Source: Patescibacteria group bacterium (lineage in GTDB: Bacteria > Patescibacteriota > Minisyncoccia > Moranbacterales > GWC2-37-73). From it: DNA of 64,000 bases. The position numbers were made by a program, and so were the translations under genes. The stretch lies in contig JAKLIP010000001.1 of assembly GCA_022709545.1 (NCBI GenBank), forward strand, positions 62,001 through 126,000, written 5' to 3'. The notes under the pieces were generated by a model. It worked only from the letters and a program-made list of their open reading frames with translations, was not told the DNA's origin and searched no databases. Shown one piece after another: positions 1 through 64,000 of the stretch; the first letter of the stretch is position 1, and the number at the start of each line of letters is the position of its first letter.

Positions 1-77
1 AGAATTAAGCGGGTTTCAAAAGAAACCCAGGAACCCGAAGGCCTTTCAGTTTTTTATATTTTTGAAAAAAATAATTT

Positions 78-164
78 GGAAGCGTGTCCGAGTGGTTTAA
101 GGAAACAGTCTTGAAAACTGTCGTGCCCGAAAGGGTACCAGAGGTTCGAATCCTCTCGCTTCCG
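78..164 (+). tRNA. tRNA-Ser(UGA)
   Basis: The acceptor stem GGAAGCG pairs with CGCTTCC (157-163), followed by discriminator G. The anticodon loop holds TGA between ACAGT and ACTGT. A long variable arm (GTGCCC-GAAA-GGGTAC) and the GGTTCGAATCC T-arm are present, as expected for a class II serine tRNA. CCA is not encoded. Confidence 0.95.
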
Positions 165-167
165 CAC

Positions 168-300
168 AATTTAATAAATGGAGAGGTGGCTGAGCGGGTC
201 AGATGCGAGTAAGCGAGCATTTGACGGGTTGCAAAAAGCAACCCCGGCAGACGTGAAGCACAATTTTTTGATCGAGGATACTGCCGAGAAAATTTAATAA
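168..300 (+). pseudogene. tRNA-Ser 5' fragment followed by hairpin-rich sequence
   Basis: A 30-nt stretch (168-197) is identical to 291-320, which is the leader and first 18 nt of the intact tRNA-Ser(GCU). After position 197 the tRNA sequence is lost. What follows contains a hairpin GGGTTGC-AAAAA-GCAACCC (226-244) and an outer pair CGGCAG/CTGCCG (245-286). It cannot fold as a tRNA, so it looks like a truncated duplicate of the downstream gene. Confidence 0.6.
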
Positions 301-302
301 AT

Positions 303-389
303 GGAGAGGTGGCTGAGCGGCTGAAAGCAGCACACTGCTAATGTGTTAAGGGAGAAATCCCTTCCAGGGTTCGAATCCCTGCCTCTCCG
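303..389 (+). tRNA. tRNA-Ser(GCU)
   Basis: Acceptor GGAGAGG (303-309) pairs with CCTCTCC (382-388), discriminator G389. The anticodon loop CTGCTAA carries GCT. The long variable arm (GGGAGAAATCCC) and T-arm GGGTTCGAATCCC mark a serine tRNA. CCA is not encoded. It lies between two partial copies of itself. Confidence 0.95.
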
Positions 390-391
390 CC

Positions 392-431
392 AATATTAAA
401 ATGATGTCCCGCAGGACATCATTTTAATATT
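392..431 (+). terminator. Perfect 18-bp hairpin after tRNA-Ser(GCU)
   Basis: Positions 392-409 and 414-431 are exact reverse complements with a 4-nt loop (CGCA). The stem starts 3 nt after the tRNA and its right arm is T-rich. It probably ends or helps process the tRNA transcript. Confidence 0.6.
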
Positions 432-546
432 TGTTTGAAATGTGGTGGGATTCGAAGGGCGCGAGTAGAAAGCGAGCAAGTGCGAGCTTTCTGTGTGTAG
501 CGCCCAGGCTCCGAGTCGGAGCGAGGAGGAATCCCTGCCTCTCCGC
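432..546 (+). pseudogene. Hairpin-rich segment ending in a tRNA-Ser 3' fragment
   Basis: The last 17 nt (530-546) exactly repeat the 3' end of tRNA-Ser(GCU) (374-390). The part before it holds palindromes (GGCGC...GCGCC with inner AGAAAGC/GCTTTCT, and GGCTCCGA/TCGGAGC). It also has a GCGAGTA...AGCGAGCA pattern resembling that in the upstream 5' fragment. Together the two pieces look like a tRNA duplicate split by the same kind of palindromic sequence. Confidence 0.45.
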
Positions 547-591
547 ATAAATTAAAAAGAGCCCAAAAGGTTCTTTTTTGATATAAAAAAA

Positions 592-624
592 CCGGGGATT
601 CGACAATTTTTGTCGATTCCCCGG
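592..624 (-). terminator. Intrinsic terminator of the 135-aa hypothetical gene
   Basis: CCGGGGATTCGAC (592-604) pairs with GTCGATTCCCCGG (612-624) with one mismatch. Read on the minus strand it is followed by a run of T residues. It lies just after the stop codon at 638. Confidence 0.75.
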
Positions 625-637
625 CGAACCTGATTTT

Positions 638-1045
638 TTATACAGTGCCTTTTTTGAGGACACCAACTTTTTCTAAGACTTCCGCGCAGAACATTATAAC
701 ATTAATGTTCTGCTTTCTTGATTTGTATTCTTTGGGCAGTCCAAGTCTTTCTGCTGCCCAGTCTTGCAAGATATCAAGTTTGAATTCATCTTTTTCAAAC
801 TTGAACTCGAAGATTGTATTTCCATTACTTTCCACTAAACTTTTGTTTGGAGATTTTTTTCTTAATTGCTTTTTCAGAGCAGGGTGCAGGTGAAACCATA
901 TATCCCATGCTTCCCCAACAAATTGGCTGCAATTTTTCAGCCTTTCTGGTCTTGGATTTTCATTACGCTTCTTCTTTCCAGATGCTCTTTCCTTTCTTAT
1001 AACCTCAGTTACTTCTTTACCATTAAAACAGAACTTCCTTTCCAT
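638..1045 (-). CDS. Hypothetical basic protein (135 aa)
   Basis: I do not recognise this protein. It is lysine/arginine-rich near the N-terminus (residues 17-35), has no membrane segment or signal peptide, and contains one tryptophan-rich stretch (EAWDIWFHLHP, about 46-56) that may be the core of a small fold. The start ATG is preceded by a GGGGG ribosome-binding sequence about 8 bases upstream, which is stronger than for most genes here. A terminator follows the stop. It stands alone beside tRNA fragments, which fits an accessory gene. The ORFs on the other strand in this stretch have no such signals and are shadows. Confidence 0.6.
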   Translation of the reverse strand: MERKFCFNGKEVTEVIRKERASGKKKRNENPRPERLKNCSQFVGEAWDIWFHLHPALKKQLRKKSPNKSLVESNGNTIFEFKFEKDEFKLDILQDWAAERLGLPKEYKSRKQNINVIMFCAEVLEKVGVLKKGTV

Positions 1046-1211
1046 GAATAATACCCCCTATTGTTTTTTAATGATCCATCTTTAACTTCAATTAATAGCA
1101 TACTTTCATTTATTTGTCAATCATTTCTTTTAAAAAAGTTATTTGCTAATTTTATAATATTTGATACCATAAAAAATATATTTGTTTTTTAAGTTTTTCG
1201 CAACAATTTTT
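1046..1211. other. AT-rich intergenic DNA
   Basis: No ORF with a start signal and no stable hairpin is seen here apart from T/A runs. It holds the upstream region of the minus-strand gene ending at 638 and possibly the promoter of the structured RNA that follows. Confidence 0.4.
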
Positions 1212-1372
1212 GAAGCGGGGGAGAAGGGTGGTTGCACATAGGGCGTAGTTGCGCCCTGCCGGGTAATGTGCATAAAATGCTTGGGATTAGGAGTGCCATA
1301 ATCTCTTCAATCAAGATTTTTCGTAAAATCTTGATTTTCTCTTCCTAGACCCAAGCGCCACCTGCCTCCAAG
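1212..1372 (+). ncRNA. Candidate structured RNA, three-way junction
   Basis: This GC-richer island in AT-rich DNA folds by eye into a closed three-way junction. The closing stem GGTGG/CCACC sits near 1227/1358. Arm 1 is TGCACAT...ATGTGCA with an inner GGGCG/CGCCC stem. Arm 2 is GCTTGGG (1279-1285)/CCCAAGC (1350-1356), then TAGGA/TCCTA, then a 12-bp hairpin 1309-1320/1325-1336 with loop TCGT. No ORF explains it. It lacks the conserved cores I know for RNase P RNA, tmRNA and SRP RNA. A divergent 6S-like RNA is possible but not shown. The strand is uncertain, since stems fold on both. Confidence 0.45.
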
Positions 1373-1499
1373 AATATTTTATGAAATCCTGATATTGACT
1401 TATTAGTTTAATTTGTTAATATTAGTACATACACGGTTGGTGATGATCGGTTTGCGCTTTTTCAAGCTCGCGCATTTAGGTGTTAACATTATTTTAAAC

Positions 1500-1735
1500 G
1501 TTTAACGTTCTTTGACAAAGTTTTTCAATTGGTTCATTGAACCAAAAGTGGAATCCCTTTCCAGCCAAAAAAAGAGGGGTAACTTATATAAGTACCCATA
1601 TCTCGTGAAGAGAAACGGCAACAAGGGCGAAGAGGCCTTGTATAAGGCTGGCCGCGTAAGGCTGCAATTTTGTCAGACCCGCAAGCTCAGGATCATATTA
1701 GTGAATCTACACTAATCTGTGCTTGCGGGTTTTTA
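1500..1735 (+). ncRNA. Candidate structured RNA ending at an intrinsic terminator
   Basis: A series of hairpins runs up to a strong terminator: TTGGTTC-ATT-GAACCAA (about 1530), GGGTAACTT/AAGTACCC (about 1577-1594), TCTC-GTGA-GAGA (about 1600), and GCCTT-GTAT-AAGGC (about 1635-1648). An ORF of 67 codons overlaps it but has no ribosome-binding site and an unnatural composition. The terminator without an upstream protein gene is the main evidence for a small RNA. I do not recognise the family. The region 1373-1499 shows nothing clear. Confidence 0.45.
1678..1735 (+). terminator. Strong intrinsic terminator
   Basis: CCCGCAAGC (1678-1686) pairs with GCTTGCGGG (1721-1729), enclosing a second hairpin ATTAGTG/CACTAAT (1697-1716), and is followed by a T-run from 1730. 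It overlaps the last codon of the convergent minus-strand gene. Confidence 0.8.
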
Positions 1736-2203
1736 TTTTGAAGATTTTTTATATTCAAATTCAAACTCATGACTATCGCTTGGTGGTCTTCTTCTCTGGG
1801 TCTCTGTCTTTTTTTCTTCATTTTCTTTAGGAAATTCTATGGGTTTTGCTTTCAAGTCGTAGTTTGGATGATCTCCTTCTCCGCCTCTGAAAATTACTTC
1901 ATTAATGTTATCTTCCAATCTTCCAGCCTCAATAGCATCTGCTTCAAATATTTCCTTTTTTATTTCATCAATATCGGGAATAAGCTCAGCCTTTTTTTCA
2001 TTTTCAAGCGTTTCTTGATTTATTTCATTAATACTTGTTGCAGGATCTGGTTTTTTTTCATCCTCTGTGTTTTCTGGTCTTATAACTTTTCTGAAAACTC
2101 CTGGTTCTCCTGGAACAGGTTCAATTTCTGGCCCGGCATCATTATCAGGGAATTGCCTTTGTTCTCTTTCTTTATAATATTTTTGATACCATTTTTCACT
2201 CAT
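1733..2203 (-). CDS. Hypothetical acidic low-complexity protein (156 aa)
   Basis: I do not recognise this protein. It is very rich in Glu, Asp, Lys and Pro with few hydrophobic runs, so it is probably largely disordered. The N-terminus (MSEKWYQKYYKERE) is a short amphipathic aromatic stretch and the C-terminus is basic (RRRPP, YKKSSK). There is no signal peptide or membrane segment. The start lacks a clear ribosome-binding site. It lies downstream of comF on the same strand with a gap of about 100 bp, so co-transcription is possible but not evident. Amino-acid use is consistent with a real, non-globular protein. Confidence 0.55.
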   Translation of the reverse strand: MSEKWYQKYYKEREQRQFPDNDAGPEIEPVPGEPGVFRKVIRPENTEDEKKPDPATSINEINQETLENEKKAELIPDIDEIKKEIFEADAIEAGRLEDNINEVIFRGGEGDHPNYDLKAKPIEFPKENEEKKTETQRRRPPSDSHEFEFEYKKSSK

Positions 2204-2311
2204 ATATTTTTCTATTTTATTTAGATTATCCCTAGTTTATTGGTAAATAGAATGCTTTTAATTTATATTTGTATTTTATTATAAATCTTCATTTTATTCA
2301 ATTTTTCAAGT

Positions 2312-3055
2312 TCACAATTTTTTTATCTCCTGCCGGGCGATGACAGCGGCATAAATTTCTTTAGCGCCGGAATCTTTCAAGATTCTGGTGCATTCAAAAA
2401 TAGTTGAACCAGTTGTAGCGATGTCATCTATCAGTAAAATGGTTTTGCTTTTTATCTTTTCTGGATTAGTTATACTAAAAGCTCCTTTGATATTTTCTTT
2501 TCTCTGCTGGTAACTGCTGATTTTCATTTGCGGGAAAGTATATTTTTTTCTGATTAGTATTTTTTCATCCATTAATATTTCTGTCCCAGGCAAGAGTTTG
2601 AGTGAAATATGCTTTGCTAGCAGTGCTGACTGATTAAATCCGCGCCAGCGGAGTCTTCTGGGGTGCAGGGGAATAGGAATTATAATATCCGGCAAAGGCA
2701 AGTCGGTTTTTTGAATTGCTTTTATCATTAAATTTCCAAGCTGTATATGTAAATCTGGAATAAAACGGTATTTATAAAAGTGCACAGCTTGGGCCACAGT
2801 AGGGTTTTTATAGGAAACAGCAGTGATAAGAGCGCCTAAAGCACTTTTTTTCTTGCATGCCAAGCAAGTTTTCCCATCAGGAGTAATTACTTTTTCGCAT
2901 ATGCCGCAAACATGCTCATTTTTTATGAAAATGTTTGATAAGCAATCCTGGCAAATCCATTCATCTTCCTTTCCACATGATATGCAGGTGATGGGGAAAA
3001 GAATATCAAGTATAAGCTTGTATGATCTGCTAAAAACTGTGGATAACTCGCCCAT
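2312..3055 (-). CDS. comF: ComF family phosphoribosyltransferase-like protein
   Basis: ComF proteins are cytoplasmic and needed for DNA uptake in competent bacteria, where they act with the pilus-based import system. The N-terminus has the family's double zinc-ribbon cysteines (CISC..., CQDC, CGIC, CLAC within residues 20-70). The C-terminal half is a PRTase fold with the PRPP-binding motif LLIDDIATTGST (about 207-218) and the IPIPLHPRRLRWRGFNQ segment (about 126-142). At 247 aa it has the usual length. It is divergent from the T4P operon that starts 75 bp away, which supports a shared role in transformation. Confidence 0.9.
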   Translation of the reverse strand: MGELSTVFSRSYKLILDILFPITCISCGKEDEWICQDCLSNIFIKNEHVCGICEKVITPDGKTCLACKKKSALGALITAVSYKNPTVAQAVHFYKYRFIPDLHIQLGNLMIKAIQKTDLPLPDIIIPIPLHPRRLRWRGFNQSALLAKHISLKLLPGTEILMDEKILIRKKYTFPQMKISSYQQRKENIKGAFSITNPEKIKSKTILLIDDIATTGSTIFECTRILKDSGAKEIYAAVIARQEIKKL

Positions 3056-3059
3056 GTTG

Positions 3060-3088
3060 TTGTTTGATTTATAAAAATATGTTATTAT
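3060..3088 (+). promoter_or_regulatory. Promoter of the T4P operon
   Basis: TTGTTT (3060-3065) and TATTAT (3083-3088) are separated by 17 nt and lie about 40 bp before pilM. This is a good sigma-70-type match that overlaps the start of the divergent comF. Confidence 0.55.
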
Positions 3089-3130
3089 TAATGCGAACTT
3101 ATAACTTTTAGCTTAACACAAATACAAAAA

Positions 3131-4243
3131 ATGTTAGAATTTTTAAAAAGCAATAAAAATCGTTTTGTTGGCATTGATTTTGGCACATCTTCAATCAAGG
3201 TAGTTGAGCTTTCCTATAAAGATCAGAAAGTGTTTTTGGAAAATTATGGTTTTGTTGATTTAAAGCAAAATGTAGGTGAAAAACAGAATATTGACCCCAA
3301 AAAACATTTTTACGAGCAAAAAATGGCGGAAGCGATAAAAAAATTAGTTGAAATGATGGATTTGAAGTCTAAATCAGCGTATGTTTCAATTCCTGGCTTC
3401 AGTGGTCTTATCACTATCATAGAATTACCCGAAATGGAAAACGATGAATTGGCAAAAGCGATACAATTCGAAGCTCATAAATATATTCCAAGCTCACTTG
3501 ATGAAATAGCGATGAGTTGGGAAATTATTGAACATATAAGTGACACTAGCACATTATCCTCGCAAATGCCTGACGTTGGAGGCATTAAGGGCAAGAAAAT
3601 AAAAGTGCTTCTTGTCGCTGCTCCCAAAAAAGATGTGGAACGTTTTGAGAGGTTATTGGGAGAAACCAATGTTAACGTAGCGGCCATTGAACTGGAAACT
3701 TTTTCAATAGTCAGGTCATTGATAAATGATGATGCTGGAAATTTTCTGATAATAGACATAGGTTCTCGGGCAACCAATATTATTTTGGTTGAAAAAGGAG
3801 TTGTTGTTGTCAATCGCAATATTGATGCGGGAGGAAATGAAATAACTTCAACTATAAGCGAAAGCATGAATATTTCCAAGCAAAGAGGAGAAGATCTCAA
3901 GAAAGGGGAAAAGGATTTCTTAAATAGCAATGAGTCTCGCTTGGTTATTCCGATTCTGGAATTTATTGCTAGCGAGTCCAAGAGAATATTGGATGCATAT
4001 AAAATAAAGAATAAAAATATCAGAATAGACGGAGTTTTGTTGTCGGGCGGAACATCTAAAATGAAAGGTTTGGAACAATACCTTTCAAATTTTTTAAAGA
4101 TGGATGTTAAAGTGGCAGATCCTTGGAGAAGAATCATGATTAAGGATAATAATGTCGCAGCACTGATCAAAAGACTGGGTGGATCATTTACAGTGGCTCT
4201 TGGTTTAGCTTTAAGGGGAGCTGAAGAATATAAACGTAAATAA
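3131..4243 (+). CDS. pilM: Type IV pilus assembly protein PilM
   Basis: PilM is an actin-like ATP-binding protein at the cytoplasmic face that binds the N-terminus of PilN and links the motor to the inner-membrane platform. The phosphate-1 loop RFVGIDFGTSSIKVVEL (about 12-28), a second actin-like loop FLIIDIGSRATNIILV (about 202-217) and the adenosine motif VLLSGGTSKMKG (about 302-313) are visible. At 370 aa it is family-typical. It leads the pilM-N-O-B run, which shares one direction and short gaps. Confidence 0.95.
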   Translation: MLEFLKSNKNRFVGIDFGTSSIKVVELSYKDQKVFLENYGFVDLKQNVGEKQNIDPKKHFYEQKMAEAIKKLVEMMDLKSKSAYVSIPGFSGLITIIELPEMENDELAKAIQFEAHKYIPSSLDEIAMSWEIIEHISDTSTLSSQMPDVGGIKGKKIKVLLVAAPKKDVERFERLLGETNVNVAAIELETFSIVRSLINDDAGNFLIIDIGSRATNIILVEKGVVVVNRNIDAGGNEITSTISESMNISKQRGEDLKKGEKDFLNSNESRLVIPILEFIASESKRILDAYKIKNKNIRIDGVLLSGGTSKMKGLEQYLSNFLKMDVKVADPWRRIMIKDNNVAALIKRLGGSFTVALGLALRGAEEYKRK

Positions 4244-4315
4244 TTTATTTTTTAATAACATATAAAATCCGGGTTGAATATTCGCTTTTTACGAAATTCA
4301 ACAGGACAGGCCAAA

Positions 4316-4855
4316 ATGACCACAATAAATTTATATCAAAATCAACCAAAAAAACAAAAAAATCTTTCTGCCAGCAGTGGTTTTATTTTTTCAATCAGCA
4401 TCCTTGTTATTGTTATTCTGGTGCTAGTGGGTCTTAAATTTTATGTTTCTTTCATGGAGAAACAAAATCAAGCTCTGAAAGAAGAAATAGAAAAAGAACA
4501 AACAAATATGGCAAATCTGGGAAGTCTTGAAAAGGTTATTGACGTGCAATCAAGGCTGAAGCAGATAAGAAGCAATTTAAACATAAAAAATAACCAAGTT
4601 TCACGCCTGCAGATGACTAAAGTTCTTGATAATGTGGGTGCTGAAATAAATTCTGGTGTTGTCATTTCATCCTATAAATACGAAGACGGTAAGAATAAGA
4701 TTACTATGGTATTTGATGCTAAAAATTTTAGCGATGCAGCCAGACAGATATTGAATTTTAAAGATTCTAATTATTTTACAAGTGTTGTTCTGACTAGTAT
4801 TTCTCGCGGGACAGAAAAAATTTCATTTAGCGTTGAGTTAAGTGTTAAATCATAA
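4316..4855 (+). CDS. pilN: Type IV pilus assembly protein PilN
   Basis: PilN is a bitopic inner-membrane protein whose short cytoplasmic N-terminus docks onto PilM and whose periplasmic domain pairs with PilO. The start at 4316 gives MTTINLYQNQ, the conserved INL docking motif. An in-frame TTG at 4274 would add 14 residues without family support. One membrane helix lies at about 19-40, followed by a coiled coil (about 42-85) and a ferredoxin-like periplasmic domain. The length is 179 aa. A purine-rich AGGACAGG precedes the start. Confidence 0.9.
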   Translation: MTTINLYQNQPKKQKNLSASSGFIFSISILVIVILVLVGLKFYVSFMEKQNQALKEEIEKEQTNMANLGSLEKVIDVQSRLKQIRSNLNIKNNQVSRLQMTKVLDNVGAEINSGVVISSYKYEDGKNKITMVFDAKNFSDAARQILNFKDSNYFTSVVLTSISRGTEKISFSVELSVKS

Positions 4856-4930
4856 TTTAATAAAATAATTTCTTAAATATTGCATCCCGGCTTTTGTTTT
4901 GTATAAGCGAAAAATCCGGGTGACAAAAAA

Positions 4931-5722
4931 ATGCGATTAAAATATCTTTTTTTCCCGATAGTTCTGGTTGTTTCTGTTTCAATTTTCATGGTATATATAT
5001 GGCCTGAAATTATGAATATAAGCAGTATTAATCAAGAAAAAAAAGAGAATGAAAAATCTTTGCAAGAAATAAAAGATAAAGCCTCTGCCATCGAAGCTGT
5101 TGGAAAACAGATTGCGAGCAGCAGTGGTGATGTGACCCTGATCAATAGCTATTTGCCTAATAAAAAAGTTGAAGAAAAAATTATCGGCGGGATGAATTAT
5201 TTGGCTTCTGATGCAGGAGTTTCTTTAGATAATGTTTCTATGAAAAGTTCGGAAGGTTCGAGCTTACAAAATACTTCTCCAACGAAAAATTCGGCTGGCG
5301 GGCAAATTTCTTCTGATAATGCTAATGAAGTGCGGTTTAGTGAGGCTACAGTAACAGTAAGCGGGGGATATGAAAAAATCAGGCTTTTTATCGATCAACT
5401 ACAGAAAATGTTTTTGTTTAATAATATAAAATCACTGAATATTTACAAAAAAGAAGTAAAGAATGTTAGTTCAGGGAATACTACTGACAAAAAAAATACG
5501 GCTGCTAGCACGAATTCTTCCGAACTTTCTGCTGAAATTATTGTCAGCTTTGGTTATCTTCCACCTGTCAAGGCAAGCAACTTCAAGATTTCTAGTTTTG
5601 AAGCTAAAATCGACAGTGAAACCATAAGCGTATTGAAGCAGTATGTTTCTCAGAAGACAGAATCGGTGTCTTCCATAGTCAGTAGCAGCAACAAAGGAAG
5701 AGTCAATCCTTTCTTGCCATAA
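4931..5722 (+). CDS. pilO: Type IV pilus assembly protein PilO
   Basis: PilO forms a heterodimer with PilN in the inner-membrane alignment complex. The N-terminal hydrophobic helix spans about residues 5-25, then a coiled coil (about 30-60). The periplasmic domain contains a long Ser/Asn/Lys-rich insertion (about 100-135) and another near 180-200, so it is somewhat longer (263 aa) than usual. The C-terminus ends NKGRVNPFLP, a PF.P ending often seen in PilO/PilP-like proteins. A CCCGG...CCGGG hairpin (4885-4918) lies in the gap before it. Confidence 0.85.
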   Translation: MRLKYLFFPIVLVVSVSIFMVYIWPEIMNISSINQEKKENEKSLQEIKDKASAIEAVGKQIASSSGDVTLINSYLPNKKVEEKIIGGMNYLASDAGVSLDNVSMKSSEGSSLQNTSPTKNSAGGQISSDNANEVRFSEATVTVSGGYEKIRLFIDQLQKMFLFNNIKSLNIYKKEVKNVSSGNTTDKKNTAASTNSSELSAEIIVSFGYLPPVKASNFKISSFEAKIDSETISVLKQYVSQKTESVSSIVSSSNKGRVNPFLP

Positions 5723-5807
5723 TTCCAGCTTAGTTAAAAATAATAAAATAAATAGTTAAAAATATTCATTTCCAAACCAAAAGCGGTTTTGTTGTGAAAA
5801 ATTTTTC

Positions 5808-7517
5808 ATGAGTCAGCAGGACAAAATTATACAAAATATTGGGATTCAGCAGAAAAAAATAGGCTCCATGTCCTATAAGTCTGAAGCCCTTGTTAATATG
5901 GCAAAGAGCTTAAACATGCCTTATCTAGAAAGAATTCCAAGAATAGAAGATGATGTGATGAATATAATTTCAAAGGATGTATCTCTCCAGCATAAAATAA
6001 TAGCATTTGAAAGGGATAAGAAAAAAGTAAAAATAGGCATTGTTGAACCAACCAATATTAATGCGCTGAACATCTTGCGTTTTATCGCAGAAGAAAGAAA
6101 GCTCGAAATTGAATTATATCTCATTTCTCAGGAGATGTTTGACGATATGTTTGAACAATATTCAGGCGGAACAGAGGAAGCCATAAAGGAAGTTATGGAA
6201 ATATTGCAGAATGAAGATGATGTTGAAGACGAACTGGATAATAAAAAAGAAGACAAAGAAGACAAGGATAGCATTCAATTTGCTCCAGTGGCAAAACTTC
6301 TCAATGTCATAATAAAACATGCTATTGACGGTAAGGCGAGCGATATCCATATAGAACCTGTAACCAAAGAATATAGGGTAAGGTTCCGGGTTGATGGAGT
6401 CCTTTTTTCGTCATTGACAATCCCGAAGGGAGTTGGACGTGCAGTAGTTTCAAGAGTAAAAATACTTTCAAATCTTAAGATTGATGAAAAAAGAAAACCG
6501 CAAGATGGTCGCTTCAGTGTTAATGACGAAGGTCATTTGGTTGATTTTCGCGTTTCAACATTGCCTGTTGTCGATGGTGAAAAAGTAGTAATGCGTCTTT
6601 TGGACAACAAAAACAAGCTCATAGATTTTGAAGGCATGGGAATTATGGGCAAGGGGAAAGAAATCTTAATTAAAAACATAAAAGAGCCATATGGAATTAT
6701 TTTACTGACGGGACCGACTGGAAGCGGAAAATCAACAACTCTTTATGCTTGCCTGGGTGTTTTGAACAAGGAAGAAAGGAATATAATTACGCTTGAAGAT
6801 CCAGTTGAATATTCGATATCTGGTGTAAATCAAAGCCAAATAAATCCAGAAATTGGTTATACATTTGCCAGCGGCCTGAGATCCATATTGCGTCAAGATC
6901 CGAACATTATAATGGTAGGGGAAATTCGCGACAGTGAAACTGCTGAATTAAGCATACATGCCGCACTCACTGGCCATTTAGTGCTCTCAACATTGCACAC
7001 CAACAGTTCTATAGGTGCAATTCCAAGACTTGTCGATATGGGCATAGAACCATTTTTGCTGTCTTCTTCTATAAAAGTTGTTGCAGCACAAAGATTAGTT
7101 CGCAGAATTTGCCTTGATTGCAGACAGGAAATAAAGCTAAACAGTAAAATCGCTGAATATATAAACAGCCAAGTTGGAAATCTTCCCAAAGAAGAAATAG
7201 AAAAGTATGGAGTAGATTTGTCTAAAGGCGTTCATATCTATAAAGGAAAGGGATGCGAAAATTGTGACAACAGTGGATATAAAGGACGCATAGCTATTTT
7301 TGAGGCGATTGAAATAAATGATGACATAAAAGAAATAATTTCAGAAAAGGCTGGAACTGAGCAGGAAGTGCAGAAATATGCCGATGAGCATGGCATGATA
7401 AAGATAGAGCAGGATGGAGTGTTGAAAATTTTAAAAGGTTTGACGACCGTAGAAGAAGTGCAGCGAGTCACTGAAGGTAGCAAAAGTGTCGGCGGGGAAG
7501 TTGAAGACGATAAATAA
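5808..7517 (+). CDS. pilB: Type IV pilus extension ATPase PilB
   Basis: This hexameric secretion ATPase of the GspE/PilB family powers pilus extension. An N-terminal MshEN-like domain (about 30-130) is followed by an acidic linker, the Walker A motif GPTGSGKST (302-310), the Asp box, Walker B region (GEIRDSETAE), and the zinc-binding cysteines of the family (CLDC about 440 and CENC about 483). The length of 569 aa is normal. It sits between pilO and a CheY-like regulator in the same direction. The MshEN domain binds c-di-GMP in some PilB homologues; I cannot tell whether this one does. Confidence 0.95.
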   Translation: MSQQDKIIQNIGIQQKKIGSMSYKSEALVNMAKSLNMPYLERIPRIEDDVMNIISKDVSLQHKIIAFERDKKKVKIGIVEPTNINALNILRFIAEERKLEIELYLISQEMFDDMFEQYSGGTEEAIKEVMEILQNEDDVEDELDNKKEDKEDKDSIQFAPVAKLLNVIIKHAIDGKASDIHIEPVTKEYRVRFRVDGVLFSSLTIPKGVGRAVVSRVKILSNLKIDEKRKPQDGRFSVNDEGHLVDFRVSTLPVVDGEKVVMRLLDNKNKLIDFEGMGIMGKGKEILIKNIKEPYGIILLTGPTGSGKSTTLYACLGVLNKEERNIITLEDPVEYSISGVNQSQINPEIGYTFASGLRSILRQDPNIIMVGEIRDSETAELSIHAALTGHLVLSTLHTNSSIGAIPRLVDMGIEPFLLSSSIKVVAAQRLVRRICLDCRQEIKLNSKIAEYINSQVGNLPKEEIEKYGVDLSKGVHIYKGKGCENCDNSGYKGRIAIFEAIEINDDIKEIISEKAGTEQEVQKYADEHGMIKIEQDGVLKILKGLTTVEEVQRVTEGSKSVGGEVEDDK

Positions 7518-7586
7518 TATAAATTGAATCAAAAAATACGATTTTGGATAAAAAGCATAAAGAATAACTCTTAACCTTAAAATTTT

Positions 7587-7967
7587 ATGTCTGAAAAAAT
7601 AAAAAAAGTACTGCTTGTTGAAGACGATCCTTTTATCCGGGATATTTATAGTGTTAAATTTTCACAGGAAGGATTCGAGGTTTCAATAGCAGAAAATGGA
7701 TTGGAAGCCCTGAAGAAAATCGAGGAATCTGTTCCAGATGTGATTTTGCTGGATATAGTTATGCCTTATATGGATGGTATGGAAACCTTGAAAAATATAA
7801 GAGGTAAAAAGGAATGGAAGAAAATTCCCGTGGTAATGCTTACTAACATCTCTGAAAAAGAAAAAATAAGTGAAAGTGAAGATTTTGGAATTAATGATTA
7901 TCTTATAAAATCACATTTCACTCCCTCAGAAGTCGTACAAAAGGTAAGAAATTTGTTGAAAGGTTAA
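7587..7967 (+). CDS. CheY-like single-domain response regulator
   Basis: A stand-alone receiver domain of 126 aa with the acidic pair D13/D14, phospho-acceptor D56 (LLDIVMP), switch threonine in MLTN and lysine in YLIKSHF near residue 106. It has no output domain, so it should act by protein-protein contact like PilG/PilH or CheY. It lies between pilB and pilT, which suggests it modulates one of the two motors. No histidine kinase is present in the window. A short gap of 69 bp follows pilB. Confidence 0.9.
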   Translation: MSEKIKKVLLVEDDPFIRDIYSVKFSQEGFEVSIAENGLEALKKIEESVPDVILLDIVMPYMDGMETLKNIRGKKEWKKIPVVMLTNISEKEKISESEDFGINDYLIKSHFTPSEVVQKVRNLLKG

Positions 7968-7980
7968 TTTTTGCTATAAT
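7953..7980 (+). promoter_or_regulatory. Putative promoter of pilT-pilC
   Basis: TTGTTG (7953-7958) and a perfect TATAAT (7975-7980) with 16-nt spacing overlap the end of the response-regulator gene. This would let pilT and pilC be transcribed apart from pilB. Confidence 0.55.
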
Positions 7981-8027
7981 AAAGAAAATTAAGACTGAAA
8001 AAATATTTTTAAAAATAAAAACAAAAA

Positions 8028-9116
8028 ATGCCATTAATAACACATAGCGACCAAAGAATAAAAAATTTACTAAGATTAGTTGCTCAGCAGAATGCTTCCG
8101 ATCTCCACTTAGTTGTCGGCAGATATCCCACTCTTCGTTTGGATGGAAAACTGTATCCGATAACTCAGGAAAAAATTTTACAAGCAGAAGATACTCAGGC
8201 ACTTAGTGATGTTATTCTCAGTGAAGAAAATAAAAAAAAGCTTATTGCAGAAGGGCAGGTTGATTTTTCTTATAATTTTGAGGATAAAGCCCGTTTCAGA
8301 ACAAATGTTTTTTTCCAGCAGGGAAACATAAGTGTGGCCATGCGTATGATTTCAAGCCGTCTTAAGACGCTGGAAGAACTGAGTATTCCTCCCATACTTT
8401 ATGACTTCACACATAACACGCAAGGTTTGTTTATAGTGACTGGTCCGGTGGGTCATGGAAAATCAACTACGCTTTCGGCACTTGTTGATTTTATTAATCA
8501 TAACGAAGATAAAAATATAATAACTATTGAAGATCCGATAGAATATCTTTATGAACAGGATCGGTGCATTATAAATCAGCGGGAAGTGGGAAGAGATACT
8601 AAATCATTTTCCTCGGGATTGCGCAGTGTTTTTCGCGAAGATGCAAATGTAGTTCTTATTGGTGAACTTAGAGATTTGGACACTATCAGCACGGCTGTGA
8701 CTGCGGCTGAAACTGGGCATCTGATTCTTGCCACTTTGCATACAAATGATACATCCCAGACAGTCGACAGGTTGGTAGATGTTTTTCCGTCTCACCAGCA
8801 AAATCAAATCAGATCCCAGTTGGCAAGTGTTTTGATCGGGGTTGTCTCCCAAAGATTGCTGCCAAAAATCGGAGGTGGCAGAGTTCCTGCTTTGGAAATA
8901 ATGATCAACAATAATGCAGTAGCAAATCTAATACGTGAAAATAAGACATATCAGATAAAATCCGTGATTGAAACAAGCCTTAAAGATGGCATGGTGACTT
9001 TGGAAAATTCCTTGGCTGATTTGGTTCATCGGGGACTTGTGACCTTTGAAGATGCGTTGCAATATACCGAAAACAAAGAATATTTGAATATGTTAACAAA
9101 TAAAAAAAATAGATAA
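8028..9116 (+). CDS. pilT: Type IV pilus retraction ATPase PilT
   Basis: This hexameric ATPase depolymerises the pilus for twitching and DNA uptake. The Walker A motif reads GPVGHGKST (139-147), followed by the Asp box TIEDPIEYLY and a Walker B/His-box region (GELRDLDTISTAVTAAETGH, LATLHTND). It lacks PilB's zinc cysteines and N-terminal extension, as expected for PilT. The length of 362 aa is typical. The N-terminal QQNASDLHLVVGRYPTLRLDG is the classic PilT PAS-like region. Confidence 0.95.
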   Translation: MPLITHSDQRIKNLLRLVAQQNASDLHLVVGRYPTLRLDGKLYPITQEKILQAEDTQALSDVILSEENKKKLIAEGQVDFSYNFEDKARFRTNVFFQQGNISVAMRMISSRLKTLEELSIPPILYDFTHNTQGLFIVTGPVGHGKSTTLSALVDFINHNEDKNIITIEDPIEYLYEQDRCIINQREVGRDTKSFSSGLRSVFREDANVVLIGELRDLDTISTAVTAAETGHLILATLHTNDTSQTVDRLVDVFPSHQQNQIRSQLASVLIGVVSQRLLPKIGGGRVPALEIMINNNAVANLIRENKTYQIKSVIETSLKDGMVTLENSLADLVHRGLVTFEDALQYTENKEYLNMLTNKKNR

Positions 9117-9146
9117 AATTTCAAGTCTTAAAATAAATATAAATTT

Positions 9147-10358
9147 ATGAAATTTTTATACCAAGCCAGAAATCTGTCAGGAGAAGTCCAGCAAGGAAAA
9201 ATAGAAGCCCTGAATAATGAAAAGGCGATAGCGATGCTTCAGGAAAAAGGATTATTGCCTCTCTCTATCGAGAAAGAAAAAGAAACTCCTGAAGTATTCA
9301 GGGAAGTTATGCGCATCTGGAACGGAGCCAGTGCCAGGGAAATTTCAGTTTTTTTCCGGCAGCTGGCGACTTTGATTGAAGCTAAGGTTACAATAGTTTC
9401 ATCGCTTAATGCCGTAAGGGAACAGACAAGCAATGCATACTTGAAGAGGATCATCGGAGAATTGGTGGATAATATAGAGGACGGATCACCGCTTTCAGAA
9501 GCTATGCAGAAACACCCGGATGTTTTTGAAACTCTGGCAGTCAGTATGGTCAAAGCAGGAGAACTTTCCGGAAATCTGCAACGCAGCATTTTGTTTCTAG
9601 CTGAAAATACGGAAAAAAATTATGAATTAAGTTCAAAAATAAGAAGCGCTATGTTCTATCCTATTTTCGTGCTTTCAGCGGCTCTGATAATCGGTTTTGG
9701 AACTTTTGCTTTTGTCTTGCCGAAGCTCACAGATGTTTTCAAAGATTTGAACGTCGATATACCTTGGTACACCAGCATGCTTATGGATGCCAGCGCTTTC
9801 ATTAATAGATACTGGTGGGTTACGATGTCGATTATAATATTCATAATATTATCAACGATTTATTATCTCAGGACTGAAGATGGCAAAAGAGAATGGGATT
9901 CATTCAAAATGAAACTTCCTGTCATTGGTCCGCTTTTCCAATATATTTACATAGCCAGATTTGCCGAAAATCTTTCGGTACTTATGATCGGAGGCATTCC
10001 GCTTGTCAGGGGCCTTGCAATTGTAAGCGAAGTTGTAAATAGCACTGTTTTTGAAAGCGTTATACTCAGAGCTGCGGATGAAGTAAAAACGGGCGGATCC
10101 ATGAGTGAAGTATTTTCACGCAGTTCTTCATGTTTTCCTCCTATTGTAGCTCAAATGATAAAGATTGGCGAAGACTCGGGAAAAATAGCCGAAGTGCTGA
10201 AAAATGTTTCCTTTTTCTACTCCAAGGAAGTGGATCGCATCACGCGCAATCTTTCTTCAATGCTTGAACCTATTCTCATTTCTATTCTTGGAGTCGGGGT
10301 TGGATTTTTGGTTTTTGCCATACTGGTGCCGATATACAACATAGCGGGATCCATATAA
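9147..10358 (+). CDS. pilC: Type IV pilus platform protein PilC
   Basis: PilC is the polytopic inner-membrane protein on which pilins assemble, driven by PilB and PilT. Two cytoplasmic GspF domains (about 65-190 and 270-395) each contain the FFRQLATLIEA-type signature (FFRQLATLIEAKV; FAENLSVLMIGGI). Membrane helices lie near 170-195, 220-245 and 375-400. The length of 403 aa is normal. It follows pilT by 30 bp and precedes the pilin genes. Confidence 0.95.
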   Translation: MKFLYQARNLSGEVQQGKIEALNNEKAIAMLQEKGLLPLSIEKEKETPEVFREVMRIWNGASAREISVFFRQLATLIEAKVTIVSSLNAVREQTSNAYLKRIIGELVDNIEDGSPLSEAMQKHPDVFETLAVSMVKAGELSGNLQRSILFLAENTEKNYELSSKIRSAMFYPIFVLSAALIIGFGTFAFVLPKLTDVFKDLNVDIPWYTSMLMDASAFINRYWWVTMSIIIFIILSTIYYLRTEDGKREWDSFKMKLPVIGPLFQYIYIARFAENLSVLMIGGIPLVRGLAIVSEVVNSTVFESVILRAADEVKTGGSMSEVFSRSSSCFPPIVAQMIKIGEDSGKIAEVLKNVSFFYSKEVDRITRNLSSMLEPILISILGVGVGFLVFAILVPIYNIAGSI

Positions 10359-10381
10359 AAGATTGCATGGGTATAATTAGG

Positions 10382-10410
10382 TTTAAATTTAACAAATAAT
10401 GTGTTATTAT
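10382..10410 (+). promoter_or_regulatory. Putative promoter giving a near-leaderless pilin mRNA
   Basis: TTTAAA (10382-10387) and TATTAT (10405-10410) are 17 nt apart. The -10 element ends only 6 nt before the preferred ATG at 10417, so transcription would start at or next to the start codon. Confidence 0.4.
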
Positions 10411-10416
10411 AAACTT

Positions 10417-10821
10417 ATGATAAATCAAAAAAATAAATTTTCATCCGCGAAAGGTTTCACCCTGATTGAACTTCTGGTCGTTATGGCGATTATCGGAATA
10501 CTGGCTAGTGTTGTTATGGTCAGCACCAAAGGTGCAGTGGAAAAATCGAAAAAAGCATCGGCATTGACAAGTGCTGCCAGTGTCCTGCCGGAACTCGTCA
10601 TATGTGCTGATGATGGTGGCACCGCTTCTACTCCAGCAGAAGGAAGTACTATATGTCAAGGTGCAACTGGGCATAGCGTAGCATGGCCTGCCATAAATGC
10701 AAAAACAGGCTGGAATTACAATGGTTCATCAGGTGCAGTTGTGGGTGGAACTTATAGCTTTTTTTTGGAAAAGGATGGTAACACGATAACTTGCAGTATG
10801 GCTACGAATGATTGCGTGTAG
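10417..10821 (+). CDS. Type IV pilin 1 (prepilin)
   Basis: A type IV prepilin of 134 aa with leader MINQKNKFSSAKG and cleavage before FTLIELLVVMAIIGILASV, including the conserved Glu5. Beyond the helix is a small domain with cysteines near residues 69, 80 and in the C-terminal TCSMATNDCV, which could form the pilin disulfide loop. The in-frame ATG at 10399 is less likely because the -10 element overlaps the intervening codons. It is the first of three tandem pilins sharing the pattern SAL.T..S.LP....C, W and a final Cys pair. Confidence 0.9.
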   Translation: MINQKNKFSSAKGFTLIELLVVMAIIGILASVVMVSTKGAVEKSKKASALTSAASVLPELVICADDGGTASTPAEGSTICQGATGHSVAWPAINAKTGWNYNGSSGAVVGGTYSFFLEKDGNTITCSMATNDCV

Positions 10822-10871
10822 TAATTAAAATAAAAATTGGAAAAATTGGATATAACAAATAACGTTTTGTT

Positions 10872-10877
10872 TAGAAT
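10872..10877 (+). promoter_or_regulatory. Possible -10 element for pilin 2
   Basis: TAGAAT lies 29 nt before the folded leader that starts at 10901. No convincing -35 is seen at 16-18 nt. It would start a transcript of about 185 nt ahead of the pilin 2 start codon. Confidence 0.3.
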
Positions 10878-10900
10878 CAAAAATTAGTTGCAAAGTGGTT

Positions 10901-11049
10901 GTCCCGTAAAAATTCCGAGCAAGTCTGTTTTTAAAAAAGATAGCGCTCGGAAACACCTGTGGCTTTTACTGCAGGTGATGCAAAATTTCTGCAGAGAATT
11001 TTACGGGACGCTCAATTTTGTGGCAAAATCAGAGATTTTAACAAAATTG
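10901..11049 (+). promoter_or_regulatory. Highly structured 5' leader of pilin 2
   Basis: A closed multi-helix element: outer stem 10901-10914/10997-11009 (GTCCCGTAAAA..TT with AATTTTACGGGAC, one bulge), P2 CCGAGC (10915-10920)/GCTCGG (10945-10950) and P3 CACCTG (10954-10959)/CAGGTG (10972-10977). Two CTGCAG palindromes near 10970 and 10989 could pair with each other. A second long hairpin follows, CAATTTTGT (11013-11021)/ACAAAATTG (11041-11049) with inner AAAATC/GATTTT, ending 4 nt before the ribosome-binding site. No riboswitch family is recognised. It could be a regulatory or mRNA-stabilising leader. Confidence 0.6.
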
Positions 11050-11069
11050 GCGGAAGGAGGTGTGAAATT

Positions 11070-11420
11070 ATGAAAAAAATGAAAAAAGGTTTCACGTTGA
11101 TCGAATTGTTGATCGTTATTGCGATCATCGGTATTTTGGCCGGAGTTATTTTGGTAAGCACTTCAAGCGCTCGTCAAAAAGCTCAAACAGCTGCTGCTAA
11201 ACAGACGCTTAAAAGTACTATGCCATATTTAACAGAATGTAATTTGAATAACTATACTATAAGTGCTTATAACACAGCAAACCCAATTTGTACCGATGGA
11301 CCAAACTGGCCAGAAGTAGGTACTTATTGTACTGGCACAGCATACAACGCGGGTGTATTATCAACAACTTGCAATGGAACTACTATTACATGTACTGTTG
11401 ATACAGGGTCATGCACATAG
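11070..11420 (+). CDS. Type IV pilin 2, probable major pilin
   Basis: A prepilin of 116 aa with leader MKKMKKG and mature start FTLIELLIVIAIIGILAGVILVS. The start at 11070 is fixed by a strong ribosome-binding site (GGAAGGAGGTG) 6 nt upstream; an upstream in-frame ATG at 10959 lies inside the folded leader and is rejected. The head domain has several cysteines (TECN, PICT, TYCT, TTCN, ITCT, SCT). The strong site, long structured leader and 3' hairpin suggest high, controlled expression, so this is my candidate for the major pilin. Confidence 0.9.
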   Translation: MKKMKKGFTLIELLIVIAIIGILAGVILVSTSSARQKAQTAAAKQTLKSTMPYLTECNLNNYTISAYNTANPICTDGPNWPEVGTYCTGTAYNAGVLSTTCNGTTITCTVDTGSCT

Positions 11421-11440
11421 TTGAATACTGAACTATTTTT

Positions 11441-11465
11441 GCTTGCCAATAGTACATTGGCAAGC
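11441..11465 (+). terminator. Perfect 10-bp hairpin after pilin 2
   Basis: GCTTGCCAAT (11441-11450) and ATTGGCAAGC (11456-11465) surround a 5-nt loop. T-rich sequence follows but not immediately, so it may act as a 3' stability element or weak terminator between pilins 2 and 3. Confidence 0.5.
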
Positions 11466-11510
11466 TGTAAATTGTTTAATATTTTTTAAGAAATAAAAAA
11501 ATAAAAATAT

Positions 11511-11891
11511 ATGAAAAAATTTTTTTCAAGAAAAAAAGGTTTTACCCTCCTGGAACTCTTGATAGTTATGGCTGTTATAGTTATTTTAGTTGCTGCTATA
11601 ATAGCTGCTACTAATAGTTCTAGAGAAAAAAGTCATAAAGCTTCAGCTCTTCAGACAATGAGAAGCATATTGCCTTATGCAACTGACTGCTACATGAGAA
11701 GCCAGGCAATTCCTATAAATCCATCAGCAGGCAGTCCGGTTTGTAGTGGTGCTAATGCTAATTTTCCAGCTTTTGATACAAAAATAGGTTGGGGTTATAC
11801 TTCTGGAACAAGCTCCACGTACAAAGCATGGGATATTACAGATAATACAAAAACTATTACCTGCAATCCGGAGATTAGTAAATGTTTTTGA
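11511..11891 (+). CDS. Type IV pilin 3 (prepilin)
   Basis: A prepilin of 126 aa with leader MKKFFSRKKG and mature start FTLLELLIVMAVIVILVAAII, keeping Glu5. The head shares with pilins 1 and 2 the SALQTMRSILPYATDC segment, a central PVC, IGWGY (compare TGWNY in pilin 1) and a C-terminal ITCNPEISKCF with two cysteines. There is no clear ribosome-binding site. It could be an alternative or minor pilin. Confidence 0.88.
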   Translation: MKKFFSRKKGFTLLELLIVMAVIVILVAAIIAATNSSREKSHKASALQTMRSILPYATDCYMRSQAIPINPSAGSPVCSGANANFPAFDTKIGWGYTSGTSSTYKAWDITDNTKTITCNPEISKCF

Positions 11892-11979
11892 GTCAATAAA
11901 ACTTAACCTTTTAGTAATAAAAATTACTTTTTGTTGCTTTGATTAAATTTATCAAATCTAAATTCGTCTGATAATTTTT

Positions 11980-12777
11980 ATGGTCATTATTTTTTTTATA
12001 TTCGGTCTCATTATTGGCAGTTTTCTGAATGCTGTCGTCTATCGCCTGAATGCGGTGGAGTCTCTTTTGGAGCGTTCGCATTGTCCAAAATGCAAAAAGA
12101 AAATCAGGTGGTTTGATAACATTCCTCTTCTGAGTTTTCTTCTTTTGTCGGCCAAGTGCCGCGACTGCGGTGAAAAAATTTCCTGGCAATATCCGATTCT
12201 GGAACTAGCAACCGGGGTCATTTTCGCCCTTGTCGGCAATTATTTTTTCTACTCCTACAATTCTTCAAGCTGGCTCCTTTCCGGCTATTATTTGGTTATT
12301 TTTTCCCTGCTGGTTATCATTTTTGTTTATGATCTGAAATATATGGAAATACCCCTACTGATTCTCTGGATAGGCCTTATCATATCAGCATTGTATTTCT
12401 TGTCTGTTGATTGGAAGAGTTTTTATATTGCTGGATCAATACTCGATCTCAAAACCATTTCTGGTATAGTTGGAGGGTTAATAGCATTTTTATTTTTTTT
12501 CGGTCTCGCTTCTTATTCCAAAGAAACATGGATGGGCTATGGCGATGCATATGTTGGTCTTTTGGCCGGATTTATTGTTGGTTGGCCGAACATTATTTGG
12601 GCATTGATGTTTTCCTTTACGATCGGCGCGCTTACAAGCATAGCTCTTATAATTCTGGGCAGGAAAACAATAAAAAGCCAGGTGCCTTTTGCACCATTCT
12701 TGATTTCAGGAATCTTTTTGGTTATTTTTCTCCCTCAAATTTTTCCGTCTCTTAAAGAATTTTTTGTATATTTTTAA
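11980..12777 (+). CDS. pilD: Prepilin peptidase (type IV leader peptidase)
   Basis: An inner-membrane aspartyl protease that cleaves prepilin leaders and methylates the new N-terminus. The N-terminal methylase-type domain has the four zinc cysteines (CPKCKKK, CRDCGEK, about 32-67). The catalytic aspartates are seen in VYDLKYMEIP (about 115-125) and GYGDAYVGLL (about 186-195). About seven membrane helices and 265 aa fit the family. It separates the three pilins from the five glycine-rich pseudopilins, all of which should be its substrates. Confidence 0.95.
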   Translation: MVIIFFIFGLIIGSFLNAVVYRLNAVESLLERSHCPKCKKKIRWFDNIPLLSFLLLSAKCRDCGEKISWQYPILELATGVIFALVGNYFFYSYNSSSWLLSGYYLVIFSLLVIIFVYDLKYMEIPLLILWIGLIISALYFLSVDWKSFYIAGSILDLKTISGIVGGLIAFLFFFGLASYSKETWMGYGDAYVGLLAGFIVGWPNIIWALMFSFTIGALTSIALIILGRKTIKSQVPFAPFLISGIFLVIFLPQIFPSLKEFFVYF

Positions 12778-12783
12778 TGAAAT

Positions 12784-15684
12784 ATGTTTAAAGAAGACTG
12801 TCATTCATCACCCCAATCCAAACTTCCCTCAGGGAATTTCAAAAAAAACTCCCTTCTTTCATATAAGAGGGGTTTTTCTGTTATTGAAATAGTGATAGCC
12901 ATGGCTCTTTTGATAATTATGACTGCAGTTCTGTTTGTGAACCAAACAAGCAACAAATCACAAAAAGAAGTTGAAGTCGCCGCCAGGCAAATAGCCGCCC
13001 AACTTAGATTGTTGCAGAACGATTCTATTAACGGAAAATATATTGACGGCCAGGTATATAAATTTACCTTTAAGGCTGAAAAAGGAAAGACGGCCTATAA
13101 TTTGGAATATGAGTATAATCCTAGTGAAGGAAATGATCCCAAAATAGAACTAGGATTAGAATTAAACTCAGCCAAAAAAAATGTGATTTTCAAGGATGAT
13201 GTGGAAGTTTCTTTCAGTCTTTCATCCCGCGGCAAAACAGATCCAGGAAGTACTGCTCCTCCGATAACACTCACAGCTAAAAATGACACAAACAAAAGAG
13301 CCTATGTCTGCTATATGCCTGACACCGGATTGATATTTGACGGCACAGATCCGACCTGCAATTACACCGTTGCAGTTGATCCCGGGACAAATCCAAGCAA
13401 TTGTCCTGCAAGCGATCCTTGTCAGGTATCCACCTGCGGTAGTGACCAATGCCGCAACGGAGTTTGTGTATATGATGGTAGCAAAGATTGCTGCGTCCAG
13501 GCTGTAACAGCTACTGGCCAAGTGGAAATAACTGAAAAAGACGGTCGTGAAATTTATACCTTTACCGGTGATGGAGAGATCAATGTGAGTTGTTCTCCAG
13601 TGCAAGTGGGATATCTGGTTGTCGGTGGTGGTGGAGGAGGAGGAACTGGTCCGGCATGCAGTGGCGGAGGCGCCGGTGGTTTTCTGACTGGCACTACAGA
13701 ACTTCCAGCAGGTTCAACAAGCATCACTGTTGGAGATGGAGGATTGGCAGGAGTAGGTGTTGGATATCATCCAGGCAATAAAGGAGAAAACAGCTCTGTT
13801 GGTTCTATAATAATTGCAGAAGGTGGCGGTTATGGCGTATGTGCTGGAAATAATGGAGGAAGCGGAGGAAGCGGAGGAGGCGGAGGCATATTAGGTCGTC
13901 TTGGTGGCACTGGTACTCAAGGAAATAATGGCGGTAATGGTTGCACTTGTGGTGGACAGGAAAGCAATGGAGGCGGAGGAGGCGGAGCGGGAGAGGTTGG
14001 AGATATTGGTAGAGCTTATGATGCTGCTGATGGTGGTGATGGCTTACCCTCTTTTATCAGAGGTCAAGAAGAATGGTATGCGGGCGGAGGCGCAGGACAT
14101 TATATGAACGATGATTTGACTTTAGTCCCCGGCCAGGGTGGAAAAGGTGGTGGTGGCAATGATTCAAATGTCAGACATGGCTATCCTCTTAATCATCCAC
14201 AAGGATGGCCAAATACAGGTGGTGGAGGAGCCGGTACTTATAGTGGTGGTGGTGATGGAGGTTCTGGGATCGTAATAATTTCAGTTGGACCTCTTGTTTG
14301 CCCGGCAATAGATGATACATGCAAAGGAAAATTTGTTTATGACAGTAATGGGACTATTTGCGGATTTGGCACGAAGACGGATGGGGAGTGTTGTACTTCA
14401 CTTGTCGTTAAAAATCAGCCAATTAAAATAACTGGAATAACCCTGAGTAATCCTGCTGGGAATCCTGGAACTTATGATTTGGATTTAACTGGTCGATCTG
14501 GCAATTTATGGGGTAATTCTTCTATAGCAACTAATGGATCTATATATAAAACTACTGGTACTGGTTGGAATTTCTATTTTTATAATCCTTATTTTATAAA
14601 CGGAGACCCAGGTGCTGATCTGTTAGGTGATCCTAATGGCCTAAATGCTCCTGGAGGAGCATTTAGGTTGGAAACTGATAAAATAACATACGGAATGTTA
14701 TATAAAGATTACGGTACAGGTTACTGGAATGGTGACTTTAAATTCAATCTTGATAATGTAGGTTTAAGTACATGGTATGACCCTGGCTCTAGTATAGGTA
14801 AAAATGAAGTAGTTTTTAGCATGTCTAATAAGGTAGGACCTGTAAGAAATTATTCATATCCAGGATATGAGCCAGGAGAGAAAATTACTGTAAGTAGCGC
14901 ATCTCCTTGTGTAATTACTCTAGCTCAGAGTGGAGCAAATCCAATTGCAATAGGTATGCCTATTTATTTGCATACAACCGGAGCATTACCTGCAGGTTTA
15001 TCAGTAGATACTCCTTATTATGTAATACCAGAAGGTTTCACTGGTACATCTTTTGAAATATCTGCTACTCCAGGTGGTCCTGCTATAAATACGACTGGAA
15101 CACAGAGTGGAAATCATAGTTTTACTATAGCTCCTGATACCCAAGAATCAGATTTATTTGGCTTAACTTGGTACCAGAGCAAGTTACGTATGTATGTAGG
15201 AGGGGCATTAGTCGATTCTATTCAATTAGAAAGGGGAAGCCATTCAAATCCTGGGTGGAATTGGACAAATGAGGGAACTCGCTATTGGCTGACAATCACT
15301 AGAACTGAAGGTGCTCCATCAAAGTTTAGAGTTGATATATATTCGGATGAGAATAGAACTACTCGTATATCTACAACATCTGCCTTGGGTACCGCAGGAT
15401 ACATGACTGCTAATTTGCCATCAAATATAGATTATAGATATATATATTTATGGGCATCTAATTATGATTGGGGATTTAGAGCTGCTTCCTACCATTCATT
15501 CGGAGGTGCTTCAGATAATAGTATGGCAATACTATCTTGGGGAGGAGGTACTACTGTTGATGTAACTAAAGATGGAACATATACTCTTGATGATGGTTCA
15601 GGAAATAAAATAGACGCCGCTGTTAATTACGCAGGATTACCAGGAAATAATCAAACGGATAGTATAACAGTTGAATGCCAATAG
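12784..15684 (+). CDS. Glycine-rich pseudopilin A1, chimeric (966 aa)
   Basis: A pseudopilin with an unusually long leader: the pilin motif is G30 followed by FSVIEIVIAMALLIIMTA with Glu at mature position 5. The next part resembles GspH/FimT-like pseudopilins, then a cysteine-rich linker (about 190-235). Residues about 275-503 are glycine-rich runs of the phage tail-adhesin/polyglycine-II kind, ending GGSGIVIISV. A second cysteine-rich piece (GFGTKTDGECC) and a C-terminal half of about 420 residues follow, resembling protein B2 at both ends and containing a phage-tail-like module at about 700-783. Anchoring in or on the pilus and an adhesive role are inferred. Confidence 0.8.
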   Translation: MFKEDCHSSPQSKLPSGNFKKNSLLSYKRGFSVIEIVIAMALLIIMTAVLFVNQTSNKSQKEVEVAARQIAAQLRLLQNDSINGKYIDGQVYKFTFKAEKGKTAYNLEYEYNPSEGNDPKIELGLELNSAKKNVIFKDDVEVSFSLSSRGKTDPGSTAPPITLTAKNDTNKRAYVCYMPDTGLIFDGTDPTCNYTVAVDPGTNPSNCPASDPCQVSTCGSDQCRNGVCVYDGSKDCCVQAVTATGQVEITEKDGREIYTFTGDGEINVSCSPVQVGYLVVGGGGGGGTGPACSGGGAGGFLTGTTELPAGSTSITVGDGGLAGVGVGYHPGNKGENSSVGSIIIAEGGGYGVCAGNNGGSGGSGGGGGILGRLGGTGTQGNNGGNGCTCGGQESNGGGGGGAGEVGDIGRAYDAADGGDGLPSFIRGQEEWYAGGGAGHYMNDDLTLVPGQGGKGGGGNDSNVRHGYPLNHPQGWPNTGGGGAGTYSGGGDGGSGIVIISVGPLVCPAIDDTCKGKFVYDSNGTICGFGTKTDGECCTSLVVKNQPIKITGITLSNPAGNPGTYDLDLTGRSGNLWGNSSIATNGSIYKTTGTGWNFYFYNPYFINGDPGADLLGDPNGLNAPGGAFRLETDKITYGMLYKDYGTGYWNGDFKFNLDNVGLSTWYDPGSSIGKNEVVFSMSNKVGPVRNYSYPGYEPGEKITVSSASPCVITLAQSGANPIAIGMPIYLHTTGALPAGLSVDTPYYVIPEGFTGTSFEISATPGGPAINTTGTQSGNHSFTIAPDTQESDLFGLTWYQSKLRMYVGGALVDSIQLERGSHSNPGWNWTNEGTRYWLTITRTEGAPSKFRVDIYSDENRTTRISTTSALGTAGYMTANLPSNIDYRYIYLWASNYDWGFRAASYHSFGGASDNSMAILSWGGGTTVDVTKDGTYTLDDGSGNKIDAAVNYAGLPGNNQTDSITVECQ
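12801..13533 (+). repeat. Long direct repeat, copy 1 (A-class front end)
   Basis: I see no difference between 12801-13533 and 18743-19475 (offset 5942). Similarity with a few mismatches continues to about 13720. It encodes the pilin helix, pseudopilin domain and cysteine-rich linker of A1. Confidence 0.85.
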
Positions 15685-15742
15685 GGTTGTTGCACCACCA
15701 ATCTCCACAATTCCGACATTAAGATATTAAATTTAAACAAGG
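15685..15742. other. Short gap between A1 and B1
   Basis: No gene is present. The last 14 bases before B1 (from about 15729) match the sequence before B2, where the same bases form the end of the A2 gene. This suggests A1 once ended like A2. Confidence 0.5.
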
Positions 15743-16397
15743 ATGAATTTAATTCAAATTCCAAAACAGAAAAAAAAACAAAAAGGATTCTCATTGATAG
15801 AACTGCTGATATCTTTTGCCATACTCTCTTTGGGCATAATGGCGGTTTTCATCCTGATGTCCAAGAATGTAGAATATTCCCGATTTTCAAAAGATCAGAT
15901 TCTAGCTTCTCAGTTAGCGCAGGAAGCCGTTGAACTGCTGAGGAACATCAAAGACAATGACACCGAATTTAATGATACAGTTGAAGCCGGTGAATACATA
16001 ATCGATAAAAATAAATTTGAAATCAACACTGATCCGGATATTTTCAAGTTGTATTTGAAATATGAAGAAGGCAATAAATTCTATGTCCATGAGAAAGATG
16101 ATTCAGAGCCAACAAAATTTTTCAGAAGAGTTGATTTGGCAGTCAAGAATGATACAGATGGAAAGAAAATAATCGAAGAAAGAATTATGGTTTCGTGGAA
16201 TGACAAAGGTTTACCATCTGATCCAGCCGATTGTACCCTGGCCAACAAATGCCTATCAGTTGGTTCCATTGCACCCGACACAAATATAGTTTGTACCTGT
16301 ACGGGTGTAGACTTAGTCTGTCAGGGTGAGCCTGTCTACTATGATAACTGCGAGGGTCAATGCGGTGTAGGTACGAAGACGAATGGGGAATGCTGTG
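15729..16397 (+). repeat. Long direct repeat, copy 1 (B-class front end)
   Basis: Matches 20329-20997 (offset 4600) at roughly 95 percent by eye, with substitutions scattered along the length and no indels noticed. The match stops abruptly after the GECC codons. Confidence 0.85.
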
Positions 16398-17242
16398 TGC
16401 CATCAGGCGGGGAAGTATATTATACAAATTCTTCAGGCCTTAGTCCTAATCCATCTGAACCATATACCGACGGTTATGTAGTACATAAAATTACTGCTAT
16501 TGGTGATTCAACAATTAACCTATGTGGTGGTGGCTCCGTTGATATTCTTGTTGTTGGGGGAGGAGCCGGAGGAAAAGGTATTTTTGATGGTGGTGTTGGT
16601 GCTGGTGGATTTGTGGAAAAATATGGTTTTGATATCGATCCTGGAAAATATGAAGTTGTTGTGGGTGATGGAGGGTGTGGTGCAGGAAACTGTCATGCGA
16701 GTAACAATCCAGAAAATGGAAAGGATAGTATTTTTGCCAAAGACACTTCTTATGAAATAAAGGCTTTGGGTGGCGGCGTGGGTATAGGTGGATCTGGAGG
16801 AGGAGGCGCTACTAATTTACCGGGATTTGAAGGAACACCTGGGCAGGGAAATTCTGGCGGTTTTGGTTCAATGTGTGGCATATATTGGGCTCAAGGTGGT
16901 GGTGGAGGAGCAGGCGAAAATGGGCATAATGGTGCCACTGATTGCAGTAATTTCAGTGACGGTGCAGGAAATGGTGGTAATGGAAAAATGAGTACTATTT
17001 CAGGCGAGGAGAAATGGTATGCTGGTGGAGGTGCAGGAGGTTGTACACATGCTTATTGTAAAGTGATTGGTGGTAAGGGTGGTGGTGGAGATACAGTTGG
17101 TGCTTATAACGCAGCTGGTGCATGGGGAGAAGAGGGAGAAGATGGAACCGGTGGTGGTGCAGGCGGAGCTACTTTAAACCGGATTCCACATCCCGACGGC
17201 GGCTCCGGAATCGTGATAGTCAGATATAAATATGAAGAATAA
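15743..17242 (+). CDS. Glycine-rich pseudopilin B1 (499 aa)
   Basis: A PilV/GspI-like pseudopilin: leader MNLIQIPKQKKKQKG, mature FSLIELLISFAILSLGIMAV, with Glu5. A short domain follows with the AQEAVELLRNIKDND motif typical of PilV. A cysteine-rich linker (about 160-220: TLANKC, CTCTG, CGVGTKTNGECC) precedes a glycine-rich block (about 265-497) that ends SGIVIVRYKYEE. The block carries the motif EKWYAGGGAGG also seen in the paralogues. Function is inferred as an extracellular or pilus-tip adhesin. Its first 218 residues are closely related to B2. Confidence 0.8.
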   Translation: MNLIQIPKQKKKQKGFSLIELLISFAILSLGIMAVFILMSKNVEYSRFSKDQILASQLAQEAVELLRNIKDNDTEFNDTVEAGEYIIDKNKFEINTDPDIFKLYLKYEEGNKFYVHEKDDSEPTKFFRRVDLAVKNDTDGKKIIEERIMVSWNDKGLPSDPADCTLANKCLSVGSIAPDTNIVCTCTGVDLVCQGEPVYYDNCEGQCGVGTKTNGECCVPSGGEVYYTNSSGLSPNPSEPYTDGYVVHKITAIGDSTINLCGGGSVDILVVGGGAGGKGIFDGGVGAGGFVEKYGFDIDPGKYEVVVGDGGCGAGNCHASNNPENGKDSIFAKDTSYEIKALGGGVGIGGSGGGGATNLPGFEGTPGQGNSGGFGSMCGIYWAQGGGGGAGENGHNGATDCSNFSDGAGNGGNGKMSTISGEEKWYAGGGAGGCTHAYCKVIGGKGGGGDTVGAYNAAGAWGEEGEDGTGGGAGGATLNRIPHPDGGSGIVIVRYKYEE

Positions 17243-17247
17243 AATTT

Positions 17248-18678
17248 ATGCGGATTAAAAAATTTTTTCAAAAACAAAAAGGATTTACTTTGGTTGAAAT
17301 GCTGATTTCTGTTTTCCTTTTTTCTTTAGTTGTAATTATGCTGATGGGAAGTTTCTCAAGTTTTTTCAGCAGCTACATCAATTCCAAGAGAAATCAAAAT
17401 GACATCGAAAATGCCCAATATGTCATGGGTACAATGGTAAAAACAATCAGAACTTCCAGAATCATAGGAGATATAGGAGATATTACAGGCTTCCCTCTGA
17501 ATATTTATGATTTTTCGCAATTGAAGTGCATTCAATATGACTATGATTCAGTAAGTAAAAATATAATGTATGGTGAGGGACTTCCAGCAGATATAAATGC
17601 CCCGGATCCTGAAAGCTGTAATTTTGAAGACATACGTGACAACAACATGAATCTTTTGACTTATGACGGCAATATAGCTGAAGCTTCTATTTCTGCTGTT
17701 CCTTCGAGAGGATTAAAATATGGCAAGGTTACTATATTTTTTAGTATTCAGAGTAAAGGTGCAACATCTCCTGTTCCTATACAGATGAGCACTTCCTTGA
17801 GATCAAGAGCGAATTGTATAGAAGGCGGAAAATTAAGCTTTGTAGATGCTAGTGGAAATCCTATTGAGAAACCAATTTCCGGAAGCAGTTATGCTATAAA
17901 TACTTTCACTGAAGTCGGTGAAAGCTGGCCAATGGTTAATTGTAGCGGTGTTGATTTTGAATATCTGGTCGTCGGTGGAGGTGGAGGAGGAGGATATGGC
18001 GGAGGTGGAGGAGGAGGAGCAGGAGGATTATTGACTGGCACAAAAAAACTGCCAACAGGTTATATATTAGTTAAAGTTGGCAATGGAGGAGAGGGTGGAA
18101 ATGAGGATAGAGCAAATGGAGCGAATGGAGAAGACAGCCTTCTTGATACTATAGTTGCTTATGGTGGTGGAGGAGGCGGTGGAGTAAATAGTGCGGGCTC
18201 TGACGGAGGAAGCGGAGGCGGTGCCGGTTGCAATAGCACAAGTCCTGGGGAAGTTTATGAAGGATATGAATCACAAGGCAATAATGGAGGAGAGGGAGGA
18301 TCTAGTGATCCTGGAGTTACCGGCGGAGGCGGTGGCGGGGCAGAAGAAGCCGGTAATGATGGAGATGCAGAAGATAGAGGTTTTGGCGGGGATGGAATAC
18401 TTTCTAAAATATCCGGTTATGAAATTACTTATGCTGGTGGCGGTGGCGGAGCAGATTGCACAGAAAGTGATGACATTGCGGAGGGTGGAGAAGGTGGTGG
18501 CGGAGATGGTCAAAATAATCCAGGTGGTTCCGGAGGTAATAATCCAGAACCCGGAATGCCCAATACTGGTGGCGGCGGAGGCGGAGCTGCGGATCAGGGC
18601 GGAGAAAAAGTGCCAGGAGCTACCGGCGGTTCAGGAATTGTTATGATAAAATATCCTTATTTTGAATATGAAGAATAA
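17248..18678 (+). CDS. Glycine-rich pseudopilin C (476 aa)
   Basis: A PilW/GspJ-like pseudopilin: leader MRIKKFFQKQKG, mature FTLVEMLISVFLFSLVVIMLM with Glu5, then a soluble domain with the DIENAQYVMGTMVKTIRTSR helix usual in this class. It lacks the cysteine-rich linker of A and B. Residues about 239-472 are glycine-rich, beginning FEYLVVGGGGGGG and ending TGGSGIVMIKYPYFEYEE. It is single-copy, between the A1-B1 and A2-B2 pairs, with a 5-bp gap after B1, so it is probably co-translated with B1. Confidence 0.8.
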   Translation: MRIKKFFQKQKGFTLVEMLISVFLFSLVVIMLMGSFSSFFSSYINSKRNQNDIENAQYVMGTMVKTIRTSRIIGDIGDITGFPLNIYDFSQLKCIQYDYDSVSKNIMYGEGLPADINAPDPESCNFEDIRDNNMNLLTYDGNIAEASISAVPSRGLKYGKVTIFFSIQSKGATSPVPIQMSTSLRSRANCIEGGKLSFVDASGNPIEKPISGSSYAINTFTEVGESWPMVNCSGVDFEYLVVGGGGGGGYGGGGGGGAGGLLTGTKKLPTGYILVKVGNGGEGGNEDRANGANGEDSLLDTIVAYGGGGGGGVNSAGSDGGSGGGAGCNSTSPGEVYEGYESQGNNGGEGGSSDPGVTGGGGGGAEEAGNDGDAEDRGFGGDGILSKISGYEITYAGGGGGADCTESDDIAEGGEGGGGDGQNNPGGSGGNNPEPGMPNTGGGGGGAADQGGEKVPGATGGSGIVMIKYPYFEYEE

Positions 18679-18716
18679 ATAAAAGCTAACGAATACAAAT
18701 AATAAAATTAATATAA

Positions 18717-20336
18717 ATGTCTAAATTTCTGCAAACTCAAGTTCATTCATCACCCCAATCCAAACTTCCCTCAGGGAATTTCAAAAAAAACTCCCTTCTT
18801 TCATATAAGAGGGGTTTTTCTGTTATTGAAATAGTGATAGCCATGGCTCTTTTGATAATTATGACTGCAGTTCTGTTTGTGAACCAAACAAGCAACAAAT
18901 CACAAAAAGAAGTTGAAGTCGCCGCCAGGCAAATAGCCGCCCAACTTAGATTGTTGCAGAACGATTCTATTAACGGAAAATATATTGACGGCCAGGTATA
19001 TAAATTTACCTTTAAGGCTGAAAAAGGAAAGACGGCCTATAATTTGGAATATGAGTATAATCCTAGTGAAGGAAATGATCCCAAAATAGAACTAGGATTA
19101 GAATTAAACTCAGCCAAAAAAAATGTGATTTTCAAGGATGATGTGGAAGTTTCTTTCAGTCTTTCATCCCGCGGCAAAACAGATCCAGGAAGTACTGCTC
19201 CTCCGATAACACTCACAGCTAAAAATGACACAAACAAAAGAGCCTATGTCTGCTATATGCCTGACACCGGATTGATATTTGACGGCACAGATCCGACCTG
19301 CAATTACACCGTTGCAGTTGATCCCGGGACAAATCCAAGCAATTGTCCTGCAAGCGATCCTTGTCAGGTATCCACCTGCGGTAGTGACCAATGCCGCAAC
19401 GGAGTTTGTGTATATGATGGTAGCAAAGATTGCTGCGTCCAGGCTGTAACAGCTACTGGCCAAGTGGAAATAACTAAAAAAGACGGTCGTGAAATTTATA
19501 CTTTTACTGGTGACGGAGAGATCAATGTGAGTTGTTCTCCAGTGCAAGTCGGTTATCTGGTTGTCGGTGGTGGCGGAGGCGGGGGATCTGAACATGGCGG
19601 CGGAGGAGGAGGCGCCGGTGGTTTTCTGACTGGCACTACAGAACTTCCAGCAGGTTCAACAAGTATCATTGTTGGTAAAGGAGGGAACGGTGGCGGAGGC
19701 TGGTATGATCCAGGTAAAAATGGAGGCGATTCGTCTATTGGTAATATTATAATTTCTAAAGGAGGCGGCGGTGGCGGGCATGGATCTCCAACGGCCAATA
19801 CTCCTTCAGATTTGACTGGATATAACGGTGGTTCTGGCGGAGGTGGAGGTGGACAAGCATGGGGTGGTGATAGTTCTCCTGAAGGCAAGGGAATATCAGG
19901 GCAGGGTCATGACGGTGCTGTTGGAAGTGATTGGCAACATCATATATTTGGAGGTGGTGGAGGAGGAGCATATGAAAAAGGATATTATGGAAGCGGTGGC
20001 ACTGATTCTTGGCATGATCCATGTAATGATTGTGGAGACTATGCTGGTGCTACTGGTGGCAATGGAGGAAGTGGATCTCCATCTTCAATCAGCGGTGCAG
20101 AGAAATGGTATGCTGCTGGAGGTGGAGGTGGAGGTTATGAGAGCGGTGGAATAGGTGGAAAAGGAGGTGGTGGAAATGGAGGGAGTAACTCTACAACAAC
20201 TATTGAACCAACTGCAGGGCAAGAAAACACTGGTTCTGGTGGAGGTGGAAGTGGTGTTACTATACCATATGAAATTAGAGATTCTTATGGAGCTGGCGCT
20301 AATGGCGGTTCCGGAATCGTGATAATTAAAATTTAA
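18717..20336 (+). CDS. Glycine-rich pseudopilin A2 (539 aa)
   Basis: A paralogue of A1. After nine different residues (MSKFLQTQV) it is identical to A1 for about 244 residues, covering leader, pilin helix, GspH-like domain and cysteine-rich linker. The glycine-rich block (about 278-539) diverges from A1 soon after GGFLTGTTELPAGSTSI and is the end of the protein (GGSGIVIIKI). The C-terminal half of A1 is absent. The antisense ORF over this block is proline-rich and a shadow. Followed by B2 after 6 bp. Confidence 0.8.
   Translation: MSKFLQTQVHSSPQSKLPSGNFKKNSLLSYKRGFSVIEIVIAMALLIIMTAVLFVNQTSNKSQKEVEVAARQIAAQLRLLQNDSINGKYIDGQVYKFTFKAEKGKTAYNLEYEYNPSEGNDPKIELGLELNSAKKNVIFKDDVEVSFSLSSRGKTDPGSTAPPITLTAKNDTNKRAYVCYMPDTGLIFDGTDPTCNYTVAVDPGTNPSNCPASDPCQVSTCGSDQCRNGVCVYDGSKDCCVQAVTATGQVEITKKDGREIYTFTGDGEINVSCSPVQVGYLVVGGGGGGGSEHGGGGGGAGGFLTGTTELPAGSTSIIVGKGGNGGGGWYDPGKNGGDSSIGNIIISKGGGGGGHGSPTANTPSDLTGYNGGSGGGGGGQAWGGDSSPEGKGISGQGHDGAVGSDWQHHIFGGGGGGAYEKGYYGSGGTDSWHDPCNDCGDYAGATGGNGGSGSPSSISGAEKWYAAGGGGGGYESGGIGGKGGGGNGGSNSTTTIEPTAGQENTGSGGGGSGVTIPYEIRDSYGAGANGGSGIVIIKI
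18743..19475 (+). repeat. Long direct repeat, copy 2 (A-class front end)
   Basis: Second copy of 12801-13533. The sharp left edge lies inside the leader codons of both genes (after Val9 in A2, after Cys6 in A1), which marks a recombination joint. Confidence 0.85.
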
Positions 20337-20997
20337 ACAAGGATGAATTTAATTCAAATTCTAAAACAGAAAAAAAAACAAAAAGGATTCTCATTGATAG
20401 AACTGCTGATATCTTTTGCCATACTCTCTTTGGGAATAATGGCGGTTTTCATCCTGATGTCCAAAAATGTAGAATATTCCCGATTTTCAAAAGATCAGAT
20501 TCTAGCTTCTCAGTTAGCGCAGGAAGGCATTGAACTGCTGAGAAATCTCAAAGACAACGACACTGAATTTAATGATACAGTTGAAGCCGGTGAATACATA
20601 ATCGATAAAAATAAATTTGAAATTAACACCGATCCGGATATTTTCAAGTTGTATTTGAAATATGAAGAAGGCAATAAATTCTATGTCCATGAAAAAGATA
20701 ATTCAGAACCTTCAAAATTTTTCAGAAAAGTTGATTTGGCGGTCAAGAATGATACGGACGGAAAGAAAATAATCGAAGAAAGAATTATGGTTTCATGGAA
20801 TGACAAAGGTTTGCCATCCGATCCAGCCGATTGTACCCTGGCCAACAAATGCCTATCAGTTGGTTCCATTGCACCCGACACAAATATAGTTTGTACCTGT
20901 ACGGGCGCAGACTTAGTCTGTCAGGGCGATCCTGTCTACTACGATAACTGCGAGGGTCAGTGCGGTGTAGGTACGAAGACGAATGGGGAATGCTGTG
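20329..20997 (+). repeat. Long direct repeat, copy 2 (B-class front end)
   Basis: Second copy of 15729-16397, with more substitutions than the A pair. This suggests the A copies were homogenised or duplicated more recently. Confidence 0.85.
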
Positions 20998-22220
20998 CTT
21001 CACTTGTCGTTAAAAATCAGCCGGTTAATATAACTGGGGTAACTTTGGCAAATGCAACTGGGATTGCAGTCATCAATGATTTAATTTTTAAACCCAATCT
21101 TGTCGCCACCGGCGGTAATATAGTCTATACGGATAAGGATGGTTTAAGACCTACTCCTGCTCCCACTTCTGAAACTGTATATGTGGTTCATAAGTTTGAT
21201 GACAAAAATGTTGTAAATTTGGCCAGCGGGGCGTGCAGTATAACTTTTGAAAAGCCCATGGATAATGTAGAGCTTTTATTAGTTGGTGGTGGTGGCTATG
21301 GAGATTTGCAAGCTGGTGCTGCTGGTGGTTTTAGGCTTTTGAATAAGTCAGTAACTGCAAGAACTTATAATATGATAGTTGGCGCTGGAGGTGCCAACAT
21401 TATGTTTGCCGTTCCTTCTGACCAAGTCTATTATAATAACAGAAATACAATTTGGGATACTGGAGGTTCTGATCAAGAAGTAGCTACTGGCGGAGGCGGT
21501 GGTGGAAGTTATTCTTCTGTCAATGGTGGATCTGGATCAGGTGGATATGTAGTTCAATGGAACAATGGTCCTGAATATGCTTCACCAGGACTTGGTAACA
21601 CTCCGGCTACTGCACCTTCACAAGGAAACAATGGGGGGGCAGCTACTACTATTTATCCCAATGGTAGAGAGTGGGTAGCATTTGGTGGTGGCGGAGGCGG
21701 AGCCGGCAGTGCCGGATACCAGCCTTTTGTAGGTACAGATGGAAATTATCATGGCGGGCAAGGAGGAGACGGAATATCTTCTTCTATCAGTGGTGTTCCT
21801 ACGATTTATGCTGCTGGCGGAGGCGGAGGTTCTGGAGATTATAATGGTAATTTTAGTAATTTTAGAGGTGGAGAAGGCGGAAGCGGTGGAATTGGAGGTA
21901 AAGGTCACTCTTGGGGGTATCCGATTACAACCGAAGAAGCAAGTGGAAAACCTTGGACTGGTTCTGGCGGTGGTGGAATTGATTATGGTTTTTCATGGGG
22001 TTACGACAGATTTGGTGGTTGCGGAGTTATTATTGTCAGATATCCTTATTCCCAAGCTCTTCCTACTTTAACCTGGGGGACAGGAAATGATGAAACAATT
22101 AATACTAGTGGAACATATACACTCACAGATTCGTCAGGAAATAAAATAGATGCCACTGTTAATTATTTAGGATTACCAAAAACTGATCAGACAGATAGTA
22201 TAACGGTTGAATGTCAATAA
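20343..22220 (+). CDS. Glycine-rich pseudopilin B2 (625 aa)
   Basis: A paralogue of B1 with the same leader and PilV-like front end and cysteine-rich linker to about residue 218. It then has an extra module (SLVVKNQPVNITG, about 220-265) that is also in A1, followed by a glycine-rich block (about 308-575) and a C-terminal segment of about 50 residues (SGNKIDATVNYLGLP, ending TDSITVECQ) that A1 shares. A terminator follows the stop, so B2 closes the pseudopilin unit. Confidence 0.8.
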   Translation: MNLIQILKQKKKQKGFSLIELLISFAILSLGIMAVFILMSKNVEYSRFSKDQILASQLAQEGIELLRNLKDNDTEFNDTVEAGEYIIDKNKFEINTDPDIFKLYLKYEEGNKFYVHEKDNSEPSKFFRKVDLAVKNDTDGKKIIEERIMVSWNDKGLPSDPADCTLANKCLSVGSIAPDTNIVCTCTGADLVCQGDPVYYDNCEGQCGVGTKTNGECCASLVVKNQPVNITGVTLANATGIAVINDLIFKPNLVATGGNIVYTDKDGLRPTPAPTSETVYVVHKFDDKNVVNLASGACSITFEKPMDNVELLLVGGGGYGDLQAGAAGGFRLLNKSVTARTYNMIVGAGGANIMFAVPSDQVYYNNRNTIWDTGGSDQEVATGGGGGGSYSSVNGGSGSGGYVVQWNNGPEYASPGLGNTPATAPSQGNNGGAATTIYPNGREWVAFGGGGGGAGSAGYQPFVGTDGNYHGGQGGDGISSSISGVPTIYAAGGGGGSGDYNGNFSNFRGGEGGSGGIGGKGHSWGYPITTEEASGKPWTGSGGGGIDYGFSWGYDRFGGCGVIIVRYPYSQALPTLTWGTGNDETINTSGTYTLTDSSGNKIDATVNYLGLPKTDQTDSITVECQ

Positions 22221-22239
22221 AATATTTGTAAAATTTAAA

Positions 22240-22268
22240 AAATCGCCCATAGGCAGGGCGATTTTTTT
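22240..22268 (+). terminator. Intrinsic terminator of the pseudopilin unit
   Basis: AAATCGCCC (22240-22248) pairs with GGGCGATTT (22256-22264) and runs into seven Ts. Confidence 0.85.
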
Positions 22269-22292
22269 GTATTATAATTAAAATATGAATTC

Positions 22293-22312
22293 ACCCCCAC
22301 ACCTATTTAAAT
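22293..22312 (+). repeat. 20-bp inverted repeat, left copy
   Basis: The sequence ACCCCCACACCTATTTAAAT is the exact reverse complement of 22578-22597. It lies 3 nt before the start codon of the GIY-YIG gene. Confidence 0.9.
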
Positions 22313-22315
22313 GTT

Positions 22316-22570
22316 ATGTTCTATGTTTATATAATAAAAAGTAAAAAAGACGGTGATTTATATACTGGGTCGACAAATAATTTGATAAAAAGATTTTCTG
22401 AACATAATAAAGGTCTTTGTAAATCAACTAAATGTCGTGTACCATTCAAGCTGGTATATTATGAGGCTTACGTGTCTCAAAAAGATGCGAGAACAAGAGA
22501 GCACAACTTAAAATTAAGGGCAAATGCGTTAAGTCAGTTGAAAAGAAGGATTAAAAACAGTTTAATTTAA
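22316..22570 (+). CDS. GIY-YIG nuclease domain protein
   Basis: A single-domain GIY-YIG nuclease of 84 aa, of the UPF0213/YhbQ-like type. The motif appears as YVYIIKS (3-9) and LYTGSTNN (15-22), followed by the conserved R26 (NLIKRFSEHN), a family Glu in YYEAY (about 49-53) and the basic C-terminal REHNLK helix. Such proteins are common and often multicopy in CPR genomes. The gene is enclosed by a perfect 20-bp inverted repeat, which suggests it moves as a cassette. A TATAAT lies at 22273-22278. The true role (DNA repair or selfish homing) is unknown. Confidence 0.85.
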   Translation: MFYVYIIKSKKDGDLYTGSTNNLIKRFSEHNKGLCKSTKCRVPFKLVYYEAYVSQKDARTREHNLKLRANALSQLKRRIKNSLI

Positions 22571-22577
22571 TTTTTTA

Positions 22578-24677
<2,100 letters not shown>

Positions 24678-24693
24678 TTTTCCAAAAATAATT

Positions 24694-24981
24694 ATGCTAA
24701 CCAGGGAAGAAATTTTGCATATAGCAACTTTGGCTAGAATAGGCTTAGATGAAAAAGATATTAAAAAATATCAGAATGAATTGTCTGAAATTTTGGATTA
24801 TTTCAAAAAACTCAATGAGCTTAATGTGGAGGGCATTGAGCCTATAGGCCATATTACCGGTATGCAGAATATATACCGTTCCGATATCAATAAAGAATTC
24901 GAACCTTTGGAAAAAGAAAGAATTATCAAAAATATACCGGAAAACAAAGACGGATATATTAAGGTCAAAAGCGTTTTATAG
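24694..24981 (+). CDS. gatC: Asp/Glu-tRNA amidotransferase subunit C
   Basis: The small subunit of GatCAB, which converts Glu-tRNA(Gln) and/or Asp-tRNA(Asn) to the amidated forms. At 95 aa it has the usual N-terminal helix (REEILHIATLARIGLDEKDIKKYQNELSEIL) and the wrapping C-terminal part with NVEGIEPIGH. It sits directly before gatA with an 18-bp gap. gatB is not in the window. Confidence 0.92.
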   Translation: MLTREEILHIATLARIGLDEKDIKKYQNELSEILDYFKKLNELNVEGIEPIGHITGMQNIYRSDINKEFEPLEKERIIKNIPENKDGYIKVKSVL

Positions 24982-24999
24982 TTTTATTTTTTAAAAAAA

Positions 25000-26442
25000 A
25001 TGATCAAAGAACTTCACAATAAATTAATAAGCAAGGAAATAACGGCAGTTCAGCTTGCGGAAAATTATTTTGCTTTTATTGAAAAAAAAGAACCAGAAGT
25101 TTCAGCCTATTTGACATTGACAAAAGAGCTGGCGATGGATCAAGCAAAAAAAGTGGATGAAAAAATTTCAAAAGGAGAAAAAATAGGAATAATAGAAGGC
25201 ATACCCTGTGCGATCAAAGACAATATCTGCATAAAAGGAGTAAGGACTACTGCAGGTTCAAAAATTCTGGATAATTATATTGCTCCTTATGATGCAACCG
25301 TTATCAAGCACCTGAAAAAAAGCGGAGCTGTTTTTTTAGGAAAAACAAATATGGATGAATTTGCCATGGGTTCGTCTACTGAAAATAGCGCCTATCAAAT
25401 TACTAAAAATCCTTTAGATATAGAACGTGTTCCAGGGGGCTCTTCCGGAGGTTCAATAGCCGCTGTGGCAGCAAATGAAGCTGTTTGGTCTCTTGGTTCA
25501 GATACCGGAGGATCAATCCGCCAGCCAGCCTCATTTTGCGGAGTTGTAGGTTTAAAACCTACCTATGGACGTGTTTCACGAAATGGATTGCTTGCAATGG
25601 CCTCCAGTCTTGACCAAATAGGACCGGTTGCAAAAAACGTTGAAGATGTAGCTATAATTCTTTCAGAAATTTCCGGAGAAGATTTATTGGATGCGACTTC
25701 TGCTCAGAGCGGCAGTAAGAGATATGAAGATTATCTTACAGGAAATATTTCTGGGAAAAGTATAGGAATTCCACAAGAATATATGGAAGGATTAGACAGC
25801 GAAATCAAGAAGGTTTTTGATGAATCTGTTGAAAAATTAAAATCTCTAGGTGCTCAAATAAAAACAATAAGTTTGCCGCATGCTAAATATGCTCTGCCTA
25901 CATATTATATAATTATGACTTCAGAAGTTAGTTCCAATTTGGCGAGATTTGACGGTATAAAATATGGTTTAAGAATTAATGATGAATCAGATTCTGACGT
26001 TAAAGAAGGAGAATTGCCTAAAACGTTGCTTGAAGGATATCTTGATACAAGAAAAATAGGATTTGGTGACGAGGTAAAAAGACGTATTATGCTTGGGACA
26101 TATGCTTTGAGTGCTGGTTATTACGATGCTTATTATCTTAAGGCGCAGAAAGTCAGAGCACTTATTCGGCAGGATTTTGAAAAAGCATTCAAAGAAGTTG
26201 ATTTTATTTATTCTCCGACAGCTCCGGAAACAGCTTTTAAAATAGGTGAAAAAACTAATGATCCGCTAAAAATGTATCTAGGCGATATTTATACAATTAC
26301 AGCTAATCTTGCAGGTATACCTGCAGTTTCTTTTCCAATTGGGGCTGTTAAAAACCTTCCAGTAGGAGGGCAATTGATGGGTAAGTGGTTTGATGAAGAG
26401 GGGTTGTTGGATGTGGCGTATACTTTTGAAATAAATAATTAA
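25000..26442 (+). CDS. gatA: Asp/Glu-tRNA amidotransferase subunit A
   Basis: The amidase subunit that releases ammonia from glutamine for tRNA transamidation. The amidase signature is complete: AIKDN lysine near residue 72, GGSSGGS around 146-152 and DTGGSIRQPA (about 168-177) with the catalytic Ser-cisSer-Lys set. It has 480 aa, typical. It forms a pair with gatC. Confidence 0.95.
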   Translation: MIKELHNKLISKEITAVQLAENYFAFIEKKEPEVSAYLTLTKELAMDQAKKVDEKISKGEKIGIIEGIPCAIKDNICIKGVRTTAGSKILDNYIAPYDATVIKHLKKSGAVFLGKTNMDEFAMGSSTENSAYQITKNPLDIERVPGGSSGGSIAAVAANEAVWSLGSDTGGSIRQPASFCGVVGLKPTYGRVSRNGLLAMASSLDQIGPVAKNVEDVAIILSEISGEDLLDATSAQSGSKRYEDYLTGNISGKSIGIPQEYMEGLDSEIKKVFDESVEKLKSLGAQIKTISLPHAKYALPTYYIIMTSEVSSNLARFDGIKYGLRINDESDSDVKEGELPKTLLEGYLDTRKIGFGDEVKRRIMLGTYALSAGYYDAYYLKAQKVRALIRQDFEKAFKEVDFIYSPTAPETAFKIGEKTNDPLKMYLGDIYTITANLAGIPAVSFPIGAVKNLPVGGQLMGKWFDEEGLLDVAYTFEINN

Positions 26443-26463
26443 AAATATAAATAATTTAAACAT

Positions 26464-26997
26464 ATGTTTAATAATTCAGAAAATTCAGTCAGTAGTTTTC
26501 AGGATATTATTACGCAATTATATGCTTCACCTCTAGTTTTTTTTCTCAAGATTTTTTTCGGAATATATCTAGCAGTTTTAATTGCTAATGTAATTATGCT
26601 TTTGATTCTTCGTGATGTGCCTGCTCAGCTGAGAGTAGGATTAAAAGGCATGAGTGTTCCTTTAGTTACAAAGAAAAAAATGGGCAAACGCTGGGATGAA
26701 GTCATGAAACGTCTAAAAAGCAACGAAGCTTCGCAATTCAAAGTTGCAATCATTGAAGCCGATTCGATTGCTGATGGGATACTTTCTGAATTAGGGTACA
26801 AGGGAGCTAACATGATGGAAAAATTAGAACAAGTCGGAACCTCTCATCTAGATGATCATCTGGAGGCGCTTAAGGGAGCGCATCAACTTAGAAATAGGGT
26901 AGTGAATGAGCCAGACTTTGAAGTCGACGAAAGATTGGCAAAGGCAGAAATAGGCATTTATGAAAATTTCTTGAGGTATTTAGAGTTATTGAATTAA
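26464..26997 (+). CDS. Membrane-anchored hypothetical protein (177 aa)
   Basis: I do not recognise the family. One strong membrane helix (about 25-50, VFFLKIFFGIYLAVLIANVIMLLIL) is followed by a cytoplasmic, helix-rich domain with Lys/Glu-rich segments and a conserved-looking ADSIADGILSELGYKGANM stretch (about 98-116). No signal peptide is present. It follows gatA by 21 bp in the same direction and precedes the tRNA cluster promoter. The topology suggests a tethered cytoplasmic domain, but nothing more can be said. Confidence 0.7.
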   Translation: MFNNSENSVSSFQDIITQLYASPLVFFLKIFFGIYLAVLIANVIMLLILRDVPAQLRVGLKGMSVPLVTKKKMGKRWDEVMKRLKSNEASQFKVAIIEADSIADGILSELGYKGANMMEKLEQVGTSHLDDHLEALKGAHQLRNRVVNEPDFEVDERLAKAEIGIYENFLRYLELLN

Positions 26998-27006
26998 AAT
27001 TCATTG

Positions 27007-27034
27007 TTGACAGATGTAAAAAAATAATTATAAT
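27007..27034 (+). promoter_or_regulatory. Consensus promoter of the tRNA cluster
   Basis: TTGACA (27007-27012) and TATAAT (27029-27034) with 16-nt spacing lie 26 nt before tRNA-fMet. Both hexamers match the sigma-70 consensus exactly. Confidence 0.85.
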
Positions 27035-27059
27035 AAGGATTACTGCCTATTTTATTTAT

Positions 27060-27133
27060 AGCGGGATGGAGCAGTCTGGCAGCTCGCGTGGCTCATAACC
27101 ACGAGGTCGTAGGTTCAAATCCTACTCCCGCAA
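27060..27133 (+). tRNA. Initiator tRNA-fMet(CAU)
   Basis: The anticodon loop CTCATAA carries CAT. Position 1 (A27060) faces A72 (27132), so the top acceptor pair is mismatched, and the D stem is GAGC/GCTC with A11:U24. Both are initiator hallmarks. T-arm GTAGG/CCTAC. CCA is not encoded. Confidence 0.9.
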
Positions 27134-27218
27134 CAAGAGCATAGAACGTAGGTCGAGAAACTGAATATAGGTGACAGATATGTTTGTTTTTTATCTTACG
27201 TTTTTTATTTATTAGTAA

Positions 27219-27292
27219 GCCAGGGTAGCTCAGTTGGTTAGAGCGTGGGACTCATAAGCCCAAGGTCGAGAGTTCAACTCTCTCCCCTGGTA
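27219..27292 (+). tRNA. tRNA with CAU anticodon (elongator Met, or Ile2)
   Basis: Acceptor GCCAGGG pairs with CCCTGGT (G1-U72), T-arm GAGAG/CTCTC, anticodon loop CTCATAA. It has a normal elongator-type D stem (GCTC/GAGC). Sequence alone does not separate tRNA-Met from lysidine-modified tRNA-Ile. Confidence 0.88.
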
Positions 27293-27369
27293 CGAGAATA
27301 AATTGTGATAGAATTTAAGAATGGGAAAGGGGTCTGGAAAACGTGACTTTTCTTTCCCGGTGTGGAAGT

Positions 27370-27390
27370 ATTGAAACCGCAAGGTTTCAA
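27370..27390 (+). other. Small hairpin between tRNA genes
   Basis: TTGAAACC and GGTTTCAA are separated by GCAA. The hairpin may be a processing site between the CAU tRNA and tRNA-Asp. Confidence 0.35.
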
Positions 27391-27409
27391 TGAGGAACAA
27401 AGTGACGAC

Positions 27410-27483
27410 GGGGGCGTAGCTCAGTTGGTTAGAGCGACTGCCTGTCACGCAGTAGGTCACCGGTTCGAGCCCGGCCGTCCCCG
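27410..27483 (+). tRNA. tRNA-Asp(GUC)
   Basis: Acceptor GGGGGCG (27410-27416) pairs with CGTCCCC (27476-27482) with one G-U, discriminator G. Anticodon loop CTGTCAC holds GTC. CCA is not encoded. Confidence 0.93.
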
Positions 27484-27488
27484 CAAGT

Positions 27489-27512
27489 AAAAGGCTTAAT
27501 TGAGCCTTTTTT
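27489..27512 (+). terminator. Terminator of the tRNA cluster
   Basis: AAAAGGCT and AGCCTTTT around a TAATTG loop, followed by Ts, 6 nt after tRNA-Asp. Confidence 0.8.
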
Positions 27513-27549
27513 ATATTTAATTTTGAATAAAAAAATATAGAAAAAATAC

Positions 27550-27578
27550 TTGCAATAATACCTAAAAAGAATTATAAT
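27550..27578 (+). promoter_or_regulatory. Promoter upstream of the 124-aa membrane protein and gyrB
   Basis: TTGCAA (27550-27555) and TATAAT (27573-27578) with 17-nt spacing, 35 nt before the start codon at 27613. Confidence 0.7.
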
Positions 27579-27612
27579 AAGGTAGTGGAATTTGCCCTAA
27601 AAAAACAAAAAA

Positions 27613-27987
27613 ATGACATTAAAATCATATCTTTGGGGGATAAGATTTGGTACAGTTTTATCTTTTATAGCGTGGGTCATGGTTATTTTATATATCAATC
27701 CTGAAAAATCAGGATTTGCAGGACACCTTCTTTTTTATGCGAGCACATTTCTTTTTTTTGCTGGAGTGCTCATTTTATTTTTTACTTGGATGAAAAGAAG
27801 AATTGGAGGTGACGATGAAGTTGCATTTATATATTTAGGAACAAGCTTCAGACAAGGAATCTTAATAGCACTTCTGTTAATTGGGCTATTAATTTTGCAA
27901 CAGCACAGAATGCTTTTATGGTGGAATGGTTTACTTATGGTAGCAGGAATATTTTTAATGGAATTATATTTTTTAACACGCAGGTGA
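27613..27987 (+). CDS. Hypothetical four-helix membrane protein (124 aa)
   Basis: No known family recognised. About four hydrophobic helices are seen (10-30, 37-60, 81-98, 102-120), with a charged central loop KRRIGGDDEVAF between helices 2 and 3. The protein is small and has no signal peptide. It lies between a consensus promoter and gyrB (55-bp gap), so the two may share a transcript. Hydrophobicity and the upstream promoter support a real gene. Confidence 0.65.
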   Translation: MTLKSYLWGIRFGTVLSFIAWVMVILYINPEKSGFAGHLLFYASTFLFFAGVLILFFTWMKRRIGGDDEVAFIYLGTSFRQGILIALLLIGLLILQQHRMLLWWNGLLMVAGIFLMELYFLTRR

Positions 27988-28042
27988 TTTTATTTATTAA
28001 TAAATTAAGTTATTAAATTGCTAATAGAATAAATATTTTAAA

Positions 28043-30064
28043 ATGAAAAAAGAGGAAAATAGGAAAAAAAATGAATATGGTGCAAAATCCATCCAAGTTT
28101 TGGAAGGGCTAGATCCTGTGCGTAAGCGCCCCGGAATGTATATAGGAGGAACTTCTACGGAAGGTCTGCATCATTTAATTTGGGAAGTGGTCAATAACTC
28201 AATTGATGAAGCCATGGCTGGATATTGCGATAATATCAGCATAAAATTATTGCCTGACAATATAATTGAGATTACTGACAATGGACGCGGCATTCCGGTG
28301 GAAATACATCCACAAACAAAAAAATCTACACTCGAAACAGTTCTAACGATTCTGCATGCCGGCGGAAAATTCGGTGGAGATGGATATAAAGTTTCCGGAG
28401 GACTTCATGGTGTTGGAGTTTCTGTCGTAAATGCCCTTTCTGTCTGGACAAAGGCCGAAGTTCATCTTAATGGAAAAATTTGGACCCAAGAATATAAGCG
28501 AGGCGTACCCTTGTATAAAGTGAAGGCTACAGGAAAATCTGATAAAACAGGAACAATAATTTCTTTCCAAGCTGACCCGCAGATATTTCCTGAGATAAAA
28601 TATAGTTGGACAAAGATTTTAGACTATGTTAGACAACAGGCCTATCTTACCAAAGGAGTAAAGATTATAGTCGAAGATAGGCGGGAAGTATTAAGCAAAG
28701 AAGATGAATATAAAGTTTTAAAACATGGATTTTACTTTGATGGTGGAATAATTTCTTTTGTTAAATTTTTAAATCGCGGAAAAGAAATAAAAAACGAGTT
28801 GCCTGTTTATATTGAAAAAACGGTAGATAATGTGAATGTTGAAATTTCGCTTCAATATACTGACGGTTATAAAGAGCATCTTTATTCTTTTGCTAATAAT
28901 ATATTTACCATTGAGGGCGGGATGCATGTGACAGGATTTAAAATGGCTCTTACGCGCGTGCTTAATGATTATGCTAAGAAAAACAACTTGCTTAAAGAAA
29001 AAGACGGAGCTATGACTTCTGAAGATTTGAAAGAAGGTTTGACGGCAGTTGTCAGTGTTAAGCTTCGCAATCCTCAATTTGAAGGACAGACAAAATCTAA
29101 GTTAGGAAATGCGGAAGTTCGTGGAATTGTTTCAAGTGTTACCTCGGAAGGTTTAGTTGAATTTTTAGAAAAACATCCAAACAACGCTAAGGCGATGATT
29201 GAAAAATGTATGCTGACTGTTAGGGCGCGTATAGCTGCGCGAGCAGCCAAGGATGCAGTTCTCAGGAAAGGAGCTTTAGAAGGTATGACTCTTCCGGGAA
29301 AACTGGCTGATTGCACGACTCGCGATGCGGAAAAATCAGAATTATACATAGTAGAAGGCGATAGCGCCGGAGGCAGTGCAAAACAGGGTAGGAATCGCCA
29401 ATTTCAGGCAATTCTTCCGCTTAGAGGTAAATTGGTTAATGTAGAAAAAACCAGTCTCGACAAAGTAGTTAAGTCTGATACATTGAAACCAATTATAATA
29501 GCTCTTGGAACTGGAATTGGAGAAACATTCGATATTAGCCGATTAAGATATGGAAAAATAATAATTATGGCGGATGCCGATGTTGACGGTTCGCATATCC
29601 GTGTTTTATTGCTGACATTTTTCTATAGATATTTTGAAGAACTCATAACTGGCGGGCATGTTTATATAGCTCAGCCTCCTCTTTATAGGATTCAAAAAGG
29701 AAAAGACGTTAAGTGGGTTTTTAATGATGAGGAAAAAGATAAAATTATCGAAGAATTAAAAAAGAAATCGACTGAAAAAAACATTGAAAATAAAATTACA
29801 CAATCAGATCTTGATGCAGGAGGCGGAGAAATTGAAAAAATAGCCGGAGTTACCATCCAGCGATACAAAGGTCTTGGAGAAATGAATCCGCAACAGCTAT
29901 GGGAAACAACTATGGATCCAGAACGCCGCAAAATGCTGCGAGTTGAGATAGAAGATGCACAGGAGGCTGATCGAGTTTTTGATATTCTTATGGGAACAGA
30001 TGTGGAACCGCGCAGAAGATTTATCCAGACACATGCAAAAAATGTGAAGAATTTAGATATATAA
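28043..30064 (+). CDS. gyrB: DNA gyrase subunit B
   Basis: The ATPase subunit of DNA gyrase, which introduces negative supercoils. The GHKL ATPase domain has NNSIDEAMAG (about 52-61), DNGRGIPV and GGLHGVGVSVVNALS. The transducer domain is followed by the Toprim motifs YIVEGDSAGGSAKQGRNRQFQA and IIIMADADVDGSHI. The C-terminal end RRRFIQTHAKNVKNLDI fits GyrB. At 673 aa it is slightly longer than the short bacterial type. ParE is the alternative, but gene order and motifs favour GyrB. gyrA is not in the window. Confidence 0.9.
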   Translation: MKKEENRKKNEYGAKSIQVLEGLDPVRKRPGMYIGGTSTEGLHHLIWEVVNNSIDEAMAGYCDNISIKLLPDNIIEITDNGRGIPVEIHPQTKKSTLETVLTILHAGGKFGGDGYKVSGGLHGVGVSVVNALSVWTKAEVHLNGKIWTQEYKRGVPLYKVKATGKSDKTGTIISFQADPQIFPEIKYSWTKILDYVRQQAYLTKGVKIIVEDRREVLSKEDEYKVLKHGFYFDGGIISFVKFLNRGKEIKNELPVYIEKTVDNVNVEISLQYTDGYKEHLYSFANNIFTIEGGMHVTGFKMALTRVLNDYAKKNNLLKEKDGAMTSEDLKEGLTAVVSVKLRNPQFEGQTKSKLGNAEVRGIVSSVTSEGLVEFLEKHPNNAKAMIEKCMLTVRARIAARAAKDAVLRKGALEGMTLPGKLADCTTRDAEKSELYIVEGDSAGGSAKQGRNRQFQAILPLRGKLVNVEKTSLDKVVKSDTLKPIIIALGTGIGETFDISRLRYGKIIIMADADVDGSHIRVLLLTFFYRYFEELITGGHVYIAQPPLYRIQKGKDVKWVFNDEEKDKIIEELKKKSTEKNIENKITQSDLDAGGGEIEKIAGVTIQRYKGLGEMNPQQLWETTMDPERRKMLRVEIEDAQEADRVFDILMGTDVEPRRRFIQTHAKNVKNLDI

Positions 30065-30076
30065 TAAAAAATTTTT

Positions 30077-30655
30077 ATGTTCAAAGGATTTGAACAGATA
30101 AAAGAATCTAATTCAAATTCCGAAGCTCAGCTTAATCAGGAATTTGAAAAAATTGATATTGTGGCATTGAAGTTAGCCAAAAAGTACGGGGAATATGAAT
30201 CGCTTAATTCTTTCATAGTGTATCTTGCTTCAATGGAAAAGGTTTTTACGCGTTCACGTGTTTATAGTTCTGATATTATGACCACTAAAGATGAAATTAT
30301 TAAAATGGAAATACATCTTTTTAGTGAGGATACTGGCTTGGATGAAGATATGCTCAATGGTATTAGAAATGATTTCAGCCTGGTTTATCTTACAATTTCG
30401 CAGGTTTATGCGGTTGCTGAAAAATTGATTAAGAAATTTTCCGATATTAAAGGTTGTTTAGAATTCATTACTTCTCTGCGTGATATATCTATTATATTCA
30501 TAGAAGCGCATGAAAATCATTTTACTATTAGTGAGATTCAGGACAGAATTTATAGATCGAGGATGAGAACTCTTTCGGCAGATGGAAACCCAGACCCTAT
30601 TTTGTTGGAAAGAATATATATTGAGTTTAAAAATGAACTTGGAGGAAAGTTTTAA
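30077..30655 (+). CDS. Hypothetical helical protein (192 aa)
   Basis: I do not recognise this protein. It is predicted to be helical and soluble, with acidic N-terminus (QLNQEFEKIDIVALKLAKKYGEYESL) and a C-terminal segment TISEIQDRIYRSRMRTLSADGNPDPILLERIYIEF that looks like a folded helix bundle. There are no cysteines near a metal pattern, apart from a single Cys in the KGCLEF stretch. The start is 12 bp after gyrB, so it is probably co-transcribed. Function unknown. Confidence 0.65.
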   Translation: MFKGFEQIKESNSNSEAQLNQEFEKIDIVALKLAKKYGEYESLNSFIVYLASMEKVFTRSRVYSSDIMTTKDEIIKMEIHLFSEDTGLDEDMLNGIRNDFSLVYLTISQVYAVAEKLIKKFSDIKGCLEFITSLRDISIIFIEAHENHFTISEIQDRIYRSRMRTLSADGNPDPILLERIYIEFKNELGGKF

Positions 30656-30843
30656 TCAGGTCTCAAATTTAAATTTTGGTACAAAAAAGAAACCAATATT
30701 TTCTATCTTAATATTGGAAAATGTGCTATAATTAGTTAAAGAAAAGGTCATATCTTTTTAATAATTTTTTAAACACAGAAAGTATTTTTATGTTTTATTT
30801 TCTTAGAGTAACATAAAATGATAGAATACTTTCTTAAATAAAT
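30656..30843 (+). promoter_or_regulatory. Leader with promoter and hairpins before the 229-aa membrane protein
   Basis: A hairpin CCAATATT/AATATTGG (30693-30717) may end the gyrB unit. TATAAT at 30727-30732 follows TGTGC and gives a likely start near 30740. A long imperfect hairpin (30777-30798 with 30813-30834) lies just before the start codon at 30844 and may affect its translation. Confidence 0.45.
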
Positions 30844-31533
30844 ATGAATCAAGTCCAAACATGGGGAGAAGCCATATCATTTTCTCTTATAGATTTATGG
30901 CTGAGATTTATTAATTTTGTTCCAACTCTGTTGGGGGCAGTAATTATTTTTTTACTTGGGCTGATTATAGCTTCTGTTTTAGGAAAAGTTATCGAAAGGA
31001 TTGTTATAGCAATTAAAATAGATCAAGCTTTTGAACGTATGAATATCAGTGAAAAAATAAAGGAACATGGAATAAATATTTCAATTTCATATTTTTTGGG
31101 AAAAGTTGTCCAGTGGTTTTTAATCCTCGTTTTTTTAATGGCAGCAACAGATATTTTAGGGTTAAATCAAGTTACAGGCTTTCTTAATAGCATAATTGTA
31201 TATCTGCCGAATGTAATCGTGGCTACTATAATCCTCACAATCGCTTTTCTTTTGGGTAACCTTATATATATAATAGTGCGCTCCAGCACAAAAGCAGCAG
31301 GAGTTATGAGTGCTACGCTTTTAGCCACTATAATAAAATGGTCTATTATAATTTTTGGTATATTGGCAGCATTAATTCAGCTTGGAATAGCCGTATCTTT
31401 GGTTAATACGATATTTATTGGTTTAATTGGAGCAATTTCATTGGCAGCAGGTTTAGCTTTCGGATTAGGAGGTCGCGAAGAAGCAGCGTTAATTCTCAAA
31501 AAGTTAAGAGAAGAGATTATGGATAAAAAATAA
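30844..31533 (+). CDS. Conserved TM-helix (CmpX/MscS-like) membrane protein
   Basis: About four to five membrane helices are seen (15-45, 83-110, 120-145, 160-180, 185-205). The segments LLGAVIIFLLGLIIASVLGK and GLIGAISLAAGLAFGLGGREEAALILKKL match the 'conserved TM helix' repeat proteins related to small-conductance mechanosensitive channels. The GLGGREEAA ending resembles the pore-lining helix end of MscS-type proteins, but no MscS beta-domain follows, so gating function is uncertain. The likely role is osmotic or membrane stress. Confidence 0.75.
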   Translation: MNQVQTWGEAISFSLIDLWLRFINFVPTLLGAVIIFLLGLIIASVLGKVIERIVIAIKIDQAFERMNISEKIKEHGINISISYFLGKVVQWFLILVFLMAATDILGLNQVTGFLNSIIVYLPNVIVATIILTIAFLLGNLIYIIVRSSTKAAGVMSATLLATIIKWSIIIFGILAALIQLGIAVSLVNTIFIGLIGAISLAAGLAFGLGGREEAALILKKLREEIMDKK

Positions 31534-31565
31534 ATTTTTTTAATCTTTTTAGTTAAACAAAAAAT

Positions 31566-34139
31566 ATGGACAAGTATGCAAGCATTTCTTCAAAATCGGG
31601 AATTTTAAGGGAGAAAAAATCCGGAGAAATTATTAGACAATCAATAAAAGATAGTGCTTTGAATCCAAATGGAGAAAACTGGATTGCAAAGGCGCTTTAC
31701 GCTGTAGTAATCATATCATTAATGGCTATTTTTTTTGGAGTTCCTATTTTTTTTACAGGCTTTTCTTCCCAAAGCATAGGATTTGAAAAACAAATATATT
31801 TTTATTTTTGGATTTTAGTAGCTCTTATTGCCTGGGTATCTAATGGCGTTGTCAGGGGAGAAATGAAAATAAGACGTACTCCGCTGGATATACCGATAAT
31901 AATATTTTGGTTCGCTTGTTTATTATCATCTATTTTTTCAGTTGATAAATGGCATAGCTTTTGGGGATTTTTTGGTGATCCAACTCACGGATTTATCAAT
32001 ATTACGGCTAGTATTGTTGTTTATTATATAATCCTAAGTCATTTCAGTGAACGCATCATGCGTTTTTTGTTGGGGTCATTTTTGACATCTGGTTTTATAG
32101 CTATAATTTATGAATTTTTGATTTTAACAGGCATACTTAAATTACAGAACCAAAGTTTTATTCAAGCAAATAGTTGGGCCCAATTTTTGCCAACTAATCC
32201 CATTGGATCTGTTTCTGGAACAACTGTTTATTTAAGTGTTTTATGTATTTTATTTATCACTGTTTTTTTGAAATTAAAACTGAGTGAAGGAGCAAAATGG
32301 AAAAAAAATATATTAAAATCCATCTTTTTAATAATAGTTTTAATATCACTGTACGCTCTTTTTGCTTTCTATTCCTTTGTACCATGGCCTGCAATTCTAA
32401 TCGGAGTTGGCTTTCTGCTTATATATGTACTTGCTCGTATAGTTAAAACCAGTAGTGGTTCTACCTGGTTACCAATGATCGTTTTTTTGGCAGTACTTTC
32501 TATATTTTTAATAGGAGGGGTGGAAAGTGTTTTTAAATTTAATATAGTTCCTGTAAATATCCCGGCGGAAATAAATATCTCATATAAATTATCCTGGCAG
32601 GTTGCTAAGGAAGCGATGAAAGATAATTTTTTCTTGGGTAGCGGTCCTGCAACTTATGGGTACATATTTTCCCTATATCATCCGCAAGAATTTAATCTAA
32701 GTAGTTTGAATAATATTAGTTTACATAATCTTAGATTTTATCAGGGTTCAGGAATTTTATGGGAAATAATGCCTACGTTAGGAGCTTTGGGTACTTTTTC
32801 TTTCATTCTTCTTATAATTTCTTTTTTAAGTGTTACGATTTATTTCTTAAGTAAAGATAAAGAAAGAAATAAGATATATTCTCTCGGAGCAATGGCCAGC
32901 ATGATAGTCATCATAGTTTCTTCTTTTATGATAAGGATGGAAGGAGCATTGGTAATTTTAAGCGTACTTTTAGGATCGATTACTTTAGGCATAAATCTTC
33001 TGGAAAGTGATGCAAAAGAGGACTATATAAATCTTTCTCTAAAAGCTTCCCCTAAATATGCACTAGCTTTGGCATTTGTTTTTTTGGTTGTTAGTGCAAG
33101 TGTAATTTTCTTCTTTGTTTTCCTAGGCAAGATGTATATAGCTGATATTTTTGCTGGCATTTCCGGAAGGCAGAAAAACATAACAGAGGAAGGATCAATC
33201 AGCTCTATTTCTAAAGCTATAAAGCTTTATGACAAAGAGGGTCGTTATTATACTATTGCCGGACAGCAATATATGGCACTTGCAAATAAGGAAATTTTAA
33301 AAGGAGATAATGCAAATATAGAACTTACAAGACAATATCTAGAAAATTCAATAGCTTTTGCTTTAAAGGGAAAAGAACTAATGCCAAAAGATGTGTTAGC
33401 TGTTGAAGTCCTTGCACAAGCTTACGAGAATAAAGCTTCTTATCTTGTTCAGCTTTTAGATCAAGCGATTGCAATTTATGGTGATGCCCTTGCTCTTGAA
33501 CCCCACAACCCGGACATTTATTTAAAAATTGGACAGTTAAATGCAAAAAAAGCTAGCGTAGAGGAAGATAAAAATAAAAATAAAGAGCTTATGGATAAGG
33601 CAATAGATATGTTTCAAAAGTCCATATCCGAAAAAAATGATTATGCTCCAGGATATTATTATTTATCTCTGATAAACAATCAGGCTGGGGATATTGATAA
33701 GGCGATTGAATTTGCTGAAAATGCCAGAAAAATAGACCTGCAAAATGCAGATTATGTTTTTAATCTAGCTAATTTATATAGGGAAAAAGGCGGTGATGAC
33801 AATTTAAAAACATCTGAGTATTTATATCAGCAGATTTTACAAGTTGCTCCTAATAATGCGAATACGCTTTTAGGGTTAGGTCTTCTTTACGAAAAACAAG
33901 GCAAGAATGATCAGGCGGTGGAACAATATGAAAAAGTTTTAGATGCGTTATCGCCTGAATCAACTCAGGCGAGGACGCAGGTCCAAACTTTAATAGATAA
34001 TATAAAAAACGGAGTTTCAAATGAAGTAGCAAATTCAGTAGATAATACGGTTGAAGAGGAAACGCAAAATATAACAGAAAACAATACCGTGGATGAAACA
34101 GAAAACTCAGAAGAAATTCCTGTTTTAGACAATAATTAA
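31566..34139 (+). CDS. O-antigen ligase-like membrane protein with TPR domain (857 aa)
   Basis: The N-terminal half (about 35-500) has some ten to twelve membrane helices, with a large extracytoplasmic loop containing SYKLSWQVAKEAMKDNFFLGSGPATYGYIF. This GSGP-type loop is seen in Wzy/WaaL-like O-antigen ligase or polymerase proteins. After a last helix (about 495-525) comes a helical TPR region (about 560-810; AYENKASYLVQLLDQAIAIY, LGLGLLYEKQGKNDQAVEQYEKVL) and an acidic tail. It probably transfers glycans to a surface acceptor. Typical of CPR genomes, where the exact substrate is unknown. Confidence 0.8.
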   Translation: MDKYASISSKSGILREKKSGEIIRQSIKDSALNPNGENWIAKALYAVVIISLMAIFFGVPIFFTGFSSQSIGFEKQIYFYFWILVALIAWVSNGVVRGEMKIRRTPLDIPIIIFWFACLLSSIFSVDKWHSFWGFFGDPTHGFINITASIVVYYIILSHFSERIMRFLLGSFLTSGFIAIIYEFLILTGILKLQNQSFIQANSWAQFLPTNPIGSVSGTTVYLSVLCILFITVFLKLKLSEGAKWKKNILKSIFLIIVLISLYALFAFYSFVPWPAILIGVGFLLIYVLARIVKTSSGSTWLPMIVFLAVLSIFLIGGVESVFKFNIVPVNIPAEINISYKLSWQVAKEAMKDNFFLGSGPATYGYIFSLYHPQEFNLSSLNNISLHNLRFYQGSGILWEIMPTLGALGTFSFILLIISFLSVTIYFLSKDKERNKIYSLGAMASMIVIIVSSFMIRMEGALVILSVLLGSITLGINLLESDAKEDYINLSLKASPKYALALAFVFLVVSASVIFFFVFLGKMYIADIFAGISGRQKNITEEGSISSISKAIKLYDKEGRYYTIAGQQYMALANKEILKGDNANIELTRQYLENSIAFALKGKELMPKDVLAVEVLAQAYENKASYLVQLLDQAIAIYGDALALEPHNPDIYLKIGQLNAKKASVEEDKNKNKELMDKAIDMFQKSISEKNDYAPGYYYLSLINNQAGDIDKAIEFAENARKIDLQNADYVFNLANLYREKGGDDNLKTSEYLYQQILQVAPNNANTLLGLGLLYEKQGKNDQAVEQYEKVLDALSPESTQARTQVQTLIDNIKNGVSNEVANSVDNTVEEETQNITENNTVDETENSEEIPVLDNN

Positions 34140-34180
34140 AATATCAAAAAGCCGCATAAACATATCATAAAATAAATGGG

Positions 34181-34200
34181 GCAATGCTTGTATGCATTGC
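34181..34200 (+). terminator. Hairpin after the O-antigen ligase-like gene
   Basis: GCAATGC and GCATTGC enclose a 6-nt loop, with a T-run shortly after that overlaps the next promoter's spacer. Confidence 0.45.
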
Positions 34201-34202
34201 TC

Positions 34203-34230
34203 TTGACAGTTTTTTTGTATTTGTTAAAAT
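34203..34230 (+). promoter_or_regulatory. Promoter upstream of the rRNA leader
   Basis: TTGACA (34203-34208) and TAAAAT (34225-34230) with 16-nt spacing. Strong -35 match. Transcription would begin about 420 nt before the 23S. Confidence 0.7.
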
Positions 34231-34660
34231 AGTAACACGTCTAAAATTTGTATTCTAAGATATACACATCTGAGAAAACTAATTGAAAAACGAAATAAAT
34301 ATAGCGGGTGAGTTCGGGGCCTAATTTTGTGTTTGCCTTGAAAATCCCTCGCAGCGAGTGGATTTTTTTGTTGGTCAAAATTTTAAAATTAGTGCTGAAA
34401 TAGATTAATCAGTATGGGTAAAAAAATTAAATCCCAATAAACTGATCAAAAGTTTCCGCAGTAGTTAGCAACTTAACAATTTTTTGGTCTTTCCATGTAA
34501 AACGTGTGATATATATAGTTGTGCGGGAAAATATATCAGGCGTCAGCTATAACATGGTAAGTCAATAAGTAGGTCAATAAAAAAAGTCCTCTGATTAATC
34601 AGGGGCAATCAGTAGTTAATGATAAGTAATTGTTAACTGCTAACCGTTAAAATAAAGAAA
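34231..34660 (+). other. Leader between the rRNA promoter and 23S
   Basis: No ORF is supported. An intrinsic terminator-like hairpin AAATCC-CTCGC-A-GCGAG-T-GGATTT plus T-run lies at 34342-34369, so the first 135 nt could form a short RNA or an attenuator. Another palindrome (CCTCTGATT/AATCAGGGG) is at 34590-34607. The last 40 nt pair with the sequence after the 23S. Confidence 0.55.
34342..34369 (+). terminator. Intrinsic terminator inside the rRNA leader
   Basis: A GC-rich hairpin directly followed by seven Ts. It lies downstream of the only consensus promoter before the 23S, so transcription must pass it or start again further on. Confidence 0.6.
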
Positions 34661-35151
34661 GGTTACTTAACGTATATGGTGGATGCCTTGACTGAAATAA
34701 GCGATGAAGGACGCAGCTGGCTGCGATAATCTTCGGGGAGCTGTTAAGCAAGCTTTGATCCGGAGGTCTCCGAATGGGGCAACCCTCTCACTTTTAGTGA
34801 GAATCTTTGGCTGAATTCATAAGCCAATGAAGCGCACCCTGGGAATTGAAACATCTTAGTACCAGGAGGAATATAAAACAATATGTGATTCCGTAAGTAG
34901 TGGCGAGCGAACGCGGAAAAGTCTAAACCCTGACGCAAGTCAGGGGGTTGCGAGGTAATTAGACTCGATTGATCGGGGTAAAGCATAATCTCTTAGTAAA
35001 ATCCTCTGGAAAGTGGAACCATAGCGGGTAAAAGTCCCGTATGCGAAAAGAGAATATGTTTTATGTGATTATCCTCAAGTAAGGCAGGACCAGAGAAATC
35101 CTGTCTGAATCTGGGAGTACTACTCTTCCAAGACTAAATATTATTTCAGAT

Positions 35152-35188
<37 letters not shown>

Positions 35189-35874
35189 CATCCCGGAAGG
35201 GAAGTGAAATAGAACTGAAACCATATACTAACGTAGAGTCGGAGCCGTAGCTTGCTACGGTGACGGCGTGCTTTTTGCAGAACGAGCCAACGAGTTAATT
35301 TTATGCGGCTTGCCTAAGGAGCTAACACTCCGGAGGCGTAGTGAAAGCGAGCCTGAATAGGGCGTTTGTCGCATGGATTAGACCCGAAGCCGGGCGAGCT
35401 ACATATGAGCAGGGTGAACCTTGGGTAAAACCAAGGGGAGGCCCGAACCCACGAGCCGTGCAACACTCGGGGATGACTTGTGTGTAGGGGAGAAATTCCA
35501 ATCGAGCTCGGCAATAGCTGGTTCTCTCCGAAATAGCTTGAGGGCTAGCGTCATGTAATTGCATCCAAGAGGTAGAGCTACTGGATGAGAATTCGCGGTT
35601 CGCCGTAGGGTTTTCAACCAAACTCCGAATTCTTGAGATGTTTATCATGGCAGTCAGAAATCCGGCGCTAAGGTCGGATCTCAAAAGGGAAACAGCCCAG
35701 ATCATCATCTAAGGTCCCTAAATTTATGCTAAGTGGTAAAGGAAGTGAAGTTTCTTAGACATCTAGGAGGTTGGCTCAGAAGCAGCCATCCTTCAAAGAG
35801 TGCGTAACAGCTCACTAGACCAGAGACTTCGCGCCGATAATTCAACGGGGCTAAGCATAATACCGAAGATATGG

Positions 35875-36064
35875 GATTATAGGTTTCACAGAGAAAATTT
35901 TCTTTAAAATCGTTAATGATAACAGGCAAACGTTTGTTAGGGTGGAGTGAACGGGATAGCGACACTTCATTACAAGCTAAAAACAAAAAAGCCCAGCCTG
36001 TTATCATTGACGTTAAATTTAATTCTCAACAAAATTTGTTGAGTTCTCTGTGAAATCTATAATC
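35875..36064 (+). other. Intervening sequence-like insertion in 23S helix 45
   Basis: At the position of helix 45 (between the CCGAAGAT and GGTAGGAGAGCG conserved segments) there is an extended hairpin. GATTATAG/CTATAATC and TTTCACAGAGAA/TTCTCTGTGAAA (35884-35895/36044-36055) form its base. A 17-bp helix 35911-35927/35996-36012 lies inside. There is no ORF. Helix 45 is a known site of RNase III-excised intervening sequences in Salmonella and others. Confidence 0.75.
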
Positions 36065-37052
36065 GGTAGGAGAGCGTTCTTTGTGCACTGAAGCGTAAGG
36101 GGCGACCCGTCGTGGAGCGCAAAGAAGTGAGAATGTTGGCATGAGTAACCACAATGTGAGTGAAATCCTCACACACCGCAAGTCTAAGGTTTCCTGGGCA
36201 ACGTTGATCGTCCCAGGGTTAGTCGGTCCTAAGGCGAGGCTGAAAGGCGTAGTCGATGGACAGCAGGTTAATATTCCTGCACTGCAATAATATTCGATGG
36301 AGTGACGTATTTTAGTATGTTTTGCATCTCATTGGATTGATGTAGAAATGTTGAGGGTGTTTCGCAGGCAAATCCACGAAGCATCAGCCCAAGGCATTTC
36401 TGGAAGTCCCGTTTCGGCGGGGCGAACGAAACAAAGCAAGGTACCAGGAAAAGCTTCTAAGGTTAATATTATTGTATCCGTACCGCAAACCGACACAGGT
36501 AGATGAGGCGAGTAGCCTCAGGTGAACGGGAGAACCTTCGTTAAGGAACTCGGCAAAAAAACTAGACGTAAGTTAGCGAGATGTCTTTCCGTCCCGATTT
36601 ATCGGGATGGACGCAGTGAAAGTTTTCCAAGCGACTGTTTATCAAAAACACAACTCTCTGCCAACCCGCAAGGGGAAGTATAGGGGGTGACACCTGACCA
36701 GTGCTGGAACGTTAATGGGGTTGGTGCAAGCTAATCCTTGAAGCGCCAGTGAACGTCGGCGATAACTATAATCGTCCTAAGGTAGCGAAATTCCTTGTCA
36801 GGTAAGTTCTGACCCGCATCAAAGGTGTAACGATTTGGAAACTGTCTCAACGAAGGACCCGGTGAAATCGCAATGGCAGTGAAGATGCTGCCGACCTACA
36901 GCAAGACGAAAAGACCCCGTGGAGCTTTACTACAACTTGGTATTGGATTGGAATTTTGGTTGCCTAGAATAGGTGGGAGACTTTGATATCCTGATTTCGG
37001 TCAGGATGGAGTCGACAGTGTAATACCACTCTATCAAAGTTTTAATTCTAAC

Positions 37053-37130
37053 CCTGCTCCGTTATGAGTTTCAAACCGCAATCTATAAATTTCAGCATTG
37101 CTTGTGTTTGAATCTCATATCCGGAGCGGG
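37053..37130 (+). other. Extended helix 79 in 23S
   Basis: CCTGCTCCG (37053-37061) pairs with CGGAGCGGG (37122-37130), and ATGAGTTTCAAA with TTTGAATCTCAT inside it. The E. coli helix here is far shorter. The tip is AT-rich. Confidence 0.65.
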
Positions 37131-37143
37131 AACAGTGCCTGGT

Positions 37144-37176
<33 letters not shown>

Positions 37177-37337
37177 GGCAACGGAGGCGTTTACAAAGGT
37201 TGGTTAGGTCCGGATGGAAATCGGACTGATAGCGCAAAAGTACAAACCAGCTTTACTGCAAGACTCATAAGTCAATCAGTTACGAAAGTAGAATTTAGTG
37301 AACCGACTGTCGCATGTAGATGCGCAGAAGATCATCA

Positions 37338-37370
<33 letters not shown>

Positions 37371-37395
37371 CTTCCCAAGAGTCCACATCGACGGA

Positions 37396-37438
<43 letters not shown>

Positions 37439-37442
37439 GAGA

Positions 37443-37531
<89 letters not shown>

Positions 37532-37644
37532 AGGCGTGAATGTTTGAGGGAACTCTTTCCTAGTACGAGAGGACCGGAAAGAACAAACCTCTGGTGTATC
37601 GGCTGGACCGCCAGGTCCACTGCCGAGTAGCTATGTTTGGACGA

Positions 37645-37675
<31 letters not shown>

Positions 37676-37861
37676 TCATCCCAAGATTAGATATTACGTA
37701 TAATTTATTATACGAGGATCTCCTAGAAGAAGACTAGGTTGATAGGCTTTAGGTGTAAGCTTCGTAAGGAGTTGAGCCAAGAAGTACTAATAGATTCATT
37801 AATCTTTCTTATTTTTATGGTTAGTGGTTAAGAGTTACTTATTGAAAATTTGGAAACCAAA

Positions 37862-37973
37862 ATTCTCGGTGCTTCTAGCGAAGTGGTAACACCTCTTCCC
37901 ATCCCGAACAGAGCAGTTAAGCACTTCAGCGCCGATGGTACCTCCATGAGGGAGAGTAGGTCAGTGCCGAGAA
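37862..37973 (+). rRNA. rrf: 5S ribosomal RNA
   Basis: Conserved pieces: GGTAACACC, CCATCCCGAACAGAG, GTTAAGC and CGCCGATGGTA, near 111 nt. It is bracketed by a perfect 19-bp stem (37851-37869/37967-37985) that sets the mature ends approximately. Confidence 0.93.
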
Positions 37974-37999
37974 TTTTGGTTTCCATTTGAGGTAAACTT

Positions 38000-38022
38000 C
38001 CCGCTTAAGCGGGATTTTTTGT
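38000..38022 (+). terminator. Terminator of the rRNA unit
   Basis: CCCGCT-TA-AGCGGG followed by A and a T-run, 25 nt after 5S. Confidence 0.85.
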
Positions 38023-38122
38023 TTGGTAAAAAATTATTTTAATTCTTAATTTTAAATAGCAGGTCTTGTTTTTTTATGGCAATAAAATATACTTATAATA
38101 ATAACTAACCAAAAAAAATAAT

Positions 38123-38923
38123 ATGGAAAACTCAGAAATAATAAAAAAAAGGATTAAAATTATAGCGGGTTATTTGGTTGTTTTTGTTGTGATTGTCTTT
38201 ATTTCTTATCTATTATTTTCTCCAGCAGCGACCTGTTCTGATAAAATACAAAATCAAGGAGAAAAAGGAATTGATTGTGGCGGACCATGTTCTCCATGCA
38301 AGGATGTTGCTCAAATAGAAGATTTGATTATTGATGAAGTTGCCTTCGCTTATGGAGGCAATGATGTCTATGATGTTGTTGCAAAAATATATAATCCAAA
38401 TGAATCTATGGGAGCGAAATCATTCAGATACATCTTTACTTTAAAAGATAAATCTGGATTAACCATAAAAACTCAAGAAGGATACAGTTTTATCCTTCCG
38501 TCAGATACCAGATATTTAGCAGTGTTAAATTTAAAAACAGAGAATGATGAAATTCCTAAAGATGTGAGTGTTGAGATAAGTGACACCCAGTGGGAAAAGT
38601 TATCAAAAATTGGTAAGCCTCAAATTGGAGTATATAGTAAAAAATTTGGTGCTGCCCCAACCCCTAATAGCAGTCAAGTTGAGGGATTAATCAGAAACGA
38701 AAGTGGGTATGATTTTAAAAAAATAGACGCCACAATAGTTATTCGTGATGAAAATGGTAATATAATTGGCATAAATACAACTCAAAGAGATTCTGTACGT
38801 GCAAAGGAAGAGCAAAAATTTAGCGTAAGCTGGCCCTATTTATTGCAAGGAAATATACAAAATATAGAGGTTGATCCTCAAATAAATGTTTTTGATTCTG
38901 AGAATTTTTCTGTTTCCCGATAA
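38123..38923 (+). CDS. Membrane-anchored secreted protein with cysteine motif (266 aa)
   Basis: One N-terminal helix (about 12-33) serves as an anchor. Immediately outside it is a CSDKIQNQGEKGIDCGGPC...PC motif (about 39-64) that is also found in assorted surface proteins and probably forms disulfides. The rest is a beta-rich extracytoplasmic domain of the kind seen in CPR genomes. A TATAAT lies at 38094-38099. It precedes rodA by 70 bp. Function unknown; I place it outside the cell membrane. Confidence 0.7.
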   Translation: MENSEIIKKRIKIIAGYLVVFVVIVFISYLLFSPAATCSDKIQNQGEKGIDCGGPCSPCKDVAQIEDLIIDEVAFAYGGNDVYDVVAKIYNPNESMGAKSFRYIFTLKDKSGLTIKTQEGYSFILPSDTRYLAVLNLKTENDEIPKDVSVEISDTQWEKLSKIGKPQIGVYSKKFGAAPTPNSSQVEGLIRNESGYDFKKIDATIVIRDENGNIIGINTTQRDSVRAKEEQKFSVSWPYLLQGNIQNIEVDPQINVFDSENFSVSR

Positions 38924-38993
38924 TTATATAAATGCTTTAAAATAAATAACCCATAATTATTTTTTTCTGTATTTTAAATGTAGAATATTGCCT

Positions 38994-40103
38994 ATGATAA
39001 ATAAATTGCTGAAAATAGATCCAATACTTATATTTTCAACATTCCTTTTGCTGGCGATAGGCTTAGTTGTACTTTATAGTATCTCTATGTTTATCCCCAG
39101 TGGAGGAAGTCTGAATATTTTTTGGCGGCAAATAATGTTTGTTTTTATAGGAATCACATGCATGTTTTTTTTCGCTTTTTTTGATTATCAAATTCTAAAA
39201 TCAAAAAGCACGCTGATTTATTTTTTTACGCTAATTATATTAGTGGCAGTCTTAATTTTTGGAATTACAGTAAGGGGCACAGCAGGATGGATAGGCATAG
39301 GATCTTTTCATGTTCAGCCGGTAGAAATTGCAAAAATTTCACTTATTATTTTTCTAGCCAGTTTTATTTCGCAGAAGAAAATGGAACTAGGTGAAACAGG
39401 AAGGCTTATTGCATCATTAATTCTTTGCGGGATAATGTTTATCTTAGTAATAAAACAACCAGATTTCGGAAGCGCCATGGTTCTTGTTGCTATATGGATC
39501 AGCATGACTGCTGTTTCCGGTATAAGTGCAAGGAAAATCCTTATTATAATATTATTTGGAATAATATTATCAGTTTTAGGGTGGTTTCAATTGCAAACAT
39601 ATCAAAAAGATAGGATTTATGGTTTAGTAAAATCGGGCGTAGTAGATCCACGAGGAAGCGGATATAACGTTATTCAATCAATGATTTCAGTCGGATCTGG
39701 CGGTTTAATAGGCAAAGGAATAGGTCACGGATCACAATCGCAGTTAAATTTTTTACCTGAGAAGCATACTGATTTTATCTTTGCTTCTATTGCTGAAGAG
39801 CTGGGACTTTTGGGGTCATTTTTTATTTTAGGTTTGTATTTTATAATTTTTTCAAGAATGAGAACTATTGCACTAAATGCGCCTGATAATTTCAGTTTCC
39901 TGATAGTTGTTGGCATCATGTCTATGTTTTTTGTACAAATTTTTGAAAATATAGGCATGAATATAGGTATTATGCCGGTTACTGGCATCCCATTGCCCCT
40001 TTTGAGTTATGGCGGAAGCTCAATGATAACTCTTTTAATCAGTATTGGTATTTTAATTAATATAAATTCAAAAAAAGAAACATCTACTTATCCTAATATT
40101 TAA
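38994..40103 (+). CDS. rodA: Rod shape-determining protein RodA (SEDS family)
   Basis: SEDS glycosyltransferase that polymerises peptidoglycan during elongation, working with MreB and a penicillin-binding protein. Around ten membrane helices, a KQPDFGSAMVL motif (about 156-166) and the conserved GSGGLIGKGIGHGSQSQLNFLPEKHTDFIFA segment split between about 235 and 265, including the catalytic-loop Asp. The ATG at 38994 is chosen over the upstream TTG because a -10 like TAGAAT (38981-38986) sits just before it. mreB lies at 47468. Confidence 0.9.
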   Translation: MINKLLKIDPILIFSTFLLLAIGLVVLYSISMFIPSGGSLNIFWRQIMFVFIGITCMFFFAFFDYQILKSKSTLIYFFTLIILVAVLIFGITVRGTAGWIGIGSFHVQPVEIAKISLIIFLASFISQKKMELGETGRLIASLILCGIMFILVIKQPDFGSAMVLVAIWISMTAVSGISARKILIIILFGIILSVLGWFQLQTYQKDRIYGLVKSGVVDPRGSGYNVIQSMISVGSGGLIGKGIGHGSQSQLNFLPEKHTDFIFASIAEELGLLGSFFILGLYFIIFSRMRTIALNAPDNFSFLIVVGIMSMFFVQIFENIGMNIGIMPVTGIPLPLLSYGGSSMITLLISIGILININSKKETSTYPNI

Positions 40104-40181
40104 AAATATTCCTAATCTTGCTAATAGGAAAAATGTGTGTTATTATGGTTCAAGATTTGTAATAATTTATTATATAAAAAA

Positions 40182-40379
40182 ATGTCTGTACCAAAACAAA
40201 GGCACACAAAACAGAGACGGGATGCCAAAAGAGATCGTTTTAAAACTAAAATAGTAAAAACAATAACTTGTCCAAAGTGTAATAAAGCAAAGCTTCCTCA
40301 CAAGGCCTGCAGTTTCTGCGGATTTTATAAGGGTAAAGAAGTTGTCAATACTCTTAAAAAAGTTAATAAAAAGAAATAA
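40182..40379 (+). CDS. rpmF: Ribosomal protein bL32
   Basis: A large-subunit protein of 65 aa. The N-terminus [18 protein letters not shown] and the four-cysteine zinc ribbon CPKC...CSFC are diagnostic. The start at 40182 is chosen because upstream residues in the frame are not family-like. It lies between rodA and nusB. Confidence 0.95.
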
Positions 40380-40392
40380 TTTTAAAATAAAA

Positions 40393-40875
40393 ATGGCAAA
40401 TCGGCACCTTCAACGTTCAATTGCGATGCAATCTCTTTTTGAGTGGGATTTTCAGGGAGGAAATAATGATAATATTGACGATATTATAGACCGTAATGTT
40501 AAAGAATTTGCTCCTGGTATAGATCAATACGATTTTGTCACTTCTCTGGTAAAGGGAACCATGCAAAATTTGTCTGATATAGATGCTATCATAGAAAAAT
40601 GTGCTCCCGAATGGCCATTAGATCAAGTTGCTATAATAGATCGCAATGTTTTACGTTTGGGTATTTATGAACTTATGCATGGCAATTATGAAGAAGTGCC
40701 TCCTAAGGTTGCTATAAATGAGGCTATAGAACTTGCAAAAAATTTTGGTGGTGAAAATAGCGCACGATTTGTGAATGGTGTTTTAGGAACAATCTATCGA
40801 GAGATGGGAGAGCCTATGAAAGATGATACTTCTAAAAATCACAAAAAGAGTGACATTGAAAAAGAAGAAAAATAG
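40393..40875 (+). CDS. nusB: Transcription antitermination factor NusB
   Basis: NusB binds boxA RNA with S10 and supports rRNA antitermination. The all-helical fold shows the conserved [16 protein letters not shown] start, [21 protein letters not shown] and [24 protein letters not shown]. The length is 160 aa from the ATG at 40393. Its C-terminus is a charged tail ([13 protein letters not shown]). It is between rpmF and rnc, a frequent CPR order. Confidence 0.92.
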
Positions 40876-40981
40876 ATTTTTATTATAATAATTAATGATT
40901 AAAATCCGAAATTCTAAATTCGAAATGTTAAATATTAAGATTTATTATTTCGTGCGTTGAATTTCGAGTTTTACACTTTTT

Positions 40982-41665
40982 ATGATAGAAAGTTTAGCTA
41001 AGAAAATCGCAATTAAATTCAATAATATTGAATTGCTTAAGCAGGCAACAACTCATCGTTCTTATTTGAATGAAAACAGGAATTACGAACTCGATCATAA
41101 TGAACGGCTGGAGTTTTTGGGTGATGCTGTTTTAGAACTTATCATAACTGAGTATCTTTATAAAAATTACTCAAATCCGGAAGGCGAACTTACAAGCTGG
41201 AGAAGTGCTTTAGTCAATGGTGAAATGCTGGCGCAGATAGCTAAAGAACTTGAAGTAGAAAAATATTTATTAATGAGTCGGGGAGAAGCCAAGGATACTG
41301 GACGTGCTAGACAATATTTGCTAGCCAATGCACTGGAAGCAATTATTGGTGCTATCTATCTTGACCAGGGTTATGAAAGTGTTAGAAAGTTTGTTTTAAA
41401 TAATGTCGCTAAAAAACTCCAAGGAATACTGGATAAAAAACTCTATCTTGATCCAAAAAGTTATTTTCAGGAAAAGGCACAGGAAAATAATAAAATAACG
41501 CCAATTTATAAGGTTATCAAGGATTGGGGTCCTGATCATGACAAGCATTTTGTTGTGGGAGTTTTTCTTGGTGATAAACTTATAGCAGAAGGCAGTGGTA
41601 ATTCAAAGCAAGAAGCTCAGCGTGAAGCTGCCAGGGAAGGGCTAAAAATTAAAGGATGGTTATAG
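40982..41665 (+). CDS. rnc: Ribonuclease III
   Basis: Double-strand RNA endonuclease for rRNA and mRNA processing. The signature HNERLEFLGDAVLELI (about 39-54) and second motif ANALEAIIGAIYLDQGYE (about 118-135) give the acidic catalytic residues. A dsRNA-binding domain (about 158-226, ending REAAREGLKIKGW) completes the enzyme. The length is 227 aa. It would process the long stems around the 23S and 5S of this window. Confidence 0.95.
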   Translation: MIESLAKKIAIKFNNIELLKQATTHRSYLNENRNYELDHNERLEFLGDAVLELIITEYLYKNYSNPEGELTSWRSALVNGEMLAQIAKELEVEKYLLMSRGEAKDTGRARQYLLANALEAIIGAIYLDQGYESVRKFVLNNVAKKLQGILDKKLYLDPKSYFQEKAQENNKITPIYKVIKDWGPDHDKHFVVGVFLGDKLIAEGSGNSKQEAQREAAREGLKIKGWL

Positions 41666-41678
41666 AATACACAGCAAT

Positions 41679-41707
41679 AAATTCCTGCTTGGAGCGGGAA
41701 TTTTTTT
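41679..41707 (+). terminator. Terminator after rnc
   Basis: AAATTCCTGCT and AGCGGGAATTT around a TGG loop, with a T-run. Confidence 0.8.
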
Positions 41708-41730
41708 ATTTTCAATAAGACATTGATTGT

Positions 41731-41760
41731 TTGCTAATTGGCTTTAAAAAATGTTATAAT
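41731..41760 (+). promoter_or_regulatory. Promoter of the amidohydrolase-murD unit
   Basis: TTGCTA (41731-41736) and TATAAT (41755-41760) with 18-nt spacing, 42 nt before the start at 41803. Confidence 0.6.
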
Positions 41761-41802
41761 TAAAGCAAGTTTTGTAAAAAATACAATATAAAAAATAAAA
41801 TT

Positions 41803-43395
41803 ATGTACGATATAATAATAAAAAATGGAACTATTATAGATGGAAGCGGCAAGCCAATGTACCGAGCTGATATAGGCATACAAGAAGGCGTAATAACTTA
41901 CATCGGCGATCTAAAAAATGAATGTACTGAGATAGAAATTGATGCTACTAAAAGATATGTTACGCCGGGTTTTATTGATATCAATAACCATTCTGATACT
42001 TATTGGAGAATTTTTTCTGATCCAGCACTAGAAAGTCTTATTTATCAAGGAATAACGACTATTGTTGGTGGGAATTGTGGATCATCTATAGCTCCGCTTG
42101 TTGATCACCATGTTATGAAATCTATCCAAAAATGGGCGGATATAAAAAAGATCAGTTTTAATTGGGTTAGCATGAAAGATTTTCTGGAGGAAGTAAGCAA
42201 AAAAAATATATCTTTAAATTTCGGTAGTTTAGTTGGCCATGAAACGCTTCGTAGAGGATTGGTAGGTGATGAAGTTCGCGACATTAACTCTGTTGAAATG
42301 GAAACTATGAAAAAAATGCTTGAGCAGGCGATGAAAGAAGGAGCTCTAGGCTTGTCTACTGGTCTGGTTTATACGCACGCAAAACTGGCGTCTTCGCTTG
42401 AAATTGAAGAATTAGCAGAAGTTGTAAAGAAATATGATGGAGTTTACGCTACACACATTAGGGGAGAGGGTCATGAACTTCTTAATTCAATAGAAGAAGC
42501 TATAGGTGTCGCTAGAGTTACAGGGGTACGTCTGCAAATTTCTCACTTAAAAGCTGTGGGCATGAGAAATTGGAATATTATGGGAAAAGCTCTGAATGTT
42601 ATTGAAAAAGCCCGTAAAGAAGGAATAGATGTTAATTTTGATGTTTATCCTTATACTGTGACTGGCAATGTTCTTTATATATTGCTTCCTGACTGGGCAA
42701 CAGAAGGCGGTCGCAATATGATGATTTCCAGGCTAAAAGACCCAAATAATAGGGAAAGTATTATAAAAGAAATGAAAGAAAGCGAATTTGATTATTCAAA
42801 AATAATAATTTCCGTTTCTAATATAGATAAAACGCTCAACCATAAAAAAATCTCAGAGATTGCAAAAGCTCAAGAAAAAAGCGTAGAGGAAGTTATTATC
42901 GATTTGCTTATTGCAAGTGAAGGGCGTGTAATAACAATGATTGAACTTCTAAGCGAAGAAAATATTGATAAATGCATCATGAATCCTTTTTCAATAATTT
43001 CATCCAATGGTTCTGGATATAAAATTGAACATAGTAAAACAGGTGAGCTTGTGCACCCTAGAAGTTTTGGTACTTTTCCAAGGATATTTGCAAACTACGT
43101 AAGAAAAAAAGAAATTATTAGCTGGGAAGAAGCTGTTTATAAAATGAGTGGTCTGCCTGCCGAAAAGTTTAAAATAAAAAAACGAGGCATAATTAAAGAA
43201 AAAAATTATGCTGATATAGTCGTTTTTGATCCAAACTTAATCCGCGATATGGCAACAATTGAAAATCCTTATAAATATTCACAAGGCATAGACTGGGTTA
43301 TTATTAATGGAAAACCTATTATTAAAAATGGAATTATGACTAGCATGAGGTCAGGCGAAGTTATTAAAAGAAAATCATCTTTTTTTGAATTCTAA
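41803..43395 (+). CDS. N-acyl-D-amino-acid deacylase-like amidohydrolase (530 aa)
   Basis: An amidohydrolase of the D-aminoacylase/dihydroorotase-like type. Such enzymes remove acyl groups from N-acyl-D-amino acids and may recycle cell-wall parts. N-terminal beta-sandwich (DIIIKNGTIIDGSG), metal site region TPGFIDINNHSD, GNCGSS, QISHLKAVGMRNW, and C-terminal KIKKRGIIKEKNYADIVVFDP are visible. The usual first metal-binding motif reads HxH; here the first His is replaced by Asn (N-N-H), which is unusual. It starts a unit with murD 11 bp later. Substrate not determined. Confidence 0.75.
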   Translation: MYDIIIKNGTIIDGSGKPMYRADIGIQEGVITYIGDLKNECTEIEIDATKRYVTPGFIDINNHSDTYWRIFSDPALESLIYQGITTIVGGNCGSSIAPLVDHHVMKSIQKWADIKKISFNWVSMKDFLEEVSKKNISLNFGSLVGHETLRRGLVGDEVRDINSVEMETMKKMLEQAMKEGALGLSTGLVYTHAKLASSLEIEELAEVVKKYDGVYATHIRGEGHELLNSIEEAIGVARVTGVRLQISHLKAVGMRNWNIMGKALNVIEKARKEGIDVNFDVYPYTVTGNVLYILLPDWATEGGRNMMISRLKDPNNRESIIKEMKESEFDYSKIIISVSNIDKTLNHKKISEIAKAQEKSVEEVIIDLLIASEGRVITMIELLSEENIDKCIMNPFSIISSNGSGYKIEHSKTGELVHPRSFGTFPRIFANYVRKKEIISWEEAVYKMSGLPAEKFKIKKRGIIKEKNYADIVVFDPNLIRDMATIENPYKYSQGIDWVIINGKPIIKNGIMTSMRSGEVIKRKSSFFEF

Positions 43396-43406
43396 AAATA
43401 CAGACT

Positions 43407-44798
43407 ATGGATGCTTCTTTTTTCAAAGATAAAAAAATTACTGTCATGGGAATCGGATTGCATGGCGGAAGTGTTGGTATGATAAAATTTTTGTCAGATC
43501 ATGGAGCAAAAGTAATTGCGACTGATATAAAAACCAAGGAGCATCTGGAATCTTCACTGGAAAAATTAAAAGGCGTGAAAAATGTTCACTTTATTCTTGG
43601 GCATCACAGAAATGAAGATTTTACAAAAGTTGATATGGTGATTAAAAATCCTGCTGTTCCTTGGAATGAAAAACATATCAAAATAGCTCTTGAAAACAAT
43701 ATTCCTGTTGAAATGGATTCAGGTCTGTTTTTTAAGTTATGCAAAAATAAGATAATTGGAGTGACAGGAAGCAAAGGCAAAACAACAACTTCAAAAATTA
43801 TATACGACATTCTTAAGTCGGCTGGAAAGAATCCTATAAAAGTGGGGATTGGTCAGATTTCTGTTATGGACAGGCTTGAAAAGTTAGAAAAAGATTCTAT
43901 CCCTGTTTTTGAACTTTCAAGCTGGAGACTTTCTGCTCTTGGCAGAGAAAAAGTAAGTCCGCATATTGCAGTAATCACAAACATTTTTATCGATCATCTC
44001 AATTATTACAAAACAATGGAAAAGTATATTGAAGATAAGCAATATATTTTTTCCAATCAAAATACAAAAGACTGGCTGATTATAAATGGCGATGACCAGC
44101 AGATTCATGAAATGGTCAAAGAAAATAAAAGTCAAATTATAAGTTTCTCATATTCACCAATAAAATATAGCCCCTCTGTTTTTATTGAAGATAATATTAT
44201 TTTTTTGAACGATGGAGTAGATATAAAAAGAATTATTTCTACAGAAAAAATCAATATTTTAGGCAAGCATAATCTTAGTAATGTAATGGCGGCCATAGGA
44301 GCTGTTTATGCATACGGAATTTCTGTGCCAGAAATCAAAAAAGCATTGCCTAAACTTAAAGGAACCGAACATCGTTTAGAATTTGTTTTAGAGTCAAACG
44401 GAATAAAATATTACAATGATACTGCGGCTACTATTCCTGATGCTGCAATATTGGCGTTGGAATCTTTTAGTCAGCCAGTCATTCTTATCGCAGGAGGAAC
44501 AGACAAAAATCTTGATTTTAAAAAATTTGCAAAGAAAATTATTGAAAAAACAAAATATCTGGTTTTACTAAAAGGAAACGCAACAGAAAAAATTATAAAT
44601 GAAATCAATGATATTTCAGAAAAGGGTCTAGTTGATTTATTTGAAGTTGTTAATTCAATGGAAGAAGCAGTTTCAATTGCTCGAAAAAAAGCACAAAAAA
44701 ACGATATTGTTCTTCTTTCTCCTGGTGCTGCAAGTTTTGGTCTTTTTGCCAATGAATTTGATCGTGGCGATAAGTTTAAAGAAGCTGTAAAAAAATAA
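43407..44798 (+). CDS. murD: UDP-N-acetylmuramoylalanine-D-glutamate ligase
   Basis: A Mur ligase that adds D-glutamate to the peptidoglycan precursor in the cytoplasm, using ATP. The ATP-binding motif GVTGSKGKTTTSKI (about 118-131), IDHLNYYKTMEKYIEDK (about 196-212) and the LILIAGGTDKNLDF-like C-terminal region are typical. 463 aa, normal length. MurA follows further downstream. Among Mur ligases MurD is the best match, although CPR members vary. Confidence 0.85.
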   Translation: MDASFFKDKKITVMGIGLHGGSVGMIKFLSDHGAKVIATDIKTKEHLESSLEKLKGVKNVHFILGHHRNEDFTKVDMVIKNPAVPWNEKHIKIALENNIPVEMDSGLFFKLCKNKIIGVTGSKGKTTTSKIIYDILKSAGKNPIKVGIGQISVMDRLEKLEKDSIPVFELSSWRLSALGREKVSPHIAVITNIFIDHLNYYKTMEKYIEDKQYIFSNQNTKDWLIINGDDQQIHEMVKENKSQIISFSYSPIKYSPSVFIEDNIIFLNDGVDIKRIISTEKINILGKHNLSNVMAAIGAVYAYGISVPEIKKALPKLKGTEHRLEFVLESNGIKYYNDTAATIPDAAILALESFSQPVILIAGGTDKNLDFKKFAKKIIEKTKYLVLLKGNATEKIINEINDISEKGLVDLFEVVNSMEEAVSIARKKAQKNDIVLLSPGAASFGLFANEFDRGDKFKEAVKK

Positions 44799-44813
44799 CG
44801 AATTAATAAAAGA

Positions 44814-45596
44814 ATGCTGCATATAACAGAAAAAAGTAAAAATACCCTTAGTAAGGCACTTGTTGCAGAGATTTTTATAAGTCTTGCAATGTTTGTAGTT
44901 TTTTTTGCGCCCTTAGTTAAAGCAAGTGATATTACAGCAGATATTATTATAAAGCTTGTAAATAATGCAAGAAAATCTAGCAATGTAGCTGTTTTAAAAA
45001 AGAATGATATTTTGCAAAAAGCTGCAGAGCAAAAAGCTCAGGATATGATTGAAAACAATTATTTTGCACACATATCGCCACAAGGAAAGTCGCCATGGGA
45101 CTGGATAAATGAAAATAAATATGGATATAGATATGCTGGAGAAAATTTAGCTATAAATTTTACAAGTGCTGAAGATCAGCAGAAAGCTTGGATGAATAGT
45201 CCAACGCATCGAAAAAATATATTAAATGAAAATTATGATGAAACGGGGATTGCTGTTAAACAGGGCATAATTGATGGACAAAGGGCGGTTGTTGTTGTGC
45301 AAATGTTTGGAAAACAGATGCAACAAAACATATCTAGTGGCAATATGCCAATAAGCACAGTATCTGATATAAATACCCAAGAAAAAAAGCCAAGCAAGGT
45401 GGCAGGAATTTCTGATAAAACAAGTTTAGATGTTCTTTTTAAAAATAATCAATCAGCAATCATAGGTTGGTCTTTGGCTTTCGGATTTGCAATCTTCCTT
45501 ATTTTAATTGATATTGCTGCAGTCATACACAAAAAACATGATCCTCTGTTTATTCTGCAGAAAAACAAGAATACAAAATTCTATGATGTTTATTGA
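44814..45596 (+). CDS. CAP (SCP/PR1) domain surface protein (260 aa)
   Basis: The first 40 residues contain a signal-anchor helix (AEIFISLAMFVVFFAPLVKA). A CAP domain follows (about 45-165) with the conserved HISP, GENLA and SPTHRKNILN motifs that hold its two His and two Glu. A C-terminal helix (about 218-240) then spans the membrane, so the domain is exported and tethered at both ends. CAP proteins of this kind are often exported in bacteria, but their molecular activity is unclear. It follows murD by 15 bp. Confidence 0.85.
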   Translation: MLHITEKSKNTLSKALVAEIFISLAMFVVFFAPLVKASDITADIIIKLVNNARKSSNVAVLKKNDILQKAAEQKAQDMIENNYFAHISPQGKSPWDWINENKYGYRYAGENLAINFTSAEDQQKAWMNSPTHRKNILNENYDETGIAVKQGIIDGQRAVVVVQMFGKQMQQNISSGNMPISTVSDINTQEKKPSKVAGISDKTSLDVLFKNNQSAIIGWSLAFGFAIFLILIDIAAVIHKKHDPLFILQKNKNTKFYDVY

Positions 45597-45664
45597 AAAG
45601 TATTTTTTAATTATTTTATAAGACATATTTTTTAACGCTTGGTAAATTATCAAGGTCATTATTA

Positions 45665-45698
45665 GAAAAAAGTAAGCATAAAATAGGCTTACTTTTTT
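45665..45698 (+). terminator. Terminator after the CAP gene
   Basis: AAAAAAGTAAGC and GCTTACTTTTTT enclose a 10-nt loop. Confidence 0.85.
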
Positions 45699-45746
45699 GT
45701 TATTTAAAGTACTTTGCTTGTATAAATAAAAATAACCCTTCTGAGG

Positions 45747-45774
45747 TTGAAAAAAAATATTACTCATGTATACT
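45747..45774 (+). promoter_or_regulatory. Promoter giving near-leaderless murA mRNA
   Basis: TTGAAA (45747-45752) and TATACT (45769-45774) with 16-nt spacing end 6 nt before ATG 45781. An upstream ATG at 45766 lies inside the promoter and is therefore unlikely to be used. Confidence 0.6.
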
Positions 45775-45780
45775 AAATCT

Positions 45781-47046
45781 ATGGACTATTTTGAAATAAA
45801 AGGTGGAAAAAGGCTTTCTGGAAGCATAGATGTAAGGGGTTCGAAAAACGCGACTACGCCTATTTTAGCTGCTACATTGCTTACAAATGAGCCTTGTACT
45901 ATTTCCAACGTTCCTCTAATTGAGGATGTTTTTCGCATGGTTGAGATATTAAAAGGAATAGGAGCCTCTATTGATTGGGTAGAGGAAAGAACTCTTAAAA
46001 TTTGTTCCAAAGATATTGATCCAGCCCATTTAGACGATTCTCTGGTAAAAAAACTCCGGTCTTCAATTTTGCTGCTGGGTTCATTAAGTGCCAGATTTGA
46101 TTTTTTTTCATTCCATCATCCAGGAGGATGTGTGATAGGCAAGCGTCCAGTCGGGACTCACTTTGATGTCTTAGAAAAAATGGGCGTACATATAACAAAT
46201 ATTAATGAAAAAACATACAAAATAGATGCTAGGAACAGAAAAAGTGCCAACATTGTACTGAAAGAATTTTCAGTAACAGCGACAGAAAATGCCATGATGC
46301 TGGCAGCATCTCTACCTGGGAAAACAATTATAAAAATTGCTGCTCAGGAGCCGCATGTCGAAGATCTTGGGAAATTCTTGGTTTCTATGGGTGCTGAAAT
46401 TAAAGGATTAGGAACGCATACATTAGAAATTATAGGCAGTAAAAAACTTCATGGCGCTGATCATAAAATTATTCCAGATGCAAATGAAGCGGCGACATTC
46501 ATTATTATGGGTGTAGCAACAAAAAGTCCTATAAAAGTAAAAAATGCTAAGGAAGAGAACTTGGATTTGGTTTTGGAAAAACTCAGGGAATTCGGAGCAG
46601 ATTTTAAAATAGAAAATAATTCAATAGAAGTTATACCATCAGATAAATTGAAAGCAATTGAAAAAATAGATGCTCGCATATATCCTGGTATACCAAGTGA
46701 TATACAAGCTCCAATAGGTGTTTTGGCTTCACAAGCAGACGGAGAGACTATGATTTTTGATACTTTATTTGAAGGACGTTTTAATTATTTGACGGAATTG
46801 GAAAAAATGGGAGCACGGTCTAGAATACTTAATCCCCATCAAGCTGTTATTTATGGTCCAGCTCATTTGCGGGGAAGTGCTATAAAAAGTTTTGATTTGA
46901 GAGCCGGAGCTTCATTAATTATAGCCGCGCTCTGTGCTGAAGGTACAACTACAATAGAAGAAATATACCAAGTAGATAGAGGATATGAGAGGATTGAAGA
47001 AAGGTTACAAAAATTAGGTGCAGATATAAAAAGGGTGCGAAAATAA
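45781..47046 (+). CDS. murA: UDP-N-acetylglucosamine 1-carboxyvinyltransferase
   Basis: MurA transfers enolpyruvate from PEP to UDP-GlcNAc, the first committed step of peptidoglycan synthesis, and is the target of fosfomycin. The start MDYFEIKGGKRLSGSIDVRGSKNATTPIL is typical. The catalytic cysteine is C117 in GGCVIGKRPVG. Repeats of the two-domain EPSP-synthase fold run to RGYERIEERLQKLGADI. 421 aa. An Asp-for-Cys change would give resistance, but Cys is present here. It is followed 5 bp later by a small gene and by mreB. Confidence 0.95.
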   Translation: MDYFEIKGGKRLSGSIDVRGSKNATTPILAATLLTNEPCTISNVPLIEDVFRMVEILKGIGASIDWVEERTLKICSKDIDPAHLDDSLVKKLRSSILLLGSLSARFDFFSFHHPGGCVIGKRPVGTHFDVLEKMGVHITNINEKTYKIDARNRKSANIVLKEFSVTATENAMMLAASLPGKTIIKIAAQEPHVEDLGKFLVSMGAEIKGLGTHTLEIIGSKKLHGADHKIIPDANEAATFIIMGVATKSPIKVKNAKEENLDLVLEKLREFGADFKIENNSIEVIPSDKLKAIEKIDARIYPGIPSDIQAPIGVLASQADGETMIFDTLFEGRFNYLTELEKMGARSRILNPHQAVIYGPAHLRGSAIKSFDLRAGASLIIAALCAEGTTTIEEIYQVDRGYERIEERLQKLGADIKRVRK

Positions 47047-47051
47047 ATTAT

Positions 47052-47465
47052 ATGAAGATAGGAATAATTGGTTCGATGCAATTTACTGATAAGATGTTGG
47101 AAGTAAAAGATGAGCTTAATATAATGGGGCATGATGCTTTTCTTACGGATCTGCATAAATCAATGATAGGCAAGAATAACTCCGAAATTGAAAAAATTAA
47201 ATTGCATCAAAAATTCAACATGGACGCTATTCGCGAATTTTGGAGAGCAATGCAGGGAGCAGACGCAGTTTTAGTTCTGAATTTTGACAAAAATGGAATT
47301 GAAAATTATATCGGGGGAAATACTTTGATGGAAATAGGATTTGCTCACGTTCTTAATCAGAAAATATTTTTGTTCAATCCAATCCCGGAAATGCCATATT
47401 GCAAAACTGAAATAGAAGCGGTTAAGCCAATTATAATAAATGGAGATTTGAATCTAATAAAATAA
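47052..47465 (+). CDS. Nucleoside 2-deoxyribosyltransferase-like protein (137 aa)
   Basis: The fold resembles the nucleoside 2-deoxyribosyltransferase-like family: N-terminal KIGIIGSMQF, then ADAVLVLNFDK (about 74-84) and GNTLMEIGFAHVLNQKIFLFNP (about 92-113), where the Glu is the usual catalytic residue. Many members of this superfamily are of unknown substrate and some act in nucleotide or NAD-related signalling. It lies between murA and mreB (gaps of 5 and 2 bp), which is a link by transcription only. Confidence 0.6.
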   Translation: MKIGIIGSMQFTDKMLEVKDELNIMGHDAFLTDLHKSMIGKNNSEIEKIKLHQKFNMDAIREFWRAMQGADAVLVLNFDKNGIENYIGGNTLMEIGFAHVLNQKIFLFNPIPEMPYCKTEIEAVKPIIINGDLNLIK

Positions 47466-47467
47466 TT

Positions 47468-48475
47468 ATGTTTATACGAAAAATTGGAATAGATTTAGGG
47501 ACAGCTAATACTTTAGTTTTTATACCCGGAAAAGGAATCGTAGTTAATGAGCCTTCCGTGGTAGCGGTTTCTCCTACAGAGAATGTTGTTTTGGCCGTAG
47601 GTAATCAAGCTAAAGAAATGTTAGGACGCACGCCCGACAATATTGTTGCTAGCCGTCCCATGAAAGACGGAGTTATTGCAGATTACAGAGTAACTGAAGC
47701 AATGCTTAAGTATTTTATTAATAAAGTTACTGGAAGGATCCGTTTTTTCCGTCCAGAAATTATGATTTCTATTCCAGCGGGGGTAACTTCAACGGAAAGA
47801 AGGGCAGTTATTGATGCAGCTGTAAAAGCTGGGGCAAAGTCAGCTTATGTAGTTAAAGAGCCTTTACTAGCAGCTATTGGAGCCGGAATACCCATCCATA
47901 ATGCCCAGGGCAATATGATTATTAATATAGGTGGTGGAACATCAGAAATAGCTGTAATCTCGCTAGGGGGGGTTGTAGCGGCTCACAGTGCGCGTGTAGG
48001 AGGCAACAAATTTGATCAGGCTATTTCTGACTATATCAAACGTAAATATGGTTTAGCAATAGGGGATAGAACAGCTGAAGACATAAAGAAAGAAATTGGA
48101 AGTGCAATTGCACAAGTTAAAGAAGAACATATAGAAATTCGAGGACGTGATCTTATGGGAGGCTTGCCAAAAACGATAAAAATTTCTTCAAATGAAATTA
48201 CTGAAGCACTCCAGGATGAACTCCGTGAAGTGGTTAATGCGATTAAAAAAGTTTTTCAGGAAACCCCTCCGGAATTAGCAGCTGATATTATGGATAAAGG
48301 TATGGTTCTTTCCGGTGGTGGTGCGCTTCTAAGAAATTTAGATCAGCTTATAACCAAAATAATTGGAGTTCCGTGCTATGTGGCTGATGATCCTATTTTG
48401 TGTGTCATAAAGGGAATCGGAATCGCTTTAGATAATCTGGAAGTTTACAAACGTACGATAATGCTATCAAAATAA
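47468..48475 (+). CDS. mreB: Rod shape-determining protein MreB
   Basis: A bacterial actin that guides cell-wall elongation under the membrane. The phosphate loop IGIDLGTANTLVF (about 6-18), phosphate-2 IINIGGGTSEIAVISLGGV (about 152-170) and VLSGGGALLRNLDQLI (about 278-293) define it. The length is 335 aa. mreC and mreD are not next to it; rodA is 8 kb upstream. Confidence 0.95.
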   Translation: MFIRKIGIDLGTANTLVFIPGKGIVVNEPSVVAVSPTENVVLAVGNQAKEMLGRTPDNIVASRPMKDGVIADYRVTEAMLKYFINKVTGRIRFFRPEIMISIPAGVTSTERRAVIDAAVKAGAKSAYVVKEPLLAAIGAGIPIHNAQGNMIINIGGGTSEIAVISLGGVVAAHSARVGGNKFDQAISDYIKRKYGLAIGDRTAEDIKKEIGSAIAQVKEEHIEIRGRDLMGGLPKTIKISSNEITEALQDELREVVNAIKKVFQETPPELAADIMDKGMVLSGGGALLRNLDQLITKIIGVPCYVADDPILCVIKGIGIALDNLEVYKRTIMLSK

Positions 48476-48477
48476 AA

Positions 48478-49551
48478 ATGTTAATAGGCATAGATAGTTC
48501 TCGTGCTTTTTTAAAAGATAGGACGGGAATCGAAGAATATTCTTATCAAGTCATAAAAAATCTCGCTGATAAATTAAAAGAGCACGAGATTATTTTATAT
48601 ATCCGTAAAAATCAAAAGGTAGATTTTGAATTGCCGAAAAATTGGAAAATAAAAAAAATAAATTTTTATTATCTTTGGACTCAAGTCGGTTTATCCCTAG
48701 AGATGTTTTTTCATCCAGTGGATGTTTTATTTATTCCTGCGCATACTGTCCCCGTTATCCATCCTAAAAATACTATAGTTACTATCCATGGTCTGGAATA
48801 TGAATTTTGTCCCAATGCTTATTCTTTTTGGGAAAAAATTTATATGCGATGCAGCATAAGAAAATCATGTCAGTGGGGGAAAAAAATAATTGCCGTATCA
48901 GAAAATACAAAAAAGGATTTGATAAATTTATATAAAATCAAGGAAGAAAAAATTTCTGTTATATATAATGGTTACGCTAATGAATTTTCCGTTTCAGGTT
49001 CTGAATACAAAATGCCAGATATTAAATACTTGTTATTCATTGGTCGTCTGGAAGAACGAAAAAACGTAATTGGTATTATAAAAACTTTCGAAGTTTTAAA
49101 AGAACAGTATAAAATTCCGCACAAATTGTTTCTGGCAGGCAAGCCGGGATTTGGCTATGGGAAAATAAAAAATGAAATAGCCAAGGTTAATTGCCGGAAA
49201 GATATTATCGAACTTGGATTTATAGATAAAAATAAAAAAGCAGAACTTCTCAAAAAATCCGATGTCTTTCTTTTTCCGAGTTTTTATGAGGGCTTTGGTT
49301 TGCCTATTCTTGAAGCGCAATCAGCTGGTGTGCCAGTAGTAACTTCTAATGTTTCTTCAATTCCAGAAGTGGCCAATGGCAGTGCAATTCTGGTTGATCC
49401 TAATAATTCTGAGGATATTGCGGATGCTGTCTATAAGCTTATTTCTGATGAAAATATTAGGCAGGAAATAATAAAAAAGGGACAGGAAAATGTCCAAAGA
49501 TTCAGCTGGGAAAAATGCGCCGAAGAAATTGCTCAAATATTGATGAAATAA
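48478..49551 (+). CDS. Glycosyltransferase family 4 protein
   Basis: A GT-B glycosyltransferase of 357 aa. The N-terminal acceptor domain includes DRTGIEEYSYQV; the donor domain begins LLFIGRLEERKNV (about 181-193) and has the EX7E motif in FYEGFGLPILEAQSAG. VSSIPEVANGSAILVDPNN follows. It is cytoplasmic and would transfer a nucleotide sugar to a lipid-linked or capsule glycan. It directly follows mreB by 2 bp. Confidence 0.9.
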   Translation: MLIGIDSSRAFLKDRTGIEEYSYQVIKNLADKLKEHEIILYIRKNQKVDFELPKNWKIKKINFYYLWTQVGLSLEMFFHPVDVLFIPAHTVPVIHPKNTIVTIHGLEYEFCPNAYSFWEKIYMRCSIRKSCQWGKKIIAVSENTKKDLINLYKIKEEKISVIYNGYANEFSVSGSEYKMPDIKYLLFIGRLEERKNVIGIIKTFEVLKEQYKIPHKLFLAGKPGFGYGKIKNEIAKVNCRKDIIELGFIDKNKKAELLKKSDVFLFPSFYEGFGLPILEAQSAGVPVVTSNVSSIPEVANGSAILVDPNNSEDIADAVYKLISDENIRQEIIKKGQENVQRFSWEKCAEEIAQILMK

Positions 49552-49552
49552 A

Positions 49553-49592
49553 AAAAGGATAGACCAAAATATTTATTGACCCATCCTATTTT
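49553..49592 (+). terminator. Hairpin after the glycosyltransferase gene
   Basis: AAAAGGATAG pairs with the TATCC-like ATCCTATTTTT segment at 49583-49593, with T residues. A moderate terminator. Confidence 0.4.
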
Positions 49593-49672
49593 TATAATTG
49601 CATTTTATTTTGGAGTATCCATTGATTTGATGGATCTTAAAGTTTTTGTGTTACCAACAACAGTAAAACTTA

Positions 49673-49906
49673 TCAGTATGAAACCCAAATCTTTGCAATG
49701 TGGTTTATGCTGTCTCCAAAGGATTGTTTTAGTTTTTTTTCTAAATTACTTTTCACGATATTCCTTTGTATTCTCTCTAGTTCTATGAGGCTTATTTTGC
49801 TTATTCTCATTTTACGCAATCTTTCTTTACTTATGCTTAGCTTTTGAATTCTGAATTTCTTTCTTTCAGATTCTGAAATTTTTTCAATTGGACCTGAAAT
49901 CATCAA
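49673..49906 (-). CDS. Small basic hypothetical protein (77 aa)
   Basis: I do not recognise this protein. It is Lys/Arg-rich and probably helical (ISKERLRKMRISKISLIELERIQRNIV). The start is preceded on the minus strand by AAAAGGAGG 9 nt upstream, a strong site that supports translation. It lies alone between two plus-strand glycosyltransferase genes in a 490-bp interval. A nucleic-acid-binding role would fit the charge but is a guess. Confidence 0.55.
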   Translation of the reverse strand: MMISGPIEKISESERKKFRIQKLSISKERLRKMRISKISLIELERIQRNIVKSNLEKKLKQSFGDSINHIAKIWVSY

Positions 49907-50043
49907 AAACCTCCTTTTTTAAATAACTTATTTTTTTAATTATTTTCAGCATACTAGCAAAATAAATAATAAAAGTCAAGAATGTGTTAATGTATATAAT
50001 GTCTTATCTTTCAAGATTTTTAAGGGTGTGTTAAACTTTATTT

Positions 50044-51177
50044 ATGGAGAAAAAAGACTTAAAAATAGCCTTGGTTCATGATTTTCTGCTTTATCCGGGT
50101 GGGGCGGAAAAAGTTTTAAAAGTGCTTTCGGAAATGTACCCCAAAGCGCCGATTTATACTTTGCTTTATGATGGAGAAAAAATGTCAAAAGAGTGGGGAA
50201 GCAAAGATGTACGTCCATCATATCTGCAGAAATTTCCTAAATTTTTAAAAAAACATTACCAATGGTTATTGCCATTCTTCCCGGTTATTCCGGAAACCTT
50301 TGAGCTTAGAGAATATGATTTGGTAATTTCTTCATCTGGAGCCTGGTCAAAGGGAATTGTTACAAAACTCGATACTATTCATATTGCATATCTTCATTCG
50401 CCGATGCGTTTTGTCTGGGACTATAATGAAAAATATTTAAAAGAAAGAAACAATAAGCCCTCAATTTTTACCCGTTTATTTTTCAGTTATTTGCGTGTCT
50501 GGGATCGTATGGCAGCTGATCGTCCTGACTATTTGATTGTAAACTCAAAATATACTCAAAGTCGTGTAAAAAAATATTACAGACATGAAAGCGCTATTAT
50601 TTACCCACCCGTATCGCTATGTGAGCAAGCTCACTTGCGAAACTTTAAGGACAGACCCGCCAATTTAAATGACAAAGGTTATTTCTTAATTATTTCCAGG
50701 CTTTCTCCATACAAAAAAGTTGATATTGCGGTCGAAGCTTTTAATAAACTTGGGTTGCCTTTGGTTGTAATAGGGCAGGGGAAGCAGGAAAATTATTTGC
50801 GTAAAATTGCCCAGTCTAATGTAAAAATTCTAGGCTGGCAAAGCAGAGAAGAAATTAAAAATTATTATAAAAATACCAGAGCCTTTATTTTTCCCTGCGA
50901 AGATGATTTTGGAATTGCGCCGGTTGAAGCTATGCAAGAGGGAATACCGGTGATAGCTTATCGCAAAGGCGGGGCATTGGAAACTGTCGTCGAAGGTAAA
51001 TCTGGGGAATTTTTTGACGTGCAAACGCCGGAAGTTTTGGCTGATGGTGTCAGGCGCTTTATGATTAATGAAGATAAATACGATAAAGAATTTATAAAAA
51101 AACATGCTGAAAATTTTTCAGAAGAAAGATTTAAAAGAGAATTTAAGGAATACATAAATAAAATAATGCAAAGTTAA
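50044..51177 (+). CDS. Glycosyltransferase family 4 protein (WbaZ/mannosyltransferase-like)
   Basis: A GT-B glycosyltransferase of 377 aa. The N-terminus KIALVHDFLLYPGGAEKVL is the classic acceptor-domain start of WbaZ-type mannosyltransferases. The donor domain includes FLIISRLSPYKKVDIAVEAF and the EX7E motif in CEDDFGIAPVEAMQEG, then VIAYRKGGALETV. An insertion of about 15 residues (SLCEQAHLRNFKDRPAN, about 195-211) contains a palindrome in the DNA (GTGAGC AA GCTCAC). It is cytoplasmic and is probably part of surface-glycan synthesis with the neighbouring transferases. Confidence 0.9.
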   Translation: MEKKDLKIALVHDFLLYPGGAEKVLKVLSEMYPKAPIYTLLYDGEKMSKEWGSKDVRPSYLQKFPKFLKKHYQWLLPFFPVIPETFELREYDLVISSSGAWSKGIVTKLDTIHIAYLHSPMRFVWDYNEKYLKERNNKPSIFTRLFFSYLRVWDRMAADRPDYLIVNSKYTQSRVKKYYRHESAIIYPPVSLCEQAHLRNFKDRPANLNDKGYFLIISRLSPYKKVDIAVEAFNKLGLPLVVIGQGKQENYLRKIAQSNVKILGWQSREEIKNYYKNTRAFIFPCEDDFGIAPVEAMQEGIPVIAYRKGGALETVVEGKSGEFFDVQTPEVLADGVRRFMINEDKYDKEFIKKHAENFSEERFKREFKEYINKIMQS

Positions 51178-51179
51178 GT

Positions 51180-52061
51180 ATGGATTTTATTGGAAATCGG
51201 AAATCATTTTCAATTCTTCAAAAATCGCTAAGAAGCAATTCATTGAGTCATGCTTATATTTTTTCCGGCCCGCAGCGGGTAGGAAAATTCACTCTAGCTA
51301 AATTATTCGCACTGCATGCGATTTCGGGAACAGAAATGAATTCAGACATAAATGATTTTAGTAAAGATGCTCTGCTCGATTTGATCATAGTTTTTCCTGA
51401 AATTTTAGAAAAAAAAGGTATCTCTAAACAGCGAGAAATATCCATTGAATCTATAAGAGAGGCTAAAAAAGCGCTAAGTCTATTCCCTTACCATGGAAAA
51501 TATAAGGTTATGATCATTGATGATTCTCATAAACTCAATATCTCGGCTCAAAATGCATTACTTAAAATTCTTGAAGAGCCAAATCCGACTACTATAATAA
51601 TTTTAGTTACACATGAAATAGACAGAATTCTGCCTACAATCCAATCACGTTTGCAGATAATAAAATTTTCTTTAATTAATGATGAAGAAATGAAAATTAA
51701 TTTTCCGAAAGATATTGTTTATCTTTCAGCCGGAAGGCCGGGATTGGCAAAAATCATAAATGAAAATGAAGAAGAAAAATCTTTCCGTTCAGAAGCTATT
51801 AATGGGTTTAATAAAATTATTAAGGGCTCGATTAATGATAAACTTATGCTAGCTGAAGAACTTTCTAAAGATATAACAAAAACCATAGAAAAATTGGATA
51901 TTTGGCTATGGGAAATGAGAAAAAAGGCTATGTTATCAAATGAAGCTGAATGTAAAAAAATCTATACTGATATGGAAAAAATTCGAAAAAATGAAGAAAT
52001 ATTGAAAAACACAAATGCAAATCCTAGGCTTGTTTTAGAAACATTGTTTATGGATATATAA
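51180..52061 (+). CDS. holB: DNA polymerase III delta-prime subunit-like protein
   Basis: A clamp-loader AAA+ subunit that opens the beta clamp on DNA. The N-terminus has the P-loop FSGPQRVGKFTLAKLF (about 28-43); the Walker B-like segment VMIIDDSHKLNISAQNALLKILEEP (about 109-133) is characteristic. It lacks the zinc-finger cysteines of many delta-prime proteins, and its sensor region reads QSRLQ in place of SRC. The length of 293 aa is about normal. It overlaps nothing and is followed 4 bp later by the ftsQ-like gene. Confidence 0.82.
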   Translation: MDFIGNRKSFSILQKSLRSNSLSHAYIFSGPQRVGKFTLAKLFALHAISGTEMNSDINDFSKDALLDLIIVFPEILEKKGISKQREISIESIREAKKALSLFPYHGKYKVMIIDDSHKLNISAQNALLKILEEPNPTTIIILVTHEIDRILPTIQSRLQIIKFSLINDEEMKINFPKDIVYLSAGRPGLAKIINENEEEKSFRSEAINGFNKIIKGSINDKLMLAEELSKDITKTIEKLDIWLWEMRKKAMLSNEAECKKIYTDMEKIRKNEEILKNTNANPRLVLETLFMDI

Positions 52062-52065
52062 AAAA

Positions 52066-52956
52066 ATGGCGAAAATGTATATAAAAAATTGCACTGGAAA
52101 TGAAAACGCGAAAAAAATGCCCGGCAGGTCGTCGATATTTTTGAACATGATATCAAGATTTATATTCTATATGCTGCTGATTAGTTTTTTCGGGGTGTCC
52201 TTCTATATGTTTTTTTTCTCGGGATATTTAAAGATGAGTAATATAAAAATAACTGGTAATAATGAGATTAACAGTTTCGATATTCAGAATTCTTTGAGTG
52301 GATATTTGCAGGTAAATTTTTTGAAAATTATTCCAAAAGATAATTTTCTTTTTATTTCAGAGAAAAAAGTTTCCGAATTGCTTAAAAATAATTTTAAAAA
52401 AATACGTGCCGTAACTGTTTCTAAAGAATTTCCTGATTCTATTTCAATAAATATTGACGAAAGAAAGGCAGTATTAGTTTGGTGTTCCGGAGAAAAATGT
52501 TTTTTGATTGATGAAAATGGCACTGCATATAGCGTTGCTGATTTTAATTCTTCGGAAATATCCCAAAATCACCTGATTAGAATAAATGATATGAGTGAAA
52601 GGGACATTGCGATAGGCCAAAAGATTACAGATTATGATTTTGAACAGTATGTTATCGGAATAAAAAACGCTTTAAAAGGAATAGATTTAAAGATTAATAG
52701 TGGTGATGACGCATATTCAACGCCTTCAAACGTAGCCAATGAAATAGATGTGAAAGTTGAAAGTGATGTGAAGATCTACTTTTCTACCCAATTTTCCCTA
52801 ATGAGCGCTATCGATTCTCTTGATATAATTTTTAAAAAAGAAATTACTAGGGATAAATTAGAAAGCATAGAATATATTGATCTCCGCAGTGAGGGTAAAG
52901 TTTTCTATAAATTTAAAGAGAACAATACTGAAAATAACAAAGAACAAAGTCAATAA
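52066..52956 (+). CDS. Cell division protein FtsQ/DivIB-like
   Basis: A bitopic division protein: short cytoplasmic N-terminus, one helix (about 32-52), then an extracytoplasmic POTRA-like domain (MSNIKITGNNEINSFDIQNSLS, about 58-80) and a beta domain (VSKEFPDSISINIDERKAVLVW). FtsQ connects division proteins at the septum. The C-terminus (about 282-296) is Asn/Glu-rich. At 296 aa it is normal for the family. A terminator follows. Confidence 0.85.
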   Translation: MAKMYIKNCTGNENAKKMPGRSSIFLNMISRFIFYMLLISFFGVSFYMFFFSGYLKMSNIKITGNNEINSFDIQNSLSGYLQVNFLKIIPKDNFLFISEKKVSELLKNNFKKIRAVTVSKEFPDSISINIDERKAVLVWCSGEKCFLIDENGTAYSVADFNSSEISQNHLIRINDMSERDIAIGQKITDYDFEQYVIGIKNALKGIDLKINSGDDAYSTPSNVANEIDVKVESDVKIYFSTQFSLMSAIDSLDIIFKKEITRDKLESIEYIDLRSEGKVFYKFKENNTENNKEQSQ

Positions 52957-52962
52957 AATACA

Positions 52963-52994
52963 AAAACATCCCAGATATTTCGGGATGTTTTTTA
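52963..52994. terminator. Bidirectional terminator between convergent genes
   Basis: AAAACATCCC (52963-52972) and GGGATGTTTT (52982-52991) make a hairpin with A/T-runs on both sides, ending both the ftsQ-like gene and the minus-strand glycosyltransferase. Confidence 0.8.
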
Positions 52995-53000
52995 CTTTTT

Positions 53001-54827
53001 TTATTGGTTTACTGGAGGCTGTTCTATATGATAAATAAGAATTGATTTGCCAATCATGGTTACAGGTTTATAATCCAATGTCCACCGATAGCTGTCTCCG
53101 ACAGTTTTTTTAGTATCATAAATACTTCCTTGCAGAAAGTTGGTTGAAATTGCGTACCAGCCCGTTTCAACTGGTCTTTTACTGTCCCACCACATTACAT
53201 ATTTATCACCGATATAGTATTTGATGTCTCCGCCACCGAAATAGTCAACTCTTAATTTATCTATTTCAGGGTGTTGTTTCACATATGTTCTCAAGCGCTT
53301 CAAATCCTGTCCCCAGTCCGTATTGGAATCCGTAACATAATTATATCCATTTTTTGAACCACCTATGCTTTCATTAAAATAAGAAGTATAGCTCGGATAA
53401 TTAAAAATAGGTATGGAAAAAATCCAAATCAATATAAGCAAAAATATCTGAGAGAAAGATCTCCGTGATGTAACATGGCTGTCTTTTATAAATTCAGATA
53501 TCTTTTTGGATATAAGAAGATAGGCAAAAGGCAGAATAGGGAAAAGATGTCTGAAACCTATGTTTAACCCTCCACTGATACTGACATACGCATATAAAAT
53601 TATAAAAATTAAAAATGAAAATTCAACAACTGATTTACTGAGAAAATCAGTAATCCGTTTTTTAATTTCTGGAAAAGAAAAATTAAAGTATACCTGTTTG
53701 ATAGTATAAAAAATAGAAAGAATGGCCAGAAAAAGAAAAGGCAAGGTTTCCTTAATAAAGAAAACCACTGGGAAATACCAAGTGAATCCATTGCCAACCT
53801 GCTCAAGAAAATAAGCGCCATTCCCGCCTGATACCCGCTTGAATGTCCAAGCTGGACCAAATAGATATGTCCCTAGGGGGCGGGTGATGTCGCTTTGGTT
53901 TAAGGCGTGGAGAGTTTTGTTTGTGATTGTTGCCTTAAGGTTAGCATCATCTGCAGAAAAGAAAAAATCAATGGTTTTTGCAAAAGTCTCTTTGGGCATG
54001 TTGAAAATGTTTATTTCATATATCGTCCAGATTACAATAATCGCAACTAAAATAGCTACTGATCCCTTGAAAACATATTCACCCAGATTTGAAATCTTCA
54101 TTTTCCAGTTATGCTTGCCATCATTCTTTTTTATTAATGGATACAGGATCATAATGAGTCCAAAAACCGGGATTGCTAAAATTGATGAAAATTTAGTGAC
54201 CAAAAGAAGGCCCAGAAAAAATCCTCCCAGCAGTACGTTTTTCCAGGAAGGATTTTTGATGAATTTAAGAAAATAATAAAAAGAGAAAGTCAGAAAAGCT
54301 GCTATGCCGATGTCAGTGGTGACAAAGTGGTTGTGTCCTAATATATTCGGGTCGCAGGCGTATAGAATCAGCGCAAAAAGTCCAGCCGATGTTCCTGCCA
54401 ATTCTTTGCCCCACTTAAAGAGAAATAAGCCTAGAAGAATAGAGATTAATATTATAGGAATTCTTGACCAAAATATAATTTTATCGGGATTATTTCCTGC
54501 TTCATAAAGCAAGTGTCTTCCGGCGGCCCATTGTCCTTCATCCCACATGTTTTTCAAGTCTCCAGTCCAGAATTTTTGTGAAGTATCAAAATTAAGATGC
54601 ATAAACAGAAGAGGAAGACCAGACAAATCTTTTATAAGCGGAGGATGCTCAGGGTTAAGCCTGGTGTCATGCTGGGTGACGTAAGTATAAGCGGCTGGTA
54701 TGTGTGCGACTTCGTCATAAGTTGCCGAATCGTTTTTAGCGTTCAAAACCGAAACAACAGTGAAAAAAGACATGACTAAGACTATAATATGCTTGTAGTA
54801 TTTTTTTATGAATTTTTCCATAGACAT
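53001..54827 (-). CDS. GT-C (family 39/PMT-like) glycosyltransferase 1 (608 aa)
   Basis: A multipass membrane glycosyltransferase that uses polyprenyl-phosphate sugars outside the membrane. About ten helices are present. The first extracytoplasmic loop carries the catalytic Asp-Glu pair (SATYDEVAHIPAAYTYV, about 33-49) and NPEHPPLIK, and the last quarter is a soluble C-terminal domain with SNTDWGQDLKRL. It sits 9 bp downstream of a second GT-C gene, so the two form an operon. Such enzymes modify surface proteins or lipids; targets unknown. Confidence 0.85.
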   Translation of the reverse strand: MSMEKFIKKYYKHIIVLVMSFFTVVSVLNAKNDSATYDEVAHIPAAYTYVTQHDTRLNPEHPPLIKDLSGLPLLFMHLNFDTSQKFWTGDLKNMWDEGQWAAGRHLLYEAGNNPDKIIFWSRIPIILISILLGLFLFKWGKELAGTSAGLFALILYACDPNILGHNHFVTTDIGIAAFLTFSFYYFLKFIKNPSWKNVLLGGFFLGLLLVTKFSSILAIPVFGLIMILYPLIKKNDGKHNWKMKISNLGEYVFKGSVAILVAIIVIWTIYEINIFNMPKETFAKTIDFFFSADDANLKATITNKTLHALNQSDITRPLGTYLFGPAWTFKRVSGGNGAYFLEQVGNGFTWYFPVVFFIKETLPFLFLAILSIFYTIKQVYFNFSFPEIKKRITDFLSKSVVEFSFLIFIILYAYVSISGGLNIGFRHLFPILPFAYLLISKKISEFIKDSHVTSRRSFSQIFLLILIWIFSIPIFNYPSYTSYFNESIGGSKNGYNYVTDSNTDWGQDLKRLRTYVKQHPEIDKLRVDYFGGGDIKYYIGDKYVMWWDSKRPVETGWYAISTNFLQGSIYDTKKTVGDSYRWTLDYKPVTMIGKSILIYHIEQPPVNQ

Positions 54828-54836
54828 TATTTGTTA

Positions 54837-56465
54837 TTATTTTAATACGTAAAATATGTCACCAAAATTGTTTCTATGTTCTTCAAATGAAGTATTGGGG
54901 AATTTGTCACGAATCAGATTTATAATATTTGGTTCATAACTTGTAAAGATTACAGAAAAATCAGTTTTGTTATTGTCAGGTATGACATTTGCTTCTCCAG
55001 GATAAAAATAATATGTATTTGGCAGAGTAGGGTTAAGATATTTGATTGTCAGTCTTTGCATGCTTCCTGTGACTATATATTTTTGGGAAGATTCGGGAAG
55101 TGTCCTTATGTAATTTGAAACTTCCTTAAGATTTGCTTCAAAAGCCTGATGTTGTTTTGGATTATTGGCGAAAAAGAAAAAATATTTTATCGAATCCGCA
55201 ATGCCTATGAAAGCGAAAGAAAAAATAAGACTTGAAATTACAAAAATTCTAAAGGAATTCCCATAGGAATGATATTTATTTATTATCCACATAAAAGGGA
55301 TGACGGCAATAATCATTACGACTGGCAATGTGCCGATTGCTCTCAGTGCATGCGGGTTTCCTTCAGCAGCCAGGAATTCAGGAATAAGCAAAGTGAAAAA
55401 CCATATCAAAAGAAAAGTATATATCTCAAGTCTGCGGTCTCGAACCTTGTTTTTAAATCTTATATAAATTAAACGGAAAAATTGAATCAATATGTAAACT
55501 AATCCTACAAGAAATGAAACTCCCACTAGCGGATTAAGCAATGGATAGGGAGGATAGTTGTGCCGCATATTCAAATCTCCCATGGCAAAATATTTTTGGA
55601 TGCTTAGTCCGATTGTTTTTGAAAGCATTGTGGAAAGATGCCCTTTGTTTACTTCTGGGTTCAAAATAGAGATGTGCGAGGTTCTGGACGCATAATGTTC
55701 GGGATGAGAAACAAAAAAATCAAAAAGCATCGGACCTGAAGCGACAAACATGGCGACAGCAAACACAAAAACATGCTTCCAATATGCAGCTAGAAATTTT
55801 TTGCGGGTGATTATCAGGGAAATCAGAAGCACAATAAGAACCAAAGGTGAAACTCGGAAGGCAATATATGTGTGAAGGCCAAGGCCGTAAATAAAACCGG
55901 CAATGATAAAATCGTGCAATTTTTTCGTCCGAAGTCCTCTGAAAATGAAATAAAAAGCGAATGACAGGATAAAAGGAACCATTATCGCCCGGAAGCCTAT
56001 GCGGGAAAAATTTATTGCCCAGTAGGAAAAAGCAATCAAATAGGCGCCAATAAGTCCGGCTATATAATTTTGAAAAAGTTCATAGATTAAAAGAAAAACA
56101 CCAAGCACAGTTAAAGTTCCGAAAATCATAGAAGGTAATTTTAGAGCGAAAACTGTGCTGCCTAGGTATTTTATTGAAAGAGCTTGGATATTTATGAAAA
56201 GTCCCTCGCGTCCTTGGTTGTTTTCGTAAAAAAGTTTATATTCTCTGGTTGCATTAGCTTCCTGTGCATCAATGCCATTTTGTGCTTCATCAGGATATAT
56301 GCCAGAAGGTATATTTTCTATATTTATTGAACGCAAACCAAAAGCTGCAATAATTATTGCAAACAATAAACAGAAAACTATTTGTTTTTGTTTCATTTTT
56401 TTGTTTATATCCGCTATTATGCTTTTTATTATACCACTAATTTTATTTTTTGGAACAGTATCCAT
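54837..56465 (-). CDS. GT-C (family 39/ArnT-like) glycosyltransferase 2 (542 aa)
   Basis: A multipass membrane protein with the DE pair in the first extracytoplasmic loop (GIYPDEAQNGIDA, about 57-69), about ten membrane helices and a C-terminal soluble domain with SSQKYIVTGSMQ. It starts the minus-strand pair that ends with the previous glycosyltransferase. The N-terminus is probably preceded by an AT-rich promoter near 56480. As for its partner, a polyprenyl-linked donor and an extracytoplasmic acceptor are expected. Confidence 0.82.
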   Translation of the reverse strand: MDTVPKNKISGIIKSIIADINKKMKQKQIVFCLLFAIIIAAFGLRSINIENIPSGIYPDEAQNGIDAQEANATREYKLFYENNQGREGLFINIQALSIKYLGSTVFALKLPSMIFGTLTVLGVFLLIYELFQNYIAGLIGAYLIAFSYWAINFSRIGFRAIMVPFILSFAFYFIFRGLRTKKLHDFIIAGFIYGLGLHTYIAFRVSPLVLIVLLISLIITRKKFLAAYWKHVFVFAVAMFVASGPMLFDFFVSHPEHYASRTSHISILNPEVNKGHLSTMLSKTIGLSIQKYFAMGDLNMRHNYPPYPLLNPLVGVSFLVGLVYILIQFFRLIYIRFKNKVRDRRLEIYTFLLIWFFTLLIPEFLAAEGNPHALRAIGTLPVVMIIAVIPFMWIINKYHSYGNSFRIFVISSLIFSFAFIGIADSIKYFFFFANNPKQHQAFEANLKEVSNYIRTLPESSQKYIVTGSMQRLTIKYLNPTLPNTYYFYPGEANVIPDNNKTDFSVIFTSYEPNIINLIRDKFPNTSFEEHRNNFGDIFYVLK

Positions 56466-56508
56466 TTTTGCCTAAAAACAGGGATAATTTTAGCATGTGT
56501 TCCTGCTC

Positions 56509-56537
56509 TTGACTTTTTTGTTGTTTTATGATAGAAT
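56509..56537 (+). promoter_or_regulatory. Consensus promoter of the 56639-57957 unit
   Basis: TTGACT (56509-56514) and TAGAAT (56532-56537) with 17-nt spacing, about 100 nt before the first gene. Confidence 0.75.
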
Positions 56538-56543
56538 AATATG

Positions 56544-56581
56544 TTATGGGATAGTCCCATAATAAGGTTTTCTGAAACCTT
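56544..56581 (+). promoter_or_regulatory. Two palindromes just after the promoter
   Basis: TTATGGGA-TAG-TCCCATAA (56544-56562) is a perfect inverted repeat directly after the predicted start; AAGGTTT-TCTG-AAACCTT (56564-56581) is a second. They could be an operator or a stabilising 5' leader. Confidence 0.5.
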
Positions 56582-56638
56582 TAAAATGTTATTTTAAAAA
56601 ATGAATATAATAAAAATAAAATATAGGAGGGATGTATT

Positions 56639-57265
56639 ATGGCAGCAGGAAATAAGGAGGGTCTTCAGTGGATAATGACTCTTATGAATACTTTGTACAG
56701 TGTTTTTGATACACTGGGCAAAGTTAGCGAGAAGGTCCCAGATCAATGGAAGCAAAGACTTCCTGGATTCATGGGTTGGTCTCTCGAAGACGAGAGAATA
56801 TTTGACGGAATCCTCGGGCAGTTAAAAAACGAGGAGCAGGTAATAATCTCGAACTTTCTTTTCAATCAATGTAAGGAATTTGAGAGAAATAGGTTTATAA
56901 ATGTTGTTGCGGGAATGGAAGTTGTTCCCGCAAAACCAGAGGAAAAGGAGACGCGCTGGAGCGAGAAAACCGGGGGTGTTGTTTTTGAGAAAACCAAAGC
57001 CGGGTCTCCCGGAGTTGATTGTCGGAAGATTTTTTTGGAAAAATTTGCTTCCCTGATCAAAAATGATTTTGGAGGAGACTTGCAGAAAGCTTATGACTTC
57101 TGCATCAGCGGTCGGATTATAATTCCCGATCCGATGCATCAGAAAGCCAAGAGGTCTTTCAATGATTTGACTCAAAAAGTCAAAAATGCGTCAACCGATT
57201 TTTCTAACGACTGCAGGTCGTTCAGGGAAAGAGCTCGTATTCACAGACAAAATAAAAGGAGGTAA
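56639..57265 (+). CDS. Hypothetical protein with strong ribosome-binding site (208 aa)
   Basis: I do not recognise this protein. It is soluble, mostly helical and basic near the end (RSFRERARIHRQNKRR), with a Trp-rich piece near residues 35-46 (PDQWKQRLPGFM) and another helix-rich part with an LEKFASLIKNDFGGDLQKAYDFC run. Two cysteines in the middle do not form a pattern. The start is preceded by AGGAGGG 8 nt upstream and the composition looks somewhat more GC-rich than its neighbours. It is the first gene of a two-gene unit. Confidence 0.65.
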   Translation: MAAGNKEGLQWIMTLMNTLYSVFDTLGKVSEKVPDQWKQRLPGFMGWSLEDERIFDGILGQLKNEEQVIISNFLFNQCKEFERNRFINVVAGMEVVPAKPEEKETRWSEKTGGVVFEKTKAGSPGVDCRKIFLEKFASLIKNDFGGDLQKAYDFCISGRIIIPDPMHQKAKRSFNDLTQKVKNASTDFSNDCRSFRERARIHRQNKRR

Positions 57266-57270
57266 AGAAC

Positions 57271-57957
57271 ATGCCTATCGCTATTGAGGTGTTAGTTCTA
57301 TTAGTTGTAGCGGCAGTTTTCAGAAATGAAATTGCTGATTTGGTTGGTGGCGTATGTGATTATGCAATCGCCGATGTTTTTCCAATAATCATCAGAGCCT
57401 TGATCGTTATAGCTGTTGTTTGGTTTTTAATAACAGCTACAATAATCTTTACAGGTATATATGCCAATTCAAAAGGGTGTGCTGTTGTAATAAGCATACT
57501 GCTTCCGCTCTGGTTTGCTGCAACAGTTTTTTCATTCGCGGATAAGTATAAAGTATTTGGGCCGGTGGTGAAAATGTTAAGAAGCAAATTTATAGCTGGC
57601 ACAATTATTGTTGCAACTGCAGGATTGTTGTTTGGCGTTTGGTCGCCGGATGCTAAAGCCAGTTTTAATAACTGGCAATCGGCCAAGCAGAAAACAATTA
57701 CCATGGCGATGGAAAGGTCTGCCGAACTGGGTTCGATAGGGAAGCTGAATAGTATATCAGTTGCCTACAACAGCGGTGGCGTTATACTTGATCGTGAAGG
57801 CAAAGAACCTATGAGGTTCAAACCCGGAACACGAGTAAAGTTCCTAGAAAGGAAGGCCCCACAAGGAATGATTTGGGTACAGTTGGAAAACCAATTCGGG
57901 GACTTTGTAACCGGCAACAATGAGGTCATGTTCCCAATTGACAAAGTAGATTTATAA
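57271..57957 (+). CDS. Hypothetical membrane protein with C-terminal SH3-like end (228 aa)
   Basis: Three to four membrane helices (3-18, 39-65, 67-90, 105-123) are followed by a soluble part (about 125-228). The last 60 residues contain VILDREGKEPMRFKPGTRVKFLERKAPQGMIWVQLENQFGDFVTGNN, which resembles a bacterial SH3-like/ligand-binding beta fold. The ATG is preceded by AAAAGGAGG 8 nt upstream, and it follows the previous gene by 5 bp. Function unknown. Confidence 0.65.
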   Translation: MPIAIEVLVLLVVAAVFRNEIADLVGGVCDYAIADVFPIIIRALIVIAVVWFLITATIIFTGIYANSKGCAVVISILLPLWFAATVFSFADKYKVFGPVVKMLRSKFIAGTIIVATAGLLFGVWSPDAKASFNNWQSAKQKTITMAMERSAELGSIGKLNSISVAYNSGGVILDREGKEPMRFKPGTRVKFLERKAPQGMIWVQLENQFGDFVTGNNEVMFPIDKVDL

Positions 57958-57973
57958 ATTGATAACTTCTTAT

Positions 57974-57986
57974 AAAAGGAGGTGAT
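57974..57986 (+). other. Orphan Shine-Dalgarno-like sequence
   Basis: AAAAGGAGGTGAT matches the complement of the 16S 3' end but is followed by no ORF, only GTG ATA TAA and then a terminator. Confidence 0.6.
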
Positions 57987-57988
57987 AT

Positions 57989-58018
57989 AAAGCCTAGAGA
58001 AATTTTTCTCTAGGCTTT
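57989..58018 (+). terminator. Terminator after the two-gene unit
   Basis: AAAGCCTAGAGAAA and TTTCTCTAGGCTTT form a 14-bp perfect hairpin with a 2-nt loop. Confidence 0.75.
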
Positions 58019-58068
58019 TAAAATTTCCAGAATTATCCACAGCTATGGGATTAAATTGTATTTTGTGG

Positions 58069-58074
58069 TATAAT
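58069..58074 (+). promoter_or_regulatory. Extended -10 promoter of the ATPase unit
   Basis: TATAAT preceded by TGG (TGN-type extended -10), about 80 nt before the start at 58152. No convincing -35. Confidence 0.45.
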
Positions 58075-58151
58075 TTATTTAAACAAACATTAAAGTTTAT
58101 ATTAATGTGTTTGAATCGTATTTAATTATGATCCAAACATGCTGATTTTCT

Positions 58152-60344
58152 ATGGAAAAACCAAATATCGATAATCACGATGAAGATGAGGAAATCCCGT
58201 TTGGATTCAATCCTAAAAACATGTATCCGGATTTAGTTGAGATGAATGAAGAAAAAGAGGGAGAAGATGAAGCAGAAAAAAAGGCGTGGGAAAATTATGA
58301 AAGATTTCCTGATCAAGAAGAAGCAGCTGAAAACAAAAAAGAAGAAGTCAAATCAACAGAAGCTGAACCGGAAAACAAAGATAAAAACATAGAAACAAGA
58401 GAACAAAAAATAGAAAGATTAAGAAAAGAAGTCGATGAAGCACGCAAGGAATATCTGGAAGTTGATTACAAAAAAAACACAGCGCTTACCCGTATCAGAA
58501 AATTTTTTATAAGTGTCAGAAAAGACAATGAAGGAAGGCAATTTGAAAAAGACACGGAAGTCGCTTTCTTAAGGGCACATTATGACAATAAACTTTTTGA
58601 TTTGCAAAAAGAATTAAGTGCAGGAGCAAAGGAAAAAGGAGCTACGAATGAAGAATTAGAAAAGATATACATAGAGTTTATAACAGAACAGAGGATAACA
58701 ATGGCTGATGAAACTTCCAATGTGAGAGCTGAACAGATGTTCAAATCTAAATGGGGACAGATAGGTGATAAATTAGCCAGTGTTATAAAAGATTATAGAA
58801 GCTTGCCTTTAAAAAGAAAATTGCAAATAAGCGCTGTTTTTATGGGTATGACTGCTTTGACAGTTGGAACAGGAGCAGCAGCTATTGTTGGCGGAGCAGT
58901 GGTTGCCAGAAGAGTTTTTATGGGCATGGTAGCTGGCTATGGTGCGAAAAAAGGGCTTGAAGCTTGGGGAAAAAAGAAGGAAAAGAAACAAGTTGAAAAA
59001 GAAAAGCAAGATTTTTCAGAATATCTGAAAAATCTGGAAAAAATGAGTGATGAAGAAAAAAGAAATGAATTGCTGAAGTATAGTAAATACAAAATAAAAG
59101 AAAATGCTTCCAAGGAAGAAAAGGAAAAGCAAGAAGAAAAGATTAACCATGCTATTCAAAAAGAAAACTTCAGATTTGCGATATTGGAAGCAAAAACGGA
59201 AGAAATAGCCATTAAAGACAAAGAAAATTATATTAATAAGATAAAAAATAGGGACATCAAACAAACTGCGACAGGAGTGGCAGTGGGATCCGTGATTGCT
59301 TTCGGTGGTCAGATATATAGATTTTTTAGTGATCATTTTGGGCCGGAACAGGCTGAGCAAATTAGTCATGGTTCTACTGATAAGCTTAATTATGATAAAA
59401 TTAATAAAAGCAGTTTAATGGGAGGTAATCCTAACGTAGAAGAAACAATTAATGATAAAGGAGCTATCTCAGTTAAAGGCATTCATGAAGGATTGCCAGA
59501 TTCTGCACATGTTGAAAATTTAACGATAAAAGAAGGTAGCAGTATTGAAAAAACGTTAATTGAATACATGAAAACTTCCCACCCTGAAATCAAAAATCCC
59601 GGAGCTGCCGCACATCGTATCTGGCTGGATTATATGCATGACAACAAAGAAAATATCATAAAATCTGTCGGTGCCGACGGATATGAAAGTATGCTGAAAG
59701 ATGGAATGGTAAATGTAAAAGCCGGCACAGGTTTGAATGTAGTTTTTGATAAAAACGGATTAAGCCTGCACAATATAGCCGGAAACATAAGCCATATTGA
59801 ACATGCCGATTTCAGTCCTGATGATTTTAAGTCTCCTTCGCTTGAAGATATCTCAGCTCCCGAAGAGCCTGCAGTTGAAGATAATATCACTCCGGAACCT
59901 GAAGAATTTTCTGATCAAGCTACAATAGATGAAATGAAAGAGTCTAGCGCTGATTTGCAGTCAGATATAGATAAATTAGAGAAATATGAAAAATATGTAT
60001 CCCATCACGCAGGCCCACAGGCAGCTATGGAGCGTAATTTTGCCAATGCGGAACTGCACAAACTTTTGATGGAAAAGAGCATCTTAGATCTGCCAGACAC
60101 CAGGGGCAGTGCCATTGAAATTAAAAATAATATTTTCGGTAAATCTGTAAAAATTTTTTCAGAACTTAAAAATCAAAATTTAGCTGAAATTATGAAATCA
60201 GAAGAGGCTAAAGCAGCTTTTCTGGAAAAAATTCCAAAGAAAGGAGCAATGTTTTTCAATAAACTTATAGAACAAGTGCCACCTAAACCGGGAGACACTA
60301 CGATCAGATGGATTGCCAGGGTTGTAATTGAGGCTAAGAAATAA
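58152..60344 (+). CDS. Large hypothetical with coiled coils and a two-helix membrane hairpin (730 aa)
   Basis: I do not recognise the family. The first 110 residues are acidic and disordered (EEEIPFG, then many E/K), followed by coiled coil, a glycine/alanine-rich hydrophobic hairpin (about 225-270; MGMTALTVGTGAAAIVGGAVVARRVFMGMV) flanked by KKKEKK, another long Lys/Glu coiled coil (about 280-365), a weak hydrophobic piece near 375-390 and an extended C-terminal half. It heads a cluster with three smaller genes and a TraD-like ATPase, which suggests a membrane-complex partner. It is found next to such genes in CPR bacteria, but no function is known to me. Confidence 0.65.
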   Translation: MEKPNIDNHDEDEEIPFGFNPKNMYPDLVEMNEEKEGEDEAEKKAWENYERFPDQEEAAENKKEEVKSTEAEPENKDKNIETREQKIERLRKEVDEARKEYLEVDYKKNTALTRIRKFFISVRKDNEGRQFEKDTEVAFLRAHYDNKLFDLQKELSAGAKEKGATNEELEKIYIEFITEQRITMADETSNVRAEQMFKSKWGQIGDKLASVIKDYRSLPLKRKLQISAVFMGMTALTVGTGAAAIVGGAVVARRVFMGMVAGYGAKKGLEAWGKKKEKKQVEKEKQDFSEYLKNLEKMSDEEKRNELLKYSKYKIKENASKEEKEKQEEKINHAIQKENFRFAILEAKTEEIAIKDKENYINKIKNRDIKQTATGVAVGSVIAFGGQIYRFFSDHFGPEQAEQISHGSTDKLNYDKINKSSLMGGNPNVEETINDKGAISVKGIHEGLPDSAHVENLTIKEGSSIEKTLIEYMKTSHPEIKNPGAAAHRIWLDYMHDNKENIIKSVGADGYESMLKDGMVNVKAGTGLNVVFDKNGLSLHNIAGNISHIEHADFSPDDFKSPSLEDISAPEEPAVEDNITPEPEEFSDQATIDEMKESSADLQSDIDKLEKYEKYVSHHAGPQAAMERNFANAELHKLLMEKSILDLPDTRGSAIEIKNNIFGKSVKIFSELKNQNLAEIMKSEEAKAAFLEKIPKKGAMFFNKLIEQVPPKPGDTTIRWIARVVIEAKK

Positions 60345-60379
60345 AAGATGGATAAAAAAAATAAAACTAAAATAAAAAT

Positions 60380-60703
60380 ATGGCAACAAAGATAGATGAA
60401 AATATAAATCCTCAGTCAGCAGCTCTGGCCGGGCTGATAAAAGATCTTGGAATCAACACCCTCTCTAAAAATAAACAGGATGAACTTTTGATTAAAATGA
60501 CGGAAGTTTTGCTAAAACGCATTTTCTTGGAAACAATGGAAAAACTTGGTGAACAGGGCAGGGAAAGGTATGAAAAAATAATAGAAGGTGAGGTTACTCC
60601 GGAACAGATGGAAGAATTTTTTATGGATAATATAAAGGATTATGATAAAATGGTTGAGAGAGTTATTGAGGAATTTAAAAATGAAATGGTAACTGGTAAT
60701 TAA
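60380..60703 (+). CDS. Small conserved CPR protein (107 aa; DUF5663-like)
   Basis: An acidic, helical protein: KIDENINPQSAALAGLIKDLGINTLSKNKQDELLIKMTEVLLKRIF forms one conserved helix pair and the Gly-Glu-Gln-rich VTPEQMEEFFMDNIKDYDKM the second. It resembles the DUF5663 family, known mostly from CPR genomes. No catalytic pattern is seen. It lies 14 bp before the next gene and probably belongs to the ATPase cluster. Confidence 0.65.
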   Translation: MATKIDENINPQSAALAGLIKDLGINTLSKNKQDELLIKMTEVLLKRIFLETMEKLGEQGRERYEKIIEGEVTPEQMEEFFMDNIKDYDKMVERVIEEFKNEMVTGN

Positions 60704-60717
60704 TAAGTATAAAAAAT

Positions 60718-61155
60718 ATGGATCCAGTAAAGTATAATTTAGAACCGATAGATGAAAGTGATTTGAATTTTAACAAGGAAGAGCCGATAAAAAAGGAAAA
60801 CAATCCTGAAAATGCTCCTCTTTCAAAAGTTGAACGCGAATCTTACCAGGAAATAAGTGCTGTCGAGAAGGATGATGCTTATAGTAAAATTTTATCAAAA
60901 ATAAAAACCCAGACCGATGACAATGCAAGCCAGAGTGACATTGTAAGTGATGCTAAAACAGGAATGCAGATAATGGATGCAGAAACACAAATCCAGCATC
61001 TTATAGACCTTGCCCAGCAGAAAGGTGTTATTCATGCGGTTAAAGTCGCTAGGCATATGGAGAATAACTACGTTTTAGACACTTTTCATGATAGAATGCT
61101 GGCTGATGAACTGCATGACGCATTAGTTAAAAGGGGAATGATAAAAGAAATATAG
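60718..61155 (+). CDS. Hypothetical acidic protein (145 aa)
   Basis: I do not recognise this protein. The first 60 residues are low-complexity and acidic (DESDLNFNKEEPIKKENNPEN). The C-terminal half, from about residue 85, is predicted to be a compact helix bundle (AETQIQHLIDLAQQKGVIHAVKVARHMENNYVLDTFHDRM). There is no membrane segment. It precedes the ATPase by 45 bp, and may be an accessory or substrate-binding partner. Confidence 0.6.
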   Translation: MDPVKYNLEPIDESDLNFNKEEPIKKENNPENAPLSKVERESYQEISAVEKDDAYSKILSKIKTQTDDNASQSDIVSDAKTGMQIMDAETQIQHLIDLAQQKGVIHAVKVARHMENNYVLDTFHDRMLADELHDALVKRGMIKEI

Positions 61156-61200
61156 GTTATAAATTTAAGTTTTGGTATTGAAATATAAATAAAAATAAAA

Positions 61201-63663
61201 ATGAATAATTTTGATTTGAATGTTATTTTTGTTCCATTGGCTATACTTCTTTCGGTAATCGCTTTTTTAAGCGGTTTTTTCTGGATTTTCCGTAGCTTTT
61301 TAAACTATCGCGCACAAATCAGCCGAAGCATGAATATGGATCTTGAAATAGTGCGTGTAACGAAAATCATAAAAGAAAAGAAAGAAACTTCAGCGGATAG
61401 TGAAGCTTGGAAAGAAGAAATTGGAGCCATGGAACAACTCCTAGCTTCTCTTTCCAACATTCGGGAGAAAAAATCTTTTTTAGCTCAGTTTTTATATGAT
61501 GAACCTTATATAGCTCTTGAAATAGCTAATCCTTCTAACAGCGAGGAAATATTTTTTTATTTAGCAGTACCTAAAAAATTTCGTGAAAGTATAGAAAAAC
61601 AAATTCATAGTTATTTTCCAAATTCTTCAATTGAAAAAGTTACAGATTATACTATTTTTTCTCCAAAGAGTTTTACCGCAGCAGCGATGTTGGGACTTAA
61701 AAAAAGTCATGCTTTGCCTGTCCTTACTTATGAAAGTATGAATGTCGATCCCTTGAATGAGATATCTAATGCACTCAGCAAGCTTAAATCAGAAGAAGAG
61801 GGAGCCGCTATCCAGATCATTTTGCGCAATGCAGGAAAAAAATGGCGTAATTTAGGACGCTCTATTGCACATAATATGCAACAGGGGAAACAGCTCAAAG
61901 ATGCTCATCCAGGCTCGATAGCTATAGAGCTTGGGAAAGGCATGGTTCAAGTTGTCCAAAATAAGCCAGCAGAAAAAATTCTCAACAAAAATGCTGTTCA
62001 ATTAACCCCCGAAGAGCAAGAGTTGGTCAAAAAAATTGAAACAAAATCAAATAAAGCTGGCTTTAAGGTAAATATACGTATGCTTGCTTCTGCCGACTCT
62101 CAGCAACGTGCCGATGAAATATTAGCCCAGATGGAAAATGCGTTCGGACAATTTGAAAACCATGAAGTCAATCACTATGTAATTAAAAAAAGAATAAAAG
62201 AGAAAAAAATATCATTTGATTATATCTTTAGAAATTTTGATGAAGATAATTCTATGATTTTGTCCACAGAAGAAATTGCCAGTATCTTTCATTTCCCAAT
62301 TTCCACCACTGAAACTCCAAAAATAAAATGGCTCAAAGCTGGAGCTGCTCCGCCACCTACAAATATTCCAAAGGAAGGCATATTGTTAGGGTTTAATGAT
62401 TATAGGGGACTAGAAACTCCAATTCGTATTACTGACAATGACAGAAGAAGGCATCTTTATGTTATAGGTCAAACCGGCGTTGGTAAATCGGTTTTTCTTC
62501 AAGAAATGGCTAAACAAGACGCGAGGAATGGAAAAGGTTTCTGTTTTATTGATCCGCATGGAGATGCTATTGAAGATATTTTAACTTCCATACCTAAGGA
62601 AAGAGCAGAAGATGTCATTATTTTTGATCCGTCTGATGTTGAACGCCCATTTGGTCTTAATATGCTTGAATATGACCCTTCACATCCAGAACAGAAAACT
62701 TTTATTATAAATGAAATGATAGGCATCTTTGATCAATTGTATGATCTTAAAGCAACTGGTGGTCCTATGTTTGAACAATATGTCAGAAATGCAATGCTTC
62801 TTATTATGGAAGATCCTGAGTCTGGCTCTACTCTTATGGAAATTTCCAAAGTTTTAGCGGATGAAAATTTTAGAAAAATGAAGCTTTCTAAATGTAAGAA
62901 TCCGGTAGTTTCAGATTTTTGGCTGAAAGAAGCTGAGAAAGCCGGAGGTGAAGCGGCTTTAGCAAATATGGTTCCTTATATTACTTCAAAACTTACAACT
63001 TTCGTTTCTAATGATATGATGCGTCCAATTATTGCCCAGCAAAAAAGCACTCTCAATTTCAGGGAGACAATGGATAATGGCAAAATATTGCTTGTTAATT
63101 TATCAAAAGGAAAAATAGGAGAAATTAATGCCAGGCTCTTGGGTATGGTAATAGTAGGAAAGGTATTAATGGCAGCTCTTTCAAGGGTTGATACGCCGGA
63201 ACAAGATAGAAAAGATTTCTACCTATATATGGATGAGTTTCAGAATGTAACTACCAATTCAATAGCACAGATCTTATCAGAAGCCAGAAAATATCGTTTG
63301 TGTTTAATTATAGCTCATCAGTTTATTGCCCAATTAAAAGAAGAAATCTCAAAAGCTGTTTTTGGTAATGTCGGATCACTAGCAGCTTTTCGTGTAGGAG
63401 CTGAAGATGCGGATTTCTTGGAAAAACAGTTTTTACCAATTTTTACCGCTAATGATTTGGTAAATGTAGACAATAGAAACTGTTTTACTAAAGTTTTAAT
63501 CAATAATGAACTTTCAAAGCCTTTTAATATGAAAACATATTCTCCAACCAAGGGTGATCAGGTTACAGCGAATTATCTGAAAGAGCTTTCCAGATTGAAA
63601 TATGGAAGAGATGGCAATATTGTAAATAGGGAAATTATGGAAAGAGCAAAATTCTCAGTATAA
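61201..63663 (+). CDS. TraD/VirD4/HerA-like membrane ATPase (820 aa)
   Basis: A P-loop ATPase of the type IV secretion coupling-protein kind. One N-terminal membrane helix (about 8-32). Walker A YVIGQTGVGKSVFLQEM (about 420-436), Walker B-like FCFIDPHGDAIEDI (about 446-459) and a C-terminal TraM-binding-like segment LYMDEFQNVTTNSIAQILSEARKY (about 677-700) and LIIAHQFIAQL. The region about 30-400 is long and not recognised. Such proteins are common in CPR genomes; they might move DNA or protein, but no relaxase or other T4SS gene is in the window. Confidence 0.8.
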   Translation: MNNFDLNVIFVPLAILLSVIAFLSGFFWIFRSFLNYRAQISRSMNMDLEIVRVTKIIKEKKETSADSEAWKEEIGAMEQLLASLSNIREKKSFLAQFLYDEPYIALEIANPSNSEEIFFYLAVPKKFRESIEKQIHSYFPNSSIEKVTDYTIFSPKSFTAAAMLGLKKSHALPVLTYESMNVDPLNEISNALSKLKSEEEGAAIQIILRNAGKKWRNLGRSIAHNMQQGKQLKDAHPGSIAIELGKGMVQVVQNKPAEKILNKNAVQLTPEEQELVKKIETKSNKAGFKVNIRMLASADSQQRADEILAQMENAFGQFENHEVNHYVIKKRIKEKKISFDYIFRNFDEDNSMILSTEEIASIFHFPISTTETPKIKWLKAGAAPPPTNIPKEGILLGFNDYRGLETPIRITDNDRRRHLYVIGQTGVGKSVFLQEMAKQDARNGKGFCFIDPHGDAIEDILTSIPKERAEDVIIFDPSDVERPFGLNMLEYDPSHPEQKTFIINEMIGIFDQLYDLKATGGPMFEQYVRNAMLLIMEDPESGSTLMEISKVLADENFRKMKLSKCKNPVVSDFWLKEAEKAGGEAALANMVPYITSKLTTFVSNDMMRPIIAQQKSTLNFRETMDNGKILLVNLSKGKIGEINARLLGMVIVGKVLMAALSRVDTPEQDRKDFYLYMDEFQNVTTNSIAQILSEARKYRLCLIIAHQFIAQLKEEISKAVFGNVGSLAAFRVGAEDADFLEKQFLPIFTANDLVNVDNRNCFTKVLINNELSKPFNMKTYSPTKGDQVTANYLKELSRLKYGRDGNIVNREIMERAKFSV

Positions 63664-63700
63664 GAAACAAAGCAATTTTTAATTAAATAAAAATTCAATA

Positions 63701-63726
63701 TTAAAACGGCTCAAATGCCGTTTTAA
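63701..63726. terminator. Bidirectional terminator
   Basis: TTAAAACGGC and GCCGTTTTAA around TCAAAT, perfect 10 bp, between the convergent ATPase and edge genes. Confidence 0.8.
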
Positions 63727-63733
63727 ATTTTAC

Positions 63734-64000
63734 TTATTGTATTGAAATTGAAATCAATTCCGAAGAAGTTGTTATGTAGGCAAGTTTATTGATTTCGTCG
63801 ACTGAAAGTGAAGTCCCATTAGCTAAGGATTCATTAAAGTATTGTTTGATAATAGTGCCGTCGGTTTTATTATACTGAATTATCCTTGATTTTTTGGCAT
63901 CTAAAGCGTAAAGCGATGAAGAATTTATGTTTGTAAAAATCTTATCAAAATTGACTGGCGTATTGGAATTTTCCAGGGAGAAATCTTGTTTTTTGCCTTT
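63734..64000 (-). CDS. C-terminal part of a beta-propeller-like protein (partial)
   Basis: An open frame on the minus strand runs from the window edge to a stop at 63734-63736. It encodes 88 residues with the repeating pattern SSLYALDAKKSRIIQYNKTDG and NGTSLSVDEINKLAYITT, which resembles NHL/PQQ-type beta-propeller blades, where strands of one blade end with a hydrophobic run. The N-terminal part lies beyond the window, so its full domain set is unknown. Confidence 0.6.
   Translation of the reverse strand, partial: KGKKQDFSLENSNTPVNFDKIFTNINSSSLYALDAKKSRIIQYNKTDGTIIKQYFNESLANGTSLSVDEINKLAYITTSSELISISIQ

Follow-up and report, generated by a model that had tools for sequence, protein, structure and literature searches.

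Type IV pilins fused to functional modules form an established class, the modular type IV pilins, according to a survey of such architectures (PMC8179133). Its examples include PilB and PilC of Streptococcus sanguinis, in which a pilin module is followed by a C-terminal folded module and which are thought to be adhesins displayed at the pilus tip (PMC8179133). In Nanosynbacter lyticus TM7x, the modular pilin PilX2 is required for normal binding to the host (PMC12206443). The phage protein gp24 of Pam3 consists of a TNF-like base, a glycine-rich lattice or conserved stem and, at the distal end, a hypervariable tip as the presumed receptor-binding part (PMC9608196), and in gp38 of Salmonella phage S16 layered glycine helices extend from a beta-helix (6F45; PMC6851490). 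Host recognition in Patescibacteria is poorly understood, and of the few players tested so far one is the type IV pilus. We describe here a locus of five minor pilins with glycine-rich blocks, found in a stretch of 64,000 nucleotides (the window), which provides specific candidate recognition proteins with variable loops and would tie phage host-recognition domains to pilus tips.

Organization of the pilus operon

The window belongs to a Patescibacterium genome of 1.02 Mb, the LigA of which is 64-65% identical to sequences from Ca. Moranbacteria/Moraniibacteriota and 69% identical to that of a bacterium bin. The organism with the A1-B2 cluster is tiny and probably episymbiotic, its association with a host being assumed by analogy to its relatives. 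The gene order pilD-A1-B1-C-A2-B2-ligA follows directly on a set of pilus assembly genes:

3131-9116, + strand: pilM, pilN, pilO, pilB, a response regulator and a pilT-type ATPase (Pfam PilM_2, PilN, PilO, T2SSE (two), Response_reg)
9147-10358, + strand: PilC-like platform protein, inferred from sequence and operon position rather than from a family scan
10399-11891, + strand: three short prepilins (126-153 aa), each with N_methyl above cut-off and probably a major or other pilin
11980-12777, + strand: prepilin peptidase PilD (A24_N_bact, PF06750; Peptidase_A24, PF01478)
12784-15684, + strand: A1 (966 aa), FimT/GspH-class minor pilin with Cys-rich linker, glycine-rich block, second Cys-rich module and 461-aa tail
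12801-13533, + strand: stretch of A1 (733 nt) 100% identical to A2 at 18743-19475
13600-14283, + strand: glycine-rich block of A1 (PF21722 Gly_rich_2, E 5.7e-19)
14791-15135, + strand: module within the A1 tail resembling phage tail proteins (best E 2e-14, identities of 40-50% with phage tail/fibre proteins)
15743-17242, + strand: B1 (499 aa), PilV-class minor pilin with Cys-rich module and glycine-rich block
16505-17230, + strand: glycine-rich block of B1 (PF21722, E 4.3e-15)
17248-18678, + strand: C (476 aa), PilW-class minor pilin, block joined at the end point of plain PilW orthologues
17953-18654, + strand: glycine-rich block of C (PF21722, E 4.1e-24)
18717-20336, + strand: A2 (539 aa), second copy of the FimT class, bearing a separate glycine-rich block
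19542-20330, + strand: glycine-rich block of A2 (PF21722, E 6e-13)
20343-22220, + strand: B2 (625 aa), second PilV-class copy with Cys-rich module, block and C-terminal cap
21225-22043, + strand: glycine-rich block of B2 (PF21722, E 7.5e-9)
22590-24677, + strand: ligA, by LigA homology; in relatives this gene likewise bounds the minor-pilin cluster downstream

The first-pass annotation had placed a prepilin peptidase next to A1 and a prepilin start followed by a glycine-rich block in each of the five proteins, and both statements were borne out. Gly_rich_2 was found above its curated cut-off in all five (36-86 bits, cut-off 24.3), as one domain each spanning 228-273 residues. In hmmscan, N_methyl (PF07963) was above cut-off in B1, C and B2, while A1 and A2 were borderline, with 17 bits in hmmscan (cut-off 21.2) and 22.6 bits in the genome search; their prepilin motif reads KRGFSVIE, with Gly-1 and Glu+5. 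The proposed classes of the front ends, FimT/GspH for A, PilV for B and PilW for C, were retained on grounds of differing kind. The A fronts match the GspH model TIGR01708 (E 1e-5) and the B fronts the PilV model TIGR02523 (E 2e-10), in both cases below cut-off; A was assigned to FimT through its position and the weak GspH match, not through an orthology search of its own, and C to PilW through orthology and position, not through an NCBIfam score.

A1 shares its C-terminal cap with B2. The last 461 residues of A1 gave no Pfam match, and as their structure, predicted without an alignment, reached a pLDDT of 36.5, a lectin-like tail (best phmmer E 0.22) remains a guess. This extra tail and the duplication of A1/A2 and B1/B2 with diverged blocks were absent from the first-pass annotation.

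Fold of the glycine-rich block

An AlphaFold model of the C block (17860-18675), calculated from an alignment of 32 block sequences, reached a pLDDT of 88.8 and a pTM of 0.89, so that this block is predicted to be folded rather than disordered, in agreement with the earlier expectation, and its strand pattern resembles a beta-sandwich. Full-length alignments that contained many free blocks proved to be misaligned, and the folding did without them. The best match to a solved structure in Foldseek was the Pam3 fibre (7YPX; E 1.5e-6, probability 1.00, TM 0.47-0.51, rmsd 7.3 Å), followed by the Bxb1 tail tip (E 4e-5) and then by ALK/LTK at E 0.007 and weaker. Among viral models there were 239 matches at E<=0.001, with TM values up to 0.83 and many of them named 'Glycine-rich domain-containing protein'. 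The kinship to phage fibres that had been suggested from the sequence is thus supported by Pam3 gp24 and the Bxb1 tail tip, but not in its S16-like part, as S16 gp38 (6F45) was not among the best 50 of 60 Foldseek matches at E<=10.

In a sequence search of the PDB, the block profile retrieved the Pam3 fibre alone and without significance (E 0.22), and the C block had no match among translated phage sequences searched with the low-complexity filter on, as is to be expected from such filtering. In the block alignment, 54 of 272 columns contain at least 80% glycine, with variable segments and indels between them. This alternation would fit phage-type domains, but glycine-rich sequences may show it for structural reasons alone.

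Origin and distribution of the fusions

PilV and PilW fronts were present in all 19 family genomes searched, while an initial contig scan with the B front as query had confirmed no relative. The neighbourhoods retrieved from relatives have the order pilD-fimT-pilV-pilW-ligA, with ligA after pilW wherever the contig extends that far, and with one plain pilin each, mostly of 170-220 aa. Exceptions in size are G007, with a FimT of 352 aa and a PilW of 291 aa with a Cys-rich tail, and G008, with a PilW-like ORF of 259 aa; the ORF listing lacked some cluster members in G011, G005, G001 and G008, and contigs end in G013 and G018. In the same-family neighbourhoods examined, no glycine-rich block was found on any minor pilin of the pilD-ligA interval. 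Aligned with plain PilW, C contains the complete pilin module from end to end, and its block begins at the PilW end. The plain relatives and the position of this junction therefore identify the blocks as additions to the C-termini of three minor pilins that are specific to this lineage, and by sequence comparison it is in the window genome only, within the family compared, that FimT, PilV and PilW have gained them. The search for the same fusion in other genomes that the first-pass annotation had proposed yielded no second genome with fused FimT, PilV or PilW among 131 of the order (1/131, here only), but did retrieve a PilX fusion in G016 and G018.

PilX orthologues exist throughout the family. 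The PilX of the window genome is a plain pilin of 164 aa, encoded beside a ruvA-like gene; in G016, where the PilX gene also follows a ruvA-like gene, the protein combines PilX_N (weak), Laminin_G_3 and Gly_rich_2, and the same three domains recur in G018. The PilX proteins of other relatives carry LamG, FISUMP, kelch, LVIVD or TSP1 modules. Modular PilX is therefore common in the family, and the window genome has modules on FimT, PilV and PilW instead, an apparent shift that is a correlation across few genomes. The presence of modules on PilX in relatives and on FimT, PilV and PilW here may serve as a natural experiment on how tips gain or move adhesive modules.

Beyond these pilins, PF21722 was detected in 30/380 genomes of the phylum and in 11/131 of the order. 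Most Gly_rich_2 proteins are large, with an apparent Sec signal at the start, and many also contain FG-GAP, LamG and similar repeats. The number of such giant secreted carriers means that the blocks are not pilus-specific: the domain does occur on pilins, as had been assumed, but is not restricted to them, most copies in the phylum being located on large secreted proteins. Outside the family, a prepilin fusion in G256 joins N_methyl to five blocks in 2627 aa, and Gly_rich_2 proteins of five f42 genomes have in common a hydrophobic, putatively pilin-like start. These f42 N-termini ('GFALPTVLIAS') look like PilX by eye, yet scored E 0.0015-0.1 against the family PilX profile, within the range of the window's own FimT, PilV and PilW fronts, and were therefore not counted as PilX. 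A further glycine-rich stretch, in a 3370-aa protein of the window genome, matches PF12810 (E 1e-13).

Duplication and mosaic structure

Of 655 nt compared between the fronts of B1 and B2, 30 are different (95.4% DNA identity), and the A fronts are more alike than this, given the exact repeat of 733 nt. The blocks have diverged much further. A1 and A2 diverge at about 94 of the 225 residues aligned (about 58% identity), with many silent changes at identical residues, and B1 and B2 at about 171 of 274. From this silent divergence, the blocks are older than the common state of the fronts, and together with the closer resemblance of the A fronts this points to recombination, either gene conversion of the fronts or exchange of the blocks. 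We infer that block exchange or front homogenisation could be a means of altering specificity; the identity of the A fronts could be exaggerated by a collapsed assembly repeat. A tree of the blocks was poorly resolved, with A1 and A2 strongly joined, C, B1, A1 and A2 weakly grouped and B2 on a very long branch. Diversification of the blocks by a DGR was considered and rejected: no DGR reverse transcriptase was found in the genome, where the sole RVT_1 match lies on another contig and is best to DRT defence classes (UG19).

Functional interpretation

The pilin modules, their orthology, the lineage-specific grafting, the predicted fold, the A-B duplication and the mosaic of young fronts and diverged blocks were all computed, and the reading that we favour, with a probability of roughly 0.62, is that the five proteins are modular minor pilins of the pilus encoded in the same operon and that their blocks form a multivalent tip adhesin for a host cell or surface. 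PilD would process each FimT-, PilV- or PilW-class pilin module, which would enter the pilus via its N-terminal helix and carry a C-terminal binding domain of the phage-fibre type, with a beta-sandwich base, stacked glycine-rich loops and variable loop tips. Sets of FimT, PilV, PilW and PilX normally form the tip complex that initiates the pilus, and the blocks are therefore most likely displayed together at the tip, where they may recognise a host cell or surface. The placement of the five pilins at the tip would follow from the usual role of their classes, and receptor binding and adhesion by the blocks from analogy to their fold relatives. Several points count against a tip adhesin: many giant Sec-secreted proteins bear such blocks too, no second genome of the 131 in the order had the FimT, PilV or PilW fusion, the two copies each of FimT and PilV would need to alternate in or share a single tip position, and the fold match to Pam3 is moderate by its TM and rmsd values. 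With several pilins bearing blocks, such a tip might attach to other cells or surfaces by several modes simultaneously. We put forward more tentatively a polyvalent tip in which most minor pilins of the complex bear phage-type receptor-binding domains, the duplicated genes being exchangeable cassettes whose fronts gene conversion keeps identical and whose blocks are swapped or diversified, altering which host or surface is recognised.

The blocks might instead be structural, acting as bulky spacers or as elements of a surface or biofilm matrix that thicken or protect the pilus or the cell surface and bind no receptor, comparable to other large surface proteins rich in glycine that these bacteria have. 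That the majority of copies across the phylum are found on secreted proteins of very large size, with FG-GAP and LamG repeats and perhaps acting as general surface coats, speaks for such a role, but we judge it rather unlikely, as conserved glycine motifs with variable loops and phage fibres as the nearest solved folds fit recognition better, and as on PilX the block occurs together with LamG, a domain of lectin type. FimT and minor pilins also participate in DNA uptake in other bacteria, and since the fronts weakly match GspH and ComG models as well, the five proteins could be pseudopilins of a secretion or DNA-uptake filament, with blocks that handle substrate or DNA rather than attach. The combination of PilM, PilN and PilO with two ATPases, of which one is PilT-like from its position, is however the layout of a pilus, and the resemblance of the blocks to phage host-recognition domains makes such a filament quite improbable.

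A partial assembly artefact could account for some of the arrangement, if two strain variants of one A-B pair had been joined in one contig with the A front collapsed. The exact repeat of 733 nt does resemble a collapsed node, and contamination of the bin is estimated at 9.6%. Nevertheless, A1 and A2 have different sequences upstream of the repeat, and the one before A2 links it to C without involving any exact repeat; the B fronts are separate copies by virtue of their 30 differing sites. C, moreover, has a block although it is not duplicated. The fusions are independent of the duplication, and we consider an artefact very improbable.

Comparison with known systems

The statement in the first-pass annotation that such fusions are undescribed holds for this domain, as no description of pilins with Gly_rich_2 was found in a literature search of limited coverage, but not for pilins with modules in general, which are known (PMC8179133, PMC12206443). 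Gly_rich_2 is absent among the domains named in the architectures section of the survey on modular pilins (PMC8179133). With that class, A1-B2 share the prepilin signal and pilin helix (N_methyl with an adjoining PilD; A1 and A2 borderline) as well as an additional folded C-terminal domain that is not specific to type IV pili (PF21722 in 5/5; C modelled with confidence). Unlike in S. sanguinis PilB and PilC, the module here is of the phage-fibre type, and three classes of minor pilin in a single cluster carry it, duplicated copies included.

The ALK/LTK glycine-rich domain (PF12810; 7MZY), part of an animal cytokine receptor, is a weak fold match (E 0.007, TM 0.2-0.3). The blocks resemble S16 gp38 in their conserved glycine motifs and variable segments, but the strand pattern of the C model is like a beta-sandwich, whereas the layered glycine helices of gp38 extend from a beta-helix, and from the Foldseek ranking the gp38 scaffold differs, as far as tested. 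Closest among solved folds is the Pam3 fibre with its TNF-like base, stacked glycine-rich loops and variable tip; gp24 is a phage trimer with a helical shaft of its own and the folding chaperone gp25. Like A1-B2, PilX1 and PilX2 of TM7x are patescibacterial minor pilins with modules at the C-terminus, those of TM7x being binding modules (PMC12206443). In TM7x these modules, a jelly-roll-like domain and a beta-propeller, are located on PilX, whereas in the window genome it is FimT, PilV and PilW that carry the modules and PilX that is plain.

Shared modules and related loci

At window 14299-15684 and 21981-22220, the FimT/GspH-class minor pilin A1 and the PilV-class B2 have a C-terminal cap in common, and a Cys-rich module is shared by A1, B2 and the other PilV-class protein, B1, so that shuffling seems to extend to further parts. 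The following features were recorded in addition:

L098:5709-13592, genome G256 (outside the window's family): prepilin of 2627 aa with five Gly_rich_2 blocks
L034:186-10298, contig C1 of the window's genome, some 16 kb upstream of the window: secreted protein of 3370 aa
L035:2419-11503, contig C10 of the window's genome: putative second type IV pilus-like cluster
L217:3971-6343, contig C13 of the window's genome: reverse transcriptase of 790 aa
Window 34656-37972: 23S and 5S rRNA

The secreted protein contains FG-GAP, LamG and Gly_rich_2 domains and an ALK_LTK_GRD match (E 1e-13). The genes on contig C10, pilB-/pilC-like and pilM/N/O-like, with pilins of 455 and 212 aa and a pilin-like protein of 495 aa, are judged a second pilus-like cluster from sequence and gene order only.

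Although 23S and 5S rRNA were detected, 16S rRNA gave no match within the 64-kb window. As the 23S rRNA spans 3156 nt versus 2925 model positions, it probably contains insertions.

For the reverse transcriptase, the nearest class is that of the DRT UG19 defence enzymes.
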